Positions 1-64,000 of a stretch of 64,000 nucleotides of DNA are shown piece after piece. Where the stretch lies: assembly GCA_947494435.1 (NCBI GenBank), contig CANLUY010000001.1:1-64000 (forward strand). The letters are read 5' to 3'. Source of the stretch: an uncultured Litoreibacter sp. GTDB taxonomy: Bacteria; Pseudomonadota; Alphaproteobacteria; Rhodobacterales; Rhodobacteraceae. Under the pieces are notes generated by a model, which searched no databases, had not been told where the DNA came from, and saw nothing but the letters and a program-made list of their open reading frames with translations. A program made the translations under genes and the position numbers. Positions within the stretch are counted from its first letter, which is position 1. Every line of letters begins with the position of its first letter.

Positions 1-141
1 CGCCAAATCGCAGACTGGATCGTCGAGGTGATGAACGGGCTGGCCGCAAATGGCGAAGAAGGCAACGCAACCGTCGAGGCCAAAGTCAAAGCCGAGGTCC
101 TCGACCTCTGCGGGCGCTTCCCGATCTACGCAGACCTCTGA
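1..141 (+). CDS. glyA: Serine hydroxymethyltransferase, C-terminal end (partial)
   Basis: Only the last 46 codons are in the window; the gene begins upstream of base 1. The reading frame ends with a stop at 139-141 after a C-terminus reading CGRFPIYADL, which matches the closing segment of bacterial SHMT proteins (usually FPxY followed by a few residues). The enzyme is PLP-dependent and converts serine plus tetrahydrofolate to glycine plus methylene-tetrahydrofolate in the cytosol. Two further folate one-carbon genes, folD and fhs, lie about 44 kb away. Because no catalytic residues are visible the call rests only on the tail. Confidence 0.75.
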   Translation, partial: RQIADWIVEVMNGLAANGEEGNATVEAKVKAEVLDLCGRFPIYADL

Positions 142-205
142 GCGTCGCCCTAATTGAATAACCCAATCGCAGCGCCTCTAAGCGCTGCGGTTGCCCCACT
201 CAGCG

Positions 206-847
206 CTACTCCGCCACCAGCTTCTTGCGCTTAGAGCGCGCCATGCGCACAGCTTTCCCCACCATATCCGAATAAATCGCCTCGACCCGTTCCAGCGACA
301 ACCGCCCATCAGGCCGGTACCATGTCAGCACCCCGTTCAGCATGGAGATGATCGCCATCGTCGTCAGCTTCGTGTCATCGACGTCGAACTCATGCGCCTT
401 CTGTCCGGCGATCAAAATCTGCTCCAACGCCGTTTCATACTCCCTCCGCATCGCATCAAGCTTTGCGAAGTTTTCCGGCGTGAGATTGCGCAACTCCATA
501 TAGGAGATGAACACCGCATCGCGACGCGCCATGTGAAAGCGGATGTGAAAGCGCGCGAACACCTCCAATTGGCGTACCGGATGCTCGGGCATTTCCATCG
601 CGCGAAGCGCCGCCAGAAGATCGCGCATATGCGCGCTCAGCAGATCAAACAACAGCGTCTGTTTATCAGGCGTATACAGATACAACGCCCCCGCCTGAAC
701 ACCGACCTCTTTGGCAATCTGGCGCATGGAAACAGCCGCAAACCCGTGCTCGGCAAACAATCGCAGAGCCGCCTCACGAACCTTGGGTCCGGTGATATCA
801 GAATGAGAACCCGTTTTGCGCGCCATACGTCCACAGTAACTGAACAA
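206..847 (-). CDS. TetR/AcrR-family transcriptional regulator
   Basis: A 213-residue protein with an N-terminal TetR helix-turn-helix at roughly residues 20-65 (GFAAVSMRQIAKEVGV then GALYLYTPDK), followed by an all-helical ligand domain. Two starts are possible. A TTG at 847 has a clear AAGGA ribosome-binding site four bases upstream. An ATG at 826 gives the more typical N-terminus MARKTGSH but has only a weak site. It is transcribed away from the lipoprotein gene at 938 and converges on glyA. The ligand and targets cannot be read from the sequence; the small divergent lipoprotein gene is the nearest candidate target. Confidence 0.85.
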   Translation of the reverse strand: MFSYCGRMARKTGSHSDITGPKVREAALRLFAEHGFAAVSMRQIAKEVGVQAGALYLYTPDKQTLLFDLLSAHMRDLLAALRAMEMPEHPVRQLEVFARFHIRFHMARRDAVFISYMELRNLTPENFAKLDAMRREYETALEQILIAGQKAHEFDVDDTKLTTMAIISMLNGVLTWYRPDGRLSLERVEAIYSDMVGKAVRMARSKRKKLVAE

Positions 848-937
848 GCGTTCCTTTCAAGCACTTCCACCATGCGCAGCCTTGCCGCGCGCACCCTGCG
901 GGCGTAAGGTCCATCAACTTCTGCCAACCGAGCTTTT

Positions 938-1249
938 ATGCGCCTGACCCTTTCCCTCCTCTTGATGATAACCGTTGCAGCGTGCACCCAAGACTTGCCC
1001 AACAGCCGCAACACGATCAGCCAAGCCGCACTCGATGCGCCCTACCCAGAGCTGGTGCCACTGGAGGGCTTGCTTGCCAAAGCCGAAGCAGGGTCGACCG
1101 TGGTCGCACAAACCCAATCATTCGAGCGCCGCGTCGCGCGCCTGAAACAACGCGCCGCCGCGTTGAAAGGCCGGTCTATCGTCGATGGCGCGACACGGCT
1201 TAGACTTTTGCAAGCCGCTGATCGCAACGCAGCAAGACAGGCCGGATAA
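938..1249 (+). CDS. Small putative lipoprotein of unknown function
   Basis: A 103-residue protein with a short hydrophobic signal (MRLTLSLLLMITVAAC) whose Cys16 is preceded by V-A-A, a plausible lipobox for signal peptidase II. The mature part is hydrophilic and alanine/arginine rich, with likely helical character (residues 60-100), and shows no domain I recognise. It lies between the divergent TetR gene and hom, 79 bases before the hom start. The expected place is the periplasmic face of the inner or outer membrane. Coding status is supported by the lipobox and in-frame start, not by a strong ribosome-binding site. Confidence 0.6.
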   Translation: MRLTLSLLLMITVAACTQDLPNSRNTISQAALDAPYPELVPLEGLLAKAEAGSTVVAQTQSFERRVARLKQRAAALKGRSIVDGATRLRLLQAADRNAARQAG

Positions 1250-1328
1250 AGCGGGTCTCGCGTTGCACCCTGCGCCATTCAGCGCTAACAGAACCGCAAC
1301 AACACGCAACACATCGCAGGAGGCCCCA

Positions 1329-2615
1329 ATGGCTGACCCTCTTCGTCTGGGAATCGCAGGTTTGGGCACCGTTGGCACGGGAGTCGTCAAGATTGTCCGC
1401 CAAAAAGCCAACCTTCTGGGCGCCCGCGCGGGCCGCGAGATCGTCATCACCGCCGTCTCTGCCCGCTCCAAATCCAAAGACCGGGGTGTGAACCTGTCGC
1501 ACTATGCGTGGGAAGATGATCCCGTCGCTTTGGCAAAACGCGATGACGTCGACATTTTCGTCGAATTGATGGGCGGCGAAGATGGCCCCGCCAAAGCCGC
1601 GGCAGAGGCCGCGTTGAACGCTGGCAAAGACGTCATCACCGCCAACAAAGCCATGCTTGCCATGCACGGTCAGGCCTTGGCTGAACTTGCCGAAACCAAA
1701 GGCCGCCTGATCCGCTATGAAGCCGCCGTCGCAGGCGGTATCCCCGTCATCAAAGCGCTGACAGAGGGACTTGCCGGTAACACCATCAACCGCGTCATGG
1801 GCGTCATGAACGGCTCGTGCAACTACATCCTGACCCGCATGGAAAGTGCGGGCCTCACCTATGAGGAGGTCTTCGCAGAGGCCGACGGCTTAGGCTATCT
1901 CGAAGCAGACCCGACCCTCGACGTCGGCGGCATTGATGCCGCGCATAAGCTTGCGCTGCTCAGTTCCATCGCCTTTGGCACACAGGTCAATTTCGCGGGC
2001 ATCAAGCTCAAAGGCATCGAAAGCGTCACCATCGAAGACATCCGGCACGCGGCGGATATGGGCTATAAGATCAAGCTTTTGGGCTCCGCTCAGATGACGC
2101 CACGCGGGCTTGAGCAATCCATGACACCTTGTCTTGTTCCGGCCACCAGTCCGCTGGGCCAGTTGGATGGCGGCACCAATATGATCGTCCTCGAAGGCGA
2201 TCATGTCGGCCAGATAGTGCTGCGCGGCGCAGGTGCGGGCGAAGGCCCGACCGCCTCCGCCGTCATGTCGGACGTCATGGATATCGCCCGCGATATCCGC
2301 CTGCCGACATTCGGCCAGCCCGCACAGGAGCTTGAAAAGGCCCCGACAGCCAAAACAGCTCTCGCCGCCCCCTACTACATCCGGATGGAACTGCTCGACA
2401 AACCCGGTGCATTGGCGAAAGTCGCGACCGTGCTTGGCGACGCAGGCGTCTCTATCGACCGGATGCGGCAGTATGATCACCCAGGCCAAAACGCACCCGT
2501 TTTGATCGTCACACATACCGTCACATCCGACGCGCTGGACCACGCGCTTGCGGCCCTGCCTGCAACAAATGTGGTTCATGGCACCCCTGTCGCTTTGCGG
2601 ATCGAGAACGTCTAA
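1329..2615 (+). CDS. hom: Homoserine dehydrogenase
   Basis: A 428-residue enzyme that reduces aspartate semialdehyde to homoserine, the branch step towards threonine and methionine. The N-terminal Rossmann fold shows GIAGLGTVGTG at residues 8-18, the central catalytic domain includes NGSCNYILTRM and DPTLDVGGIDAAHK, and a C-terminal ACT domain (about 350-428, starting MELLDKPGALAKV) fits allosteric feedback control. The length is that of monofunctional bacterial Hom with an ACT domain. The start at 1329 is chosen because AGGAGG lies six bases upstream; a longer in-frame extension upstream lacks such a site. The next gene starts three bases after the stop. Confidence 0.97.
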   Translation: MADPLRLGIAGLGTVGTGVVKIVRQKANLLGARAGREIVITAVSARSKSKDRGVNLSHYAWEDDPVALAKRDDVDIFVELMGGEDGPAKAAAEAALNAGKDVITANKAMLAMHGQALAELAETKGRLIRYEAAVAGGIPVIKALTEGLAGNTINRVMGVMNGSCNYILTRMESAGLTYEEVFAEADGLGYLEADPTLDVGGIDAAHKLALLSSIAFGTQVNFAGIKLKGIESVTIEDIRHAADMGYKIKLLGSAQMTPRGLEQSMTPCLVPATSPLGQLDGGTNMIVLEGDHVGQIVLRGAGAGEGPTASAVMSDVMDIARDIRLPTFGQPAQELEKAPTAKTALAAPYYIRMELLDKPGALAKVATVLGDAGVSIDRMRQYDHPGQNAPVLIVTHTVTSDALDHALAALPATNVVHGTPVALRIENV

Positions 2616-2618
2616 CTC

Positions 2619-3302
2619 ATGGATTGGTTCGCCCCGGTTGATATCTATTGCGAACGCTTGGACCCGTCGTTTTGGGCCGAACCGATCAATGCGATTTCAA
2701 ACGTGGCTTTTCTGCTGGCCGCACTGTGGGCAGCTATATCCGCAAAACGCCATCACATCACCAGCCCTGCGATCTGGCTGCTGATCATCTTGGCCGCATG
2801 TATCGGCATCGGGTCCTTCCTGTTTCACACCCACGCGAATATCTGGTCCGGCTTGGCAGACACGATCCCGATCTGGACCTTCGTTGCGACCTATATCCTC
2901 GTTTCCATAAACCTGATCGGCGGGGCCCCTCCCGGTAAAATCGCCATCGGCGTTGTCATCGTTGGCGCAATTATCACCGTGGTTTGGTTGGCCAACCCTG
3001 CCCCAGAGGACGCAGTCACGACGCCCAGCCGTTTCAATGGCTCAGAGCAATACTTGCCCGCAGTGATTGCGATGATCATATTTTCCGCCATCACGCTGAT
3101 CCGCCGCCATCCAATCCGCTATTGGTTCCTCTCCGCGACGATCATCTTCTTCATTTCTTTGACTTTCCGTACTTTTGACATGGCTGTTTGCGCTAACTGG
3201 CATTACGGATCGCATTTTATGTGGCATACGCTAAACGGCATTATGATCGGCCTGCTTTTGCAAGCGCTGATCCGAAACACACAAAGGACCCCCACCCCAT
3301 GA
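2619..3302 (+). CDS. Alkaline ceramidase-like integral membrane hydrolase
   Basis: A 227-residue protein with about seven hydrophobic segments, matching the ceramidase / alkaline phytoceramidase superfamily (CREST-type amide hydrolases). The five residues forming the zinc site and catalytic centre of human ACER3 (Ser77, His81, Asp92, His217, His221) have spacing-matched counterparts: Ser66, His70, Asp81, His199 and His203. An active zinc hydrolase is therefore likely. It starts three bases after hom and its stop overlaps the glpX start by four bases (ATGA), so all three genes are probably co-translated. The natural substrate is unknown; many marine alphaproteobacteria lack classical sphingolipids, so an amide other than ceramide, for example an aminolipid, is possible. 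Confidence 0.8.
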   Translation: MDWFAPVDIYCERLDPSFWAEPINAISNVAFLLAALWAAISAKRHHITSPAIWLLIILAACIGIGSFLFHTHANIWSGLADTIPIWTFVATYILVSINLIGGAPPGKIAIGVVIVGAIITVVWLANPAPEDAVTTPSRFNGSEQYLPAVIAMIIFSAITLIRRHPIRYWFLSATIIFFISLTFRTFDMAVCANWHYGSHFMWHTLNGIMIGLLLQALIRNTQRTPTP

Positions 3303-4258
3303 GCACTGTAGATTTTCAGGACCGTATGCTGTCCTTGGGCCTTGCCCGCGTATCCGAAGCCGCTGCTCTGGCTTCCGCAAAACTGATCGGCCGTGGCGAT
3401 GAAAAAGCCGCCGACCAAGCTGCGGTGAACGCGATGCGGGAGCAACTCAACAAGCTCAACATCAAGGGCGTTGTCGTAATCGGGGAAGGCGAACGTGACG
3501 AAGCGCCGATGCTCTATATCGGCGAAGAGGTCGGCACTGGCGAAGGCCCCGGCGTGGATATCGCACTTGATCCGCTGGAAGGCACGACACTGACCGCCAA
3601 GGACATGCCAAACGCCCTGACCGTCATCGCAATGGGCCCACGTGGCTCCATGTTACACGCCCCGGACGTCTATATGGACAAGCTCGCCGTCGGCCCCGGC
3701 TACCGCGACGGCGTCGTCACCATGGACATGTCCCCGGCAGAGCGCGTGAATGCGCTCGCCGCAGCCAAAGGCTGCTCCACATCTGACATCACTGTCTGTG
3801 TGTTGGAACGTCCCCGCCACGAAGACATGATCGAACAAATCCGCTCCACCGATGCCGCGATCCGTTTGATCACGGACGGCGACGTCGCAGGCATCATCCA
3901 TTGCGCCGAATCCGCCAAGACCGGCATCGACATGTACATGGGCCTCGGCGGCGCGCCAGAAGGTGTCTTGGCGGCGGCAGCGTTGAAATGCATGGGTGGG
4001 CAAATGTTCGGTCGCCTGACCTTCCGCAATGACGACGAGCGCGGTCGCGCGGAAAAAGCCGGGATCACAAATCTCGACCGCGTCTACACCCGCGATGATA
4101 TGGTGACCGAAGACGTCATCTTCGCCGCAACCGGCGTTACCGACGGATCGATCCTCGCAGGCATCAAGCGCGAGATTGGCTTCATCACAACAGAGACAAT
4201 TTTGATGCGTTCCAAAACTGGGTCTGTCCGGCGCATGACGTATCGCAACCCGGTGTGA
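3299..4258 (+). CDS. glpX: Class II fructose-1,6-bisphosphatase
   Basis: A 319-residue metal-dependent phosphatase hydrolysing fructose-1,6-bisphosphate to fructose-6-phosphate (gluconeogenesis). Family motifs are present: VVIGEGERDEAPMLYIGEE, the metal and substrate loop DPLEGT, and the C-terminal GGAPEGVLAAAALK. The start at 3299 overlaps the preceding stop as ATGA, indicating translational coupling; a start further upstream would run deep into the ceramidase-like gene. The 3' side carries no obvious strong terminator but has two alternative hairpins before recJ. Confidence 0.96.
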   Translation: MSTVDFQDRMLSLGLARVSEAAALASAKLIGRGDEKAADQAAVNAMREQLNKLNIKGVVVIGEGERDEAPMLYIGEEVGTGEGPGVDIALDPLEGTTLTAKDMPNALTVIAMGPRGSMLHAPDVYMDKLAVGPGYRDGVVTMDMSPAERVNALAAAKGCSTSDITVCVLERPRHEDMIEQIRSTDAAIRLITDGDVAGIIHCAESAKTGIDMYMGLGGAPEGVLAAAALKCMGGQMFGRLTFRNDDERGRAEKAGITNLDRVYTRDDMVTEDVIFAATGVTDGSILAGIKREIGFITTETILMRSKTGSVRRMTYRNPV

Positions 4259-4280
4259 TGGATCATTTCGCGTTCAGAAA

Positions 4281-4331
4281 TCTTGTACAAGTTGGGTTTT
4301 GGGCTCTCCCAACTAGCCCCATCTTGTACAA
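4281..4331 (+). promoter_or_regulatory. Twin TCTTGTACAA boxes and alternative hairpins before recJ
   Basis: The decamer TCTTGTACAA occurs at 4281-4290 and again at 4322-4331, the second copy abutting the recJ start codon at 4332. The core TTGTACAA is a perfect palindrome and the copies are 41 bases apart, close to four helical turns. Between them two mutually exclusive stems can form: GTTGGG with CCCAAC (4291-4296 with 4308-4313), and GGGCT with AGCCC (4301-4305 with 4315-4319). The arrangement suggests a repressor operator that would mask the recJ start; no regulator is identified. Confidence 0.5.
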
Positions 4332-6080
4332 ATGAGCGCATTTTTGAATGTTGAGGCGTCCCTGACGGGGCGTCGCTGGGTCGGGCTTTCTCCGGATCAA
4401 GATCGCATGGCCGAAGCCATGGCGCAGCAAACTAGTCTACCCCGCCCAGTCTGCCAAACCCTATCACGTTTGGGCGTCCCGTTGGATGGGGCCGAACGCT
4501 ATCTTCAGCCCACTCTGAAAGAACTTTTGCCCAATCCGTCGGTCTTGAAAGACATGGATATCGCCGCGGCGCGGATCGTGAAGGCAGTTCAAGCCTCTGA
4601 AAAGATAGCGATATTTGCTGACTATGATGTTGACGGCGCGACATCCGCAGCGCTGCTGATCACTTGGTTGCGCGACATGGGGCGACCTGCAACGCTCTAC
4701 ATTCCTGACCGGATTGACGAAGGCTACGGCCCCAATGAACCCGCAATGGAAGCCCTCGCCCGCGATCATGACCTAATCATCTGCGTCGATTGCGGAACGC
4801 TTAGCCATGATGCGCTCGCAGCCGGTCGCGCTGCCGATATTATCGTTCTAGATCATCACCTTGGCGGCGAAACGCTCCCCCCCGCTCTCGCTGTGGTGAA
4901 CCCGAACAGACAGGACGAAACCGGTGAACTTGCGCATCTTTGCGCGGCAGGCGTTGTGTTTCTTTGCTTGGTTTCCTCAAATAGAATTCTCAAACAAGAC
5001 GGAATACAAGCCCCTGATCTTATTCAACTTTTAGACCTCGTCGCCCTAGGCACTGTCGCCGATGTCGCGCCTCTAATTGGCGTGAATCGCGCCCTAGTGG
5101 TCCAAGGTTTGAAAGTCATGGCCCAACGCCGCCGCATCGGCCTCACCGCCTTGGCCGATGTCGCCCGCATGGACACTGCTCCCACCTCCTACCATCTGGG
5201 GTTTCTACTAGGCCCTCGCATCAATGCCGGCGGCCGTGTCGGCACGCCCGATCTTGGCGCTAGACTATTGTCTACATTAGATAATTCCGAGGCAGAGGCG
5301 TTATCTGAACGCCTTGACGCGCTCAACACCGAACGCCGCGAGATCGAAGAACACGTCCGCATCGCGGCCCTTGCCCAAGCTGAAGAGCGCGGCTTCGACG
5401 CCCCTCTCGTCTGGGCCGCGGGAGATGGTTGGCACCCCGGCGTCGTCGGTATCGTCGCATCCCGCTTGAAAGAGGCAACCAACCGCCCAGCAGTGGTCAT
5501 CGGATTGGAGGACGGCGTTGGAAAAGGCTCCGCCCGCTCGGTCACCGGCATTGATTTAGGCGCACAAATTCAAAGACTTGCGCTCGAAGGTCAACTGTTA
5601 AAGGGCGGTGGCCACAAGATGGCAGCGGGCCTGACCGTAGAAGAACATAAGCTCGAAGCGGCCATGGCCCGCCTATCGGAACTCATGGACAAACAGGGCG
5701 CAGGCACCTTAGGGCCACGGGATCTGAAACTCGATGGCTTGATGATGGCAGGCGCCGGAAACGTTCCACTCGTTGAACAACTTGAGAAAGCCGGCCCCTT
5801 CGGCGCAGGGGCGTCAGCACCCCGATTTGCCTTTCCAGATCAACAGATTGGCTTCACAAAAGAAGTTGGCCAAGGACACCTGAAGTTCAGTTTTTCCGAC
5901 GGGATGGGGGCGAAAATTGACGCCATCAGCTTTGGCGCGGCTGAGAACGGTTTGATGCAGGCCCTGACGCAGCATAAGGGCCAGAAATTTCACCTCGCAG
6001 GGCGGGTCGAGATCAATACTTGGCAAGGTCGGCAATCCGTCCAGCTTCGCCTCGAAGACGCCGCACCCGCGTCATCATAG
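4332..6080 (+). CDS. recJ: Single-stranded-DNA-specific exonuclease RecJ
   Basis: A 582-residue DHH-superfamily 5'-3' single-strand exonuclease of recombination and base-excision repair. Motifs are in order: DYDVDG at 97-102, DCG at 153-155, DHH at 174-176, the DHHA1 domain with GGHKMAAG around residue 425, and a C-terminal OB-like domain. The length is normal for RecJ. No clear Shine-Dalgarno precedes ATG 4332; instead the palindrome TTGTACAA touches the start codon. The gene uses more CTA and TTA leucine codons than its neighbours, which may hint at a different history or lower expression. Confidence 0.96.
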   Translation: MSAFLNVEASLTGRRWVGLSPDQDRMAEAMAQQTSLPRPVCQTLSRLGVPLDGAERYLQPTLKELLPNPSVLKDMDIAAARIVKAVQASEKIAIFADYDVDGATSAALLITWLRDMGRPATLYIPDRIDEGYGPNEPAMEALARDHDLIICVDCGTLSHDALAAGRAADIIVLDHHLGGETLPPALAVVNPNRQDETGELAHLCAAGVVFLCLVSSNRILKQDGIQAPDLIQLLDLVALGTVADVAPLIGVNRALVVQGLKVMAQRRRIGLTALADVARMDTAPTSYHLGFLLGPRINAGGRVGTPDLGARLLSTLDNSEAEALSERLDALNTERREIEEHVRIAALAQAEERGFDAPLVWAAGDGWHPGVVGIVASRLKEATNRPAVVIGLEDGVGKGSARSVTGIDLGAQIQRLALEGQLLKGGGHKMAAGLTVEEHKLEAAMARLSELMDKQGAGTLGPRDLKLDGLMMAGAGNVPLVEQLEKAGPFGAGASAPRFAFPDQQIGFTKEVGQGHLKFSFSDGMGAKIDAISFGAAENGLMQALTQHKGQKFHLAGRVEINTWQGRQSVQLRLEDAAPASS

Positions 6081-6107
6081 AAATTGCAAAAAACCGAAAT
6101 TTCCTAC

Positions 6108-6136
6108 TTGCCAGCGCGAGGCACCTGACCTAAATA
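6108..6136 (+). promoter_or_regulatory. Probable sigma-70 promoter of tRNA-Glu
   Basis: TTGCCA (6108-6113) and TAAATA (6131-6136) are separated by exactly 17 bases, and the mature tRNA begins 18 bases after the -10 box. The spacing and boxes fit a housekeeping promoter for the tRNA. Confidence 0.55.
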
Positions 6137-6153
6137 GCCTCTCACTGCCGAGT

Positions 6154-6228
6154 GCTCCCTTCGTCTATCGGTTAGGACGCCAGGTTTTCAACCTGGAAAG
6201 AGGGGTTCGATTCCCCTAGGGAGTACCA
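6154..6228 (+). tRNA. tRNA-Glu (anticodon TTC)
   Basis: The sequence folds as a complete cloverleaf: acceptor GCTCCCT with AGGGAGT, anticodon stem CCAGG/CCTGG with loop TTTTCAA, and T-arm GAGGGGTTCGATTCCCCT. The anticodon TTC is at 6187-6189, and the CCA end is encoded. The sequence closely resembles alphaproteobacterial glutamate tRNAs. It stands alone, not in an rRNA or tRNA operon. Confidence 0.96.
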
Positions 6229-6341
6229 GCAGTCCTTCCAAAGATTGATGTTTTCGCCCGCCCCGCTTGACCCTAGGTGGGTGTTTCTTCTGACGACTGA
6301 AAAGAGTACAATGGCAGCAGTCCTTAGACGGGAGGCCGCTC

Positions 6342-6803
6342 GTGCAACTCACCATCAACAATAAAATTTATGACGTCGATATCGAACCCGACACACCGCT
6401 TTTATGGGTGCTCAGAGACGAAATCGGCTTGAAAGGCACGAAATACGGATGCGGCATCGCTCAATGCGGCGCTTGTACAGTTCATGTTGATGGCGAGGCA
6501 CAAAGATCATGCCAGCTTGAGGTTGGCGACCTCGAAGGCTCAGCAATCACAACAATTGAAGGTGTGGGCACGCCAGAAGCGTTATCTGCGGTCCAACAAG
6601 CATGGATCACTCATCAAGTGGCTCAATGCGGATATTGTCAGTCCGGCCAAATCATGCAGGCAACAGCGCTCTTGATGGAAAATAACGCGCCAACAGACGA
6701 AGACATTGATGACTCGATGTCTGGTAATTTATGTCGGTGCGGCACGTATCCCCGCATCCGTGCAGCGATCCATGATGCTGCAACAAAACTGCAGGAGGGT
6801 TGA
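6342..6803 (+). CDS. Molybdenum hydroxylase small subunit, (2Fe-2S)-binding (IorA-type)
   Basis: A 153-residue electron-transfer subunit with two [2Fe-2S] sites. The plant-type ferredoxin cluster uses Cys37, Cys42, Cys45 and Cys57; the second, helical cluster uses Cys96, Cys99, Cys131 and Cys133 (CGYC and CRC). This matches the small subunit of isoquinoline 1-oxidoreductase and related aldehyde or xanthine-type dehydrogenases. The GTG start has a GGGAGG ribosome-binding site. The large subunit begins directly after the stop. There is no FAD subunit, as in IorAB enzymes, so electrons probably pass to a cytochrome or the respiratory chain. Confidence 0.92.
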
Positions 6804-9041
6804 ATGGGACGCGCAAAAACAATTGCTCGCAGGACGTTTCTCATTGGCTCCGTCGCTATCGCAGGTGGCGTGGCCTTCGGCGTTTACAAAGTCAAAACCC
6901 CGCACGACAACCCCTTGGCCGATACTCTGGAACCGGGGCAGGCCACATTTAATCCGTTTGTCAAAATCACCTCTGACTCCATTACGTTGATCACGCCACA
7001 TGCTGATATCGGCCAAGGCGTCGTGCACATGCAGGCGGCTCTGATCGCGGAAGAGCTCGACTTGGAATTTGGTCAGTTTGAAACCAGCTTTGGCTCCCCA
7101 GACGCCGCCTATTTCAACACTGCTCTTGGCGCAGAAGCCGTCCCTTTTGCGTCCTTTGATGAAGGGTTTGCCGCGCGCACAATGAGGACGGTCGCCACCT
7201 CAGCATTCAAACTGCTTGGGGTCATGGGAACAGGTGGGTCCAGTTCCGTTCCAGACCAGTACGAGAAGCTTCGCCGCGCCGGTGCCATTGCACGCGAAAC
7301 CTTGAAGCTCGCCGCTTCCAAAGAGGCTGATATCCCTGTCTCACAACTCTCTACCAAGAATGGCGCAGTCGTTTTTCCAGACGGATCGCTAAGGACATAT
7401 CAAGACCTTGCCGCCTCCGCAGCGAAGCTAACGCCTGTTTCGGATGTCACCCTACGCGACCCGAGCACGTGGCGCCTTATCGGCAAGCCGATGAAACGGG
7501 ACGATATTCTTGGAAAGTCCACTGGCACCCAGACCTACACAATCGATCTGGAGATCGAAGGCATGGTTCACGCCGCGATCAGGATCAATCCGCGGCGCGC
7601 CGAAGTGCTGGAGTATGACGCCAGTGAAGCAGAAGCCATGCCTGGCGTTTCGCGCGTTCTTCCTGTGACCAACGGGCTTGCCGTGATCGCGAACAGCACT
7701 TGGCGTGCTATCAATGCTGCCAATCAAATCAATTTTGATTGGGCAGAAGCCCCCTATCCGGCGGAGATGGACGCGCATTGGGCTGAGGTTGCAGCAAGTT
7801 TCATGGAAGATCGGCTAGATCAGGAATGGCGATCCGATGGCGACCCAGATGCAGCAATGGAAAGCACCGAAGTTCTGACCGCAGAATACCGCGCACCTTA
7901 CGTCGCACACCAACCTTTAGAGCCACTGGCAGCTATAGTACGTGTCGATAACGAAGGGGCGGAAGTTTGGGCGGGCCACCAACTGCCGCGTTTTGTACAA
8001 CAAAAAGTAGCAGCAATTGCAGGGTGCGAGCCGGATCAGGTCACCTTCCACAACCAGTATTCCGGTGGCAGCTTCGGGCACCGACTGGAATTTGACAACA
8101 TCACTTTGACCACAGAAATCGCAACGCAAATGCCGGGCGTTCCTGTGAAGTTAACTTTCTCGCGTGAAGAAGATTTTGCGCAAGACTATCCGCGTCAGAT
8201 CGGGATGAGCCGCTCGTCAGGCAGCGTGAAAGATGGAAAAGTCGACAGTTGGTCCCTAGATATCGCTACGGTTTCAGCCGCGCGATCACAATCGGCACGG
8301 CTTGGGCTGCCGGCTGCAGGGCCGGATACGCAAATTGCAGCGGGAGCCTGGTCCATGCCCTATGCGATCCCGCATTTGCGTGTGCGCGCCTACGCTGTGC
8401 CTGAACTGGCCCCGACGAGTTCTTGGCGGTCCGTCGGCGCCTCGACCGCTGGGTTCTTTGCAGAAGGGTATTTGGACGAGCTGATCCATTTCGCTGGCGC
8501 TGATCCAATGGAGGAGCGGCTACGTTTGTGCACCAATCCGATCCACCGTCAGGTCTTAGAAACGATTGCCGAGATGTCGAATTGGGGCAGCGACCTGAGT
8601 GAAAATCAGGGACGCGGTGTGGCAATGGTGGAAAGCTTCGGCGTTCCAACAGCTGAAGTCGTCGAAGTCACAAACACGGAAGATGGCATCAAAATTGACC
8701 GGGTCTACATCGTGGCTGACGTTGGTCGTGTGATTGATCCCGTCAACTTTGAAAACCTGATGCAAGGTGGCGTCATTTGGGGATTAGGCCACGCCATCAA
8801 TTCAGAGATTACATATTCTGACGGGATCGCTGAACAAACGAACTATGACGCTGCTGAAGGGATGCGCTTGTACCAAACGCCTGAAATCATCGTGAAAGGC
8901 TTGGAGAACGCTGAGAAAATTCGCGGCATTGGTGAGCCTCCGGTCCCTCCAGCCGCCCCTGCCTTAGCCAACGCAATTTTTGCAGCGACGGGGCAAAGGC
9001 TGCGGGAAATGCCGTTCAACAAACATATCGACTTCGTTTGA
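6804..9041 (+). CDS. Molybdopterin-binding large subunit of molybdenum hydroxylase (IorB-type), Tat-exported
   Basis: A 745-residue catalytic subunit. The N-terminus MGRAKTIARRTFLIGS has a twin-arginine motif (Arg9-Arg10) followed by a hydrophobic stretch, so the folded heterodimer is probably exported or membrane-anchored through Tat, as for IorB homologues. Molybdopterin-domain features include GQGVVHMQAALIAEEL near residue 70, YSGGSFGHRLEFD near 420 and GIGEPPVPPAAPALANA near the end, which carries the expected catalytic glutamate. The small subunit lies immediately upstream and shares the transcript. The substrate (aldehyde or N-heterocycle) cannot be inferred; maturation factors such as XdhC are not nearby. 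Confidence 0.9.
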   Translation: MGRAKTIARRTFLIGSVAIAGGVAFGVYKVKTPHDNPLADTLEPGQATFNPFVKITSDSITLITPHADIGQGVVHMQAALIAEELDLEFGQFETSFGSPDAAYFNTALGAEAVPFASFDEGFAARTMRTVATSAFKLLGVMGTGGSSSVPDQYEKLRRAGAIARETLKLAASKEADIPVSQLSTKNGAVVFPDGSLRTYQDLAASAAKLTPVSDVTLRDPSTWRLIGKPMKRDDILGKSTGTQTYTIDLEIEGMVHAAIRINPRRAEVLEYDASEAEAMPGVSRVLPVTNGLAVIANSTWRAINAANQINFDWAEAPYPAEMDAHWAEVAASFMEDRLDQEWRSDGDPDAAMESTEVLTAEYRAPYVAHQPLEPLAAIVRVDNEGAEVWAGHQLPRFVQQKVAAIAGCEPDQVTFHNQYSGGSFGHRLEFDNITLTTEIATQMPGVPVKLTFSREEDFAQDYPRQIGMSRSSGSVKDGKVDSWSLDIATVSAARSQSARLGLPAAGPDTQIAAGAWSMPYAIPHLRVRAYAVPELAPTSSWRSVGASTAGFFAEGYLDELIHFAGADPMEERLRLCTNPIHRQVLETIAEMSNWGSDLSENQGRGVAMVESFGVPTAEVVEVTNTEDGIKIDRVYIVADVGRVIDPVNFENLMQGGVIWGLGHAINSEITYSDGIAEQTNYDAAEGMRLYQTPEIIVKGLENAEKIRGIGEPPVPPAAPALANAIFAATGQRLREMPFNKHIDFV

Positions 9042-9152
9042 TCGTTACAGGGGTAAGTGTCAGTATGCATGCTGGCATTGCGCCGTGCTGAATGGCCTTT
9101 TGGTATCGTAGATGTCAAGGGAGCAGAGAAAATTGACTTCGCTTGGTGGAAC

Positions 9153-10145
9153 TCAGGCGCCAGGCTCGAACACAGTATGCCTAGCACGCCCGTCTTTTTT
9201 GGATTGATAAAGCGCTGCATCCGCATCCCCCAACATGCGATCAGGCGTGGGCTGATCATAGAAGCTTGAAAGTGTCACGCCGATACTTGCCGAGACGTGA
9301 CAGGCCTCACCCTCAAAATGGACAGGTTCTTCGAACCCTTTGATGATACGTTTGGCAATATTTCCCAACATTTCCAATTCCAGCAGACCTTCGAAAATCA
9401 CAACAAACTCATCGCCGCCAACACGCGCAACGTGATCCGTTGATCGGGTCTCGCTACAAAGCACTTCTGCAACCCGTTCCAAAACCAGATCACCCGCCGC
9501 GTGGCCATGCGTGTCATTCACCGCTTTAAAATAATCGAGGTCGACATTCATCAGTGCGAAAGGTGTTTTGTCTTCCGTTAGATTTTTCAGCGTCATGTCT
9601 AACGCTCTGCGGTTCTTCAAACCTGTCAAAGCATCTGTCAGCGCTTCTTCTTCGGCCTGCTGCTTTGCCCCCTGTAGACGCAGGTTCAGTTTCTTACTTT
9701 CTCCGAACGCAGCATTATTCACTTCAATCAGATACAACATGTCGACGGTCGGATCGGTCGGCGCAAAATCCGCAGCACTTAGATCAAAGCGACGCACCGC
9801 CTCAACAACCGAGATCCCCAAGGAGAGGTTGATAATCACGCCATCATCCGCCTGCAACCGCATGGCAGAACCACGCAAAAACAACCGGTCGTCATGCCGC
9901 GCGCCAGACTTAATGGTCACGCGTAGCTTGGACGCATCCAAAGCATAAATATCTTCAAAATGGCGGACGCCAAATGGGCGGGCGATGTAGAACATATCAA
10001 GAAACGCATGCCCGATGAGGTCCAAGCCTGGCGTGATTTTTTGAAGAGAAGGTCCCGTTTGACTAATCACACCATCAGCCGTTACGAGCACATGCATCGG
10101 CATGAGTGTGTCTAGGACGTTATGTGGCAGATGAATGCCCATCAA
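9153..10145 (-). CDS. HNOBA-GGDEF diguanylate cyclase
   Basis: A 330-residue protein. Residues 1-145 resemble the PAS-like HNOBA domain that accompanies H-NOX sensors (GPSLQKITPG near 31-40, then DFAPTDPTVDMLYLIE). A helix near 146-168 leads into a GGDEF domain with an intact GGDEF active site at 243-247 and an inhibitory I-site RSTD at 234-237, five residues before it. It should make cyclic di-GMP from two GTP and be product-inhibited. Its start overlaps the stop of the upstream H-NOX-like gene by four bases, so the two are translationally coupled. H-NOX/cyclase pairs are known in related roseobacters, where NO controls c-di-GMP. Confidence 0.92.
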   Translation of the reverse strand: MMGIHLPHNVLDTLMPMHVLVTADGVISQTGPSLQKITPGLDLIGHAFLDMFYIARPFGVRHFEDIYALDASKLRVTIKSGARHDDRLFLRGSAMRLQADDGVIINLSLGISVVEAVRRFDLSAADFAPTDPTVDMLYLIEVNNAAFGESKKLNLRLQGAKQQAEEEALTDALTGLKNRRALDMTLKNLTEDKTPFALMNVDLDYFKAVNDTHGHAAGDLVLERVAEVLCSETRSTDHVARVGGDEFVVIFEGLLELEMLGNIAKRIIKGFEEPVHFEGEACHVSASIGVTLSSFYDQPTPDRMLGDADAALYQSKKDGRARHTVFEPGA

Positions 10146-10741
10146 TTCCGCATTCCGCCAGCAAGCTTAAAGTCACGCCCCTGAGAAAAGGAAACTTCCA
10201 AGAGTTCGACTTTCAAGTGCTCAGTGATCCGGTCACCGTTTTTTTCGCTGTCCAGCTCTGTCAGCACCAACGCGCCGTAATCATCGGCAACAGCCTTTAC
10301 GATGCCTTCCAACACTGCACCATAACCAGACCTCTGACTTACGGCCTTCAAACTAAATGCCCCATTCCCATGTGCCTGGAGGGCAATCTGCGGAATTTCT
10401 AGGTCGGGGATTGCGAGCTTCACGCGGTCATTTAACTCATCAAGAGAAAGCAGAAATTCCTCAAACCCGCGCCCGCCGTACCTGAGCAATCGTCGGACAA
10501 CTTCCATATTGGGGTGAGTGACAAGGTAAGCACCTAAATCTTCAAGCAAGGCATCCCGGTCTTTGTCTAAGATCAGAGCGGCAGAGCGCAGGACTTCATC
10601 GGTCATTGCGTCATCATAGGGAAGCATGCTTTCAAATTCGCGAAAATCCAGCCCTGCCAAAACGGTGATTTCTCCCCATTTTGTGTCGCCATAGCTGTCT
10701 TGTACGAATTTCTGTATCGCACGGTTGATCAACCCGAACAT
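10142..10741 (-). CDS. H-NOX-fold protein with degenerate haem pocket
   Basis: A 199-residue protein with the overall H-NOX (HNOB) layout: N-terminus MFGLINRAIQKFV, the WGEI segment, ALLEDLGAYLV, then FLLSLDELNDRVKLAIPDLE. In canonical H-NOX the proximal haem ligand is the histidine of the LDxLH element; here that place is Asn104 (codon AAT). The haem-propionate motif YxSxR is AVSQR at 133-137, so the tyrosine is lost while Ser and Arg remain. Canonical NO sensing through a His-ligated haem is therefore doubtful. It is the first gene of a two-gene unit with the HNOBA-GGDEF cyclase and presumably regulates it. A different ligand, a haem bound in another way, or a purely structural role are all possible. 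Confidence 0.85.
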   Translation of the reverse strand: MFGLINRAIQKFVQDSYGDTKWGEITVLAGLDFREFESMLPYDDAMTDEVLRSAALILDKDRDALLEDLGAYLVTHPNMEVVRRLLRYGGRGFEEFLLSLDELNDRVKLAIPDLEIPQIALQAHGNGAFSLKAVSQRSGYGAVLEGIVKAVADDYGALVLTELDSEKNGDRITEHLKVELLEVSFSQGRDFKLAGGMRN

Positions 10742-10812
10742 TGGTCAGCGATCCTTATTGCCTCCCGCAATCCCTATATCGGCGAGCGTTAAGAAGAGGC
10801 TAAGGCGCGTGC

Positions 10813-12369
10813 CTAGAAGTCGGTTGGAACACCGCCTTCCAAGGTTCTCTTTGTGACAAATGCAGACAATTCTTCACGAATTGCCTGATCCATCGGCGGT
10901 GGCTCAAACTCTGCAATGATGCCTTTATACATCTCATGGGCGCGTTCTGCGGTCCAAACACCACCTTGCAAGTCCCATGCCTCGTAATTCGACCAATCGG
11001 AAATCAGCGGACTATAAAATGCAGTCTCGTAGCGTTCCTGCGTGTGCTGACAGCCAAAATAATGCCCGTCAGGCCCGACTTCTTTGATGGCCTCCACAGC
11101 GATATCTTCGGGCGTCGTCGCGTAAGTTTCAGGCTGCATGTATCGTTGGATTTGCTGCAACACGTCGCAATCCATGATGAATTTCTCCGGTGATGCAATC
11201 AGCCCGCCCTCTAGCCAACCCGCTGCGTGATAAACGACATGCGTGCCCGACTGAACAGCTGCCCATAGGGAGTTCGATGTCTCCCACATGGCCTGCCCGT
11301 CTGGCACATTCGCCGCGCACACACCTGAGGACCGGATGGGTAATCCATAAAACCGTCCCATCTGACCGGTCATTTGCGTTGCACGCATGTATTCCGGTGT
11401 TCCAAAGGCTGGTGCGCCGGTTTTCATATCGACATTTGAAGTAAACGTCCCAATCGCACAGGGTGCGCCTGGATTGATGACCTGCAATAGCACGATTGCC
11501 GCCAAACCTTCTGCCAATGACAACGTCACAGCGCCAGACATTGTCACCGGAGCCATGGCACCTGCGAGTGTGAATGGGGTGACAATAACAGGCTGATTGC
11601 GGCGCGCATGGATCATAGCACCTTCAAGCATCGGAAAGTCGTGCTTCAAAGGGGAGACTGAATTGATGTTGGTATACATGTGCGGCCTGGCATCAAACTC
11701 CTCCCGCGTCAGCCCACCAGCAATTCTTGTCATTTCCATCACATCTTCAACACGGCCTCGACCAAGCGAATAGGCGTGAACGACTTTGTCTGTAAGGGTT
11801 AACTTATCGAACAGGCAATCGAGGTGACGCACTGACGGATGGATATCAATCGGCTCAACCGGATAGCCGCCTGCAAAATGGATGCAATTGAAGAACTGGG
11901 TCAATTTAATCAGATCGCGGTAGCCTTCCATGAAACCAGAACGTTTGCCCCCCTTCAGATCCCAAAAGTTGGGAGGTGAAGAGACATTGCCAAACAGCAA
12001 ATTCTTGCCGCCCATTGTGATTTTTCGATCTGGATTGCGCGGAGTGATCGTAAACTCTGATGGCGCGTGGCCGACCATCTCCATCACAAAGGCTTCGTCC
12101 ATTTTGACATTGGTGCCATCTACCTTGCACCCAGCCTTCTTCAAGATGTCGCAGGCTTCCGGATTCAAAAACTCGATGCCGATCTCAGACAAGATACGCA
12201 TGCAGCCTTGGTGAATGGATTGCACACCCTCCTCATTCAAAGGTTCTGTTGGAGCATCGCGATTGATGGGTGGGCTCCACGGCATTTGAGCAGGAAGCTT
12301 CGATGTCGTCCGGCGCGCATTTCCGGCACGCCCGCCGCTGCGTCCGCGTCGTGGTGCGTCTTTTGCCAT
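10813..12369 (-). CDS. MttB-family (non-pyrrolysine) methyltransferase
   Basis: A 518-residue member of the trimethylamine methyltransferase (MttB) superfamily. The frame is read through without an internal TAG, so it lacks the pyrrolysine of archaeal MttB and belongs with the non-Pyl group, some of which demethylate quaternary amines such as glycine betaine, carnitine or proline betaine. Family segments include MRILSEIGIEFLNPEA near 60, GPDGHYFGCQHT near 430 and a basic N-terminal tail (RRGRSGGRAG). No corrinoid protein (MttC-like) or activase is encoded beside it, so the partner would be elsewhere. The substrate is unknown. Confidence 0.88.
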   Translation of the reverse strand: MAKDAPRRGRSGGRAGNARRTTSKLPAQMPWSPPINRDAPTEPLNEEGVQSIHQGCMRILSEIGIEFLNPEACDILKKAGCKVDGTNVKMDEAFVMEMVGHAPSEFTITPRNPDRKITMGGKNLLFGNVSSPPNFWDLKGGKRSGFMEGYRDLIKLTQFFNCIHFAGGYPVEPIDIHPSVRHLDCLFDKLTLTDKVVHAYSLGRGRVEDVMEMTRIAGGLTREEFDARPHMYTNINSVSPLKHDFPMLEGAMIHARRNQPVIVTPFTLAGAMAPVTMSGAVTLSLAEGLAAIVLLQVINPGAPCAIGTFTSNVDMKTGAPAFGTPEYMRATQMTGQMGRFYGLPIRSSGVCAANVPDGQAMWETSNSLWAAVQSGTHVVYHAAGWLEGGLIASPEKFIMDCDVLQQIQRYMQPETYATTPEDIAVEAIKEVGPDGHYFGCQHTQERYETAFYSPLISDWSNYEAWDLQGGVWTAERAHEMYKGIIAEFEPPPMDQAIREELSAFVTKRTLEGGVPTDF

Positions 12370-12470
12370 GATGGGTCCTCCATGCCACTGCTTCTTCGCA
12401 GCGTCTCACGCATGACGAAGGCTAGGATGACATTTTCCGACTTGAACGGTCGTTTTTGAATGGCTGCGGA

Positions 12471-13163
12471 CTAGCTTTGTGCGCTCTTTAGCCAGTTCGG
12501 TAAATCTGAAACATCCACAAAAACGTGATCTGCGTAGGGAGCAAGCTCAGCTTCAGTTGCGAACCCGCTTGTTACACCGACGCAAACCATTCCTGCTGCA
12601 CGCCCTGCGAGCAGATCATGCGTACTGTCTCCGATCATTGCGACGCTGGCAGGCTCAAGGTCCATGTCAGCCGCAAACGCCAAGCACATACCCGGGCCGG
12701 GCTTTCCGCCGTGACCACTGTCGCTGCCAATAATCAGGTCAAACTCATCCAAAACGCCCAGCTCATCCATGTGACGTCTAGCAGACGCTTCTGCGTCATT
12801 TGTCGCAATCCCCAGTTTTGCGGATCGCCCAAGCTCGGTCAGTAAAGGCTTCAGCGGGACAATCTCTTGGACTTGAACAGAAGAAGCCGTTGCGTTGGAA
12901 TGCGCGATCAAAGCGTCCCGATCCCAGTGCGGCAAAAGCGGCAGGATCAGATCAACCCCTTCGTCAGGCGTGCCCGCGATCACAGGGCTTGAGGGGTGAA
13001 ATGTCCGTCTCTCTAAATCGAATTGAATGGCGCCCGCCAAATCAGACAGCAATACATTATCGCCATCGGAAAGCTCTGACAAAAGGGCCAAAGACCACTC
13101 CCCCCATGTCTTCTCAAAATCAAGCAGCGTTGCATCCTTGTCGAAGAGTAATCCCTTGATCAT
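12471..13163 (-). CDS. HAD-superfamily phosphatase, phosphoglycolate phosphatase-like
   Basis: A 230-residue haloacid dehalogenase-fold phosphatase. Motif I is DKDAT with the nucleophile Asp8 and acid/base Asp10, motif II is the T of GIATND near 125, and motif III/IV is GDSTHDLLAGRAAGM near 180. The ATG at 13163 directly precedes MIKGLLFDKDAT, which is where HAD proteins normally begin; a longer upstream extension adds a basic segment foreign to the family. It lies downstream of the MttB homologue on the same strand, 101 bases away being upstream of it in transcription order, so it is transcribed first. The substrate may be phosphoglycolate or another small phosphate ester. Confidence 0.85.
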   Translation of the reverse strand: MIKGLLFDKDATLLDFEKTWGEWSLALLSELSDGDNVLLSDLAGAIQFDLERRTFHPSSPVIAGTPDEGVDLILPLLPHWDRDALIAHSNATASSVQVQEIVPLKPLLTELGRSAKLGIATNDAEASARRHMDELGVLDEFDLIIGSDSGHGGKPGPGMCLAFAADMDLEPASVAMIGDSTHDLLAGRAAGMVCVGVTSGFATEAELAPYADHVFVDVSDLPNWLKSAQS

Positions 13164-13240
13164 CCTGCCCTCATCCGTTTTCCGTGACGTTATTGTCGTT
13201 TCCGGCCTTGCACAAAACACGATTCGCCTTCAATTCTGAA

Positions 13241-13370
13241 ATAGTTCTCAGGGCGGGGCGAAATTCCCCACCGGCGGTCATAGCCCGCGAGCGCTTCTTC
13301 ATATGAAGAGGGTCAGCAGATCAGGTGCAATTCCTGAGCCGACGGTCATAGTCCGGATGAGAGAGAGCGT
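13241..13370 (+). ncRNA. FMN riboswitch (RFN element)
   Basis: The leader contains the strongly conserved RFN blocks in order: TTCTCAGGGCGGGGCGAAAT, TTCCCCACCGGCGGTCATAG, the variable arm CTTCATATGAAG, AGCAGATCAGGTGCAATTCC, GAGCCGACGGTCATAGTCCG and GATGAGAGAGA. It sits 75 bases before ribH2, whose translation or transcription it should switch off when flavin mononucleotide is abundant. The same pairing of an FMN riboswitch with ribH2 is known in Brucella and related alphaproteobacteria. Confidence 0.95.
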
Positions 13371-13445
13371 TTGATCGTACCTATTAGTGCGACTAAGCGG
13401 GATCGCCTTGGTGACATGTTGATGTTGCGAAAGGAGACCTGCAAA

Positions 13446-13880
13446 ATGACACTCACCCGTTATGCGTTCGTGAAAGCCAACTGGCATGCCGAGATCGTGG
13501 ATCAGGCTTTGGTCGGATTCAGCGAGCTGATTGACCCATCACAAATTGACATCTTCGACGTGCCCGGCGCGTTTGAGATGCCGTTGCTGGCCCGTGATCT
13601 GGCTTCCAGCAGCCAATATGGTGCTGTGGCCTGCGCGGCTTTGGTTGTCGATGGTGGTATCTATCGTCACGATTTCGTCGCCCAAGCCGTGGTTGACGGT
13701 TTGATGCGTGCGGGCATGGATAGCGGTGTGCCGGTTTTGTCCGTGTCACTGACACCGCACCATTTCCAAGAAACAGAACATCACATCGCGATCTACAAAG
13801 ATCATTTCGTCGAAAAAGGGCGTGAAGCGGCCCGCGCGGCCCTCATGATTGGTAAGGCCCGCGCAGCAATCGCAGCTTAA
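13446..13880 (+). CDS. ribH2: 6,7-dimethyl-8-ribityllumazine synthase, type II
   Basis: A 144-residue lumazine synthase of the RibH2 type, the penultimate enzyme of riboflavin synthesis, joining 5-amino-6-ribitylaminouracil and dihydroxybutanone phosphate. Diagnostic matches to Brucella RibH2 are ANWHAEIVDQA near the N-terminus, IFDVPGAFEMPL, VVDGGIYRHDFVA and LTPHHFQE. Type II enzymes are decameric rather than icosahedral. ATG 13446 has GGAG nine bases upstream. An FMN riboswitch precedes it, so this copy is flavin-regulated; the constitutive ribH of the main rib operon is expected elsewhere. The end overlaps the stop of the convergent gene by four bases. Confidence 0.95.
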   Translation: MTLTRYAFVKANWHAEIVDQALVGFSELIDPSQIDIFDVPGAFEMPLLARDLASSSQYGAVACAALVVDGGIYRHDFVAQAVVDGLMRAGMDSGVPVLSVSLTPHHFQETEHHIAIYKDHFVEKGREAARAALMIGKARAAIAA

Positions 13881-14881
13881 TTGGCAGTAATAGTCACCGG
13901 GAATGCGGCCTCAGCTGGCGGCATTTCTGGTCGCGAACCGTCTTTGAATATAAACTTCACGACATAGTCGCCCGGGTCTTCAAGCGCGATACCCGCGGTT
14001 ATGTCATTCCAGAAATACGTTTTGTCGATCGGGTAAAACAGCGTTGACGGGTTCTTGTAGCTATACAAGTCACCCTTTTTGAGCACGGTGCCATCCGGCG
14101 TACTGATTTCTACGGACAGATCAATCTGATAGCTTCCATCCATGGTCCCCGCTAGTTTACGCCCGACATGATCAAGGTAGGCGCGTAAGAAAATCTCTTC
14201 CTTCGGAGCATAAATATTACTTTCCCGGCGTTTATAACGCCCCTTTTCATCCCGCTCGGCTTTCAGACCTAAATATGCCTCGCTTACCTCAATCGCTGGC
14301 AGCATCGCTTGCATCGCTGTGGCGGGACCATCAAGGTAAATGGGGGTTACGCGCTCACCATTCTCATTCGGCACACCAGCGAAATAGGCCATCGTCATCC
14401 GAAAGCAGGTCACTTTGGCGTACGGGTCATCCATCATCGCCAACATCGAAATGGAAATCTGATCGGGTCCAGATGGAGCGGCAGTATAAAGGCGGCAGGT
14501 GGGGGCCAAGACCACTTCCTGCCAGCCCAAATCCTTGGGTTTCGCACTGATTTGCGCCGAAAGCGCCTCGAAATCTGGCTTTAGCTGCTTTGAATTCTTT
14601 GCCTGCAGATTAGTGACCGAGAGATACACGATGTTTGCGCCCGCGTCGTCTGCTGCAGCTTTTGCCTTCTGACGGAATGCGGGATCGTTCCCAGCCACTA
14701 CAGCGGCGATCTCGTTGTCGGCCTGTTTGGCTGCATTAAGGAAGGCATCACGGTCGTAATTGTAATTTGGCGCGCTTCCATCATTCAAAATGAAAACGGT
14801 CGGCGCGGTCGGTCTGTCTTGTGCAAAAACTGGTCCCGCCAAAAGTGACAGACAGCTTAGTGTCGCAAATAGAGATTTCAT
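13877..14881 (-). CDS. Exported protein of unknown function
   Basis: A 334-residue protein with a Sec signal peptide (MKSLFATLSCLSLLAGPVFA, cleavage likely after Ala20). The mature part begins with an alpha/beta-looking segment (PTVFILNDGSAP, GANIVYLSVTNLQ) suggesting a periplasmic-binding-like or Rossmann-type fold, and ends with a beta-rich part (DLSVEISTPDGTVLKKGDLYSY, DPGDYVVKFIFKDG) that resembles an immunoglobulin-like domain. No catalytic motif is recognised. It converges on ribH2 and is preceded by a short palindrome at 14952-14964 and the small genes at 14962-15431 on the same strand. Confidence 0.75.
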   Translation of the reverse strand: MKSLFATLSCLSLLAGPVFAQDRPTAPTVFILNDGSAPNYNYDRDAFLNAAKQADNEIAAVVAGNDPAFRQKAKAAADDAGANIVYLSVTNLQAKNSKQLKPDFEALSAQISAKPKDLGWQEVVLAPTCRLYTAAPSGPDQISISMLAMMDDPYAKVTCFRMTMAYFAGVPNENGERVTPIYLDGPATAMQAMLPAIEVSEAYLGLKAERDEKGRYKRRESNIYAPKEEIFLRAYLDHVGRKLAGTMDGSYQIDLSVEISTPDGTVLKKGDLYSYKNPSTLFYPIDKTYFWNDITAGIALEDPGDYVVKFIFKDGSRPEMPPAEAAFPVTITAN

Positions 14882-14951
14882 GAACTTAGCTCCATGTTAT
14901 CTCCCCCGCCTGAGACCGTAACAGTGATCTGGCGCAGGTCAAGATAATTTT

Positions 14952-14964
14952 TGAACGACGTTCA
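14952..14964. repeat. 13-bp palindrome TGAACGACGTTCA
   Basis: A perfect inverted repeat with one central base lies 71 bases before the start of the exported protein gene and touches the stop of the 49-residue gene. It could be a dimeric regulator site for the gene at 13877-14881. Confidence 0.4.
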
Positions 14965-15111
14965 TAAATCAACATGCTCGCGCATTGCCGCCTTCGCGTC
15001 ATCCAGCGAGCAGATCGCCCCTGTTTGTAAATACTCCATAGCACGCAGGGAAGCGTCATGAGCGGGACGGCCTTCGATAAGTGCGCGCTTTTTCTTGCCT
15101 GAATTGGCCAT
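14962..15111 (-). CDS. Small conserved-looking basic protein, 49 residues
   Basis: A short frame starting ATG at 15111 with a textbook GGAGG ribosome-binding site four bases upstream. The product starts MANSGKKKRALIEGRPAHDA and ends REHVDL; it is basic at the N-terminus and predicted helical after residue 18. It sits 41 bases downstream of the DUF3572 gene on the same strand and so is probably cotranscribed. I do not recognise the family. The strong ribosome-binding site and codon use typical of the neighbours support it as a real gene despite its size. Confidence 0.6.
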   Translation of the reverse strand: MANSGKKKRALIEGRPAHDASLRAMEYLQTGAICSLDDAKAAMREHVDL

Positions 15112-15152
15112 CGAACCTCCCTGAGTGCCTGCAGAAAACTATGCCGTGAACT

Positions 15153-15431
15153 CTACGTCCAATTCGGCAGATCACCACCCGGCAACATTTGACGGGCGCG
15201 CATGGGATCTTCGTAATTCAGACCTGCGGAATCACAAAAGCCGGTCACCCAAGCGTCATCCATCATTAAGAAATCCAGAACTGACGCAAGAAATACCGGG
15301 TCCGCTGCCTCCGTCCGGATATTATCCACGGACGCCCCCGTCGCTCCCATAAAAACATTGGCCAAATCGTCCGTGGATAGAATCCACGTCAAAGCTTGCA
15401 CAGCGAGACCTTCTGCAGATCTTGGTGTCAT
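15153..15431 (-). CDS. DUF3572 family protein
   Basis: A 92-residue acidic protein (MTPRSAEGLAVQALTWILS at the start, VLDFLMMDDAWVTGFCDSAGL in the middle, ending GGDLPNWT) matching the alphaproteobacterial DUF3572 family. The function is unknown. In this order the gene lies divergently from a pleD-type regulator, an arrangement common in alphaproteobacteria, which raises the possibility of a link to c-di-GMP or cell-cycle control. The 85-base gap to the next start holds both promoters. Confidence 0.85.
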   Translation of the reverse strand: MTPRSAEGLAVQALTWILSTDDLANVFMGATGASVDNIRTEAADPVFLASVLDFLMMDDAWVTGFCDSAGLNYEDPMRARQMLPGGDLPNWT

Positions 15432-15516
15432 GGGGTCTCCGGCATCAACAATTCATTAACCAGACTCACTCATATCTGACGCCACGAGTAACACAAGCTG
15501 GAGCGTAGGTGACATT

Positions 15517-16902
15517 ATGAGCAGACGGATTCTGATCATCGACGCCATACCCACGCGCCGCATTGTGATGAAAGCCAAGCTCGGTGCTGCCCAATACGAT
15601 GTTGAGGTTGCCTCAGACCTGAAAGAGGCGACAAACATGATCAATGTGATGCGCTACGATATTATCTTTGCTGATGCGGGTCTGGAGACCGCGGCTGGCG
15701 GACCTAAGGGTGGCGCTTACGGATTTTGCGAAGACCTCAAACGCAATGCAGCGACGCGTGACACTCCAGTTATCATGATGACGGACCCGGCTGAGAAGGG
15801 CGACATCCTTGCAGCCTTCAAAGCTGGTTTCGATGATGTCATCATCCGCCCGTTAAGCGAACGGGTTCTACTTGCGCAACTGCGCGCATTGATGCGCCGC
15901 CGCGCGGCGAATGAAGGCCTTGATGGTCATCACTTCGTCAGTGAGCTTCCGTCGAGCAGGCCAAAGCCTTCTCCAAAGTTGGCGCATATGACAGTCGTGG
16001 CGTCCTGCAATGCCCGCGCCCGGACACTGGCTGCAACAATGCAAGGCACCAGTGATGATCGTGCTTTGTCAAACATAACAGCACATAATTACCTTGGGAT
16101 CATTTCCGCCCTGCAAAAGGACCCTGCGCTCGACACTATTTTGCTGATCGCAGAACCCGGCCGGGAGGAAGGAGCCCTCACACTTCTGTCTGACCTGCGG
16201 TGTTGGAGCGCGACTTGCGGTGCCGGACTGGTTCTGGCTCTTGATAGCAACGACCCAACCTATGCCGCGCGGGCTTTTGATATGGGTGCCGACACGGTCA
16301 TTAGCTCGAAAACGCCTGCCGACGAAGTGATGCTGCGTATGATGCGTCTAGCGCGGCTCAAGCACCAACGTGATGTATTAAAAATGAAGGTTGAAGATGG
16401 TTTGCGCATGGCCATTACCGACCCTTTGACAGGTGTCTATAATCGTCGCTTCGCGATTGAGAAGCTCGGCCAACTTGCCAATAACCCTGAAGAATTTGCT
16501 CTGTTGATGCTGGATTTGGACCATTTCAAAAAGATCAACGATCTGCACGGGCATGGCGTCGGCGATCACGTTCTGTCCACCATCGCCCGAAAACTCAACA
16601 CAAGCTTGCGCGACAGTGATCTTTTGGCGCGTATCGGCGGCGAAGAATTCTTGATCGCGCTGCCCGGCGCATCACCGGCTCAAGCGGTCGGAACAGCCGA
16701 ACGTCTGCGCTCCATTATTGATAAGACACGCATTCATGCGCCATCCACATCTTTGCCCGTACGCGTCACCATGAGCGTCGGGCTTATCCACAGCACAGGC
16801 GAGCTCAGCGATGTTGATGCGCTTCTAGCAAAAGCCGACGAGGCACTATACCAAGCCAAAACAGATGGCCGTAATATGGTCAGCGTCAGCGCCGCCGCTT
16901 AG
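15517..16902 (+). CDS. pleD: PleD-type response regulator with diguanylate cyclase domain
   Basis: A 461-residue protein with the PleD order REC-REC-GGDEF. REC1 (1-125) keeps a phosphoacceptor at Asp53, the same number as in Caulobacter PleD, but has one instead of two acidic residues in its first loop (IIDA) and Arg instead of the conserved Lys (IIRPLSE). REC2 (about 150-285) has no usable phosphoacceptor Asp, as expected for the adaptor domain. The GGDEF domain has GGEEF with an I-site RDSD five residues before it, so it should be active and feedback-inhibited. It probably couples a phosphorelay to c-di-GMP. The altered REC1 may change phosphorylation kinetics. Confidence 0.9.
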   Translation: MSRRILIIDAIPTRRIVMKAKLGAAQYDVEVASDLKEATNMINVMRYDIIFADAGLETAAGGPKGGAYGFCEDLKRNAATRDTPVIMMTDPAEKGDILAAFKAGFDDVIIRPLSERVLLAQLRALMRRRAANEGLDGHHFVSELPSSRPKPSPKLAHMTVVASCNARARTLAATMQGTSDDRALSNITAHNYLGIISALQKDPALDTILLIAEPGREEGALTLLSDLRCWSATCGAGLVLALDSNDPTYAARAFDMGADTVISSKTPADEVMLRMMRLARLKHQRDVLKMKVEDGLRMAITDPLTGVYNRRFAIEKLGQLANNPEEFALLMLDLDHFKKINDLHGHGVGDHVLSTIARKLNTSLRDSDLLARIGGEEFLIALPGASPAQAVGTAERLRSIIDKTRIHAPSTSLPVRVTMSVGLIHSTGELSDVDALLAKADEALYQAKTDGRNMVSVSAAA

Positions 16903-17381
16903 CGGCGCCTCCGGTTAAGACCCTCTTCCAAATTTTGTGCAAATTCTCGCCGTTGATCTTCGGACATGGCGCTGATGCGCTCCAATAATAATCTACGACC
17001 TTCCGCCTGAAAGGAAGATTGCACGTCAGCTTGACGTCCCAAAATCATAGATACGTCTTCAATCTGAAACGGCTCGCGGCGCATCGCAGCGACCATATCT
17101 TGTCCCGCCTCACGCATGTCGCCGCGTGTCTTTTTGAACCAACTCTTGCGTCCTTCTAAGGCCCTCCGGACCTCAGCACGATCCTCTTTGGAAAGCGCAC
17201 GACCATAAGGCCCAAGCGGCATGATATGACTTGCGACCCTAGAAAAACCGCCTTTGCCAGACCCGCCGCCTGACAGGAATGCGCCTGCGACGATGCCAAC
17301 AACAAGAAGGTTAAGCCCAAGAGATATCACCAATAGGATCGTTTTCCATGGCGCGCGGGATTTAGTGGGTTGTTCTGTCAC
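16899..17381 (-). CDS. Periplasmic heavy-metal sensor / CpxP-like protein
   Basis: A 160-residue membrane-anchored periplasmic protein. A single transmembrane segment (about 14-38, ILLVISLGLNLLVVGIVAGA) is followed by a charged helical domain with the Metal_resist pattern (ALSKEDRAEVRRALEG, MREAGQDMVAAMRREPF, then ISAMSEDQRREFAQNLEEG). Such proteins bind metals or misfolded proteins and modulate envelope stress responses. It is the third gene of a minus-strand unit after an ECF sigma factor and a small membrane protein, overlapping the pleD end by four bases, which suggests it takes part in that sigma circuit. Confidence 0.8.
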   Translation of the reverse strand: MTEQPTKSRAPWKTILLVISLGLNLLVVGIVAGAFLSGGGSGKGGFSRVASHIMPLGPYGRALSKEDRAEVRRALEGRKSWFKKTRGDMREAGQDMVAAMRREPFQIEDVSMILGRQADVQSSFQAEGRRLLLERISAMSEDQRREFAQNLEEGLNRRRR

Positions 17382-17386
17382 GTCCT

Positions 17387-17746
17387 CTACCCCTCTTCAA
17401 AAAACAGCGCGTCGCCAGGAAAGAACTCTGCTTCATCAAAGTCAGAAAGCTCAACGCCATTCGCATCAAAATTCACCAATTCGGGTTGCATGAACCCGAT
17501 ATAGACCCCGGTGACGGCGGCCGTCGCAAGCCCACCTAAAGCTGGCCATCCCCCAAGAGCCGCGAAACCCCGCTTTAGCCAAGAGGTCGTCGGGGCAACG
17601 ACTGCCTCTTCTTTGGTCTGCACCAATGCCGCGTCTTTGGAAATTCTTTGCATCAGGTCGCTTGAGGCCACCGGGGATGCTTGCCGCGCCTCATCGAACA
17701 ACGCGTCCAAGTCAAAATCGTCAGATGATTTTTCTGATCCGCTCAT
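17387..17746 (-). CDS. Small single-pass membrane protein, possible sigma partner
   Basis: A 119-residue protein with an acidic N-terminal region (SSDDFDLDALFDEARQAS), one transmembrane helix near 72-90 (GLATAAVTGVYIGFM) and a very acidic short C-terminal tail in the periplasm. Its start overlaps the sigma factor stop by four bases, so the two are coupled. Position and topology are those of an anti-sigma factor, but the usual zinc-binding HxxxCxxC motif is absent, so this is inferred from context only. Confidence 0.7.
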   Translation of the reverse strand: MSGSEKSSDDFDLDALFDEARQASPVASSDLMQRISKDAALVQTKEEAVVAPTTSWLKRGFAALGGWPALGGLATAAVTGVYIGFMQPELVNFDANGVELSDFDEAEFFPGDALFFEEG

Positions 17747-18318
17747 AATCCCAGTTCCTCTTTCCGGCCAGCCAGATGACTTGCCAAAGCACGTTTTCCT
17801 CGCGCAGTCAGACTTTCGACTGCTTCAACACTGATTTCCAGCACATCCGCGATATCAGGGTTTGAGAACCCTTCTATATGGCGCAGGACGACGGCCTGCC
17901 TTTGCCGCTCCGGCAATTGATCAAGCGCGTGATCAAGCGCGGACAGTCGTTCGGCTTGCAACAAACGCTCTTCTGCGCTTGGCGCCTCATCCACAGGCTC
18001 TGCGATTTCATCCAAGCCGATCCCACGCCGCTTGCGCAACCGATCCGTGCAGAGGTTGGATGCCACACGGAACACCCATGTAGACGGTTTTGCGGCACCC
18101 GGCACCCAGTCCGGGGCCATCTTCCAAAGTCGCAACATCGCTTCCTGCACAATATCTTCCGCTTCTGCCAGATCACGCAACATCCGGTTGCAAAATGGCA
18201 AAAGGCGCGGCACCAGACGCGCGGTCAATTCAGAAGCCGCATCAGGGTCGCCATTGGCATAGAGCACAAGCAACGCATCGTCGCTCGTCTCACCTATCTG
18301 ATCCAATGCCATATCCAT
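17743..18318 (-). CDS. ECF-type RNA polymerase sigma factor
   Basis: A 191-residue sigma-70 family protein of the extracytoplasmic function group: region 2 at about 30-95 (LAEAEDIVQEAMLRLWK, TWVFRVASNLCTDRLRKR) and region 4 at about 125-180 (LDQLPERQRQAVVLRHIEG, ADVLEISVEAVESLTARGKR). It should direct transcription of an envelope or metal-stress regulon. It is first in a three-gene unit with the small membrane protein and the CpxP-like protein; the EF-hand gene upstream is separated by a hairpin terminator. The regulon is not visible here. Confidence 0.92.
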   Translation of the reverse strand: MDMALDQIGETSDDALLVLYANGDPDAASELTARLVPRLLPFCNRMLRDLAEAEDIVQEAMLRLWKMAPDWVPGAAKPSTWVFRVASNLCTDRLRKRRGIGLDEIAEPVDEAPSAEERLLQAERLSALDHALDQLPERQRQAVVLRHIEGFSNPDIADVLEISVEAVESLTARGKRALASHLAGRKEELGL

Positions 18319-18358
18319 TCCGTCGCGATGATATCCGCCCCAACACTGACAAACAATT

Positions 18359-18387
18359 GGCCGGGGGAAGACACCCCTCCCCCAGCC
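18359..18387 (-). terminator. Hairpin terminator after the EF-hand gene
   Basis: On the minus strand GGCTGGGGGA pairs with TCCCCCGGCC around a nine-base loop, followed by AATTGTTTG. It lies 16 bases past the stop of the EF-hand gene and before the sigma-factor gene, so it separates the two transcripts. The U-tract is imperfect. Confidence 0.5.
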
Positions 18388-18402
18388 AGACTGCCACCTG
18401 CC

Positions 18403-18858
18403 TTATTCAGATTTGCCTTTACCGCGCCCTTTACGGTGCTTTTTCATTGCGTCGAATTCCGCTTTCGAAATACCGCCACTGTTATCCGCATCCACTTTGT
18501 CGAAGCGTTTCGCGATCCGCTCCGCATCAGGGCGAAGCTCATCAGCACTCAATTTGCCATCGTCATTGGCATCGCGGCGCTCAAACATCTTGTTGATCCG
18601 CTTGGTGGCGCGATTATTGGCTTCTTGACCTACTTCGTCCTTGGTCAGAAAACCATCACCGTCCACATCTGCTTTGGCAAACCGCGCTTCAGCAGCTGCC
18701 TGCATTTCGGCCTGCGTGACTTCGCCAGATTTATCAACATCCAGCTCCTCAAACGAAAGACGTGTGCCTTGGCCTTTTGCCATGCTCATGGTTGGGGCAA
18801 CTGCGACTGCAACGCCAGCGGCCAAAAGAACGGTTTTAACGAGTGTTATAGTCTTCAT
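18403..18858 (-). CDS. Secreted EF-hand calcium-binding protein
   Basis: A 151-residue protein with a signal peptide (MKTITLVKTVLLAAGVAVAVAPTMSMA as 27 residues overall, written here in two parts: MKTITLVKTVLLAAG and VAVAVAPTMSMA). Four EF-hand loops follow: DVDKSGEVTQAE, DVDGDGFLTKDE, DANDDGKLSADE and DADNSGGISKAE, all with acidic residues at positions 1, 3 and 12. The basic tail KKHRKGRGKGKSE is unusual. The start at ATG 18858 is preferred because it gives a clean signal peptide. The gene lies upstream of the sigma factor operon and diverges from a DUF983 gene; the shared control region carries repeated GTCGCAA boxes. Confidence 0.88.
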   Translation of the reverse strand: MKTITLVKTVLLAAGVAVAVAPTMSMAKGQGTRLSFEELDVDKSGEVTQAEMQAAAEARFAKADVDGDGFLTKDEVGQEANNRATKRINKMFERRDANDDGKLSADELRPDAERIAKRFDKVDADNSGGISKAEFDAMKKHRKGRGKGKSE

Positions 18859-18937
18859 ATCAATAGGCTCCTTACCTCTTAAACAACCGCGCTTTCTCGC
18901 GGTGTCATGAAAGCAAACGAGCAAGTTGACTTATTCC

Positions 18938-19010
18938 GTCGCAAAAAGTTGCGACATCACGACGCAAGACAGGCTGTCACGGTGTAATCTGTCGCAAATC
19001 GTCGTAAATC
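18938..19010. repeat. GTCGCAA repeat cluster in a divergent promoter region
   Basis: GTCGCAA (18938-18944) and its inverse TTGCGAC (18949-18955) form a perfect 7-bp inverted repeat with a four-base spacer. A tandem pair GTCGCAAATC (18991-19000) and GTCGTAAATC (19001-19010) follows. These lie between the EF-hand gene (minus) and the DUF983 gene (plus) and could be operator sites for one or both. Confidence 0.5.
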
Positions 19011-19037
19011 GTGGGAACACTCACGAGGACGGGTTCC

Positions 19038-19436
19038 ATGCCTACCGATACTAGTCTCAATGCCGCCTACACTGAACGCTCTGCAAGACCTGCGATGTTG
19101 CGGGGATGGCGCAGGCGCTGTCCGAATTGCGGCAACGGATCTATGTTCAAAGGCTTTTTGAAAGTTCGCGACGACTGTGCGGTTTGCGGTCAAGAGCTTC
19201 ACCATCACCGGGCCGATGATGGTCCTGCTTATATTACGATCCTCGTGGTGGGTCACCTAATGGCGCCACTTCTGCACATGACATTCACGCATTTCGACGA
19301 GCCCGATCCTCTGATCGTAGCCTCCGTATTTTCAGTGTTATGCGTTGCCAGTTGTCTTTACCTGCTGCCGCGGATCAAGGGCGGTTTGGTTGGGTTGCAA
19401 TGGGCAAAACGAATGCACGGTTTTAAAGACCACTAA
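19038..19436 (+). CDS. DUF983 family zinc-ribbon membrane protein
   Basis: A 132-residue protein with an N-terminal cytosolic zinc ribbon (CPNCGNG and CAVCGQE, two CxxC pairs spaced about 20 residues apart) and two transmembrane helices in the second half (YITILVVGHLMAPLLHM, VASVFSVLCVASCLYLLP). This is the DUF983 family, widespread in alphaproteobacteria and of unknown function. The ATG at 19038 follows a GAGGA motif. The NUDIX gene starts 40 bases downstream on the same strand. Confidence 0.9.
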   Translation: MPTDTSLNAAYTERSARPAMLRGWRRRCPNCGNGSMFKGFLKVRDDCAVCGQELHHHRADDGPAYITILVVGHLMAPLLHMTFTHFDEPDPLIVASVFSVLCVASCLYLLPRIKGGLVGLQWAKRMHGFKDH

Positions 19437-19476
19437 TCCGCTGGACGCCGTCTGGCTCACAGGCCACACTTGTCGA

Positions 19477-20148
19477 ATGACCGACGCAGCTATCCGAAAT
19501 GCCGCAAGTGTAATTCTACTTCGTGACGCGAAAACCAATCCGCGTGTCCTTATGGGGCAACGTGGAAAAAACGCCGCATTTATGCCAAACAAATACGTGT
19601 TTCCGGGAGGTGCCGTAGACCTAGACGACGCGGATGTCTCCTTAATCGAACACCCATGTAGAGCAACTATGTACAGACTGGGCCTAAAAAGCGAGCCTGA
19701 TTTGGAAACTGCGATCCTCGCCTCTGCAATTCGTGAGGTCTGGGAAGAAACAGGTCTTATCCTCGGCAAAAAAGGCGTTGGAACAAATCCTGCACCAACT
19801 GGTTGGGAAGGCTTCTTTGCAAGCGGTCACCTTCCGACCGCACAGAGCTTTCAATACGTGTTCCGCGCCATCACGCCGCCCAAACGGCCACGCAGATTTG
19901 ACGCACGGTTTTTCTTAGTAAAAGCTGAGGAGGTTGTAGGAGACCTTGATGATTTTTCAACGGCGCAAGACGAATTGAGCCACTTGCAGTGGGTGCGCGT
20001 CGATGAAGCGCGCAACCTCAACCTTCCCTTCATTACAGAGGTCGTCTTGGCGGAAGTCGCAGCCTTGGCACGCTCAGGCGAGGCACCGAGCTCAGTTCCA
20101 TTCTTCAACAACACAACTGACACTTCTGAGTTCCTTAGGCTGAGTTAA
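19477..20148 (+). CDS. NUDIX hydrolase
   Basis: A 223-residue cytosolic hydrolase of nucleoside diphosphate-linked compounds. The NUDIX box is present around residues 85-100 (SAIREVWEETGLIL; the REVWEETG core is complete), preceded by KYVFPGGAVDLDD. At this length and with the insertion between the FPGG and the box, it resembles the CoA or ADP-ribose pyrophosphatase-like group annotated in many Rhodobacterales. The substrate cannot be fixed from sequence. It is probably cotranscribed with the DUF983 gene. Confidence 0.88.
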   Translation: MTDAAIRNAASVILLRDAKTNPRVLMGQRGKNAAFMPNKYVFPGGAVDLDDADVSLIEHPCRATMYRLGLKSEPDLETAILASAIREVWEETGLILGKKGVGTNPAPTGWEGFFASGHLPTAQSFQYVFRAITPPKRPRRFDARFFLVKAEEVVGDLDDFSTAQDELSHLQWVRVDEARNLNLPFITEVVLAEVAALARSGEAPSSVPFFNNTTDTSEFLRLS

Positions 20149-20235
20149 ATCATTAGACACGCCGAATTGTATGGCGTTTTCAATTTGGAAACAGTTTCAT
20201 AATCCTGCCCCATTCTGTTGCTAGCTGCGGACGTA

Positions 20236-21234
20236 ATGACAATGAGCATGAGCAGTCCACGGCCCCTCCAAGAGCCGCTAAGTCAAAACAGCCCCAAGCG
20301 GGACCTCTGGGTCCTCTTGGGGCTGATGGCGTTATTTCTGTTCGGTTTCGTTGGTCTGGCAGCCACAATCGGCTGGGAAGAAACATGGATGCAGCTCCAA
20401 AAACTTAGCGGCATTCAGATTATTGGCCTGCTTGCGCTTTCGCTCATTAATTACATCTTCCGCGGACTCAGATGGCATCTGTTCTCAACGCGGTTGGGGT
20501 TGAACTTGAAATTACGCGAAAACGTAGTTCATTTCATGGGGGGCTTTGCGATGACCATTACGCCGGGCCGGATCGGTGAACTGGTCCGCCTGCGTTGGAT
20601 TTCGCGCCTCACGGGTTGGCCATTTGAACGCATCCTGCCGTTACCTTTCATTGACCGCGCCTTTGACATCGCTGCAATGGGTATCGTCTTGGCAGTTGGC
20701 GTGGTTCTGTCTCAAACCGGGACAACTGGTGCAATTCCTGTCGCGATGCTTGCTATGCTCGCGGCACTCATCGTCACCCGGCCTGCATTGATCGAGGCCT
20801 TGGTAAAAAGCATCTGGAAACTGGTCGGTAAATGGCCTCGCCGCTTTGTCGGTTTGCGCAAAGCGGCCCGATCCATGTCGGTTTTCAGCACCCCGAAAGT
20901 CGCCATCCCTGCGCTCCTGCTCAGTATCGTCGGTTGGACAGCAGAGGGTTATGCCCTCTACCTGCTGCTAACTTGGATGGGCGCTGATGTCACATTTGCT
21001 GCGGCTACCGTGATTTTCTTGTTCTCCACCTTGGCAGGTGGCCTGACCGGTGCGCCAGGTGGTGTCGGTGGCGCAGAGGCTGCCATGCTCATCCTGTTGG
21101 CAGCCCAAAATGTACCGCTTGAAATTGCCGTGCCAGCCATGGCCGTCATTCGTATCACAACACTTTGGTTCGCGATCCTTATCGGACTCTTGATGTTCCC
21201 GGTCGCCGAAACCCTTTCGAAGAAAAAGGCCTAA
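20236..21234 (+). CDS. Flippase-like integral membrane protein (LPG synthase TM family)
   Basis: A 332-residue protein with about eight transmembrane segments and the signatures of the lysylphosphatidylglycerol synthase transmembrane / UPF0104 family: GGFAMTITPGRIGELVRL near residue 110, and STLAGGLTGAPGGVGGAEAAM near 270. Members often sit beside sugar-lipid biosynthesis genes and are suspected lipid-linked sugar transporters. It begins a same-strand run with dprE1 (five bases downstream) and dprE2, so a role in moving polyprenyl-phospho-sugar across the inner membrane is plausible but inferred. Three in-frame ATGs at 20236, 20242 and 20248 leave the start uncertain. Confidence 0.85.
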   Translation: MTMSMSSPRPLQEPLSQNSPKRDLWVLLGLMALFLFGFVGLAATIGWEETWMQLQKLSGIQIIGLLALSLINYIFRGLRWHLFSTRLGLNLKLRENVVHFMGGFAMTITPGRIGELVRLRWISRLTGWPFERILPLPFIDRAFDIAAMGIVLAVGVVLSQTGTTGAIPVAMLAMLAALIVTRPALIEALVKSIWKLVGKWPRRFVGLRKAARSMSVFSTPKVAIPALLLSIVGWTAEGYALYLLLTWMGADVTFAAATVIFLFSTLAGGLTGAPGGVGGAEAAMLILLAAQNVPLEIAVPAMAVIRITTLWFAILIGLLMFPVAETLSKKKA

Positions 21235-21239
21235 CACGC

Positions 21240-22553
21240 ATGCTTTGGAAAACACTCACATATGCTGGCTGGGGTCGTGTGAAACAGGCCACCGGGCCCG
21301 TCGCACGTCCGGAACGGCTCACATCATTGGCTGACGCCCAAGAGGACAATGCCGGACCAGCAATTGGCAACTGCCGCTCATACGGCGATGCGTGCCTCAA
21401 CTCCAAGGGCAGCGCGATCAACATGACACGGCTGGACCGCGTCAAGTCGTTTGATCCTGACACCGGCATCCTGCATGTCGAAGCCGGGATGCGTGTCGGC
21501 GAAATCGCGCGCCTTTATGCCCCCTTTGGCTGGCTGCCAGCCGTGATGCCTGGCACGGGATTTGCGACCGTTGGCGGCTGCATCGCAAATGATGTCCACG
21601 GCAAGAACCATCACGGAGCAGGCACTTTCGGCAATCATGTGACTGAGATCACGTTGGCCTCTGGCAACACAACACGCGTGATCACGCCGCAAGACGACAG
21701 CGACCTCTTCAAAGCAACAGTTGGTGGACTTGGGCAAACAGGCGTCATCGCATCCGCAAAGCTACAGCTTTTGGCGTGCAAAGGTGACGTGATGACCGTC
21801 ACAGAACGCAGGATCGACGGCTTTAACGAATTTATCGTAGCACTGGACGCATCGCAGGCCACCTATACCGTCGGTTGGATTGATGCCACCGCCAAAGGTG
21901 ACGCGCTCGGCCGCGGCATTTTGGAAGAGGGCGAGACCGGATACGGCCTGATGCCGGAAAAGAAGAAATCAAAGTCCGTCCCGTTCAACGCGCCGCGCTT
22001 TGCTTTATCGAGCCCGGTCGTGAAGATGTTCAATAACGCATATTTCAAGCGCGTCCCTGAAAGCGGGCGAACAAGCGTTAAACCCATTCAGGATTTCTTT
22101 TTCCCGCTGGACCGCATCCATGACTGGAACAAGCTGTACGGCAAACGCGGCTTTATGCAGTTCCAATGTGTCGTCCCTCCTTCGCAGCTTGATGCGCTGC
22201 AGCGCATGTTGGAGAAAATCGCTCATAGCGGTCTAGCCTCCCCTCTTGCCGTAATAAAACGCATGGGGTCAGGTCGCGCTGGCATGATGAGTTTTCCTAT
22301 GGAAGGCTACACACTGGCCGTGGACTTTCGCGCAAGCGCCAAAGCCTACAAACTGATTGCAGAGCTGGAGGGCATGACCGCGAATGCCGGCGGACGTGTC
22401 TATCTTGCCAAAGACGCAACACTTGAGGCCAAGCACGTGCCGACAATGTACCCTGAACTGGACAGTTTTGCTGAGATTGCAAACGCGAGCGATCCTAAGG
22501 GCACACTTGAAACCGACCTCACCCGGCGCCTCAGAATCAGGAGCGCATCATGA
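21240..22553 (+). CDS. dprE1: DprE1-like decaprenylphosphoryl-ribose 2'-oxidase (FAD-dependent)
   Basis: A 437-residue FAD oxidoreductase of the vanillyl-alcohol oxidase fold. The FAD-binding half has CRSYGDACLN and the DprE1 hallmark HGKNHHGAGTFGNHV near 120-134, nearly identical to the mycobacterial segment. The enzyme would oxidise polyprenyl-phosphoryl-ribose at C2', the first half of epimerisation to arabinose. Where the mycobacterial protein has the drug-reactive cysteine (NICVDF), this protein has alanine (TLAVDF). YLAKDATL near 390 keeps the active-site lysine region. It overlaps dprE2 by four bases (ATGA). Confidence 0.85.
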   Translation: MLWKTLTYAGWGRVKQATGPVARPERLTSLADAQEDNAGPAIGNCRSYGDACLNSKGSAINMTRLDRVKSFDPDTGILHVEAGMRVGEIARLYAPFGWLPAVMPGTGFATVGGCIANDVHGKNHHGAGTFGNHVTEITLASGNTTRVITPQDDSDLFKATVGGLGQTGVIASAKLQLLACKGDVMTVTERRIDGFNEFIVALDASQATYTVGWIDATAKGDALGRGILEEGETGYGLMPEKKKSKSVPFNAPRFALSSPVVKMFNNAYFKRVPESGRTSVKPIQDFFFPLDRIHDWNKLYGKRGFMQFQCVVPPSQLDALQRMLEKIAHSGLASPLAVIKRMGSGRAGMMSFPMEGYTLAVDFRASAKAYKLIAELEGMTANAGGRVYLAKDATLEAKHVPTMYPELDSFAEIANASDPKGTLETDLTRRLRIRSAS

Positions 22554-23287
22554 CCGATAACTGGATCATCCTCGGTGCCACATCCTCCATGGCAAAAGCC
22601 TTCGCACGTGCGGTGGCAGATGATGGCGCACGCGTATTTCTGGCTGGACGGGATTTGAAAGACCTTGAAACCAGCGCTTTCGATTGCACCCAGCGCGGCG
22701 CACCGCTGGCGGAAGCCGTGCTGTTTGATGCGCGCGACGCCAATACCTTTGGTCCCATTATTGACCGAGTGACCAAAGAAGACGGCACAATCAACGTGGC
22801 CGTATTCGTAGGCTCCATGCCGCCACAAGCAGATATCGACCTCGATCCCTCGTTAATTGATGGCGTTATCGCGGACAGTTTCACAGGTCCGGCCAAGTTT
22901 CTGCAATCTATCGCCCCAGAAATGGAAGCGCGGGACAGTGGCACAGTGATCGGTGTCGGATCAGTCGCAGGCGATCGTGGACGGATCGGGAACTATGTCT
23001 ATGGCTCCGCCAAAGCGGGCTTTCACACCTACCTCAGCGGATTGCGCAACAGGCTGACGCGATCTGGTGGACATGTCGTCACGGTTAAACCCGGCTTCGT
23101 TGACAGTGCAATGACGTGGGGGATAGAGGGAATGTTCCTCGTCGCACCACCTGAAAAAGTAGCGTCAGACTTATTGACTGCGGTCGAGAAGAAAAAAGAC
23201 GTGATATACACACCGTTTTTCTGGCGCATCATTATGGGGATCATCACGCGCATCCCAGAACGCATTTTCAAGAAGATGAGTGTCTAA
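22550..23287 (+). CDS. dprE2: DprE2-like short-chain dehydrogenase (polyprenylphosphoryl-2-keto-ribose reductase)
   Basis: A 245-residue SDR. The nucleotide-binding motif is ILGATSSMAKAFARA at the N-terminus, and the catalytic Ser-Tyr-Lys triad is visible in GVGSVAGDRGRIGNYVYGSAKAG (split: GVGSVAGDRG, NYVYGSAKAG). The C-terminus RIPERIFKKMSV matches the RHIPRSIFRKLPI-type ending of mycobacterial DprE2, which is specific to this group. It would reduce the 2-keto intermediate to polyprenyl-phosphoryl-arabinose. It is coupled to dprE1 by a four-base overlap and converges on the ubiA-like gene, sharing its last four bases. Confidence 0.84.
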   Translation: MTDNWIILGATSSMAKAFARAVADDGARVFLAGRDLKDLETSAFDCTQRGAPLAEAVLFDARDANTFGPIIDRVTKEDGTINVAVFVGSMPPQADIDLDPSLIDGVIADSFTGPAKFLQSIAPEMEARDSGTVIGVGSVAGDRGRIGNYVYGSAKAGFHTYLSGLRNRLTRSGGHVVTVKPGFVDSAMTWGIEGMFLVAPPEKVASDLLTAVEKKKDVIYTPFFWRIIMGIITRIPERIFKKMSV

Positions 23288-24720
23288 CCACCAAACGCGT
23301 TTTCAAACAGCCCCGCGGCGTAAAACATGATCGTCACTGTAAAGATGATCAGCGAGAGGCCGTGGCGGTCTTTCAAGGCGAAGACGATGGGATCGTGGTC
23401 TTGCTTGCCTTTGTAGCCTAAAGACACCATGCGCCACAGCCAGCCTGCGATAGGGATCATAGCGACCCAGAGCAACCATTGCGTGCGATAGAGCGACATC
23501 GCCTGTTCTGTGAAGCTGTACATAAAGAAGACAAGCAAAGCCGCAAACATGCCCAGACAGGCCACATTAAACAGATCACCCCTATCGGGTTTTCCATAAC
23601 CGCGCCCTGGAAGCCGTTCATCTGACTCTGCCAGTGTCAATTCAGTCAGCCGCTTCACGCAACCAAGCGTGACGAAGACAGGAAAGATAAAAACCAGCAT
23701 ATAGCCGGTCACATAGATCTCTGCCGCTGCGGCCCCTGCAACAACGCGAATTGTATAAAGTGCAGCAAGTGTCGCGATATCCACCCAGCGCAGTCTTTTA
23801 AGCCGCAAGGAATACGCAAGGGACAGCGACATATAGAGAACGATAATGCCAAAGAACGCCCAATTCAGACTGGCGGAGATCCCCAAGGCAAGAACCCCAA
23901 GCACCCCGCAGGTCACCATACCAACAGGTATCGGGACAGCCCCGCTCGCAAAGGGACGGTTCTTCTTTTTGACATGTAAGCGATCTGCTTCGAGATCGAG
24001 CAAATCGTTGACTATATATATACAAGAGGCCGCAGCAGAGAACGCAACAATAGCCAGCAAGATGGTCAGAAACGGTATCAGGCCGAATTGGTGCGCCGCA
24101 ATGAGCGGTAACAAGAGCATTACGTTCTTTACATATTGATGCGGACGCAAAGCGCGCAAAAGATCCAGCCAGTGCCAGCCAGCTGGTAACTCGGTGACGC
24201 CGTGCTCAGTGATCAATTCATTTTTTGCACCCGCAACGGGGCCCACAATGATCGCCTCATCTGCTCTACGCCAAATTGCAAGGTCACTCGCTTCATTCCC
24301 TGCGTAATGAAACCCTCGCTCGCCGTAAGCCTCAACCAAAGCATCCGCTTTGACCTCACCGCGTAAGTTCACATTACCTTTGGACGCGAAGACATTGGGC
24401 GACAACTCATGCACCGCAGCGAGCTCGGTCACCAATGTGTAATCCGAAGCAGAGGCTAAGACGACGTCTATTCCCTGCCGGCGTGCGGCCTCGATCATAG
24501 GTGGCATAGATGGATCAACTGGCATCAAATCCACGCGCGGTCGCGCAAGGTCCGCGAGTTCCGATTTCAATGCTGCTTTGTTGCCGAACGTATTCTTTAG
24601 AACTTTGAGCGTGCCAATCGGGTCTTTCCCCATACCAGCCCAAAAACTCTCGAACAGCATATCGGTACGCAGGAAGGTTCCATCAACATCCAGAACCAAC
24701 GGCTTTGACTTACCAAGCAT
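23284..24720 (-). CDS. HAD-UbiA fusion: probable polyprenyl-phosphate phosphoribosyltransferase with phosphatase
   Basis: A 478-residue two-domain protein. Residues 1-180 are a HAD phosphatase (motif I DVDGT with Asp11 and Asp13; GNEASDLAIW near 141). Residues from about 187 form a UbiA-family membrane prenyltransferase with RPHQYVKN near 192-199 and the aspartate-rich NDLLDLEAD at 238-246, as in Mycobacterium Rv3806c, which attaches 5-phosphoribose to decaprenyl phosphate. The HAD part would remove the 5-phosphate, a separate protein in mycobacteria. NoeC of Azorhizobium, needed for D-arabinosylated Nod factors, is a related protein. ATG 24720 has AGGGG upstream. Together with dprE1/dprE2 this gives a complete pathway to a lipid-linked arabinose. 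Confidence 0.82.
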   Translation of the reverse strand: MLGKSKPLVLDVDGTFLRTDMLFESFWAGMGKDPIGTLKVLKNTFGNKAALKSELADLARPRVDLMPVDPSMPPMIEAARRQGIDVVLASASDYTLVTELAAVHELSPNVFASKGNVNLRGEVKADALVEAYGERGFHYAGNEASDLAIWRRADEAIIVGPVAGAKNELITEHGVTELPAGWHWLDLLRALRPHQYVKNVMLLLPLIAAHQFGLIPFLTILLAIVAFSAAASCIYIVNDLLDLEADRLHVKKKNRPFASGAVPIPVGMVTCGVLGVLALGISASLNWAFFGIIVLYMSLSLAYSLRLKRLRWVDIATLAALYTIRVVAGAAAAEIYVTGYMLVFIFPVFVTLGCVKRLTELTLAESDERLPGRGYGKPDRGDLFNVACLGMFAALLVFFMYSFTEQAMSLYRTQWLLWVAMIPIAGWLWRMVSLGYKGKQDHDPIVFALKDRHGLSLIIFTVTIMFYAAGLFENAFGG

Positions 24721-24722
24721 CG

Positions 24723-25535
24723 TTACCCCTTGGTTCGGAACACACAACCATCGCTCACAAGTTCAGGCGGTGTCAGGCAAATGGATCGGGCCACGCGCCA
24801 AGCCGCTAGAACTTTCGGAATATAAGCGCGCGTCTCCGCATAAGGTGGCACGCCATTGTGGCTTCTCACCGCACCCTCGCCCGCATTATAGCCGGCAAGC
24901 GCAAGGATAGGATCGCCGTTGAATTCTTTCATCAACCAATCAAGGTAGGCGACACCCCCTTTGATATTCTGTCCGGGGTCGGTTGAGTCCGTCACACCAA
25001 AGCGTGCCGCGGTATCAGGAATTAGCTGCATCAACCCTTGCGCGCCTTTGTTGCTTTCCGCGCCGATGCGCCCGCCCGACTCAACGGAGATCAAAGCAAG
25101 GATCAATGCGGGCGACACCCTCTTATCAAGTGTCTGGATCAATATATCTGTCCCATGCGCCAACGCGATCTTTTGCAAGGTATCGAGCCTCGGCTCCGCC
25201 ACAGCCTTTCCGGCCGGTGCTTTTGCGACATGATCTACAGCATCCGTGAAACGCCCCCGCACCGGCGTGCCGATAGCAGGAGAAACTTTGTCCCAGAACC
25301 AATCCAAATCACTGACTGGCGCTTTCGGGCTGGCTTTCGGCGCGCTTGCCACTTGTTTGGGTTTATCGCTCGGTTTGATTTGAACCGTGATCCGCTTGCT
25401 GCCACTGGATTTGGGCGGTGCGATCTTACGAAAGGTGAAATCCCCGCCAAAAGCAGGCTTGTGGGAGCCCGCAATGACAGGGTCAGTTGCGCTGATCACC
25501 AGCGCAAGGAGGGATAAAACGAGTCGCTTAGACAT
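24723..25535 (-). CDS. Lytic transglycosylase, SLT domain
   Basis: A 270-residue periplasmic peptidoglycan hydrolase. A signal peptide at the N-terminus (MSKRLVLSLLALVISATD) is followed by a lysine/proline-rich linker and an SLT domain from about residue 130: the catalytic Glu is in ISVESGG, with NKGAQGLMQLIPDTAARFGV (20 residues) and ALAGYNAGEGAV following. It cuts muropeptide strands with 1,6-anhydro ring formation. ATG 25535 is chosen because it directly gives the signal peptide; upstream in-frame sequence is basic and unlike a protein N-terminus. It ends two bases before the UbiA-like start, so they may share a transcript. Its place between the arabinose genes and the pilus locus could reflect a role in opening the wall for the Tad machine. 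Confidence 0.88.
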   Translation of the reverse strand: MSKRLVLSLLALVISATDPVIAGSHKPAFGGDFTFRKIAPPKSSGSKRITVQIKPSDKPKQVASAPKASPKAPVSDLDWFWDKVSPAIGTPVRGRFTDAVDHVAKAPAGKAVAEPRLDTLQKIALAHGTDILIQTLDKRVSPALILALISVESGGRIGAESNKGAQGLMQLIPDTAARFGVTDSTDPGQNIKGGVAYLDWLMKEFNGDPILALAGYNAGEGAVRSHNGVPPYAETRAYIPKVLAAWRVARSICLTPPELVSDGCVFRTKG

Positions 25536-25912
25536 GACCTGCCCGATCTGTCGTATGTTTTTGTTTCTTTTCACGGACCATATGCGCAAACGGCGCAACA
25601 AAACTAGGAAATCCCAACGATTTCTAAGGCAAAGATGCCATATTCGACATGCAGGACACACCTGCATTCCGCGCTTTGAAATTTTTCCAACAAATAAATT
25701 CATTAAAAACATAGCTTTAATAGATTTTTTACGATTCCGAAGAGTTGCTGAAAAATTGCACCAATAGCGCCGCACTCTTGCCCAGATTGACCCCGATAAC
25801 ACTTCACATACCGAGACGGGGATGAGGAACGGAACAGAGGCCGAACCAAATCACCACAACCGCCCCGGCATATGGAAACTGAAAACTGACTATATCCTTG
25901 GAGGGATACACA
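25536..25912. other. Intergenic region upstream of flp, with two hairpins
   Basis: This 377-base gap has no credible gene. It holds the divergent promoters of the lytic transglycosylase and flp1. Two inverted repeats are visible: GGAAATC/GATTTC at 25607-25624 and the perfect ATGCAGG-ACACA-CCTGCAT at 25649-25667. A markedly A/T-rich tract follows (about 25675-25745), suitable as an UP element or H-NS-like binding region. The final GGAGGG at about 25899 is the flp1 ribosome-binding site. I see no clear -35/-10 pair and no CtrA-type TTAA-N7-TTAA site. Confidence 0.6.
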
Positions 25913-26101
25913 ATGACTAAACTGTTCAAAAACTTCGTAGCTGACGAATCTGGCGCCGTAACTGTAGACTGGGTTGTTCTGACTGCAGCCATCGTTGGCC
26001 TCGGCATTGCTGTTATGGCTTCTGTTTCTGGCGGTCTGCAAGACCTGTCCGGCGACATTGCTAACCAGCTGAGCACACAAGGTATCACAACAACTTTCTA
26101 A
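25913..26101 (+). CDS. flp1: Flp-type IVb pilin (major pilin)
   Basis: A 62-residue prepilin. A short basic leader MTKLFKNFVADESG would be cut by the prepilin peptidase after the Gly at residue 14; the mature chain starts AVTVDWVVLTAAIVGLGI, a hydrophobic helix. Classical Flp pilins have Glu-Tyr at +5/+6 after the cleavage site; here these are Asp-Trp, a variant seen in rhodobacterial Flp proteins. It is the structural subunit of the Tad adhesive pilus. GGAGGG precedes the start, and a strong terminator follows, so it is likely produced in large excess over the downstream machinery. Confidence 0.9.
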   Translation: MTKLFKNFVADESGAVTVDWVVLTAAIVGLGIAVMASVSGGLQDLSGDIANQLSTQGITTTF

Positions 26102-26140
26102 GTTGATTGCCGCCCCCTCGGGCGGAACCGAATGGAGAGG

Positions 26141-26167
26141 CCGCGCTCAACCCGAGCGCGGCTTTTT
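26141..26167 (+). terminator. Intrinsic terminator after flp1
   Basis: CCGCGCTC (26141-26148) and GAGCGCGG (26154-26161) form an 8-bp stem with a five-base loop, followed by CTTTTTC. It lies 40 bases after flp1 and before the second pilin gene. Confidence 0.85.
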
Positions 26168-26344
26168 CTATTGAAAACAGCTTTTTCGGCCAGAATCCGC
26201 TCATTGGAAACGGTCAGTTTCTTCAAAACCCAGATAACGGAACTGAACTGACGCATTTTTGACAAATTTGACCCTAATATGGATCGTGAGGGGACAAGCA
26301 CTGGTTCATCGTTTGTGACACGGTGAACTACCAACGAGGATACT

Positions 26345-26551
26345 ATGTTGAACGTACTTAGACACTTTGCGCTGGAGGAAGACGGCGCTGTCACTGTTGA
26401 TTGGGTGATTTTGTGTGCCGGTGTCATAAGCTTAGCACTTGCAGCAGTCGGCGTCATTACAGATGGCGTTGATGATGTGTCAGGCGAGACAGAACAGAAG
26501 CTGAAAAGCAATCTGATCAGCACATCATTCACATCAGACGACAACGTCTAA
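26345..26551 (+). CDS. Second, divergent Flp-like pilin
   Basis: A 68-residue paralogue of flp1: leader MLNVLRHFALEEDG, cleavage after Gly14, mature start AVTVDWVILCAGVISLALAA. The processing site and Asp-Trp are identical to flp1, but the rest has diverged, with a cysteine in the helix and a longer acidic tail (TSDDNV). It could be a minor pilin, a tip subunit or a stage-specific alternative. Its 243-base leader contains an 8-bp stem (GTTCATCG 26304-26311 with CGGTGAAC 26321-26328). The gene is bracketed by terminators on both sides, so it is an independent transcription unit. Confidence 0.85.
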   Translation: MLNVLRHFALEEDGAVTVDWVILCAGVISLALAAVGVITDGVDDVSGETEQKLKSNLISTSFTSDDNV

Positions 26552-26600
26552 TCCTTGGAACTCTCTCCCCACCAAGGAGAGATGCAAATCCTATCGCGAT

Positions 26601-26630
26601 AAAGCCTGCCCTCCGGGGTAGGCTTTATTT
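26601..26630 (+). terminator. Intrinsic terminator after the second pilin gene
   Basis: AAAGCCT and AGGCTTT enclose an inner CCC/GGG pairing, followed by a short T-rich stretch (ATTTGCTTTC). It lies 49 bases past the stop at 26551. Confidence 0.75.
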
Positions 26631-26780
26631 GCTTTCTATTCGGAACGATTGTTCCCGTAATTGCCCTAACCTGATCACTTTGCCATCACTGTTTCGCCCC
26701 ATTCCCAAAATACGAATATCTTGAATTCTGAGCCCTTTGTGTTGTGAGGGGCCCGTTATGTAGTCTGAAAGGGGCGCAAG

Positions 26781-27629
26781 ATGAGAATCTTATTTGGGTT
26801 GGTGCTGGTACTCGGGGTTGGTCTCGCCGGCTTTGCCGCCTATCTCGCAAAAAACCGCATTGGCGAATATCAAGCCACTTTGGCAGAACAAGAAGCCAAG
26901 CTGGCTAGTAACGTCCCCCTAGAACCTGTTTTTGTCGTCAAACGCCGCATCAAGTATGGTGAGCGTCTCACAAAAGAAGACGTGCGTCTTGTTGCATGGC
27001 CGGAAAATGCCATCCCTGCGGGCGCATTCCAGCACGGCAAGCACCAAAAGGGCACACCCTTGTTCCCGGAAGATGGCGAATTGCGCACAGTTCTACGCGT
27101 GATGGAAAAAGACGAGGCCGTCCTCCTCGCAAAAGTAACAGAGCCCGGTGAAGATGCCGGCGTGTCCTCCCGCCTTCAAAAAGGCATGCGCGCCTTTGCA
27201 TTGCGCGTTGACGTCTCTACCGGTGTGTCGGGCTTCCTGCGCCCAGGTGACTTGGTGGATGTATATTGGTCCGGTAAAGCCAGGGGCCGCCGCGTGACGA
27301 CTTTGATCCAAAAGAACTTGCAGCTTCTTGCTGTCGATCAGATTGCAGATGGTGACCGCAACGCACCAACAATCGCGCGGACAGTTACCGTCATGACATC
27401 GCCAGACCGCATCGCGGCATTGGCACAAGCGCAGTCTTCAGGTCGTCTTACCCTCGCCTTGGTTGGTGCCGGCGATGACACAGAGGTGGCCGAGATCGAA
27501 GTTGACCAAAACGAATTGCTCGGCATCGAGATCGCACCGAAGATCGTCGCAGAGAAAGAACGCGTCTGTACCGTCAAGACCCGCAAAGGCGCCGAGGTGG
27601 TGGAAATTCCAATCGCATGTAACGACTAA
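26781..27629 (+). CDS. cpaB: Tad pilus assembly protein CpaB/RcpC
   Basis: A 282-residue inner-membrane/periplasmic component. One N-terminal transmembrane helix (MRILFGLVLVLGVGLAGFAA) is followed by a SAF-type domain (VFVVKRRIKYGERLTKEDVRL near 50-70) and the RcpC region (GVSGFLRPGDLVDVYW near 150). It stabilises the secretin channel of the Tad machine. The C-terminus has two cysteines (RVCTVKT, PIACND) that may form a disulphide. It is third in the locus and followed by its own terminator, so cpaC needs a separate promoter or read-through. Confidence 0.93.
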   Translation: MRILFGLVLVLGVGLAGFAAYLAKNRIGEYQATLAEQEAKLASNVPLEPVFVVKRRIKYGERLTKEDVRLVAWPENAIPAGAFQHGKHQKGTPLFPEDGELRTVLRVMEKDEAVLLAKVTEPGEDAGVSSRLQKGMRAFALRVDVSTGVSGFLRPGDLVDVYWSGKARGRRVTTLIQKNLQLLAVDQIADGDRNAPTIARTVTVMTSPDRIAALAQAQSSGRLTLALVGAGDDTEVAEIEVDQNELLGIEIAPKIVAEKERVCTVKTRKGAEVVEIPIACND

Positions 27630-27658
27630 GCCTTGTCGACTTAGGAAAAACAACACGG

Positions 27659-27699
27659 AGGGCGCGGCACATTATCTTGAGGCCGCGCCTTCTTTTTTT
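27659..27699 (+). terminator. Strong intrinsic terminator between cpaB and cpaC
   Basis: GGCGCGGC (27661-27668) pairs with GCCGCGCC (about 27682-27689) around a 13-base loop and is followed by TTCTTTTTTT. It lies 30 bases after cpaB, within what is usually one tad operon. Confidence 0.85.
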
Positions 27700-27846
27700 A
27701 CCATCTGTGGGTAGGTGTTGCTCTCACCCCACATAAACAAAGAGGTCCAACCGACTGATTCTTGCAATAAATACTGAAATCGCACATGGTTCATCAAATT
27801 GGGCGTAAGACCCATTTCACACCAGTGATCAGAGAGGCAGGATCAC

Positions 27847-29271
27847 ATGAAAATGAAGCAGTTAATTGGTGCAGGCCTTATTGGGCTTGCAGTTTCGACA
27901 TTCACCCCGGTGATGGGCTTTGCCCAAAATCTTAGCATCACAAGCGGCTCCACGGCCCGAAACTTGAATGTTTCGATCAACCGTGCCGTTGTTGTTGAAA
28001 GCGACGTCCCGTTCGCAGAGCTTTCCGTTGCTAACCCCGGTATTGCAGACATTGCGACACTCTCTGATCGGACGATTTACGTCCTCGGCAAGTCGCCCGG
28101 ACGCACGACACTCACCCTTCTGGGTCCAGACGGTAAGCTGATTACCAATGTAGAAGTGCGGGTCGCACCAGATATCGCTGAATTCAAAGAGCGCCTTCGC
28201 GAAATCCTTCCAGGTGAGAAGATTGAAGTGCGCACTGCAAATGACGGCATTGTCCTGTCTGGAACAGTTTCGTCTATCCTGAAGCTTGATCGCGCTCTTG
28301 ATTTGGCATCGCGGTACTCACCTGACGCTGTTTCTAACCTGATGAGCGTAGGCGGCACACAACAAGTTATGTTGAAAGTGCGCTTCGCCGAAATGAGCCG
28401 TTCCGTTTCCAAAAACCTCTCGGTCAGCCTCGGGTTCTCCGGTCTGACAGGTAACTTTGGCGCAAAGGGCGGCACAAACAGCAACATCAACAACGCAACA
28501 ACCAACGGTATCCTTGCAGGGCCTAACGCAGCGGGTGCAACCGCCGCAGGCACAAGCAACGGTGGTCTTGCCATTGGCTTCGGAAGCGGCAGCCTTCAAG
28601 CGGCTGTTCTGATCGAAGCCCTTGAAACTAAAGGACTTGTTCGCACTTTGGCGGAACCGAACCTGACAGCCCTCTCAGGCCAGCAGGCGGAATTCCTGGC
28701 AGGTGGTGAAATCCCGATCCCCGTCTCAAGCGAAGACGGCATCGCGATCGAATATCGCCCGTTTGGTGTAGAATTGGCGTTCACACCGACAGTGGTGAAC
28801 GATGATGTTATCAACCTCAACCTCGCCACGTCTGTTTCCAGCATCGACACAACGAACTCGGTGACAACAGGCGGCGTATCGGTACCATCGTTCAACAAAC
28901 GTGCATCTTCCACAACGGTGGAGCTGCGTGACGGTGAAAGCTTCGCAATCGCGGGCCTCTTGCAGGACGACTTTGTTGATCTTGCCGGTCAGGTGCCATG
29001 GTTGGGTGATGTCCCTGTACTGGGCTCCCTCTTCCGCAGCGCAAACTATAACCGTCGTCAGACAGAACTTGTCATCATCATTACGGCGCATCTCGTAACG
29101 CCAACACGCGGTGACAACTACGTCCTTCCGACAGATCGCATTCGGGTCCCGACCGAGCGTGAATTGTTCCTCAACGGAACAGTGGCCAAAGCAGTTCGCA
29201 GCTCCAACGGAGCAACTGGCGAAGTTGCACGGCAAGACTTCTCGGGTTCCTACGGCTACGTTTTGGAGTAA
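27847..29271 (+). CDS. cpaC: Tad pilus secretin CpaC/RcpA
   Basis: A 474-residue outer-membrane secretin with a signal peptide ending near PVMGFA. The N-terminal pilus-secretin domain (VVVESDVPFAELSVANPGIAD, residues about 39-60) is followed by a BON-like segment and the secretin domain, with AEPNLTALSGQQAEFLAGGE near 270 and the PWLGDVPVLGSLFRS hallmark near 385. It forms the channel through which the Flp pilus leaves the cell. The glycine/asparagine/alanine-rich stretch 205-245 is a low-complexity insertion between domains. The OmpA-like lipoprotein gene starts six bases after the stop. Confidence 0.95.
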   Translation: MKMKQLIGAGLIGLAVSTFTPVMGFAQNLSITSGSTARNLNVSINRAVVVESDVPFAELSVANPGIADIATLSDRTIYVLGKSPGRTTLTLLGPDGKLITNVEVRVAPDIAEFKERLREILPGEKIEVRTANDGIVLSGTVSSILKLDRALDLASRYSPDAVSNLMSVGGTQQVMLKVRFAEMSRSVSKNLSVSLGFSGLTGNFGAKGGTNSNINNATTNGILAGPNAAGATAAGTSNGGLAIGFGSGSLQAAVLIEALETKGLVRTLAEPNLTALSGQQAEFLAGGEIPIPVSSEDGIAIEYRPFGVELAFTPTVVNDDVINLNLATSVSSIDTTNSVTTGGVSVPSFNKRASSTTVELRDGESFAIAGLLQDDFVDLAGQVPWLGDVPVLGSLFRSANYNRRQTELVIIITAHLVTPTRGDNYVLPTDRIRVPTERELFLNGTVAKAVRSSNGATGEVARQDFSGSYGYVLE

Positions 29272-29277
29272 TATCAG

Positions 29278-29916
29278 ATGCTTAAATCAACCAGCACTCT
29301 CGCAATCCTCGCGGCCGCCTCTTTGAGCCTCGCTGCATGTGGAAGCTTTAACCGCGAAGCCGGTACAACCATCGACGAAGGTGGTTTCGGCAACCCGACG
29401 ATGACAAACACGCTGATCTCCACAGGTGAGCTGGCTGTCGCACAAGGTCTCGCACGTCGCTTCTCCAATGAGGTCAGCCCATCGATCACATTCGGCTTTA
29501 ACAGCGCAGTCCTTGACGAAAATGCCCGTGCAACACTGATGCAGCAGGCAAGCTGGATCCGCCAATTCCCGGAAGTTCGCTTCCGCGTTTACGGACACAC
29601 GGATTTGGTCGGCTCAAGCAGCTATAACAAAGCACTCGGCCTGCGCCGTGCGAATGCAGCCGTGGCCTTCTTGTCGCGGCAAGGCATCAGCCGGTCTCGT
29701 TTGGAAGCTGTCGCATCCTTTGGGGAAACACGCCCATTGATTGCGACACCAAACCGCGAGCGTCGCAACAGACGTACGGTCACTGAGGTCACAGGCTTTG
29801 TTAAGGGGCATCCCGCCCTGCTCGATGGTAAATATGCACGTATTATCTACCGTGAGCACGTTGACTCAGCAGGTCGCGCCGTCTTTGACGAAGTGTCTGC
29901 AGGTGTAACGAACTAA
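29278..29916 (+). CDS. OmpA-domain lipoprotein in the Tad locus
   Basis: A 212-residue lipoprotein. The signal ends with the lipobox LAAC (Cys21), and the OmpA/MotB peptidoglycan-binding domain covers about 75-170 (ITFGFNSAVLDENA, VYGHTDLVGSSSYN, LGLRRANAAVAFL). It replaces CpaD at the position where that protein is encoded in Caulobacter-type tad loci, and probably anchors the secretin to the cell wall. The 208-base gap that follows holds a hairpin and the cpaE promoter region. Confidence 0.9.
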   Translation: MLKSTSTLAILAAASLSLAACGSFNREAGTTIDEGGFGNPTMTNTLISTGELAVAQGLARRFSNEVSPSITFGFNSAVLDENARATLMQQASWIRQFPEVRFRVYGHTDLVGSSSYNKALGLRRANAAVAFLSRQGISRSRLEAVASFGETRPLIATPNRERRNRRTVTEVTGFVKGHPALLDGKYARIIYREHVDSAGRAVFDEVSAGVTN

Positions 29917-30089
29917 TAATCAGAATATTCCTCAGATATTCGCCAATTTAGCCGTAATCTCGCCCTTATTCCTGAGCATTGATTGTCTCGACAACGCCAA
30001 CAATTCCGACTGAATACGGAAATTTGGCACGAAAAGGCAATCAGGCCGCTCTAACGCAAGCTTAAGAAAGCTTCGCTAGACAGCCACAA

Positions 30090-30108
30090 CCCCGGAACAA
30101 ATCCGGGG
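30090..30108 (+). promoter_or_regulatory. Leader hairpin before cpaE
   Basis: CCCCGGA-ACAAA-TCCGGGG is a perfect 7-bp stem with a five-base loop, ending 16 bases before the cpaE start at 30125 and just before a GGGA that could be its ribosome-binding site. It lacks a T-tract, so a role in mRNA stability or translational control is more likely than termination. Confidence 0.5.
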
Positions 30109-30124
30109 AACTTGGGATAAGAGC

Positions 30125-31381
30125 ATGACGAGTAGTGTCGCATTACAACCTGACGCGGATCCAATCACAGCTTGTACTGTGGCACGGGACGTTCAGAACT
30201 TTGATCTTCTTATCGAAGACATGGAAGCGGAACTCGGCGAAAGCTGGGGCGATCTCAGCTTTGAGGACGCCACAGCATATCTCAGCCAGCCAGATGCAAG
30301 CGCACTTGAATTCATCGCAATCGCTGTTGACGACAAAGATGAAGACAAGCTGGCCGAGATCGGCGACCTTATACAGCGCTGCAAAGTCATCGGCACGCGT
30401 GTCATTCTCATCGCTGATGATCTCTCCCCTATCGCATTGCACCAATTGCTCAAACTCGGTGCGAATGATTTCGTCCCCTACCCTCTTCCGGAAGGCGCCT
30501 TGCACGAAGCGATTGAGCGTGTGCGCGCGCCCGATCCTGAACCTGTCGTTATCTATGAGGGTGGCGCAGAAGGCTCAACCTCCTTGCGCCGCGCAAAGCC
30601 AGGTGATCATGACGGAGTAATCTTGCCGGTTCACGGCCTAGCCGGTGGTGCGGGCAGCTCAACATTTGCCGTCAACCTTGCTTGGGAATTGGCGACTGTA
30701 GACAAGAACAAGACGCCGAAAGTCTGCTTGTTGGACCTTGACCTACAGTTCGGCTCTGCCTCCACATATCTCGACCTTCCCCGCCGGGATGCGGTCTATG
30801 AAATGCTGTCGGACATGGAAAACGCCGACGATGAAGCGTTCAAACAGACATTGCTACAATTTAACGACAAGATCAGCGTCCTAACGGCGCCTGCGGATAT
30901 CTTGCCGCTTGATATCATCAGTCCTGCTGACATTGAACGCCTGCTGGAATTGGCCAAGCGTAACTTCGATTACGTTGTGATCGACATGCCAACATCGCTG
31001 GTACAGTGGACAGAAACCGTGTTGGGCATCTGTCAGGTTTACTTTGGTTTGTTGGAGTTGGATTTGCGTTCAGCGCAAAACGCCTTGCGGATGATCCGTG
31101 CTTTGAAAGCAGAAGACCTGCCACATGAGAAAATTCGCTATGCACTCAACCGTGCACCAAAATTCACGGATATGTCTGGTAAAAGCCGCGCCAAGCGTAT
31201 GGCGGAGAGCTTGGATATCGACCTTTCCCTGCACTTGCCGGATGGCGGCAGACAAGTTCCAGAGTCCTGTGATCATGGTTTGCCCGTCGCCGATACCGCG
31301 ATGAAGAACCCCTATCGCCGCGAAATTGCAAAACTTGCGCAATCCTTGCTCGACCTCGAGCAGGCTGAAGCAACCGGATAA
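30125..31381 (+). CDS. cpaE: Tad pilus localisation ATPase CpaE/TadZ
   Basis: A 418-residue ParA/MinD-superfamily protein. An N-terminal receiver-like domain (1-150) precedes a P-loop domain whose deviant Walker A reads GLAGGAGSSTFAVNLA near 175-190: the signature lysine of KGGxGK is missing, as is common in TadZ proteins. DLDLQFGSASTYLDL is the switch region. It positions the Tad complex at the pole. The 208-base upstream gap suggests an own promoter for cpaE-cpaA. cpaF starts 12 bases downstream. Confidence 0.92.
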   Translation: MTSSVALQPDADPITACTVARDVQNFDLLIEDMEAELGESWGDLSFEDATAYLSQPDASALEFIAIAVDDKDEDKLAEIGDLIQRCKVIGTRVILIADDLSPIALHQLLKLGANDFVPYPLPEGALHEAIERVRAPDPEPVVIYEGGAEGSTSLRRAKPGDHDGVILPVHGLAGGAGSSTFAVNLAWELATVDKNKTPKVCLLDLDLQFGSASTYLDLPRRDAVYEMLSDMENADDEAFKQTLLQFNDKISVLTAPADILPLDIISPADIERLLELAKRNFDYVVIDMPTSLVQWTETVLGICQVYFGLLELDLRSAQNALRMIRALKAEDLPHEKIRYALNRAPKFTDMSGKSRAKRMAESLDIDLSLHLPDGGRQVPESCDHGLPVADTAMKNPYRREIAKLAQSLLDLEQAEATG

Positions 31382-31392
31382 AGGTTAACCCA

Positions 31393-32811
31393 ATGTTTTC
31401 AAGATATAAAAAGACGGACGGTGCGCCAAAGCCGGTCGAGAAAGAAGTTGCGGTCCCTGCTCCAAAAGCCGAGGCTCCAAAGCAAGCCGCGCCCGCGAAG
31501 GCACCCGCTGCGCCTGTTACGGACAAAGATCTCAAGCGTCGTCAGAAGCTTGAAGAAATCCGGTCTGAGCTGCACCACCGCCTGCTCGACAACCTTAACC
31601 TTTCCGCACTCGAAGATGCTCCTGAAAAAGAGCTGAAATCAGAGATCGCCGCGATTTGCGCCGAAGGTCTTGAGGAGATGGCGATTGTCCTGAACAAGGA
31701 AGAGCGTCAAAACCTGCACGCCGAATTGTTCGACGAAGTCACTGGTCTCGGACCGCTTGAGCCGCTTCTGAAAGATGAAACGATCAACGATATTTTGGTC
31801 AACGGTCCAAACCGGGTGTTCGTGGAACGCTCAGGTAAGCTCGAACTGACCCCAACGCGGTTCAAAGACGAAAAGCATCTTCTTAGAATTATTGATAAAA
31901 TCGTTTCGGCCGTTGGTCGTCGTGTCGATGAATCCAACCCCTATGTGGATGCCCGTTTGAAAGACGGCTCGCGTTTCAACGCAATGGTCCCACCGATCGC
32001 GGTCGACGGGTCCCTGGTCTCCATTCGTAAGTTCAAGAAAGAAAAGCTGGGCATTGATGACCTTTGCAAGTTTGGCGCGTTCTCAGAAGAAATGGCCGCC
32101 TACCTGCAAGCCGCAGTGGCCTGTCGTTTGAACATCATCGTGTCAGGCGGTACAGGCTCAGGTAAAACGACAACGCTGAACGCGCTGTCCTCTTTCATCG
32201 ACAACTCCGAACGTATTCTAACGATCGAGGATACGGCGGAACTTCAACTCCAGCAGGTCCATGTCGGCCGGATGGAATCCCGCCCCGCCAACGTCGAAGG
32301 CAAAGGTGCTGTCTCCCAGCGTGATTGTCTGCGAAACGCCCTTCGGATGCGTCCTGACCGCATCATCGTGGGTGAGACGCGTGGTGAAGAAGTCATCGAC
32401 ATGCTCCAAGCGATGAACACGGGCCACGACGGCTCCATGACCACAATCCACGCCAACTCTGCGCGTGATGGCGTGTCTCGTCTGGAAAACATGATTGCCA
32501 TGGCCGGTATCGAAATGCCGATCAAAGCCGTGCGCGCGCAAATTTCAAGCGCTGTGAACCTGATCGTGCAGGCCTCGCGTCTGCAAGATGGCTCGCGTCG
32601 CATGGTTTCCATCACCGAAATCACCGGGATGGAGGGGGACGTGATCTCCATGCAGGAAGTATTCCGCTATCAGCGCCTCGGCCTTCAGCCGGACGGCAAA
32701 ATTCTTGGGCAATTCACACCACTTGGCGTGCGCTCTCACTATTCTGAACGGTTCAAGCAGTGGGGCTACGATTTGCCAGCATCCATCTACGAACCTGTTG
32801 CTGCGGAGTAA
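31393..32811 (+). CDS. cpaF: Tad pilus ATPase CpaF/TadA
   Basis: A 472-residue type II/IV secretion ATPase that powers Flp pilus assembly and retraction at the cytosolic face of the inner membrane. The N-terminus has a lysine/alanine/proline-rich segment (10-45). Walker [10 protein letters not shown] is at 252-260, the Asp box and Walker B follow ([23 protein letters not shown]), and the His box is in [10 protein letters not shown]. Length and motifs are standard. tadB begins six bases downstream. Confidence 0.97.
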
Positions 32812-32817
32812 TCGGAC

Positions 32818-33786
32818 ATGAACATCTCCTTTGAACCCCTTCTCTACGGTATTATCTTCGTCGCCGTTTTGCTGATGATCGAGGGCCTCTATCTGGTGGT
32901 CTTCGGCAAATCGATCAGCTTGAACAACAAAGTCAACCGTCGTCTGGATATGATCCAGAAAGGTGGCAGCCGCGAAAAGGTTTTGGAACAGCTCCGTAAG
33001 GAGATGAACCAACACATGAAATCGGGCGGTATCCCGCTCTATTCCATGCTGGCAGACAAGGCTTTGCGTGCCAATATCGCGTTTTCGCCGACAGCGCTTA
33101 TCGCGATTATGGGCGTCCTCTCCGTGATTATCTTTGGCATGCTGACGCATTTGACGGAAGCCTCCGCTGCAATCCGCCTGCTGATCGCAGTCGTTATGGG
33201 CGTCGGCGCGGTCTATGTCTGGGTGAACAACAAATGCAAAAAACGTATGGCGCTCCTCGAGGAGCAATTGCCTGATGCCATCGAGCTTATGGTCCGCTCC
33301 CTGCGCGTCGGTCACCCGTTTAGCTCAGCCATTAACATCGTTGCAAAAGAGGTCGCTGACCCGCTTGGCACGGAATTCGGCGTGATCGCCGATGAATCCG
33401 CCTATGGGCGGGACGTGTCCGAAAGCCTCAAGCACCTGGCGGAACGTATGGACATGCAGGATTTGCGCTTCCTCGCCGTGGCCGTGACAATTCAGCAGAC
33501 CTCCGGTGGTAACCTTGCCGAAATTCTGCACGGCCTTTCACAGGTTATTCGGGCTCGCTTCAAATTGTTCCGTCGTGTGAAAGCGATCACTGCTGAAGCG
33601 AAATGGTCCGGCGCGTTCCTGTCGGTGTTCCCGTTGCTCGCACTGGTCGGCATCAACGTGCTGGAGCCGAACTATTACGTCGACGTGAAAGAAACCAAAT
33701 TCTTCATCCCGGCTGCATTGGTCGTAGGCGTCTTTCTGACCGTAAACATGATCTTCATGAAGATCATGGTGAACATCAAAGTCTAA
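32818..33786 (+). CDS. tadB: Tad pilus inner-membrane platform protein TadB
   Basis: A 322-residue GspF-type platform protein with an N-terminal helix (LLYGIIFVAVLLMIEGLYLV), two central hydrophobic segments near 90-140, the cytosolic T2SF domain (LPDAIELMVRSLRVGHPFSSA near 160) and a C-terminal membrane pair. It partners TadC and the CpaF ATPase. It is packed between cpaF and tadC with gaps of 6 and 12 bases. Confidence 0.95.
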   Translation: MNISFEPLLYGIIFVAVLLMIEGLYLVVFGKSISLNNKVNRRLDMIQKGGSREKVLEQLRKEMNQHMKSGGIPLYSMLADKALRANIAFSPTALIAIMGVLSVIIFGMLTHLTEASAAIRLLIAVVMGVGAVYVWVNNKCKKRMALLEEQLPDAIELMVRSLRVGHPFSSAINIVAKEVADPLGTEFGVIADESAYGRDVSESLKHLAERMDMQDLRFLAVAVTIQQTSGGNLAEILHGLSQVIRARFKLFRRVKAITAEAKWSGAFLSVFPLLALVGINVLEPNYYVDVKETKFFIPAALVVGVFLTVNMIFMKIMVNIKV

Positions 33787-33798
33787 GGGGGTCATGCG

Positions 33799-34782
33799 AT
33801 GTTAGACCAAATCAATACTATTCTCGTCGATAGCCTCGGCCCGCTTGGCCCTGTCATCGCCGTCGGCATTTTGGGCGTGATCCTCGTGGCAATCACCTTG
33901 CCGATCATGCTCAACAAGAAGCAAGATCCAATGGATCGGCTGAAGGCACGTGTCAAAAAGAATGGCGGTCAGCAAGCCGGCCCCAATGATACCGCCGCTT
34001 TGCGCCGCAAGGCCGGGACTGACAAGCTCGACAAATACGCCAAGTTCCTCGAACCCGAGGATGAGAAACAGCTGGCGGGCATGAAGCTGAAACTGCTTCA
34101 AGCGGGCTACAAACATAAGTCAGCCGTGCGAACCTTCCACTTTATGCAATTTGCATTGGGACTTCTGTTCCTTGTGGGTGGGTTGATCTACGCTCTGTTT
34201 CTGGCGGGTGATGATATCACCACGCAGAACCTCATCATTGCCATCATCGCCCCCGGCGCGATTGGCTACTACCTGCCAAAATACTGGATCGAACGACGCC
34301 GTCAGGAGCGTGTGACCCAGATCGAGGAAGGCTTTCCCGATGCGCTCGACCTGATGCTGGTCTGCGTGGAAGCCGGTCAAGGCCTCGATCAGGCGATTAT
34401 CCGTGTGGCCACTGAGATCCGCGCAGGCTACCCCGCTCTCGCAGACGAATTTGAAATCGTTGCGCATGAGATGAAAGCCGGTAAAGATCGGATCGTTGTT
34501 CTCAAGGACATGGCAGAGCGCGCAGGCGTGCCGGATGTTGCGTCTTTTGTGACCGTGATGATCCAATCAGCCAGTTTTGGTACATCAATTGCCGAAGCCC
34601 TGCGGGTCTATGCCTCGGAAATGCGTGATAAACGCGTCATGCGCGCAGAAGAAAAAGCAAACGTCTTGCCTACCAAGCTCACACTTGGCACGATGATGTT
34701 TACCGTACCGCCCCTTATGATCATTCTGATCGGGCCATCGGTTTATGGCATCTACGTCAATCTTAACGGTGGAGCGTTATAA
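33799..34782 (+). CDS. tadC: Tad pilus inner-membrane platform protein TadC
   Basis: A 327-residue GspF-family protein, second platform subunit. It has an N-terminal transmembrane helix (PVIAVGILGVILVAITLPIM), a central membrane pair (about 115-165), the T2SF domain with FPDALDLMLVCVEAGQGLDQA near 175-195, and a C-terminal helix ending the protein. The 3' end overlaps the start of the tadD-like gene. Confidence 0.95.
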   Translation: MLDQINTILVDSLGPLGPVIAVGILGVILVAITLPIMLNKKQDPMDRLKARVKKNGGQQAGPNDTAALRRKAGTDKLDKYAKFLEPEDEKQLAGMKLKLLQAGYKHKSAVRTFHFMQFALGLLFLVGGLIYALFLAGDDITTQNLIIAIIAPGAIGYYLPKYWIERRRQERVTQIEEGFPDALDLMLVCVEAGQGLDQAIIRVATEIRAGYPALADEFEIVAHEMKAGKDRIVVLKDMAERAGVPDVASFVTVMIQSASFGTSIAEALRVYASEMRDKRVMRAEEKANVLPTKLTLGTMMFTVPPLMIILIGPSVYGIYVNLNGGAL

Positions 34783-35350
34783 CGGTTTGAAACATGTGGT
34801 GGGGACCGCGCTGATCCTAACAGCTCTCGCTGGTTGCGAGCCAAAGCCCCCGACCGTCGGTGCGGGGGCTGACCCTTTTGCACCTACAGGCTCAGTCGGA
34901 CGGGCAGAGTCCGTTGATGGTCTGATCGTGGGTCACAGGCTGATGGCAGCAGGCGAATATGAACTGGCCTTGAAAGCCTATCTTCGGGCCGCCGGCAAAA
35001 CCGGAACTACTGTCGATGTCTTATCTGCCTTGGGGTCCGCAAATTTGCATCTCGGGCGGCTCGGACAATCGGAAGACCTGCTCCGCAGGGCGGTGAAAAC
35101 CGACCAGACTTTCGTGCCTGCCTGGAACAATCTAGGCGTCGTCCTGATGGAACGTGGCAAAATTGGCGAGGCATCAAAGGTATTTCAGACAGCCTTTGCC
35201 CTAGATAGTGGCAATTCTGACGAAATCCGGCAAAATTTGCAGCGCGCGCTCGCGCAAATCGAAAACCCAGCGTATACTTCAGAAAAATCCGAAGCCTTCG
35301 ACCTGGTGCGTCGTGGCAATGGGCGCTACTTGATCCTATCAACGCCCTGA
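34769..35350 (+). CDS. tadD: TPR lipoprotein TadD
   Basis: A 193-residue lipoprotein; a signal peptide with lipobox LAGC is followed by TPR repeats (MAAGEYELALKAYLRA, NLHLGRLGQSEDLLRRAVKT, NNLGVVLMERGKIGEASKVF). In Tad systems TadD acts as the pilotin-like factor that helps the secretin assemble. The start is uncertain. GTG 34769 gives MERYNGLKHVVGTALILT as signal; TTG 34787 has a GGAG site upstream but gives a shorter signal. Either way it overlaps or abuts tadC, implying coupling. Confidence 0.85.
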   Translation: MERYNGLKHVVGTALILTALAGCEPKPPTVGAGADPFAPTGSVGRAESVDGLIVGHRLMAAGEYELALKAYLRAAGKTGTTVDVLSALGSANLHLGRLGQSEDLLRRAVKTDQTFVPAWNNLGVVLMERGKIGEASKVFQTAFALDSGNSDEIRQNLQRALAQIENPAYTSEKSEAFDLVRRGNGRYLILSTP

Positions 35351-35404
35351 GCTGCTCGCGCCTGAGAATTGAGGGCCATATTGAGAGCAGCAGAGGACGT
35401 ATTC

Positions 35405-36250
35405 ATGCGCCACACCAAGACAGTTGTACTGTGCCTTTCGAGTGCACTGGCCCTAGCGGCTTGTGGAAAATCTGAAAACGCGGAAGTGTCACGCACGCTG
35501 AAAGGCGTGAATGTGATCGACGAAAGCAACCTGAACGACATTATGCTTTCTGCTGCGGATCCAAACGAAGCGGTCACATATTTTCAACGCACTGCAGGTG
35601 AAAACCCAGACCGCATTGATGTACAACGCGGCTTGGCCACGTCCCTGATCCGCGCGAAACGTGCAACTGAAGGTGCGGTAGTCTGGAAACGTGTCACAGA
35701 GCACTCAGAGGCGACACATGAAGATCGCATGAGCTATGCGGATGCTTTGATCCGCACCGGAGATTGGGATCGTGCCGAAGCAGTTTTGGACGACGTCCCC
35801 CCCACGATCGAGACATTCCAGCGCTACAAACTTGAAGCCGTCGTCGCAGACAGCAACAAAGAATGGAAAAAAGCCGACAGTTTCTACGAGACAGCCATCG
35901 GCCTGACTACAAAACCAGGCGGTGTTCTGAACAACTGGGGCTATTCGAAGCTGAGCCGTGGTGACTACCGCGAAGCAGAGCGTCTTTTTGGTGAAGCGAT
36001 CACCTATGATCCGACACTGTTCACCGCTAAAAACAACATGGTCTTGGCCCGTGCCGCGCAGAAAAACTACACTCTGCCGCTGATCCAAGTCACACAAATC
36101 GAACGGGCCCAGTTGCTGCACACCATGGCCCTTGCGGCCATCAAACAGGGCAACACGAACGAAGGCAAAGACCTTCTGGAACAAGCCATCGAAGCGCATC
36201 CACGTCACTTTGAAGCAGCCGTTCGCTCGCTGAAAAAACTGGACGGCTAA
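35405..36250 (+). CDS. Second TPR lipoprotein of the Tad locus
   Basis: A 281-residue lipoprotein with lipobox LALAAC (MRHTKTVVLCLSSALALAAC, 20 residues) and several TPR-like helices, the clearest being LNNWGYSKLSRGDYREAERLFGEA near 190 (split: LNNWGYSKLSRG, DYREAERLFGEA). It resembles TadD and probably works beside it in the periplasm; two TPR proteins in a row are usual in rhodobacterial tad loci. The ATG at 35405 follows GAGGA. cpaA starts five bases after the stop. Confidence 0.87.
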   Translation: MRHTKTVVLCLSSALALAACGKSENAEVSRTLKGVNVIDESNLNDIMLSAADPNEAVTYFQRTAGENPDRIDVQRGLATSLIRAKRATEGAVVWKRVTEHSEATHEDRMSYADALIRTGDWDRAEAVLDDVPPTIETFQRYKLEAVVADSNKEWKKADSFYETAIGLTTKPGGVLNNWGYSKLSRGDYREAERLFGEAITYDPTLFTAKNNMVLARAAQKNYTLPLIQVTQIERAQLLHTMALAAIKQGNTNEGKDLLEQAIEAHPRHFEAAVRSLKKLDG

Positions 36251-36255
36251 ACCCG

Positions 36256-36744
36256 ATGCTTCTTCCCGCTTCGGCAGCGCTTTGGTTCCTGCCTTTTGTC
36301 GTCCCAATTGCAATCTGGGTGGCGTGGTCTGACCTCGCCACCATGAAAATCCCGAACAAAGCAGTCCTTGCCTTGATGGCAGTCTTTGCCGTGGTCGGTC
36401 TGATTGCTTTGGATTTCAACACATGGGCATGGCAATGGACGCATTTTGTCGTGATTTTGGTCGTCGGATTTTTGATGACCATCACCGGTGTGATGGGAGC
36501 CGGTGACGCAAAGTTTGCCGCAGCCGCCGCACCTTTTGTCATGCGGGAAGATGGCTTCAACCTAATCGTAATCTTTGGCATCTGCTGCCTTGTTGGCTTC
36601 ATCAGCCACAGGCTTGCACGTCTTTCCCCGATCCGGAAAATGGTGCCACATTGGGAAAGTTGGGAACGAACCCGCGACTTCCCAATGGGCTACCCGCTCG
36701 CCGCCACATTGGTTATCTATCTGGGTTTTGCGCTCGTTTACTGA
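36256..36744 (+). CDS. cpaA: Prepilin peptidase CpaA/TadV
   Basis: A 162-residue aspartic protease with about five transmembrane helices that cleaves the Flp leader after its glycine. The two catalytic aspartates are visible in SDLATMKIPN (near 26) and GAGDAKFAAAAAPF (near 80), and the conserved FPMGYPLA is near 140. It is short, as expected for the archaeal-like TadV group without an N-methylation domain. It ends the Tad operon and overlaps the convergent GT-C-like gene by seven bases. Confidence 0.93.
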   Translation: MLLPASAALWFLPFVVPIAIWVAWSDLATMKIPNKAVLALMAVFAVVGLIALDFNTWAWQWTHFVVILVVGFLMTITGVMGAGDAKFAAAAAPFVMREDGFNLIVIFGICCLVGFISHRLARLSPIRKMVPHWESWERTRDFPMGYPLAATLVIYLGFALVY

Positions 36745-38324
36745 GCTTTGCGGTATAACGTATAAAGCTCAGTTTCACGCAGTTGGGTGAGAACCAGATC
36801 GTCCATCTCGTTTAACTGCTCGGTGATTTTAGCGAAGACCGCTGGCACAACCGGACATTTCGGGACAACCACATACTCCGCCGCATCAAACCCCGGCAGG
36901 CCGCCATAGTACCAAGGTGTCCCGCCCTTCAGCGGCTCAAACTCGCCAAACATCCAGATCCCGCTGCTCAAATCCGCCATGAAGACTTTGGCGGCCTCGT
37001 CGAGCCCAAAGCGACGCAAGTCTGCCGCCATCTCCCGCGTCACGCCAATCAGTCCGACTTCTTGCTTGCACGACGGATAGGTTTTGCCCTGAAAAACGAT
37101 ATCATCGACCTTATCCGCAAACTCGTTCAACGCTGTGAATTGCGGCTCTTTGAATGACACCGTGCCAAGCTCCATCACGCGGTTGGTCCGCGCCGTGATG
37201 GCAAACACATCCGTGTGACGCCCCGACGAGAAAAACGTGACGAAATGCTCATCTGTTTTCTGGAAGTTGCGCAATGGACTTATGGCCATGTTCCAGAAAG
37301 AGGGCGCGATGAGCACCGCAGCGATCACCGCCAGCACATGATGTTTCACGCTCGCGCCGGACATCAAGACAATCAGCGCAACCAACGCCAGCCATTTCTG
37401 ATCATTACCCCAGTTCTGATAGGTCACGTATAAGAACCCCGGCGCTAACAGCAGCAAGGCCACGCCCAAATTAGGCTGCTCCCCTTTCCGCAAAATGACA
37501 ATAGCGGCGAGCAGAACGATATTCCCCAGAACAAACCGCGGCCCCGTCAGCAACATATCCCAGCTCGCACCGGCACGCGGCCGGATACCTGAACTGGCCA
37601 CTTCCGCCAGATTACCGATGTAACCTTTCCAGAAATTCAGCCCGAGCACGGCAATAGATACAGCCAGCAAGATCGCAACACAGATCACCCCTAAACCAAG
37701 CGTTGACCACGCTTTGCGCAACGCCAAGGCGAAAATCAGACCCGGCGCGAGGGCCACGGCAAAGGTCGCCTTGCCAAGGATGAAAAGAAACATGACCAGT
37801 CCAAGGATCGCCGCGTCTATGACCACGGAACCGCCGGAGCGAGCCGGAAAAATAGCAATAGGCACAGCTAGAAACGCCAAGGCCCACGCCCACCGGTTAT
37901 AATACATGGAGACGGTGACATCGGCCAACATCTCCCCATGTACCAACGCCATAACCATCGTCAGAAGCACCGCTCCAAACGCGTAGCCCTGCATGGCGTC
38001 CATCCGCGTGCGCGCGACATAGAAAATCGGCAAGATCAATGCGGCAGCAATGGCGACTTGGGACATCATGAAAGAGGTCCCAAACCCAAACCCTGCTTGC
38101 ACAAAAACCGCAATCGGCCAGAACGCGGCAATCCCCAACGGTGTCGGAAAATCCAGATGTGGGCGTTGTCCCTCGGCCATGCGCAGGATGATATCCATCA
38201 AATGCATCGCATCGCCTTCCTGACTGGTCAGGAACACCTGTCCTTTTAACAGAAGAAGTGCTGCATAAATTGCAACGATACCAATAAGATAAAGGGCAAA
38301 TTTGCCCCCATTCATCCGGTTCAT
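36738..38324 (-). CDS. Integral membrane protein, probable GT-C-type glycosyltransferase
   Basis: A 528-residue protein with about ten transmembrane helices in the first 340 residues and a periplasmic C-terminal domain (about 345-528). The first periplasmic loop (residues 35-63) reads EGD at 36-38 and HLDFPTP at 56-62 within MAEGQRPHLDFPTPLG, the acidic first-loop pattern of GT-C enzymes that take sugars from polyprenyl-phosphate carriers. I cannot place it in a named family. It lies at the end of the pilus genes, 12 kb from the dprE1/dprE2/UbiA set that would supply a lipid-linked arabinose, so an arabinosyltransferase acting outside the inner membrane is a reasonable guess. Another polymer or protein acceptor is equally possible. 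Confidence 0.6.
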   Translation of the reverse strand: MNRMNGGKFALYLIGIVAIYAALLLLKGQVFLTSQEGDAMHLMDIILRMAEGQRPHLDFPTPLGIAAFWPIAVFVQAGFGFGTSFMMSQVAIAAALILPIFYVARTRMDAMQGYAFGAVLLTMVMALVHGEMLADVTVSMYYNRWAWALAFLAVPIAIFPARSGGSVVIDAAILGLVMFLFILGKATFAVALAPGLIFALALRKAWSTLGLGVICVAILLAVSIAVLGLNFWKGYIGNLAEVASSGIRPRAGASWDMLLTGPRFVLGNIVLLAAIVILRKGEQPNLGVALLLLAPGFLYVTYQNWGNDQKWLALVALIVLMSGASVKHHVLAVIAAVLIAPSFWNMAISPLRNFQKTDEHFVTFFSSGRHTDVFAITARTNRVMELGTVSFKEPQFTALNEFADKVDDIVFQGKTYPSCKQEVGLIGVTREMAADLRRFGLDEAAKVFMADLSSGIWMFGEFEPLKGGTPWYYGGLPGFDAAEYVVVPKCPVVPAVFAKITEQLNEMDDLVLTQLRETELYTLYRKAQ

Positions 38325-38494
38325 GCTCTGGCCCCGTTTCTTTTTGCCGGAACCCTACACAGAGAATTCAACAATTCAAAGCACGAAGCCTTTTTGACGC
38401 CAGAAACAAGGGTAATGCCAAGATCACGCCCAAGAATGGTCGAATTTCACCGCTATCCCTTGACCAAATCTTTGCACGCAGAGTGAGCAGCACC

Positions 38495-39808
38495 ATGAAT
38501 ATGCAAGCACCAACCGGGGTCATTCCCCCATCCGCGCCAAAAACACTGGCCGATACCGGCCTCAGCATCGTGATGATGCGCGATATCCTGTTGAAAACAG
38601 TGTTCCGTAAGAACTTGGAGCATGTCACAGCGATGTCAGAGGCGATCTGCCTCTCCCTGCCGCTCACGCAGCAACTTGTTGAAATTGCGCGGGAACAGCG
38701 CCTGATCGAAGCCCAAGGTACACTGCACGCGGGCTCCGGCAAAGAAATGGCATTTCAGCTCAGTGACGCGGGCAAAGCGCGCGCGCTCGATGCACTGAGC
38801 CAATCGGAATATTACGGTGCTCTACCCGTGCCGCTCGAAAAGTACAAAGAGCAGGTGCAAAACCAATCGGTAAAGAACGTACAAATCACGCGCGACCGCC
38901 TGCTGGAAAATATGGGTCACCTGATCCTGCCCGACCGCCTGCTAGAGGAGCTCGGCCCAGCTGTCAGTTCCGGCCGCTCGATCTTACTTTATGGCCCTCC
39001 CGGCAACGGTAAGTCCGCGATCTCAAACGGTATTCGGGACGCGTTGGGTGATGTGATCTACATCCCGCATTGCATTGAATATGCGGGTCAGGTCATCACG
39101 CTGTTTGACCCGATCGTACACACGCTCATTGATGAAGAGCCCGGCGAAGTCTCAAGCCTGCGCCGGACCGACAATCGGTATGACAAACGCTATACCCTGT
39201 GCGAGCGGCCAACGGTTATGACCGGTGGTGAATTGATGCTCGATATGCTCGATCTAAACTACAACCCGGTCTCGCGGACCTATCAGGCCAGCTTGCAGCT
39301 GAAAGCCACCGGCGGCGTCTTCATTGTGGACGACCTTGGTCGTCAGGAAGAACCACCGCAGGCCCTGATCAACCGTTGGATTGTTCCGATGGAAGCGGGC
39401 TACGACATCTTGGCCCTTCAATCAGGCGAGAAATTCGAGGTGCCGTTTGACACGCTCGTGGTGTTCTCTACCAACTTCCACCCGAACAAGCTGTTCGATA
39501 GCGCGGCCCTGCGTCGTATCTTCTACAAAATTAAAATTGACGGCCCGACACAAGAAGAGTTCCTCAAAGTCTTCGCCATGGTCGCCAAGAAGAAGAAAAT
39601 GCCGCTGGATGAAGACACGCTCATCCACATGCTCAAGGTCAAATATCCGACCATCGACAATGTCTATGCCAACTACCACGGCAACTTCCTGATCGATCAG
39701 ATGATTTGCGCCTGCGAGTATGAAGGCATCGCAAATAAGATGACGCCGGACCTCATGGATCGCGCGTGGTCCCACATGTACGTTGTCGAAGAAGAAATTC
39801 TTCACTAG
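38495..39808 (+). CDS. AAA+ ATPase with N-terminal winged-helix-like domain
   Basis: A 437-residue cytosolic protein. Residues 30-105 look like a winged helix (VTAMSEAICLSLPLTQQLVEI then AFQLSDAGKARALDAL). The P-loop module follows: Walker A GPPGNGKS at 167-174, Walker B VFIVDD at 275-280, and a sensor-type FSTNFHPNKLFD near 325 with arginines ALRRIF after it. No protease or helicase domain is attached. Homologues are found next to tad genes in rhodobacteria, but the function is unknown; a regulator or remodeller of pilus expression or assembly is possible. ATG 38495 is preferred; a GTG 12 bases earlier is an alternative. A strong terminator follows. Confidence 0.75.
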   Translation: MNMQAPTGVIPPSAPKTLADTGLSIVMMRDILLKTVFRKNLEHVTAMSEAICLSLPLTQQLVEIAREQRLIEAQGTLHAGSGKEMAFQLSDAGKARALDALSQSEYYGALPVPLEKYKEQVQNQSVKNVQITRDRLLENMGHLILPDRLLEELGPAVSSGRSILLYGPPGNGKSAISNGIRDALGDVIYIPHCIEYAGQVITLFDPIVHTLIDEEPGEVSSLRRTDNRYDKRYTLCERPTVMTGGELMLDMLDLNYNPVSRTYQASLQLKATGGVFIVDDLGRQEEPPQALINRWIVPMEAGYDILALQSGEKFEVPFDTLVVFSTNFHPNKLFDSAALRRIFYKIKIDGPTQEEFLKVFAMVAKKKKMPLDEDTLIHMLKVKYPTIDNVYANYHGNFLIDQMICACEYEGIANKMTPDLMDRAWSHMYVVEEEILH

Positions 39809-39816
39809 CAAATTTG

Positions 39817-39847
39817 AAAAGGGCGCTCCAACCGGGCGCCCTTTTTT
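39817..39847 (+). terminator. Intrinsic terminator after the AAA+ ATPase gene
   Basis: AAAGGGCGC pairs with GCGCCCTTT around a short loop and runs into TTTTTTC. It lies nine bases after the stop at 39808 and separates the ATPase from the helicase gene. Confidence 0.88.
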
Positions 39848-39894
39848 CATCGCTTAACGGTTCAATTCACCCGCTCGCGTGCTACGTCAGGAGC

Positions 39895-42348
39895 ATGACG
39901 CAGCTTCCCGCACCGATCACAAACTGGTTCGCCAATAAAGGCTGGCAGGTCCACCCGCATCAACAAGCCATGTTGGACGCGTCACAGACCCCCTCGACCC
40001 TGTTGATTGCGCCCACTGGCGGCGGCAAAACCATGGCTGGGTTCTTACCGACATTGGCGGACCTCAGTGAAAACCCACGCGGCGGGTTGCACACGCTTTA
40101 CGTTTCCCCGCTTAAAGCACTGGCCGCAGACATCAAACGGAACCTGCGCACACCAGTTGATGAGATTGGCCTTAATATCCGCATTGAGGACAGAACCGGC
40201 GACACAACTTACACGCAGAAACGCCGCCAACGCGTTGATCCGCCGCATATTTTGCTGACGACACCCGAAAGCCTCGCCCTCCTTCTGACCTATGAAGATG
40301 CACCGCGAATTTTCGACGGGGTACAACGGATTATTGTCGATGAAATTCACGCTCTGGCAGAAAGCAAACGTGGTGATCAGCTCGTCCTCGCACTCAGCCG
40401 CTTGCAATCCATCGCCCCGGACCTGCGCCGTGTCGGGCTGTCTGCCACCGTCGAAGACCCTCAGGGCATTGCGGATTTTCTGGCATGCCACCCGCAACCC
40501 ACACAGATTATTGAGGCCGATCCCGGCCCGGACCCCGACATCCAGATGCTTGAGACCGAAGAAGCACCACCATGGGCCGGAGGTGGTGGAAAATACGCAA
40601 TTCCTGCCGTGTTGGAGCAAGTCCGCCAGCACAACACCACGCTGATTTTCCACAACACCCGCGCGCAGGCAGAGATCTTTTTCCATCATCTCTGGCTCGC
40701 CAATGAAGATCAATTGCCCATTGGTATCCATCACGGCGCGCTTGCCAAAGAGCAGCGGCAAAAGGTCGAACAGGCGATGACGGATGGCGCATTGAAAGCC
40801 ATCGTGTGTACCGGCTCGCTCGATCTTGGCATTGATTGGGGCGATGTCGATCTGGTCATCCAGATCGGCGCGCCCAAAAACGTCAAACGCCTCGTGCAAC
40901 GCATCGGGCGCGCCAACCACAGATACAACGCACCGTCCAAGGCGCTGCTGGTGCCTGCCAACCGGTTCGAGATTGTCGAATGTAAGGCCGCCCTTGATGC
41001 CGTGAAAGCCTACGACCTCGATGGCGACCCGCGCGCCCGTGGTCCGCGCGATGTCTTATGTCAGCACATCCTGAACTGTGCGGCCAGCGGGCCATTCGAC
41101 GATGCAGAGCTTTACAATGAGGTTAAAACTGCTGGCCCTTACGCTGATCTGACCCGCGCCGAATTCGATGCCTGCCTCGAGTTTTGCGCGACTGGAGGTT
41201 ACGCGCTGCGCGCCTATGACCGTTACCAGCGACTGCTTCAAAAAGACGACAAATGGCAGCTGCGCGACCCGCGCGCCGCGCAGCAAATCCGTATGAACCT
41301 TGGGACAATCATTGACACAGAAACGCTGAAAGTCCGCCTCAAATCCCGCCGTGGTCCCGGCTCTGGCGGCACACCTCTTGGTGAGATCGAAGAAGGGTTC
41401 GCCGCCACACTCAGCCAAGGCGACACGTTTCTAATCGGGGGACAAATCGTGAAATACGAGGGCCTGAACGAGATGACAGTCCAAGTCACCCGCAGCCCCT
41501 CAGACAAACCTCGCATCGCGACCTTCATGGGCACGAAGTTTGCAACCTCAACGCAACTCAGTGAACGCATCCTGCGCATTTTCCAACAAGACAACTGGCC
41601 TGACCTTCCCGCTCACACGGCCCAGTGGCTGCATCTGCAGCGGGACCGCTCCCAATTGCCTCAACCCGGTCGGCTATTGATCGAAAGCTTTCCCCGTGAC
41701 GGCCGTTCCAATACCGTCGTCTACGGGTTCGCGGGCCGCAACGCGATGCAAACACTGGGCTTGCTTCTGACGCAGCGCATGGAAGAACAGGGCCTTGATC
41801 CTTTGGGCTTCGTCGCCACCGACTACGCAACGCTTATCTGGGGCTTGGAACCCCTCACCGATCCTGCGCCGCTCTTTGATCTGCACAACCTGCGCGAAGG
41901 GTTGGAGACGTGGCTCGCAGGCAATGCCGTCATGAAACGCACCTTCCGCAACGCAGCGATTACCGGCGGCCTGATTGACCGCATGACACGCGGTACAAAG
42001 AAATCCGGCAGGCAGGCGACCTTCTCCTCCGACATTCTCTATGACACGCTCAGAAAATACGATCCCGATCACCTCATGCTCGACATCACCAGGGAGGAGG
42101 CCATGAAGGGCCTGATCGACTTTGGCCGTGTCGAGGAGATGATCGCACGCACCCAAGGCCAGATCGACCTTCTGACCCTGCCGCGCGTCACACCTCTTGC
42201 TGCTCCCTTGTTCCTCGAAGCGGGCCGCGTCCCCGTCAAAGGCTTGGCGGAGGAACGCTTGCTTGCCGAAGAAGCCGCGCGGTTGATGTCAGACGCAGAC
42301 TTGCCCGAAGCTGTCGTAAAACCTAAACGCTGGGCGGTTCCATATTGA
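39895..42348 (+). CDS. Ligase-associated DEXH-box DNA helicase (Lhr-type)
   Basis: An 817-residue superfamily 2 helicase. Walker A TGGGKT is at 41-46, DEIH at 149-152, the SAT-like motif in VGLSATVEDP near 183, and motif VI is QRIGRANHR. The long C-terminal part (about 440-817) is the Lhr-type winged-helix and unknown-domain region. This subfamily is named for association with ATP-dependent DNA ligase in DNA-damage loci; here it is paired with PdeM downstream. AGGAG lies just before ATG 39895. The role is inferred to be DNA repair in the cytosol. Confidence 0.92.
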   Translation: MTQLPAPITNWFANKGWQVHPHQQAMLDASQTPSTLLIAPTGGGKTMAGFLPTLADLSENPRGGLHTLYVSPLKALAADIKRNLRTPVDEIGLNIRIEDRTGDTTYTQKRRQRVDPPHILLTTPESLALLLTYEDAPRIFDGVQRIIVDEIHALAESKRGDQLVLALSRLQSIAPDLRRVGLSATVEDPQGIADFLACHPQPTQIIEADPGPDPDIQMLETEEAPPWAGGGGKYAIPAVLEQVRQHNTTLIFHNTRAQAEIFFHHLWLANEDQLPIGIHHGALAKEQRQKVEQAMTDGALKAIVCTGSLDLGIDWGDVDLVIQIGAPKNVKRLVQRIGRANHRYNAPSKALLVPANRFEIVECKAALDAVKAYDLDGDPRARGPRDVLCQHILNCAASGPFDDAELYNEVKTAGPYADLTRAEFDACLEFCATGGYALRAYDRYQRLLQKDDKWQLRDPRAAQQIRMNLGTIIDTETLKVRLKSRRGPGSGGTPLGEIEEGFAATLSQGDTFLIGGQIVKYEGLNEMTVQVTRSPSDKPRIATFMGTKFATSTQLSERILRIFQQDNWPDLPAHTAQWLHLQRDRSQLPQPGRLLIESFPRDGRSNTVVYGFAGRNAMQTLGLLLTQRMEEQGLDPLGFVATDYATLIWGLEPLTDPAPLFDLHNLREGLETWLAGNAVMKRTFRNAAITGGLIDRMTRGTKKSGRQATFSSDILYDTLRKYDPDHLMLDITREEAMKGLIDFGRVEEMIARTQGQIDLLTLPRVTPLAAPLFLEAGRVPVKGLAEERLLAEEAARLMSDADLPEAVVKPKRWAVPY

Positions 42349-42380
42349 TCGCAAAGCGCATTGCGATTACAGAACAATCA

Positions 42381-43043
42381 ATGAACATTCATCCCTTCAC
42401 CTTCTGTGGTGCGCAGCTTCACGCGCTGGGGTCCGGCGCATTGTTCTGGCCCAACGCGCGCCTTCTTGTCGTCTCTGATCTGCATCTCGGCAAGGCAGAA
42501 CGGATGGCGCGCAGGTCGCGCCAGCTTTTGCCCCCATATGAAGTCACCGACACCCTCACCCGACTTGAGGACGCGCTGAACCAGACCAACCCCGCCACTG
42601 TCATCTGCCTTGGCGACAGTTTCGATGATCTGACGGCAGGCCGTGACCTGCCGCAAGAGGCCCGCCTTTGGATCACGCGTCTGATGGCTGGCCGCACATG
42701 GATTTGGATCGAAGGCAACCACGACCCCGGCCCGCTTGAATTTGGCGGCACGCATCTTGCGCAATTTACCCAAGGGCCGCTGACTTTTCGCCACATCGCG
42801 ACTGAGCACACCCAAGGCGAAGTGTCCGGCCACTACCACCCGAAAGCCAGCATCAACTTGCGTGGCAGACAGATTTCCCGCCCCAGCTTTCTCGTTGATG
42901 GGCGTAAGCTAATATTGCCCGCTTTCGGCACCTATACCGGTGGGCTCAGCTCAAGTTCTGATGCCCTCAGCACGCTCATGGATAAAGACGCTTATGCAAT
43001 CCTCACAGGCCCGGCGCCGTGCGCGGTTCCGATGCCACGTTAG
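42381..43043 (+). CDS. pdeM: Ligase-associated DNA damage response endonuclease PdeM
   Basis: A 220-residue calcineurin-like metallophosphoesterase. The metal-binding motifs appear in order: SDLHLGK near 32-38, GDSFDD near 87, GNHD near 113 and GHYHPK near 150. This matches PdeM, which belongs to the ligase-associated repair set with the Lhr-type helicase encoded directly upstream. A TTG at 42345 overlapping the helicase stop is an alternative start; ATG 42381 gives the more usual N-terminus. The DNA ligase and exonuclease partners are not in the window. Confidence 0.9.
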   Translation: MNIHPFTFCGAQLHALGSGALFWPNARLLVVSDLHLGKAERMARRSRQLLPPYEVTDTLTRLEDALNQTNPATVICLGDSFDDLTAGRDLPQEARLWITRLMAGRTWIWIEGNHDPGPLEFGGTHLAQFTQGPLTFRHIATEHTQGEVSGHYHPKASINLRGRQISRPSFLVDGRKLILPAFGTYTGGLSSSSDALSTLMDKDAYAILTGPAPCAVPMPR

Positions 43044-43837
43044 CCCAACAATCCGGCCTCTTTGACGGCCGCGCGGTAACTCCGGCTGACCGGCACGCGC
43101 GCGCCATCCGTCATCACAAGTGACACGCGCGCGTTCGCCCGCTCGACACCCTCCACATGCCCCGCGGCAACCCAATGCGAGCGATGCACTTGCAAGCCAT
43201 CAAGACCATCCAGCTCTGCAATAGCGTCAGCCAAGCGCATCAAAATAAGCTGAGAGCCCTCTGACGTGAATACCTCAACATAGTGATCCTGCATTGCCAA
43301 ACGCAGAATATCGGTGCCCAGCTTTGGCTCCAGTCGCGCTGCAAAAGCAGGCAACTCGGGCGGTGACACGTCCGCTGGCTCGTCAGTCTTCTCCACCAGA
43401 ATCTGGCCAGTAACTCTTCCAGTAAACTGATAAGATACCGCGTCCATCACGATGCCGATCGCGCCGAAGATCAAAAGCAGAAACGCGAACAGATGCGGCC
43501 ATGCCATCATCGTCTCGTATCGGTCTGGATAGAAAACCGCGTTGAAGACGTAAAGGAACGGGCCAAAGGCAAGTGCAAACGCCGCACCAAGGATCAGTCG
43601 TGTCACCAACGCCCCGAACCGCGCATGCAGCTTGGGGAAAACGACATGTAATAGGGTTGCCAATTGCAGCGCTGCGCCAATCACAACGACCCAGTAGATC
43701 AAACGTCCGAGCAGTCCGACAGTGGCGCTCATTTCGAACGGGTCGGCAATCGCCAGAACGATAGAGGCAACTGCCCATGACGCTAAGCTCGATGGTTTTC
43801 CAGTGAGGACGCGAACGAAAGAAGCAAGGTTTTCCAA
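43040..43837 (-). CDS. Membrane-anchored LytTR-family transcriptional regulator
   Basis: A 265-residue protein with four hydrophobic segments in residues 15-135 (for example LASWAVASIVLAIADP, RLIYWVVVIGAALQLATLL) and a C-terminal LytTR DNA-binding domain (about 165-262; AMQDHYVEVFTSEGSQLILMR begins it, and GLQVHRSHWVAAGHVE is the recognition segment). There is no receiver domain, so it should sense a membrane or small-molecule signal directly. Three phased direct repeats directly upstream are candidate binding sites and suggest autoregulation. It overlaps the pdeM end by four bases. Confidence 0.88.
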   Translation of the reverse strand: MENLASFVRVLTGKPSSLASWAVASIVLAIADPFEMSATVGLLGRLIYWVVVIGAALQLATLLHVVFPKLHARFGALVTRLILGAAFALAFGPFLYVFNAVFYPDRYETMMAWPHLFAFLLLIFGAIGIVMDAVSYQFTGRVTGQILVEKTDEPADVSPPELPAFAARLEPKLGTDILRLAMQDHYVEVFTSEGSQLILMRLADAIAELDGLDGLQVHRSHWVAAGHVEGVERANARVSLVMTDGARVPVSRSYRAAVKEAGLLG

Positions 43838-43857
43838 AGAGTGTATCAGCGGTGCAT

Positions 43858-43922
43858 TTCACGAAATTAACAGTGACGTTCACGTAATTGGCTTTGAATG
43901 TAAATGAAAACTTCACGACATT
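43858..43922. repeat. Three phased direct repeats TTCACGNMATT upstream of the LytTR gene
   Basis: TTCACGAAATT (43858-43868), TTCACGTAATT (43879-43889) and TTCACGACATT (43912-43922) lie 21 to 85 bases upstream of the LytTR start. The start-to-start distances are 21 and 33 bases, near two and three helical turns, so all face the same side of the helix. LytTR proteins typically bind phased direct repeats, which makes these likely operators. Confidence 0.65.
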
Positions 43923-44014
43923 TCTCCTTGCGCGGGTACCCGCCCTGCGCACGAGGGATAATGCCACTTATGGCGGGGGAAGTAGCGAGTTTGGTATTGG
44001 CCCGGCACCCGTTT

Positions 44015-44048
44015 GACGCCAGTATTGCCCCCGATCAATACTGGCGTC
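44015..44048. repeat. Perfect 13-bp inverted repeat in the leader of the PaaI-like gene
   Basis: GACGCCAGTATTG (44015-44027) and CAATACTGGCGTC (44036-44048) are exact inverse copies around the eight-base loop CCCCCGAT. The structure ends 15 bases before the thioesterase ATG at 44064, next to the GAGG ribosome-binding site. There is no T-tract. It may be an operator for a dimeric repressor or an RNA hairpin controlling translation. Confidence 0.7.
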
Positions 44049-44063
44049 CCGAGGCCTCCCCCG

Positions 44064-44501
44064 ATGTCACTCAAAATCCGTAACGAGCATTATGCCGAAA
44101 AGGTGCGTGCAAGCTTTGCCGCGCAAGCCATGATGGCGACAGCCGGCGCGCGCTTGTCAGACGTAACACCTGGGTCCTGTGTGATCACCGCCCCGATCCT
44201 TGAAGGCGTGACCCAACAGCATGGATTTGGCCATGCTGGTCTGACATTCGCGCTTGGTGACAGTGCGGCAGGCTACGCGGCCCTGAGCGTCATGCGCGCG
44301 GATCAAGAAGTTCTGACAACTGAGATGAAGATAAACCTGATCGCCCCTGCACAAGGCGACCAGCTTAAAGCGGTGGGTCGGGTCGTGCGTGCCGGACAAC
44401 GGCTCTGCGTGGTTCAGGCGGATGTCTTTGCAATCAGCGGCTCGACTGAGACGCTGATTGCTATTCTTCAAGGAACAATGATCCCGGTGGAGGCAGCTTA
44501 A
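44064..44501 (+). CDS. PaaI-family acyl-CoA thioesterase (hotdog fold)
   Basis: A 145-residue single hotdog-domain protein with the PaaI signature [20 protein letters not shown] near 57-76 and [20 protein letters not shown] near 95-115. PaaI enzymes hydrolyse phenylacetyl-CoA or related thioesters. No phenylacetate catabolic genes are nearby, so a general housekeeping thioesterase role is more likely. The start is ATG 44064 after GAGG. The gene overlaps the folD end by four bases in convergent orientation. Confidence 0.85.
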
Positions 44502-45400
44502 GCCGTCAATCCTGCAGGCTCTTCCAACCCGTTGGCACGGCAGCAAGCTGTCAGTGTGTTGGCCAGCAGACAGGCGATGGTCATTGGACCAACACCCCCG
44601 GGGACTGGCGAGATCGCGCCCGCGACGGCCGCGCAGCTGTCATACTCAACATCACCCACCAGCCGGGTTTTGCCTTCGCCTTTTTCGGGGGCGTCCAGAC
44701 GGTTGATGCCCACATCAATAACGGTTGCACCGGGTTTGATCCAATCGCCGGGCACCATTTCCGGACGTCCCACGGCGGCCACAACAATGTCCGCCCGCTT
44801 GACGACCTCCGGCAAATCCTTTGTGCGCGAATGCGCGATCGTCACCGTGCAACTGTCGCCCAGCAGCAATTGCGCCATCGGTTTGCCCACAATATTTGAG
44901 CGTCCGATCACGACGGCATCCATACCAGAAAGAGACCCATGATGATCCCGTAACATCATCAAGCAGCCCAGCGGGGTGCAGGGCACCATGGATTTCTGCC
45001 CCGTGCCCAGCAGCCCCACATTGGAGATATGGAAGCCGTCCACATCCTTTGCGGGATCAATCGAATTGATTACAAGGTCTTCATTCAGATGACCCGGCAA
45101 AGGCAATTGCACCAGAATACCGTGGATGCTCGCATCATTATTCAGCTTATCGATCACAGCCAGCAAGTCCGCTTCTGACGTATCGGCATCAAGCTTGTGC
45201 TCAACCGATTTCATCCCGACCTCGACGGTCATCTTACCCTTTGAACGGACATAGACCTGACTGGCCGGGTCCTCGCCCACCAGCACCACGGCCAAGCCGG
45301 GTGTAATTTCGTGCTTGTCTTTCAAACGCGTCACATGTTCCGCGACTTGGCCGCGCACTTTGGCCGCAAAGGCCTTTCCGTCAATCACTGTCGCTGACAT
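44498..45400 (-). CDS. folD: Bifunctional methylene-THF dehydrogenase/methenyl-THF cyclohydrolase
   Basis: A 300-residue enzyme interconverting methylene-, methenyl- and 10-formyl-tetrahydrofolate. Motifs: [16 protein letters not shown] with the catalytic Lys near 55, [12 protein letters not shown] near 95, DGFHISNVG near 125 and [14 protein letters not shown] near 165 for NADP binding. ATG 45400 is used because a GGGA lies just upstream; a start four codons earlier is possible. It lies downstream of fhs on the same strand, forming a one-carbon pair used for formate assimilation and oxidation. Confidence 0.97.
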
Positions 45401-45464
45401 CTCATATCCCATCGTAATTTTGGCGCACCCTTTGATCCAAGGGCCGGAGCCGCAAAGCGGCGAC

Positions 45465-45510
45465 GCGCGCGGGAGGGCTCGATGCCCGTCCCGCGCGCCC
45501 CCCTTTTTTT
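45465..45510 (+). terminator. Strong hairpin plus T-tract on the plus strand, between folD and fhs
   Basis: GCGCGCGGGA and TCCCGCGCGC with inner GGGC/GCCC form a stem of 14 pairs with one bulge (45465-45498), followed on the plus strand by CCCCC and TTTTTTT. Both flanking genes are on the minus strand, so the T-tract points the wrong way for fhs. It would end plus-strand transcripts, for example read-through from the PaaI-like gene antisense to folD. Confidence 0.65.
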
Positions 45511-47187
45511 CTAGAACAAACCTTCGATCTGGCCTGCATCATTCAACATGATTGCTTCCGCAGATGGCACACGCGGCAAGCCCGGCATGGTCATGATCTC
45601 TCCGCAGATCACAACGATAAAGCCCGCGCCCGCTGACAGACGCACTTCGCGCACTGGCACCGAGTGCCCTACTGGCGCGCCACGGCGGTTCGGGTCGGTT
45701 GTGAAGGAATATTGCGTCTTTGCCATACAGACCGGCAATGACCCGTAGCCCTGCTCTTCCCAGTCTTTCAACTGGTTGCGGATCTTTTGATCCGCCAAGA
45801 CTTCATCAGCCCGGTAGATCGACTTTGCAATCGTCTCGATCTTTTCGAACAATGGCATGTCATCGGGATAGATCGGGGCGAAATTCGCCATATCCGCATC
45901 CGCAATTTCCGCAACACGCGTCGCCAAAGCTTCCGAGCCTTTGGACCCAAATTCCCAGTGCTGCGATACAATCGCCTCGGATCCCTGCTCGGCCACGTAG
46001 TCTTTCACGGCCTGAACCTCAGCCTCGGTATCCGTGACGAAGTGGTTGATCGCCACGACGACCGGCACGCCAAAGGATTTCACATTCTCGATGTGACGTC
46101 CAAGGTTCGGGCAGCCCGCTTGTACGGCGTCGACATTCTCCGTACCCAAATCAGCTTTTGCCACGCCGCCATTCATCTTCATCGCGCGCACGGTCGCGAC
46201 CAGTACGACGCAAGACGGTGCCAGACCGGCCTTGCGGCACTTGATGTTCAGGAATTTCTCCGCGCCCAGATCAGCACCAAAACCAGCCTCAGTCACAACG
46301 TAGTCCGCCAGCTTCAAAGCCGTCGTCGTCGCAATCACGGAGTTACAGCCATGCGCAATATTCGCAAACGGTCCGCCATGGACGAATGCCGGATTATTCT
46401 CCAGCGTCTGCACAAGGTTCGGCTGCATCGCATCTTTGAGCAACACCGTCATCGCGCCGTCGGCCTTGATGTCACGCGCATAAACCGGCGAACGGTCACG
46501 GCGATAGGCCACGATGATGGAGCCCAAACGCTGTTGCAAATCCTCAAGGTTCAGAGCCAGACACAGGATTGCCATCACTTCCGAGGCCACCGTGATGTCA
46601 AACCCAGCCTCCCGCGGGAAGCCGTTGGCCACCCCACCCAGCGATGCCGTGATCATGCGCAACGCGCGGTCATTCATGTCGACAACACGACGCCACGCAA
46701 CACGACGCGTGTCGATCTCCAACTCATTGCCCCAATAGATATGGTTGTCGATCATCGCCGACAGCAGGTTATGCGCCGAGGTGATCGCGTGAAAGTCACC
46801 GGTGAAATGCAGGTTCATCTCTTCCATCGGCACAACTTGTGCGTAGCCACCACCGGCAGCCCCGCCCTTCATCCCGAAGCACGGACCAAGCGACGCCTCA
46901 CGAATGCAGACCGCCGCGTTCTTGCCAATAGCGTTCAAACCGTCGCCCAGACCCACAGTGGTCGTCGTCTTGCCCTCCCCCGCTGGCGTCGGGTTGATCG
47001 CCGTCACCAAGATCAGCTTACCATCCTTATTGCCCTGCACCGAATTGATGAACTCTTGGCTCACCTTCGCTTTGTCGTGGCCGTAGGGCAGCAGGTGATC
47101 AGACCCGATCCCAAGCTTCTCGCCAATCTCTTGGATTGGGCGTTTCTTGGCGGCGCGCGCGATTTCAATGTCGGTGAGATAAGCCAT
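45511..47187 (-). CDS. fhs: Formate-tetrahydrofolate ligase
   Basis: A 558-residue ATP-dependent ligase making 10-formyl-THF from formate and THF. The P-loop is [16 protein letters not shown] near 65-80; further family segments are [20 protein letters not shown] and [16 protein letters not shown]. Length and motifs are standard. ATG 47187 follows GGGGA; the in-frame extension upstream is not conserved-looking. With folD (downstream) and glyA (left end of the window) it serves C1 metabolism, which in roseobacters handles demethylation of methylated amines and sulphonium compounds; the MttB homologue in this window could feed it. Confidence 0.97.
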
Positions 47188-47224
47188 AGTGTCAGGTCCC
47201 CTGAAGGCAGAAATGCCGGTTGAA

Positions 47225-47241
47225 TTGTATCCGCTATACAA
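47225..47241. promoter_or_regulatory. Inverted repeat TTGTAT-N5-ATACAA before fhs
   Basis: A perfect 6-bp inverted repeat with spacer CCGCT lies 38 bases upstream of the fhs start, in the expected promoter. The half-sites are of the type bound by GntR-family regulators (TNGT...ACNA). The regulator is not encoded nearby. Confidence 0.45.
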
Positions 47242-47307
47242 CCGCATACCAAACCGCCGCCCGAGCGATTACGACATTTCCTCCCGTGGAATCGGCGCGC
47301 CAATGCG

Positions 47308-48426
47308 TCAGGTTTTCAGCAAAAACCCCGCCTCTGCCACCGTCTGACCATTGATCTGGACACTCACTTTCTGCGCACCGGGATAGTCTTTTCGGGTCGT
47401 GACGACCTTATAAGGATGGGATTTTTCCAGCACCACAGCCTCGCCAGCACGCACGTTCCGCTCCGTCCATTTGAAGACTTTCGGGCTGAGGGAGCCATTC
47501 GCTCGCATGAAATGCAGCACATAATCAATCAACAGACGCTGATCGCGTTTGGCTTGAAAACGCAAGGCGATCGGCATCTGATCCCCAAGCTGAACCACCT
47601 CTGGGCAGTGCAAAACGATATCGCTCAGGTCCGGCGGCGGAAATCCGAACGCCTCCAACACGCCAGCATGACCCTGCTTGATCAAACCGCGACACGCATG
47701 TTTCACCAGTTTGACACGCGCCTTGGAGGCCCCGTCCAACCAGTCACTCGCAATCTGCGCAATCAGGTCAGGGTGATCTTTCGAAATATCGTTCAGATTG
47801 TTTGCAACCGACCTGCGCACATATTCAGACGGATCATCCCGAAGTACTGTCAGGATCGGCAGCAGCGGGGTCGGGTCCTCAACAAAGCGATGCAGCTTGA
47901 TCCCCCAAGGCAACAAAGGCCGCGCGCCTTCGCTGACCAGTCGCCGCACATGGGCATTGTCATCCTCCGCCCAACGGCGCGCCGTCTTCAAGGTCAGGTC
48001 TGGATGGTCGCGAAAGAACGGGCGCACCGCAAATTCTGCCGAAAAGCGCATCGTCATTTCGCGCAACGCATCCAAATTTGGCACAGGATCCTCTAGCCCA
48101 TGCCGCGCGATGACCCGCGCCATCGGTTCGACTGCCCAGCCTGCGATCCCCAGATCATCCACGCTCATTTCGGACAACTCCATGTCCGTTTTGGGATGCA
48201 ATGCCGCGACCAAGGCCGCCCGCTTCAGCGCCATATCTTCCGGCAATGCAGCATCCACCGCCACGCTGATCTGCTCCGCCCGTGCCAGCATTTCCAAATC
48301 ATCCAACCCGCTCAAAGCCGTTTTCAAAAACACGTCTGGCGCAAATTGGTGGGACGCTTTGCCAAGATGCGCAGCCATCCCTTCGATCAAAGTCTGGTTG
48401 AAGATATTCTTAAACGGCTCATCCAT
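47308..48426 (-). CDS. DNA alkylation repair protein, AlkD/HEAT-repeat type
   Basis: A 372-residue helical-repeat protein. The centre has the AlkD-like HEAT pattern with RRWAEDDNAHVRRLVSEGARP near 150-170, DDPSEYVRRSVANNLNDIS near 195-215 and DWLDGASKARVKLVKHACRGL near 225-245. These proteins remove or bind alkylated bases (3- and 7-alkylpurines) as DNA glycosylases. The C-terminal about 100 residues (from IALRFQAKRDQRLL) look like an added beta-domain, as in the longer AlkC-like members. It overlaps the MOSC gene upstream by eight bases, so the two are coupled. Confidence 0.85.
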   Translation of the reverse strand: MDEPFKNIFNQTLIEGMAAHLGKASHQFAPDVFLKTALSGLDDLEMLARAEQISVAVDAALPEDMALKRAALVAALHPKTDMELSEMSVDDLGIAGWAVEPMARVIARHGLEDPVPNLDALREMTMRFSAEFAVRPFFRDHPDLTLKTARRWAEDDNAHVRRLVSEGARPLLPWGIKLHRFVEDPTPLLPILTVLRDDPSEYVRRSVANNLNDISKDHPDLIAQIASDWLDGASKARVKLVKHACRGLIKQGHAGVLEAFGFPPPDLSDIVLHCPEVVQLGDQMPIALRFQAKRDQRLLIDYVLHFMRANGSLSPKVFKWTERNVRAGEAVVLEKSHPYKVVTTRKDYPGAQKVSVQINGQTVAEAGFLLKT

Positions 48427-49003
48427 CCGGTGCCCAATGCGGTTGATCGGGGATATGCAATGTCAAAACATCGCCAACCCGCAACGTCCCTTCCCGTTCC
48501 ACCCAAGCGGTCACACCGCGTCGTCCTTTTGCGGCCGCTTTGAATTTGCGCCCCGCACCCGGCGCATCTTTCTCTATCACGGGGCCCGGCAAAGTGCAGG
48601 GTCGATTTTCCATATCCACTGTTAGCGTCGTGCCATCTTGTGACTGCAGTCGTGATGACGGCGGGATATGTGAAAAATCTGCGATGCCTTCCAAAACCAT
48701 GCTGGCTCCACACCATTCCGGATCGAAATCGTCCACGCCAATCGCTTGTGCAATCTGTGCCAGTTCCTCTTGCGAAACGATCGAAAACTGGCGGGTGTTT
48801 TTTATCGGGGTTCCCAATGGATATTGGCTCGTCACGCGCGCGCAGGACGCGCGTGTCAATCCACCATGATCTTCCCCCACAGGCCCGTCAAAACGGGCCT
48901 CAATTTTTGTCAGCGGTTGAGATCTCAAGGCCGCCTTCCGATCCGGAACATGGCCAAGCCAGATAATTTTTCCAGTGAAAGACGTCTTCTTCAAAGCAGG
49001 CAT
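48419..49003 (-). CDS. MOSC domain protein
   Basis: A 194-residue protein with the MOSC fold (molybdenum cofactor sulfurase C-terminal). Family features are the GPVGEDHGG loop near 40, WCGASMVLEGI near 97 with its cysteine, and TVDMENRPCTLPG near 130. Stand-alone MOSC proteins such as YiiM reduce N-hydroxylated bases or carry sulphur for metal clusters. It is the first gene before the AlkD-like protein, with an eight-base overlap; a joint role in handling modified bases is possible but unproven. Confidence 0.85.
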   Translation of the reverse strand: MPALKKTSFTGKIIWLGHVPDRKAALRSQPLTKIEARFDGPVGEDHGGLTRASCARVTSQYPLGTPIKNTRQFSIVSQEELAQIAQAIGVDDFDPEWCGASMVLEGIADFSHIPPSSRLQSQDGTTLTVDMENRPCTLPGPVIEKDAPGAGRKFKAAAKGRRGVTAWVEREGTLRVGDVLTLHIPDQPHWAPDG

Positions 49004-49084
49004 AAAAACTCCTAATCATAAATGCCAAAAGCTTCGCATTCCGCGAAAGCGGCGTCCAGTATCTCTTTGGAAAATAGATATAAA

Positions 49085-49113
49085 AAGAAAAACCCCGGCG
49101 CTGTGGCCGGGGT
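49085..49113 (-). terminator. Intrinsic terminator of ftsH
   Basis: AACCCCGGC and GCCGGGGTT form a 9-bp stem around GCTGTG (49091-49114 region). On the minus strand the stem is followed by TTTTTCTTTTTATA, an ideal U-tract, a few bases past the ftsH stop at 49120. Confidence 0.88.
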
Positions 49114-49119
49114 TCTATC

Positions 49120-51039
49120 TTATGCGGAAGGTTCAGGCTCCATGCCCGGGTCTTTCGGCGTTTTCGGCTTTTTGGTCTTCGGGATCGCCGCAAGAGAGGC
49201 CTTGCCACCTGAATCTGGCGCGTCCTGATCGTCATCATCATGATCAATCGGCAGACCGTTGATCACTTTGGTGATCTCATCACCTGTCAGCGTTTCATAT
49301 TCCAGCAAGCCTTGCGCCAACCGTTCGAATTCCTTGTTGTGCTTTTTGAGGATTTTCACCGCCGTCTCATAACCCTCGTCAATGATGGCTTTCACCTCAT
49401 CCTCAATCAGCCGCTTCGTCTCAGCCGAGACGGAGAAACCGCCAGCACCACCACCACCTTGATAGCCTTCTGCAGCCTCTTGGTAGTCAATATTGCCAAC
49501 CTTATCGGACATGCCCCAGCGCATCACCATTGAACGCGCCATCTGACTGGCCTGCTGAATATCGCCCACGGGGCCGGAAGAGACGGACTCTTCGCCGTAT
49601 TTCAGGATCTCAGCGGCCTTACCTGCCATCGTCATCGCGATGCGTTGCTTGGCCTCGTCCTTGAACAACTGCAAGCGGTCCATCTCAGGAAGGGAAACGA
49701 CCATACCCAGCGCGCCACCGCGCGGGATGATTGTCGCCTTATAGACCGGATCACATTTGTCGAGGTTTAGCCCAACAATCGCGTGGCCCGCCTCGTGATA
49801 AGCCGTCTTTTCCTTCTGGTCCTGTGTCAGCACCATAGACCGACGTTCAACGCCCATCAGAACCTTGTCCTTGGCCATCTCGAAATCTTCCATCGTGACA
49901 ACACGACGTCCGATCCGCGCGGCAGACAATGCAGCCTCATTCACGAGGTTCGCAAGTTCCGCACCAGAGAATCCCGGCGCACCACGTGCGATGATCCGCA
50001 AATCGACGTCGGGTCCAAGTGGTGTTTTGCGCGCGTGGACGCGGAGGATTTTCTCACGACCCTTAATGTCGGGATTTGGCACCTGCACCTGACGGTCAAA
50101 TCGGCCCGGGCGCAGCAGCGCAGGGTCCAACACGTCCGCGCGGTTGGTCGCAGCCACGATGATGATGCCTTCATTGGCCTCGAAACCGTCCATCTCCACC
50201 AGCAATTGGTTCAGCGTTTGCTCACGCTCGTCATTGCCGCCACCATAGCCAGCCCCACGGGAGCGGCCCACGGCGTCGATCTCGTCGATAAACAGGATAC
50301 ACGGCGCATTCTTCTTAGCTTGGTCGAACATATCGCGCACACGGCTCGCGCCAACACCCACGAACATCTCGACAAAATCAGAACCAGAAATGGTGAAGAA
50401 CGGCACGCCAGCCTCGCCCGCAATCGCACGTGCGAGCAACGTCTTACCTGTGCCCGGAGGGCCAACAAGCAACGCACCTTTAGGGATCTTACCACCAAGG
50501 CGGGAGAATTTCTGCGGATTGCGCAAAAACTCGACGATCTCTTCCAGCTCTTCCTTGGCTTCATCAATGCCCGCAACATCGTCAAACGTCACACGGCCAT
50601 GCTTTTCGGTCAGCAGCTTTGCGCGCGATTTGCCAAAGCCCATCGCCCCGCCTTTGCCGCCGCCCTGCATGCGGTTCATGAAGAAAATCCAGATACCAAT
50701 GATAATGATGAACGGCAGCAGCGTACCCACATAGGCCAGCAGACCGTTTTGTTCTTGAGCGGTCGCTGTGAAATCCACGTCATTGGCGATCAGCACTTCG
50801 GTCACATCAACGCCCTCAGGCTTGATGGTCACAAACTGCTCATTCCCCGACGTCCCGATGATCCGTTCCCCGTCCAGCGTCGCACTATCGACAGAGCGCG
50901 ACTCCACGCGGTCCACAAATTCTGAGTATGGAATGGTTTGCGAATTCATCTGCGCCTGTCCGCCATTGAACAGGTTAAACAGCGCTACGATCAACAAAAG
51001 CAGAACGAGCCAGAAGGCGATATTGCGCGCGTTGCCCAA
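49120..51039 (-). CDS. ftsH: ATP-dependent zinc metalloprotease FtsH
   Basis: A 639-residue membrane protease. Two N-terminal transmembrane helices ([19 protein letters not shown] and [20 protein letters not shown]) flank a periplasmic domain; the AAA domain has Walker A GPPGTGKT near 192, the second region of homology [18 protein letters not shown], and the zinc site HEAGH near 417. It degrades misfolded membrane and regulatory proteins. It is last in the ybgC-tol-pal-cpoB-tilS run. A candidate heat-shock promoter overlaps the tilS end upstream. Confidence 0.97.
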
Positions 51040-51092
51040 AAGGATTCTCCCGAAATCAGGGTGGATGTGGCCGGTCTTACGGCGTTGACCTT

Positions 51093-51121
51093 AAAATAGG
51101 GGTAATTGCGCGCAGTTCAAT
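51093..51121 (-). promoter_or_regulatory. Candidate RpoH (sigma-32) promoter of ftsH
   Basis: On the minus strand ATTGAA (51121-51116) and CCCCTATTT (51102-51094) are separated by 13 bases, resembling the RpoH consensus CTTGAA-N13-17-CCCCATNT. It is 54 bases upstream of the ftsH start, and ftsH is a classical heat-shock gene. The -35 box overlaps the tilS stop region. Confidence 0.5.
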
Positions 51122-52352
51122 GCGATAAAAGCCCGGAAAGGAACTGTTCGCGAGATCGTGTCAATCTGGCGCACCATCCGTTAGGCATTCCGGCCAAAGG
51201 GGCCGCCACCAATTCCTCTCCGCGCCACACCGCAGGCAAGGCAAGGGCGGAGGCGCGCGGCACCCCGCATGCGCGCCAATCAGGGCACTGCGCCAAGCCG
51301 TTCTCGTCCAGAACCCGCAGCTCCAGATCAGCCGCATGAGGTCCGTCAAACACCCAGCGATTGTCCCACAAATCATTCGATGCGCAGCTTGTCCCCCGCA
51401 CGGCCTCCACCTCCCGCGTGACACGAATAACGCCGTCTTTCCAAGACCATAGGCACCCATGCAACGTCACAGTTTTCTGCGCGCGCACCGCCTTGATCAG
51501 ATTGAGCTGTTCGGCGCGTCGCGGTGGATAGATCGCAGGCGCGACGCCGTTGAGAATGGCCAACACAAAGCGCCGCGCCTCCTCATGGCCCAGACCGCAA
51601 AAGGCGCGCCAGTCCACGCAAACATCACCCAGATCCATCGTCACGAGTTGCAAAATGTTGCGATGCGTTAACGCCTGCAACGCGGAGGACGCAGCCCGCA
51701 TTTGCGCCGCAACTTCGCTCAGCGTGTCCGCGCCGATATCCAGCTTTTGAAGGGTTTCAAGCGCCTCACGCGTTTTCACGCGCTCAAATCGATTGTCCTC
51801 ATTGGACGGGTCCTCCACCCAGTCCTGCCCGCAAGCCGTCAAATATGCGCGCAACTCTGCCCGTGTTTTCTCAAGAAGCGGACGGTAAAACGGAACACCA
51901 TGCCGTGTCATTGACGCGGGCATGGCGGCCAACCCGTCAGCCCCTGCCCCGCGCGCCAGACGCATCACAAAGGTCTCCGCCTGATCGTCGGCGGTATGTC
52001 CGATCAACACGCCAACCAACCGATGCGCCTTTGCCCACTCCGCCAACAAACCGTAACGCGCCTGCCGCGCCTCATCCTGCAAATTGCCACCCTGCGGCCC
52101 AGCCACCCAAGGCAATACCTCATGCGCGACATTCCGCGACGCGCAAAGATTACCCACAAAGGTGGCCTCAGCGGCGGAAGCCGTGCGCAACTCGTGATCG
52201 ACTGTGGCCGCACGCACCGTCACGCCGCAATTAGCCGCGCTTTCCAACGCACACAAAAGAAGCGCCACAGAGTCGCCGCCGCCGGAGACCGCAACTCCGA
52301 TCTCGCCACCTTTGTTTGCTTTCAAGAAATTAACAAAGCTCTCGCTGAGCAC
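51117..52352 (-). CDS. tilS: tRNA(Ile)-lysidine synthase
   Basis: A 411-residue PP-loop ATPase that attaches lysine to C34 of the CAU-anticodon tRNA-Ile. The PP-loop SGGGDS is at 23-28, with IGHTADDQAETFVMRLARG near 110-130 as the second conserved region and GADGLAAMP next. It begins one base before the cpoB stop, so the two are coupled. A short C-terminal region after 350 is less conserved. The tilS-ftsH adjacency is common in many bacteria. Confidence 0.95.
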   Translation of the reverse strand: MLSESFVNFLKANKGGEIGVAVSGGGDSVALLLCALESAANCGVTVRAATVDHELRTASAAEATFVGNLCASRNVAHEVLPWVAGPQGGNLQDEARQARYGLLAEWAKAHRLVGVLIGHTADDQAETFVMRLARGAGADGLAAMPASMTRHGVPFYRPLLEKTRAELRAYLTACGQDWVEDPSNEDNRFERVKTREALETLQKLDIGADTLSEVAAQMRAASSALQALTHRNILQLVTMDLGDVCVDWRAFCGLGHEEARRFVLAILNGVAPAIYPPRRAEQLNLIKAVRAQKTVTLHGCLWSWKDGVIRVTREVEAVRGTSCASNDLWDNRWVFDGPHAADLELRVLDENGLAQCPDWRACGVPRASALALPAVWRGEELVAAPLAGMPNGWCARLTRSREQFLSGLLSH

Positions 52353-53162
52353 TCAGGAGCAGCCCAAACTTGCCCGCGATTGGTTCGCAAGCACGACCTG
52401 ATCAGAGGCAGGATAGCGGTTACCGACTTCAGTCAGCATCAAACACGCCTCATTGCGTTGCCCCAAAGCATCCAAGGACATCCCCAATTTGCGCAAGGCC
52501 GATGGCGCCCGCGCGCTGTCAGGAGAGCCTGAGAAGCTTTCAAGATAGGCCCTTGCTGCCCCTTGTGGATCACCAGCACCAGCCAATGCCTCACCACGCA
52601 TATAATGCGCGTCGGCTTCTAGCGGGCTGCCCGGGTAGGATTGCGTAAAGGTCGCAAACTGCTCTGCGGCGCTGCGAAAGTCACCTGAGGCGAGCGCCCC
52701 CTCGGCCCGCTCGAAATCATTCTTCTCGCCAATGGCCAATTCCGGCGCGTCATTTTGCGGGACGGCCACTTGCGCGGCAGGGGCCGCACCTGTGTCGCCA
52801 CCCAAAGTTGGCGTCTGACCAACAGTGCTCAGATCGCCGCCTTCAAGCTCGACCAGACGAAATTCCAGATCACCGATCCGGTTCGTCCCATCTGTCACCA
52901 CACGGTTTATGCGGTTTTCAAGCTGTTCGGTTTTTGCGTTCAGGCGGGTCAAACCCGCCTCAATTGCGTCGATACGCTGCAATGTGTCGCCCGTGACGGC
53001 GACCCCGCCACCTGTTCCCGTCGTGTTCAACTCGGACTTCAGCCGGTTGATCTCGGCATTCAGAACGCCAAGCTCAGACCGGATATCCGCGAGCGAGCTG
53101 TCCTGCGAGACCGCAGGACCCGCAAGGCCCAAAGCAACAACAACACTCAGAAAACGCATCAT
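52353..53162 (-). CDS. cpoB: Tol-Pal system protein CpoB/YbgF
   Basis: A 269-residue periplasmic protein with signal peptide (MMRFLSVVVALGLAGPAVSQ), an N-terminal coiled coil for trimerisation (LADIRSELGVLNAEINRLKS) and C-terminal TPR repeats (FERAEGALASGDFRSAAEQFA, SPLEADAHYMRGEALAGAG). It coordinates the Tol machine with peptidoglycan synthesis at division. It sits between pal and tilS with gaps of 13 and 0 bases. Confidence 0.93.
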   Translation of the reverse strand: MMRFLSVVVALGLAGPAVSQDSSLADIRSELGVLNAEINRLKSELNTTGTGGGVAVTGDTLQRIDAIEAGLTRLNAKTEQLENRINRVVTDGTNRIGDLEFRLVELEGGDLSTVGQTPTLGGDTGAAPAAQVAVPQNDAPELAIGEKNDFERAEGALASGDFRSAAEQFATFTQSYPGSPLEADAHYMRGEALAGAGDPQGAARAYLESFSGSPDSARAPSALRKLGMSLDALGQRNEACLMLTEVGNRYPASDQVVLANQSRASLGCS

Positions 53163-53175
53163 CTTGGATAAGCCC

Positions 53176-53694
53176 TTAGCTAATCGCGCCTGCACCGATC
53201 ACCGTCACAGCCCGACGGTTTTTCGAGTAACAAGCCTCAGTGGAACAAATTTCAATCGGGCGCTCTTTGCCGAAGGTCACGGTGCGCAAACGCGCATCCG
53301 GCACACCTTGGCTGACCAGATAGTCCCGCACAGCCGCCGCACGACGCGCGCCCAGTGCAAGGTTATACTCACGTGTGCCCTGCTCATCTGCATGGCCTTC
53401 AATGATCGCCGTGTAAGTCGTGTTCGTGTTCAACCAACCGGCCTGTTGGGCCAATGTTGCGCGACCGACATCCGTCAGTGTCGACGTGTCGACTGCGAAC
53501 AACACGCGGTCACCGATGGTTTGGTTGAAATACGCGACCGAGCTTGGGTCCAGCGCGCCTGTCGTCACAGGGGTGTTGTCGATCCCGGCACCACCACCGG
53601 TTCCGAGGCGGTCGTTTTGATTAAACAGGCCGCCCGAACAAGCGGACAGCCCCATGGAGGCGACGAGTAATACTGCTGTCGAGAGGGTTTTCAT
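53176..53694 (-). CDS. pal: Peptidoglycan-associated lipoprotein Pal
   Basis: A 172-residue outer-membrane lipoprotein. Lipobox LSAC with Cys19, a short linker, then an OmpA-like peptidoglycan-binding domain (VLFAVDTSTLTDVGRATL near 68-85, IEGHADEQGTREYNLALGARRA near 99-120). It tethers the outer membrane to the wall and binds TolB. It follows tolB by 87 bases, a gap that may hold a separate promoter. Confidence 0.96.
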   Translation of the reverse strand: MKTLSTAVLLVASMGLSACSGGLFNQNDRLGTGGGAGIDNTPVTTGALDPSSVAYFNQTIGDRVLFAVDTSTLTDVGRATLAQQAGWLNTNTTYTAIIEGHADEQGTREYNLALGARRAAAVRDYLVSQGVPDARLRTVTFGKERPIEICSTEACYSKNRRAVTVIGAGAIS

Positions 53695-53781
53695 CTTCGT
53701 GATCCTTATGGCTCTTATTGGCTCGATTATCTGAGGTTAACATTTTTGCGCGGGACTATGAAAGCCCCACGCGGACACGCA

Positions 53782-55107
53782 TTATTTCAACAGCGGCGAC
53801 CAGCTTGGATCAGACGCCCCTTGGCGGATCGCCCGCAGGTTACGGCCCGAGATATCCACCGAATGCAGGGTTGACGCTCCGCTTGCACCGCTGGTCTCCC
53901 GCGTAAACATGATGACACGTCCATTTGGCGACCAAGTCGGCCCTTCATCAAGGAAGGAAGCCGTCAACAGACGCTCACCCGACCCGTCTGTGTTCATCAC
54001 ACCGATGTGGAACCGGCCGCGGTTCTGTTTGGTAAAGGCGATCAGATCGCCCCGCGGCGACCAGACCGGCGTGCCGTAGCGCCCCTGCCCGAAAGAAATC
54101 CGCGACGCCTCGCCGCCGCTCGCAGGCATCACATAAAGCTGCTGCGTGCCGGAGCGGTCGCTTTCAAACACGATCTGGCTACCATCCGGCGAAAAGCTAG
54201 GCGCTGTTTCAATCGTGGGATCCGACGTCAACTGCTGCGGCGCGCCGCCGTTTAGGTTCATCTTGTATAGATCCGTATTCGAGCCCGTCGTCAGTGAGTA
54301 GACGACCGACTGCCCGTCCGGCGCAAAGCGCGGCGCAAAGCTCATTGTACCCGGTTGATCTTGCAGAACCTGGCGCCCAACGCTTGCGACATCCAAGACG
54401 TAGATCTTCGGAAAGCCGGTCTCGTAGCTGGTGTAAATCACCCGATCACCCGTGGGCGAGAAGCGCGGTGCCAGCACAATCGACTGATCCGTCGTCAGGA
54501 ACTGGTTGTTCTCACCATCATAATCCATGATCGCGATGCGCTTAGCGCGCGCATTCTTCGGCCCGCTCTCGGACACATAGACCACACGACTATCAAAATA
54601 CGCACCTTCGCCCGTGATCCGGCTATAAACAGCATCCGCAACCTTATGCGCCATCCGCCGCCAGCCATCGGTCGAGCCCACGAATTGCAGCCCCTCGCCC
54701 ATCTGCTGTTCGGAGAACACGTCGAACAGGCGGAACTTCACCACGATTTGATTGTCGCCCGCCGTTGAGACTGCCCCGGTCACCAACGCCTGTGCGTTGA
54801 TGGCTTTCCAGTCGGCAAACTGCACCGGACTGTCGAAATTCGTCACACCGGAGATAAACGCATCCTGCGAAATCTCCTGAAACAACCCCGAGCCCGTCAG
54901 ATCCGCCGCCACAACCCGCGCCAGATCGGCGGCATATTGATCCGCACCGGCCGTCTCAGCAACAAACACCGGTACAGCAAATGGCAAAGGCTCGATATTG
55001 GGATTGTCCAACTCAAGGCGCAAAGGCTCCTGCGCCTGCGCCTGCGCCGAGACCGTCATCAAAGCGGTCAAGATCAGACCCACAGCCACAATAAATCGAT
55101 GTTTCAT
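53782..55107 (-). CDS. tolB: Periplasmic translocation protein TolB
   Basis: A 441-residue periplasmic beta-propeller with an N-terminal signal ([20 protein letters not shown]). The N-terminal domain covers up to about 160 and the six-bladed propeller follows, with repeating blocks such as [40 protein letters not shown] and [20 protein letters not shown]. It connects Pal to TolA. ATG 55107 is used because it starts the signal peptide directly. Confidence 0.96.
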
Positions 55108-55208
55108 AGCGTATCCTTTCACGGCACGGCCTGTATGCAACGTATCATAAACCGTTTTGTTCCCAACCGGCAGCATCGCGCCGAAAGTTAGAGGGGGAAG
55201 TCCTAAGA

Positions 55209-56321
55209 TCATCTGATCTCCTTGCGGGATGCGTTGAATTTCACCTCAACCCCCCGCCATTGATTGTACTTATCGGCGGGCAACCCGAACCCGGCAGAGC
55301 CGCAGCGAATGATCGCCCGCCGCGCCGCCTCATAGGCCCGATCCACAGCGCCGCCAGAGCCGCCTTCAGCAGCCACCAACCGGATCGAACCGATCTCAGG
55401 CTTGGCATCCGGCGTCATCGTAAAGCCCACAGTCACCGTCACCTTCAAGGCATCCGTCGACAAAGCGCCCACATTCCAGCACCGCTGGATGCCTAGGATA
55501 AACGCACCCTTCTCGGCCCGCGTGATCGGCTCACCGGTCCCGCCACCGGGGTTCGCATTATCCGCAATCGCGTTCTCAGAATTCGCCTCTGACACAGCGC
55601 CCGCAATGCTTTCCGCCAGACCCGGCACCTCAGGCGCATCAGCCACTTCCGTGGGCGCAGGCGCAGGCGGCGTAGGTTTACGCCCGGGCCGCGCCGATTT
55701 CACTGGCGCCGCCGACGGTTCAGGTTCATCCGCCTCGGTCACGACTTCGGTCGTGGCTTCCTCAGGGGCTGCCGCCTCCGTCGCTTCATCAACCACTGTT
55801 GCGGCCTCGTCAGGCGCCGTTTCAACCTGCACCTCTTCCGCCACCGCCACATCCGGCTCAGGGGCCAACGCCGCCTCAGGGGCCACACGTTCCGCTTGTC
55901 TTGGCACCGGCACCGCATCAGGCAACACAACCACATCCCCTTCCGTCCCCTCTGGGACGTCAGGCTGCTCTGGCTCAATCACCGGAACCTCTTCCGCTTG
56001 CACCGGCTCTTCAACCGGCGCGGGCGCTGCATCGGGGGCGACCTCTTCTACGGGCGCAGGCGCGGCAGGGGCCACAGGCGCGACATCCTCCGACACAGCA
56101 GGCGCAGGCTGATCAACCGCAGGAGCATCCATCGCAGGCGGCGCATCGCCCGTCTCAGGCCCGCTTGGCTGTATCGCCTGAAATTCGTCGGTCGAGATGA
56201 TCGACACATCCGTCACACGGATCGCGTCAAAATCATCATGTGACACAAAGAACCCGCCGATCAACAGCCACACGAACAGGCCCGCATGACCTGCGCCCGA
56301 GACATAAGTGCCGACCTTCAT
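55209..56321 (-). CDS. tolA: TolA-like cell envelope protein
   Basis: A 370-residue inner-membrane protein: one transmembrane helix (about 10-26, [17 protein letters not shown]), a very long alanine/proline/glutamate/valine-rich low-complexity spacer (about 60-240) that would span the periplasm, and a C-terminal domain (about 265-370, starting [17 protein letters not shown]) that binds Pal/TolB. In many alphaproteobacteria this spacer replaces the helical domain of E. coli TolA. ATG 56321 has AGGA just upstream; a TTG 18 bases earlier is possible. It lies in the tol operon after tolR. Confidence 0.9.
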
Positions 56322-56342
56322 ATCCTGCGGGATCAACAAAAT

Positions 56343-56828
56343 TTACTCGCTTTGCCCATCAGCAGCACCGTCGAAGGACGGGCCATCCGTGTCGGTCACC
56401 AGACCGATGTTACTAAAGCCAGCCGCATTCAAAGCGCCCATAACCTGCACCACCTGCGCATAGGCCACCGCGCCATCCGCACGCAAAAACACTTTGTCAG
56501 ACGTGCGTTCAGCAGAAATTGCGCGCAACCGCCCGACCAGCTCATTCGCTTCCACCTCGGTGTTCTGGATCGACAGTTGACCATCTTCCTGAACAGTGAT
56601 CGTCAACGGCTCTTCATCCTCCGTCGGCAAGGCATTCGCGGCCGTCTTCGGCAACTCCACCGGCACGCCGACTGTCAACAATGGGGCTGCCACCATGAAG
56701 ATGATCAAAAGCACCAGCATCACGTCCACGAAGGGCGTGACGTTGATCTCTGCCATTGGTTTGGTCTTATTCTTCCTGCGACGCCCGCGCCTTGACCCAG
56801 ACGAGGCTCCCTGAACTCCCGGCCCCAT
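56343..56828 (-). CDS. tolR: Tol system proton-motor subunit TolR
   Basis: A 161-residue ExbD/TolR-family protein with one transmembrane helix (VDVMLVLLIIFMVAAPLLTV near 34-53), in which the conserved Asp of NVTPFVDV acts in proton transfer, and a periplasmic domain (about 55-150) with TITVQEDGQLSI. The N-terminus before MAEINVTPF is an unusually basic stretch (SRRGRRRKNKTKP). It partners TolQ, three bases upstream in the operon order. Confidence 0.95.
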   Translation of the reverse strand: MGPGVQGASSGSRRGRRRKNKTKPMAEINVTPFVDVMLVLLIIFMVAAPLLTVGVPVELPKTAANALPTEDEEPLTITVQEDGQLSIQNTEVEANELVGRLRAISAERTSDKVFLRADGAVAYAQVVQVMGALNAAGFSNIGLVTDTDGPSFDGAADGQSE

Positions 56829-56831
56829 GGC

Positions 56832-57527
56832 TCAAGCGTCCAACTGGCGTGATAGGATGGTAGAGAATTCGTCCGCAAACGCTTCATGACCGGAGGCAAT
56901 CCGGTCCGCATCCGCGCTCAACTTATTGTAGAAAATCACGGCCGGAATAGCGGCGAGCAGACCCAAAGCCGTCGCTACCAAAGCCTCCGCAATACCGGGG
57001 GCCACAACGGCAAGGTTCGTATTTTGTGCAATCGCGATTTCTTCAAAGGCGTTCTTGATGCCCCAAACCGTCCCGAACAATCCGATAAACGGCGCCGTCG
57101 CGCCCACTGTCGCCAAGAACCCAAGCCCGTAATTCAACCGCTCATCTTCCTTGGCAATCGCCACATCCATGGAGCGGTCAATCCGCGCCGTCGCCCCTGC
57201 GATCAATTGCCCGTCTTCGCGGTGGGAGCGCCGCCATTCCGTCATGCCTGCGCTGAATATCCGCTCGGAAGCCCCTTTGGGCGAGCCCCCGATACGATCA
57301 AACACTTCATCCAGCGGCTCGCCAGACCAAAAGGCCCGGTCAAACTCTTCCGCCTGACGGCGTGCGACACGGTAATTGACGAATTTCTGAACGATGATCG
57401 CCCAACCCCAGAAAGAGGCTGCGATCAGCATCAACATCACCAATTTTACAACGATAGTTGCCCGCCAGAACAACGCGGTGACACTAAAGTCTACCTCGTT
57501 GGCCAGGCCAATAGCCTCAGCTTCCAT
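56832..57527 (-). CDS. tolQ: Tol system motor subunit TolQ
   Basis: A 231-residue MotA/TolQ/ExbB-type membrane protein with three transmembrane segments (first near 22-42, then about 135-160 and 170-195) and the conserved sequences VGATAPFIGLFGTVWGI and GIAEALVATALGLLAAIPAV. It forms the proton channel with TolR. ATG 57527 gives MEAEAIGLANEVDFS, the usual TolQ start; an extension 18 codons upstream exists but is basic and unlikely. Confidence 0.95.
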   Translation of the reverse strand: MEAEAIGLANEVDFSVTALFWRATIVVKLVMLMLIAASFWGWAIIVQKFVNYRVARRQAEEFDRAFWSGEPLDEVFDRIGGSPKGASERIFSAGMTEWRRSHREDGQLIAGATARIDRSMDVAIAKEDERLNYGLGFLATVGATAPFIGLFGTVWGIKNAFEEIAIAQNTNLAVVAPGIAEALVATALGLLAAIPAVIFYNKLSADADRIASGHEAFADEFSTILSRQLDA

Positions 57528-57631
57528 ATACCCGCTCTTTTCTCTACGCCGCTTTGCCGCGGCTTGTTCTGACCCCGTCATACTATGTTCGACGCATCAG
57601 ATCCAATATTCTTGGCATAAAGCCAAAAAAA

Positions 57632-58027
57632 TTAGCTGTGAGGCTGCATCTTTGCGCGAATATCCGCTGGAATGCGCGCGGGCCTGCCGGTTTCCGCCAG
57701 ACAAACAAGGGTGACGACGGATTTGAACAAAGATTGCGTGTCACGGATGACATCTTGCGTGAGCACAATGCGGGAGCCCGTCATCTGTGTAACTATTGTC
57801 TCTACACTCAGCAGATCGTCGAATTTCGCAGGGGCCAGATAGTCTGCCTCAACGCGCCGCACGGCAAAAACCAACCCGTCGGCCTTCATCGCAACCTGAT
57901 CCACGCCCAATTCCCGCACCCACTCGCTGCGCGCGCGTTCGATGAATTTCAGGTAATTGGCGTAGTACACGATCCCAGCAAGATCAGTGTCCTCGTAATA
58001 GACCCGCAAAGAGAAATGATGTGCCAT
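57632..58027 (-). CDS. ybgC: Tol-Pal-associated acyl-CoA thioesterase YbgC
   Basis: A 131-residue hotdog thioesterase, first gene of the tol-pal block. The catalytic motif YYEDTDLAGIVYYANYLKFIE near 9-29 contains the expected Asp; LSVETIVTQMTGSRIVL follows. It hydrolyses short or malonyl-type acyl-CoA thioesters near the membrane. ATG 58027 begins MAHHFSLRVYYEDTD; upstream extension is not family-like. The tolQ start is 104 bases downstream. Confidence 0.93.
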   Translation of the reverse strand: MAHHFSLRVYYEDTDLAGIVYYANYLKFIERARSEWVRELGVDQVAMKADGLVFAVRRVEADYLAPAKFDDLLSVETIVTQMTGSRIVLTQDVIRDTQSLFKSVVTLVCLAETGRPARIPADIRAKMQPHS

Positions 58028-58111
58028 GCGTCCGACACTATGCGCGGCAACCCGCCCTGTCACGAGCGAAAATCTGCCTAAAAACAGCGTGGTAAGGTTC
58101 TCCCTACTGGC

Positions 58112-58132
58112 ATGAGCGCAAAGCGCTCATAA
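58112..58132 (+). promoter_or_regulatory. Palindromic mini-ORF before the ExoD-like gene
   Basis: ATGAGCGC-AAA-GCGCTCAT is a perfect 8-bp inverted repeat (58112-58130) that also reads as a six-codon frame (ATG AGC GCA AAG CGC TCA TAA), ending 10 bases before ATG 58143. It could be a leader peptide, an RNA hairpin or an operator; sequence alone does not decide. Confidence 0.4.
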
Positions 58133-58142
58133 GGTACGCACT

Positions 58143-58730
58143 ATGGCAGACACGGTCGATCCAAACACCACCGGCCAATCCACGCGCAGCCGCTCCGCAT
58201 CAGCAGGCAGGCTGACTTTTGCTGTGGGCGTCGAAGACTTAGGCACCGCGTCTTTTACGGTGCTTTTTGTATTATGCGGTCTCATCATCCTGACCCCGCT
58301 CGGCACCCTCATGCCAGTGGTCGTCCTTGTTGGTTTGGGTACAATCGCACTCGGGGCACAGCTTGTAATGCGCAGACCCCATGTGCAGCTTCCCGACAAA
58401 GCGCGCAGCTTCATCCTTGAAAATACGATCCTGCAAACCGTGCTGAAACGGGGCTTCCGCTACAAAGAACAGTTAGAGGCGGATGCCGCCAGCACGCGAC
58501 GCCCAGCCCATTGGCTCACCACAGAGCCATTTGATCTGGTGCCCAGAATGCTGTTGATTATCTGCGGTGTCCTAACCGTGTTCAGCGCGACAACCCCCGA
58601 AATGGCACGTGTCCTCGGCGTCGCGGTCATCGCTTTGGCGATCAGCCTCCATGTTCGGACGCCCTATTGGGCGCTCAGCGGTGCATCCCTCATGAGCCTC
58701 GCCAGCATCCTGCCGCTTTTCAGCAGTTAA
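58143..58730 (+). CDS. Putative ExoD-family membrane protein
   Basis: A 195-residue protein with about four to five hydrophobic segments (FTVLFVLCGLIILTPLGTL near 37-56, MPVVVLVGLGTIALGAQLV near 57-75, MLLIICGVLTVFSATTPEM, VLGVAVIALAISLHV) separated by a cytosolic loop at 80-130. Layout and length resemble ExoD proteins, linked to exopolysaccharide production and alkaline tolerance in rhizobia. The match is by pattern, so the family is moderately sure and the function unknown here. It diverges from ybgC, sharing a 115-base control region. Confidence 0.65.
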   Translation: MADTVDPNTTGQSTRSRSASAGRLTFAVGVEDLGTASFTVLFVLCGLIILTPLGTLMPVVVLVGLGTIALGAQLVMRRPHVQLPDKARSFILENTILQTVLKRGFRYKEQLEADAASTRRPAHWLTTEPFDLVPRMLLIICGVLTVFSATTPEMARVLGVAVIALAISLHVRTPYWALSGASLMSLASILPLFSS

Positions 58731-58778
58731 TAATTCCTAAATTTCTGGACTTATTGAATATAATCAATAGGTTGATAA

Positions 58779-58798
58779 ATCCCCCGCACGCGGGGGAT
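58779..58798 (-). terminator. Hairpin between convergent genes at 58731-58797
   Basis: ATCCCCCGC-AC-GCGGGGGAT is a perfect 9-bp stem with a very tight loop. On the minus strand it is followed by TTATC, a weak U-tract. It lies at the end of the minus-strand gene starting at 59421 and before the plus-strand ExoD-like end, so it probably ends both transcripts. Confidence 0.55.
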
Positions 58799-59421
58799 CA
58801 GGCTTTCGACATCTCAATCCGCGCTTGAAGCCGCAAGGCGTGGCTCGGATCGTCTGACATAACAGGCATGTTGGACTGATATGACGCCTTGATAATTAGC
58901 GCCACCTCAGGCTTCAAAATCGCCACATCATTGCCCGTCAAAGCTAGCGGAGAGCTGCCAAGAAAAGCCTCATCCGACCACAACAATATCGACTGAACAA
59001 CCTGCCCCAGACAAAGCGTATCCGCCGGAATATCCGCCATCACAGCATCCATCTTCAGGAAAACAAAACACGCCTTGATGCCCCCATCAGGATCGAACCG
59101 GAATATCCTGTACTGGTTGGCATCCGCCTCTTCCAAACGTCCAACAAGGCTTTTCAACTCCGGGATCATCTGATCAAGCTTCGGCGTCTCCGTCAGTTCC
59201 TTCCAATCGCGGATAAAGAACATCATGAAGTTGACGCCCAACTCCGGATCCGTCTCAGCAACATCATGCCCCGCAAGCTGGCACACCGCCTCAATCGCGC
59301 CCTTCAGGACAGAGATCGTCTGATCTTCAACTCCGAAAACTACCGGCGCAATCGGGCGCCCCCACCGCGCAAAAAGGTAGGTCCCATCGCCACGCGTGAA
59401 ATAGCGCGCAACATCATCCAT
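58798..59421 (-). CDS. Conserved-looking protein of unknown function, overlapping ruvB
   Basis: A 207-residue acidic protein without signal or membrane segment. The start [20 protein letters not shown] overlaps the ruvB end by eight bases. The first half is alpha/beta ([20 protein letters not shown]) and the second half reads [34 protein letters not shown] and [16 protein letters not shown] recognise no domain. The overlap indicates it is translated with ruvCAB, so a DNA-repair or stress-related accessory role is conceivable, but it could also be an unrelated passenger. Confidence 0.75.
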
Positions 59422-60436
59422 CAAACAGGTCCCCCGCCCGTTTCGGCGCTGCCATCCCAAGATGGCTCCACGCCTTCGATGCCAACATCCGTCCCCGTGG
59501 GGTCCGCTGGATCAGCCCTTGCTGAAGCAAATACGGCTCGATCACTTCTTCCAACGCATCGCGGCTTTCAGACAGAGCCGCCGACAAGGTCTCAATCCCG
59601 ACGGGGCCACCTTGATAATTCTCGGCAATCAGCGTTAGATATCTTCTGTCAGCGCCATCAAGGCCCAGATGATCGACGCCCAAACGGGTCAGCGCATTGT
59701 CTGCCAAACCCCGTGTGATCGTCCCGTCGCCTTCAACCAGTGCGAAATCCACAACACGCCGCAACAGCCTGCCCGCAATCCGAGGTGTTCCACGCGCCCG
59801 CTTCGCAATCTCCCGCGCGCCATCATCTTCAGCTTTGATGCCCAACAGCCGCGCCCCGCGGCGCACGATCTCATGCAGCTCATCTGTTGTATAAAACTGC
59901 AACCGCGTTGGGATCCCAAAGCGATCCCGAAGGGGTGTTGTCAGCAGTCCCAGTCTCGTCGTGGCGCCCACCAGTGTGAACGGCTGCAATTCAATCCGAA
60001 CGGTCCGTGCAGCAGGACCTTCACCAATCACCAAGTCCAACTCAAAATCTTCCAAGGCGGGATAGAGCACCTCTTCAACGACCGGATTTAATCGGTGGAT
60101 TTCATCAATGAATAGGACATCGCGTGCTTCCAAATTCGTCAAGATCGCCGCCAAATCACCGGCCTTCGCCAACACTGGCCCAGATGTCATACGGAAATTC
60201 ACGCCAAGCTCCCGCGCCATTATCTGCGCTAGCGTTGTCTTACCCAGTCCGGGGGGGCCATGGAACAGCGTGTGGTCCATCGCCTCGCCCCGTTGCTTGG
60301 CCGACTCGATGAACACCCTCAAATTTGCACGCGCCTCTGCTTGACCGATGAATTCTTCAAGACCCTGCGGACGCAATGCGCGGTCAGCATCTTCAGGGCG
60401 CCGTTCAGGTCGCAAAGTGGGGTCGGGTTCACTCAT
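59414..60436 (-). CDS. ruvB: Holliday junction branch-migration ATPase RuvB
   Basis: A 340-residue AAA+ motor that drives branch migration with RuvA. Walker [10 protein letters not shown] near 60-68, Walker [11 protein letters not shown] near 110, sensor [19 protein letters not shown] near 155 and the C-terminal winged helix ([18 protein letters not shown]). Normal length. It is third in ruvC-ruvA-ruvB, 19 bases after ruvA. Confidence 0.97.
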
Positions 60437-60455
60437 GACGGCTTATATGCCTGCA

Positions 60456-61091
60456 TCACTCTTTGGGCGCCAGCAACTTCAGGGCTTCGCGGATAAGGCC
60501 CGAAGTATCGCTCGCGTTGTCCGAGGCGCGCGCCACCGCGCTCGCGGCATCGCCATGCGCATATCCAAGATTGGTCAAAGCCGACAACGCCTCAGCCTGC
60601 GCTCCCGCGGACGCGTTTGAAACGGGCTCTATCACCTGCGCAGAAGCATCGCCTGTGGCTTGCGCCACGGTGCCGCCCATCGCCATGATGCCAGGCGCTT
60701 TATCCTTCAATTCGATCACAACTTTCTGCGCTGTCTTCGGGCCGACCCCTTTCGCGGCTTTGATCGCATTCCAATCCCCCAACGTCACCGCGCGGGACAC
60801 GCCGTCCGGACCAAGTGCCCCCAAGATTGCCATGGAAGCTTTCGCGCCAATGCCTTGCACGGACATCAAAAGCTTGTGCCATTCCTTTTCAATCATGGTT
60901 GTGAAACCGAAAAGTTGCAGCAAATCCTCTCGTACAAGAAGATCGGTATAGAGCGCCACGGCGTCGCCGACTGGTGGTAGTGCGGTCAACGTCCGCTCAG
61001 AGCAATAGACGAGATATCCGATTCCCCCGACATCAATCATGACATGATCCGTCGCGCGGTGCTCTAACCGCCCTGTCAACTTTCCTATCAT
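60456..61091 (-). CDS. ruvA: Holliday junction-binding protein RuvA
   Basis: A 211-residue junction-binding protein. The OB-fold domain at 1-63 starts [20 protein letters not shown]; the two helix-hairpin-helix motifs follow ([19 protein letters not shown] near 75-93 and [20 protein letters not shown] near 110-129), and the C-terminal RuvB-binding domain at 165-211 contains [15 protein letters not shown]. Its start overlaps the ruvC stop by four bases. Confidence 0.97.
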
Positions 61092-61594
61092 GCGCTCGCT
61101 TTCTTCAATGCAGCATCAAGACGTCCAACCGCACGTCCATGCCATGCATGACACAATGCAATAGCAAGCGCATCTGCCGCGTCCGGACCAGCAATTTCTA
61201 TACCTGGAAGCTGTAATCTGACCATATGATCGATCTGCTTCTTATCGGCATGGCCCACGCCAACCACCGTCTTCTTCACAGCATTCGGAGCATATTCACC
61301 AACATCCAATCCGGCTTGCGCCGGGACAAGCATGGCGATGCCTCGGGCTTGACCGAGCTTGAGCGTGCCTGCGCCATCGCGATTGACGAAAGTCTGCTCA
61401 ACCGCTGCCATTATTGGCGCGTAGGTTTGGACGACGTCAGTCAGTTGGGAATGAAGGCTTAACAAACGCGATGCGAGATTATCACCGACAGATTTACACA
61501 CGCCATTTGCGACGTGACTGACGCGCGTACCATTCACGTCAATTATCCCCCACCCCATGTTGCGGAGACCCGGATCTATCCCCAGAACACGCAT
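61088..61594 (-). CDS. ruvC: Holliday junction resolvase RuvC
   Basis: A 168-residue endonuclease that cuts Holliday junctions. The RNase H-like fold begins [16 protein letters not shown] with catalytic Asp7; [20 protein letters not shown] near 63-82 holds the catalytic glutamate, and [14 protein letters not shown] near 140 the last acidic residues. ATG 61594 matches the usual RuvC start; a TTG-type extension upstream is basic and unlikely. It is the first gene of the ruv set, preceded by a 336-base intergenic region. Confidence 0.96.
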
Positions 61595-61930
61595 ATCGCT
61601 TTGCCTCGATTTTATACTTTTGAAGTGAGTAGCACGAAACGCGAACATTTGCCAAGAATTTGCAAGGCATATCGACGACTTTGATTTGGAGCTTCAATTA
61701 CGCGGTCGGTTGGCACAACGAAATCAATTGCCTCGGAGCGGCTTCTCATCGGCACTCCGAAAATATGAATAAAACTATATAAAACAAAGCTATATCGGGA
61801 ATTTAATCTATGCGCCAAACGCATAGGGGACATGCAAAAATCGAGATTGTTAAAGCTACCCTCGCCTCCTAAATGCCGGGTATCAAAGCAAAACGCTTAA
61901 TTCTTACTCAAACTGTGAAGGACGACTTCA
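61595..61930. other. Intergenic region between ruvC and the DUF1127 gene
   Basis: This 336-base gap separates divergent genes. It contains no credible CDS: a minus-strand frame of 73 codons at 61612-61833 has no ribosome-binding site and no recognisable product. It is A/T-rich near 61765-61808 and holds a perfect inverted repeat CTATGCG-CCAAA-CGCATAG at 61808-61826, about 105 bases before the DUF1127 start. I see no clear GTTC-N7-GTTC LexA site for ruvC and no confident small RNA. Confidence 0.6.
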
Positions 61931-62122
61931 ATGGCTGTTTTCGAAACCTCCCGCGCGCTGAATGAAGGCGCCCGTCATAACCCACTTAACTTGGTCACAC
62001 GTGCTTTTGGTGCCATCATGGACTGGAATGACCGTCGTATGACTCGTAAGGCACTGAGTGCTTTAACTGCACGCGAACTTGAAGATATCGGATTGAACCG
62101 AGGCGACATCACAAACATCTGA
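61931..62122 (+). CDS. DUF1127 domain small protein
   Basis: A 63-residue arginine-rich protein whose C-terminal half is the DUF1127 (YjiS-like) domain: MDWNDRRMTRKALSALTARE then LEDIGLNRGDI. In alphaproteobacteria such small proteins influence RNA turnover, phosphate and carbon metabolism and are often strongly expressed. Here it has a 336-base upstream region, a clear start after an AAGGA site and a strong terminator behind it, i.e. a single-gene transcript. Confidence 0.9.
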   Translation: MAVFETSRALNEGARHNPLNLVTRAFGAIMDWNDRRMTRKALSALTARELEDIGLNRGDITNI

Positions 62123-62143
62123 TATTCATTCGGATCAAAGATG

Positions 62144-62175
62144 AAAGCCACGCTGTCTAGCGTGGCTTTTTTTTT
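62144..62175 (+). terminator. Intrinsic terminator after the DUF1127 gene
   Basis: AAAGCCACGCT and AGCGTGGCTTT form an 11-bp stem with loop GTCT, followed by a run of nine T. It lies 21 bases after the stop and three bases before the end of the convergent gene, so it may also end that transcript. Confidence 0.93.
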
Positions 62176-62178
62176 CGA

Positions 62179-62532
62179 CTAACGGAGGAAGTTACCCACG
62201 ACATTTGCGATGGCTTGGGTCGCCGGATCAACATCAAGCAAGAACGCAGTCGTGACTTCTACGGCCCCACCTGTCTTTAATGCTTCCAACCGGCCGAGGT
62301 ATTCCGTTTCACCAATTTCGGCCAAAACGAACCCTTTAAAGGCGACAAACAAAAACCCAGCAACGAGGAGCGTCTTAACCGGAAACAGTCCACGCTTCCT
62401 CAGATCTGTCTTAACGACATCCACAACAAGCCCATCCTCCCGCACGCGTTTCTCAACGCGTTTTGCGGGGTTTGACTTCTGCTTTAGCGCGTCCAAGCGC
62501 TTATCAAATCGTTCTTTATTGACGTCTGTCAA
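62179..62532 (-). CDS. Small single-pass membrane protein of unknown function
   Basis: A 117-residue protein: charged N-terminal cytosolic part (1-50, rich in Lys/Arg/Asp, ERFDKRLDALKQKSNPAKR), one transmembrane helix near 51-72 (PVKTLLVAGFLFVAFKGFVL) and a short periplasmic tail. No family is recognised with certainty. It lies alone between prmA and the DUF1127 gene on the minus strand. Confidence 0.7.
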   Translation of the reverse strand: MTDVNKERFDKRLDALKQKSNPAKRVEKRVREDGLVVDVVKTDLRKRGLFPVKTLLVAGFLFVAFKGFVLAEIGETEYLGRLEALKTGGAVEVTTAFLLDVDPATQAIANVVGNFLR

Positions 62533-62610
62533 CGGTCTGCCTCGTGCTAGTTAATCCTTTGCACTCACACTACGTATACGCAAATACCTTTTGAAAACCT
62601 AATCAAATCA

Positions 62611-63480
62611 CTAACAAAGTGTTAATCTTAAGGCAGTCCATTCGCCAATGTCACGTCTTTGCGACAGTTTGAACCCCTGAGCCTCATAGGCTGTGACCAC
62701 TTCGTCACCTTGCTCAACCAACAATCCCGACAAAATTATCGTTCCCCCGGTTGCGGTGTATTTCGCCATATCAGGCGCCAATGCCAAGAGGGGTGGCTTC
62801 AAAATATTTGCAAAAATCAAATCAAATGGTGCGGTCTTTTGAAGTGTGGGATGATCGAAGCCAGTTGCTTCCACACAGATCACCTGCCCCTCCATATCGT
62901 TTGCTTTGAGATTTGCTTCCGCCACATCGACAGCGACCGGATCAATGTCACTGGCGATGACATTCTTGTTCCAGACGGAGGCGGCAGCCATGGCAAGCAC
63001 TGCGGTGCCACACCCAATGTCAGCGCAGTTTTCTGCGACTTTGCCTTCGGCAATGTAGTCTTCAAATGCCAGCAGACACCCCAACGTCGTTCCATGATGA
63101 CCTGTTCCAAAGGCCATCGCTGCCTCGATCAGAAGGTTTACGCGCCCCTCGCGCACCTTGTCGGCATCATGACTTCCATACACAAAGAATCGACCAGCTT
63201 CGACGGGGGGTAGCTCGCGCCGCACATGCGCAACCCAGTCTTGGTCCGGCACTTCCGAAACCACGAAGGGTTTCGCATTATGTGCAGCCGCCAGCAGCGC
63301 CAATGCGATGTCATCGGGTGTTTCAAGAAAATAACCGCCGACCTCCCAATAGCCTGACCCGTCTTCCACCTCGAACACGCCAACACCTGTCGGTGCCGGG
63401 TCAAGAGTTTCCAGAGCATCCCCTAATGCCTGGGCAGGCGCTTCGCCCATCAAGGTTGTCAGCGCAGTGAATGTCGGCAT
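62611..63480 (-). CDS. prmA: Ribosomal protein L11 methyltransferase
   Basis: A 289-residue SAM-dependent methyltransferase modifying lysines of ribosomal protein L11. The N-terminal domain recognises L11; the catalytic domain shows AFGTGHHGTTLGCLLAFED near 124-142, the SAM motif ADIGCGTAVLAMAAAS near 153-168 and DLIFANILKPPLLALAP near 220-236. Close to the normal length of about 290 residues. It is transcribed away from msrA's end at the right edge. Confidence 0.94.
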   Translation of the reverse strand: MPTFTALTTLMGEAPAQALGDALETLDPAPTGVGVFEVEDGSGYWEVGGYFLETPDDIALALLAAAHNAKPFVVSEVPDQDWVAHVRRELPPVEAGRFFVYGSHDADKVREGRVNLLIEAAMAFGTGHHGTTLGCLLAFEDYIAEGKVAENCADIGCGTAVLAMAAASVWNKNVIASDIDPVAVDVAEANLKANDMEGQVICVEATGFDHPTLQKTAPFDLIFANILKPPLLALAPDMAKYTATGGTIILSGLLVEQGDEVVTAYEAQGFKLSQRRDIGEWTALRLTLC

Positions 63481-63536
63481 GGTATCCTCGCGAACTAGTC
63501 TATCGCAGCCCTAGGCAACCTTGCCGAAAGGGTCAA

Positions 63537-64000
63537 CTAACTGACGCCCGTACCAATAGGACAGGTCACGCCAGTGCCGCCAATACCACAATAGCCAGCC
63601 GGATTCTTAGCGAGGTACTGTTGATGGTACTCTTCCGCAAAGAAAAACTTAGGCGCGTCGACAATTTCTGTCGTAATCGGGCCGTAGCCAGCGGCACTCA
63701 ACCGAGGGGCGAATGTGGTCTTGCTGGCCTCTGCCGCTCGCTTCTGCTCATCATTATAGACGTAAATGCCAGAGCGATATTGGGTCCCCATATCGTTGCC
63801 TTGCCGCATACCTTGGGTCGGGTCATGACCTTCCCAGAATATCTGAAGCAGCTCTTCAAAGCTGACGCGAGAAGGATCGTAGACAACGCGCACGACTTCG
63901 TTGTGACCTGTTTGACCTGTGCAAACCTCTTCATAGGTAGCGTTCGGTGTGAAGCCACCTGCGTAGCCGACCATCGTGGAATAGACACCGTCCACCTTCC
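63537..64000 (-). CDS. msrA: Peptide-methionine (S)-S-oxide reductase (5'-truncated by the window)
   Basis: The frame runs off the right edge; at least 154 codons are present, starting inside [15 protein letters not shown], the sequence that follows the GCFWG active site in MsrA. The visible part includes [25 protein letters not shown] and the C-terminal Cys pair region [14 protein letters not shown], whose resolving cysteine is retained. It repairs oxidised methionine in proteins. The stop at 63537 and family pattern are clear; the catalytic Cys lies beyond the window. Confidence 0.94.

Follow-up and report, generated by a model that had tools for sequence, protein, structure and literature searches.

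Gene content of the locus

We analysed a window of 64,000 nucleotides from a marine-type bacterium, in which four putative donor genes adjoin a lytic transglycosylase (SLT) gene, two Flp-like genes and a Tad pilus core, with a GT-C membrane protein gene at the opposite end (Table 1). The flippase-like gene, dprE1, dprE2 and the HAD-UbiA fusion are all located where the first-pass annotation had put them. The details it gave were also recovered: the HGKNHH hallmark of DprE1 (residues 120-125, in register with the motif of 4aut, and with a His that we take to attach FAD), the four-base overlap of the dprE1 stop and the dprE2 start, which reads ATGA, and the C-terminal end of DprE2, RIPERIFKKMSV. 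The HAD-UbiA gene runs convergent to dprE2. Its minus strand, the GT-C candidate transferase and the Tad pilus context were not mentioned in that annotation.

Table 1. Features of the locus, with positions in the window
Feature	Position	Strand	Evidence
PF03706/TIGR00374 flippase-like membrane protein	20236..21234	+	PF03706 148.6 bits (cut-off 33.4); TIGR00374 101 bits (cut-off 43.2)
dprE1-like FAD oxidase (polyprenylphosphoryl-ribose 2'-oxidase)	21240..22553	+	best PDB match 4aut DprE1, E 2.5e-73
dprE2-like SDR reductase	22550..23287	+	best PDB match 21gq_C DprE2, E 1.7e-23; SDR YxxxK as YGSAK, residue 151
HAD phosphatase - UbiA phosphoribosyltransferase fusion	23284..24720	-	NF006088 486 bits (cut-off 351); PDB 8j8j, 2.3e-26
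Lytic transglycosylase (SLT)	24723..25535	-	PF01464 87.9 bits; directly upstream of HAD-UbiA, same strand
Flp-like pilin, 62 aa, proposed acceptor	25913..26101	+	position, size, GAVTVDW motif
Second Flp-like pilin, 68 aa	26345..26551	+	similar to the first Flp-like pilin
Tad pilus core	26781..36744	+	cpaB/rcpC, secretin, OmpA-like, cpaE/tadZ, cpaF/tadA, tadB, tadC, two TPR proteins, prepilin peptidase
GT-C membrane protein without annotation, 528 aa	36738..38324	-	AlphaFold fold; far end of the Tad locus

The SLT gene belongs to the Tad neighbourhood, being found in 34/44 carrier and 68/78 non-carrier tad stretches (carriers are defined below). Flp-like ORFs were found in 117 of the 122 tad stretches. 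The first Flp-like pilin matches PF16982 only at E 0.074 and 13 bits (cut-off 33.5), and its name rests on size, place and motif; the second gave no match when searched with Flp families. That neither Flp-like gene rises above this sub-threshold score weighs against the module reading given below. CpaB, a secretin, a TadA-type ATPase, TadB/TadC and a prepilin peptidase are all present, which identifies the core as that of a Tad pilus. CpaB matches TIGR03177 at 211.7 bits (cut-off 71), the TadA-type NCBIfam model is slightly below its cut-off (348.8 vs 373.15 bits), and the other family matches are PF00263, PF16976, OmpA, T2SSE, TadB_TadC_N, T2SSF, Peptidase_A24, TPR and AAA_31.

Donor pathway

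The identities of the donor genes exceed chance in comparisons with solved proteins. Nine DprE1 sequences match the DprE1 homologue at E values of 2.5e-73 to 1.5e-69, with the next family at 3.8e-9, and the alignment to solved DprE1 spans residues 8-433 of 437. The runner-up of the DprE2 homologue is at 1.4e-12, against 1.7e-23 for 21gq_C. Both proteins are under the cut-offs of their NCBIfam equivalogs (DprE1, NF053785, 381/500 bits; DprE2, NF053786, 143.5/250 bits) and are therefore termed DprE1-like and DprE2-like homologues only. Among the NCBIfam models DprE2 scores higher with PRK07102, at 254 bits, still below the cut-off of 267.

The only PDB sequence matches of the HAD-UbiA fusion (E up to 0.001) are two sequences of decaprenyl-phosphate phosphoribosyltransferase, the best at 2.3e-26, and its model (pLDDT 91.7) matches 8j8j at 3.6e-11 and HAD phosphatases using Foldseek. 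The Pfam HAD domain is sub-threshold (23.6 vs 27 bits). The motifs ND..D...D in loop II, R..E in loop IV and the HAD DxDGT are present, and D11, D13, N238, D239, D242, D246, R357 and E360 are invariant in 24 sequences. The fusion is predicted to make polyprenyl-P-ribose from PRPP. The donor pathway itself cannot count as new, since HAD-UbiA enzymes of Citrobacter have been characterised, with biochemical precedent for the fused HAD domain in the passages of PMC11127046 that treat them. The PF03706 protein would be the flippase for the polyprenyl-phosphate pentose.

The nearest loci (L005-L040, 36 loci, several cut by contig ends) have dprE2 beside dprE1 in 36/36, a flippase-like ORF in 27/36 and HAD-UbiA in 25/36, and 13 of the 44 more distant loci have a flippase-related ORF near dprE1. 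Among the 36, Maritimibacter alkaliphilus HTCC2654 (L024) and Rhodovulum strictum DSM 11289 (L026) carry all four donor genes next to Tad genes, and their genomes also encode the GT-C. One DprE1 clade unites the Rhodobacterales-type rows of our tree. This clade, the family and PDB matches, the invariant motifs and the HAD-UbiA model support the first-pass proposal that the organism can make a lipid-linked D-arabinofuranose, with the equivalog scores below cut-off counting against it.

Candidate transferase

The AlphaFold model of the GT-C protein (pLDDT 92.9) has the arabinosyltransferase AftA as its top structural match, and the upper matches are nearly all GT-C enzymes. Acidic residues past the first helix are kept, E36 in 38 and D38 in 39 of 40 sequences; such residues in the post-first-helix loop, together with the polytopic GT-C-like fold, place the protein in the GT-C glycosyltransferase superfamily. 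Sequence models gave little: zero Pfam matches for the window protein, weak GT87 matches (best E 0.023) in 4 of the 40 members, no NCBIfam match for the three of these 40 that were searched, and nothing below E 0.5 among PDB sequences. A search of its own genome for PMT_2 (PF13231) found none, and hence the transferase did not surface through Pfam. Fold similarity by itself demonstrates no function for this protein. We propose that it may be a DPA-dependent arabinofuranosyltransferase. This probable transferase and the Tad context are the interesting part of the locus, beyond the donor pathway.

Distribution across genomes

We searched 150 genomes of the family as a first sample and 195 further genomes as a second one, and call the 87 genomes with this DprE1 type carriers. 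The gene set is common and not peculiar to this organism: this DprE1 type is encoded in 44/150 family genomes, and relatives were found across Proteobacteria. GT-C is present in 44/44 carriers of the first sample and 42/43 of the second. It is rare in the class outside the family, with 3/290 genomes, own genome included, and the other two weak. On the Tad-gene tree dprE1 and GT-C change together, about 13.5 of 15 independent pairs being concordant and none opposite. A genome of the same genus retains the Tad locus without the five module genes there, leaving two empty sites. In the first sample 81/124 Tad genomes lack this DprE1, so the pilus can do without it, a point against the module reading, and 79/124 lack both it and GT-C. 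The sole Tad-less carrier among the 87 resembles a Tad deletion. A second candidate of this kind, G525, was rejected because its tad genes sit beyond a contig gap.

Several genomes speak against a single module. G596 has dprE1 and Tad, with GT-C missing from the usual site; G123, G127 and G128 have dprE1, dprE2 and GT-C, but HAD-UbiA is not recognisable; and G501, G597 and G616 have GT-C without a detected dprE1. Some counted matches contain stops, namely GT-C of G128 (in two pieces), G479 and G576 and dprE1 of G554.

The counts exclude DprE1 matches of 37 bits or less (FAD oxidases), eight first-sample genomes with cpaC matches of 277 bits or less, and second-sample GT-C matches below 150 bits (G511, G543, G551, G568); the cpaC limit in the second sample was E 1e-60. 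They retain the GT-C of G101 in the first sample (43 bits), carriers with early contig ends and matches with internal stops. ORF clustering of 122 tad stretches found carriers enriched for dprE1, dprE2, the flippase and ORFs without a name, perhaps antisense, and depleted for some clusters of the flanks. Neither GT-C nor HAD-UbiA is among the 14 clusters listed, and therefore the clustering contributes little.

Flp tails

We compared ten tail features of the best-scoring Flp-like ORF per genome between 45 carriers and 77 non-carriers. In the plain comparison, the last 10 residues are richer in Ser/Thr in carriers, which also have fewer acidic residues and commoner [ST]x?[FY] ends. Six traits were compared on independent pairs, with thresholds and motifs picked after inspection. 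Once the tree is respected in this way, Ser/Thr content does not track the module, which counts against the module reading (Ser/Thr and Thr counts, median p 0.63 and 0.38), and the other values are p 0.04 for low acidity, 0.06 for the [ST]x?[FY] end, 0.06 for the aromatic end and 0.25 for the T[FYW] end. The Flp of G138, a sister without the module, likewise ends in ITSTF. The tail signature of carriers is a hint only.

Proposed explanation and alternatives

The donor set beside the Tad genes and the GT-C gene at their other end suggest arabinosylation of the pilus. Given the gene identities, conserved motifs and GT-C fold that computation shows, and since dprE1 and GT-C come and go together, we consider it probable that the flippase, dprE1, dprE2, HAD-UbiA and GT-C are one module adding D-arabinofuranose to a Tad pilus component, most likely the Flp pilin. 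For the sugar, its flipping, its transfer and the pilin as acceptor we infer the following course. The UbiA domain would charge a polyprenyl phosphate with the phosphoribose of PRPP, after which the fused HAD domain would strip off the 5'-phosphate; oxidation by DprE1 and then reduction by DprE2 at C2 would convert ribose to arabinose; the PF03706 protein may aid passage of the lipid-linked sugar over the inner membrane, and the GT-C enzyme would transfer arabinose on the periplasmic side.

We give about an even chance to a more general statement, namely that Rhodobacteraceae O-arabinosylate the Tad Flp pilin with mycobacterium-like D-arabinofuranose through a GT-C arabinosyltransferase family not described before, and that the module as a whole is a cassette, gained and lost, which gives the pilus a new coat, perhaps as protection from phages that bind it or to help adhesion to surfaces. 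In our survey of the open-access literature we recognised no paper on Tad pilus arabinosylation. The proposal offers a possible role for lipid-linked D-arabinose in a Gram-negative without arabinan and points to a candidate transferase family without annotation. Tad pili are thought to assist marine Rhodobacterales in colonising phytoplankton (a passage of PMC8383342), and Pseudomonas pilin arabinosylation is reported, in excerpts of PMC12369383 and PMC11841053, to give resistance to pilus-specific phages; hence pilin sugar coats could affect attachment and phage susceptibility in this ocean group.

The module might instead make D-arabinofuranose and attach it to several proteins or to a different glycan of the envelope (O antigen, capsule or exopolysaccharide), the tad placement being historical. 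This would agree with the Gram-negative pentofuranose systems described in parts of PMC11127046, which modify O antigens and for which DprE1/E2 homologues are predicted for Araf. It would also agree with a second, divergent DprE1 type, found in 12 first-sample genomes with its own HAD-UbiA within 2 kb in 11/12 and in 0/12 with a cpaC on its contig less than 50 kb away. We nevertheless regard it as unlikely: tad is flanked by two separate blocks, gains and losses of dprE1 coincide with those of GT-C, dprE1 clear of the tad core keeps the company of flp and lytic transglycosylase genes in 4/5 genomes (G003, G029, G115 and G124; not G148), and an intact set without Tad occurs in 0/87 carriers.

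There is little probability that the lipid carries a different pentofuranose, either ribose or some further epimer, with the DprE1/DprE2-like proteins acting differently here. The equivalog scores would allow it, as would Citrobacter, where, in the relevant passages of PMC11127046, HAD-UbiA yields polyprenyl-P-ribose and the GT-C used ribose and xylose donors. Against it, DprE2 adjoins DprE1 in all the nearest loci, the best solved relatives are DprE1 and DprE2 enzymes, and the same passages place DprE1/E2 homologues in candidate systems of Araf-containing glycans. It is very improbable that the GT-C-like membrane protein serves Tad assembly or structure, has nothing to do with the sugar and co-occurs through shared inheritance: its gene is at the tad locus end and its fold proves no function, but it and this dprE1 are both missing from many Tad genomes, the tree pairs stand at 13.5 to 0, GT-C enzymes make up almost all of the upper fold matches, and E36 and D38 are kept.

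Comparison with known systems

D-arabinose is chiefly familiar as a sugar of the tuberculosis cell wall. The mycobacterial DPA pathway (Rv3806c, Rv3807c, DprE1, DprE2, Rv3789) has the same reaction logic and supplies solved homologues, and its arabinosyltransferase AftA resembles our GT-C protein as noted above. DprE1 here has Ala where the 4aut chain, presumably from M. smegmatis, has Cys in GWNVCVDF, which we take to be the benzothiazinone-binding Cys. Here a HAD domain takes the place of the unrelated phosphatase Rv3807c, and PF03706 that of the SMR-type Rv3789, as these are described in part of PMC11127046.

The Citrobacter youngae O1/O2 system (ORF15 HAD-UbiA, MATE flippase, GT136), as outlined in the same source, shares a HAD-UbiA with the same motifs, a flippase and a periplasmic GT-C. 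Its acceptor is the O antigen, and it has the ORF13 epimerase in place of DprE1/DprE2. The flippase candidate here is PF03706 and not MATE, and therefore the module would be a variant, not a member, of that three-component pentofuranose system. Azorhizobium noeC, noeH and noeO (noeCHOP) are proposed makers of a D-arabinose precursor in the passage of PMC2443382 on them; likened by description, they differ in targeting the Nod factor. Aggregatibacter Flp1, a Tad pilin, is reported glycosylated in a passage of PMC6182317 that names neither arabinose nor enzyme, and an excerpt of PMC12307814 implicates RcpC.

In the group IV pilin system of Pseudomonas paraeruginosa and P. aeruginosa, according to portions of PMC11841053 and PMC12369383, the GT-C TfpW adds D-Araf and the PSPA7_6245-6251 pathway includes ubiA. 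The likeness, drawn from the description of TfpW, lies in a GT-C and a D-Araf pathway cluster proposed for a pilin. The pilin there is of type IVa and tfpW belongs to the pilA gene group, as against a Tad/Flp pilus here and a GT-C without Pfam or NCBIfam model. By analogy, the Rhodobacteraceae module may best be read as a counterpart of the type IVa pilin arabinosylation in Pseudomonas, on a different pilus and with a GT-C family without annotation.

Donor genes and predicted chemistry

The first-pass annotation had read four adjoining genes as a complete set for polyprenyl-phosphoryl-D-arabinose (DPA), the donor lipid. All four are present at the positions it gave, as listed in the table, and the four-base overlap it described is an ATGA common to dprE1 and dprE2. 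The HAD-UbiA fusion gene is convergent with dprE2 and lies 2 bp downstream of the lytic transglycosylase gene.

Features of the donor gene set and of the adjoining Tad region in the window
Feature	Positions	Strand	Match or placement
Flippase-like gene	20236-21234	+	PF03706, 148.6 bits
dprE1	21240-22553	+	DprE1 family model, 381 bits (below curated cut-off 500)
dprE2	22550-23287	+	DprE2 family model, 143.5 bits (below curated cut-off 250)
HAD-UbiA	23284-24720	-	NF006088, 486 bits (above cut-off 351)
Lytic transglycosylase gene	24723-25535	-	
Flp-like pilin gene 1	25913-26101		right of donor set
Flp-like pilin gene 2	26345-26551		right of donor set
Tad locus	reaches 36744		right of Flp-like pilin genes
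GT-C gene (528-aa membrane protein)	36738-38324	-	far end of Tad locus
AAA ATPase	38483-39805		adjoins GT-C site

The nearest solved structures are a DprE1 (2.5e-73), a DprE2 (1.7e-23) and, for HAD-UbiA, the decaprenyl-phosphate phosphoribosyltransferase 8j8j (2.3e-26). An AlphaFold model of the fusion (pLDDT 91.7) again matches 8j8j in Foldseek (3.6e-11), and its other half matches HAD phosphatases. UbiA motifs N238-D239-D242-D246 and R357/E360 and HAD residues D11 and D13 are invariant in 24 homologues. According to PMC11127046, Citrobacter ORF15 is likewise a HAD-UbiA fusion; it was shown to produce farnesyl-P-ribose out of PRPP and farnesyl-P, and equivalents of these motif residues were mutated in it. 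Rhodobacterales-type DprE1 forms a single clade with the window inside (38 of 81 rows, support 100, FastTree). Given these family and structure matches, invariant motifs, fusion model and single clade, sequence evidence gives good support to the enzymes predicted for the steps leading to DPA, and a lipid-linked D-arabinose pathway is very probably present.

Where the solved chain 4aut reads GWNVCVDF, the window's DprE1 has GYTLAVDF (near 22316). If the Cys of 4aut is the benzothiazinone target, the window's enzyme should naturally resist covalent inhibition.

At the HAD-UbiA site of the tad loci of G143, G061, G045, G137 and G596, the open frames run to 433-460 aa but give a good model match for the UbiA half only, from about position 177-191, the HAD half having been lost or disrupted or having diverged. 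No recognisable HAD-UbiA was found in G123, G127 and G128.

Joint occurrence of dprE1 and GT-C

We sampled 150 genomes of the window's family, its own included, and then 195 further ones. Window-type DprE1 (in the first sample at least 460 bits, plus one contig-cut match of 129 bits) occurs in 44/150 and 43/195 genomes (one in two pieces), and a divergent type in 12/150 (250-282 bits) and 25/195. Relatives extend across Proteobacteria and some other phyla, with at least 580 confirmed stretches, of which the best 80 were retained. Among 44 of these 80 loci (L041-L084, one of them from Rhodobacterales), 32 hold an ORF akin to the window's UbiA and 13 one akin to its flippase. Such wide occurrence means that the pathway is no rarity.

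GT-C, a proposed arabinofuranosyltransferase, is found in 48/150 genomes of the first sample, including all 44 with window-type dprE1 (Fisher p 1e-33, uncorrected for descent). Three of the others have divergent DprE1 alone (G095, G137 and G101, the last with a weak GT-C match of 43 bits), and G086 is the remaining one. The second sample, at 150 bits or more, has GT-C in 42 of 43 carriers, the exception being G596, where it is absent from its site, and in six of the 152 genomes lacking window-type dprE1: G443, G453 and G540 with divergent DprE1, and G501, G597 and G616 with no DprE1 found. Counted matches include ones with stops or split (GT-C in G128, G479 and G576; dprE1 in G554 and G546).

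On a FastTree tree of five Tad proteins (120 rows), which is a tree of tad genes and not of species, the GT-C label needs 14 changes. In 15 independent pairs differing in dprE1, GT-C differs in the same direction in 13.5 on average and in the opposite one in 0 (p about 1.2e-4). GT-C was also found in 11/11 named genomes chosen by hand from the 36 nearest, all dprE1 carriers, a count not independent of the samples because at least three share coordinates with sampled genomes. We consider it likely that the lipid-linked D-arabinose feeds this tad-encoded transferase.

Weak GT-C homologues in G543:C11 (39 bits) and G568:C26 (35 bits) lie no more than about 2 kb from the second, divergent type of DprE1, suggesting a role for the GT-C family at other arabinose loci as well.

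Empty sites in non-carriers

G138, of the window's own genus, retains the tad locus and the left flank, and the five module genes (the donor set and GT-C) are missing at two places. The matched NUDIX and lytic transglycosylase stretches are about 20 bp apart, and 180 bp separate the prepilin peptidase from the next gene. A genome-wide search of G138 found no dprE1, HAD-UbiA or GT-C; flippase and dprE2 were not found at the locus. Across stretches holding both flanking genes, the GT-C site spans 1.06-2.35 kb in 36/37 carriers, the 37th (G055) being inverted, and less than 200 bp in 66/69 non-carriers.

G126 (L207) has neither GT-C nor window-type dprE1; next to the lytic transglycosylase gene at its tad locus lies a divergent, stop-free HAD-UbiA frame of 475 aa (164 bits to the window protein), perhaps a leftover of the module. 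The AAA ATPase is present in 37/44 carrier and 71/78 non-carrier tad stretches; its similarity to an anti-phage ATPase model is only weak and partial (31 bits against a cut-off of 510).

Association with the Tad pilus

Among the 36 nearest loci (L005-L040, within the best 80 of at least 580), 23 have Tad core genes along with dprE1 and six the lytic transglycosylase gene without a core gene, five of them at contig ends. The rest are five short contigs and two loci with neither (L017 and L025). The left flank (NUDIX, DUF983, sigma factor, EF-hand) recurs in L005 only; conservation thus lies on the pilus side of the set and not on the other. In L128 (G055), L118 and L230 (G087) the tad block has been flipped with respect to its accessory genes, which places GT-C or the dprE block on the opposite side.

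In 31 of the 44 first-sample carriers dprE is inside the tad stretch, and in G087 it is 14.6 kb from cpaC. Four carriers (G003, G029, G115, G124) have dprE elsewhere, yet adjoining genes for flp and lytic transglycosylase. Contig ends interrupt six more, one (G148) is split and one (G097) lacks Tad. In G097 a single in-frame ORF (L093:10023-11237) fuses what corresponds to residues 1-162 of DprE2 with the counterpart of residues 55-292 in a tad TPR protein, probably the scar of deleted tad genes and HAD-UbiA unless the assembly is wrong there. G525 was ruled out as a Tad-less carrier, its tad genes lying across a contig gap. Thus Tad is found in 86/87 carriers, the last resembling a deletion scar. 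Window-type DprE1 is absent from 81/124 first-sample Tad genomes, so the module is optional.

The Flp (Tad pilin) genes give a sub-threshold family match only, and the comparison of Flp tails is a post hoc hint, no more. On balance we favour a GT-C transferase that modifies the Tad pilus, with Flp as its most likely substrate.

Comparison with known systems

In the open literature searched, we recognised no paper treating arabinosylation of a Tad pilus. The proposed system would work in the manner of the arabinosylation of Pseudomonas group IV pilins (PMC11841053, PMC12369383). The pilus here is of another class, however; the flippase candidate belongs to PF03706, and the GT-C protein lacks a family model.
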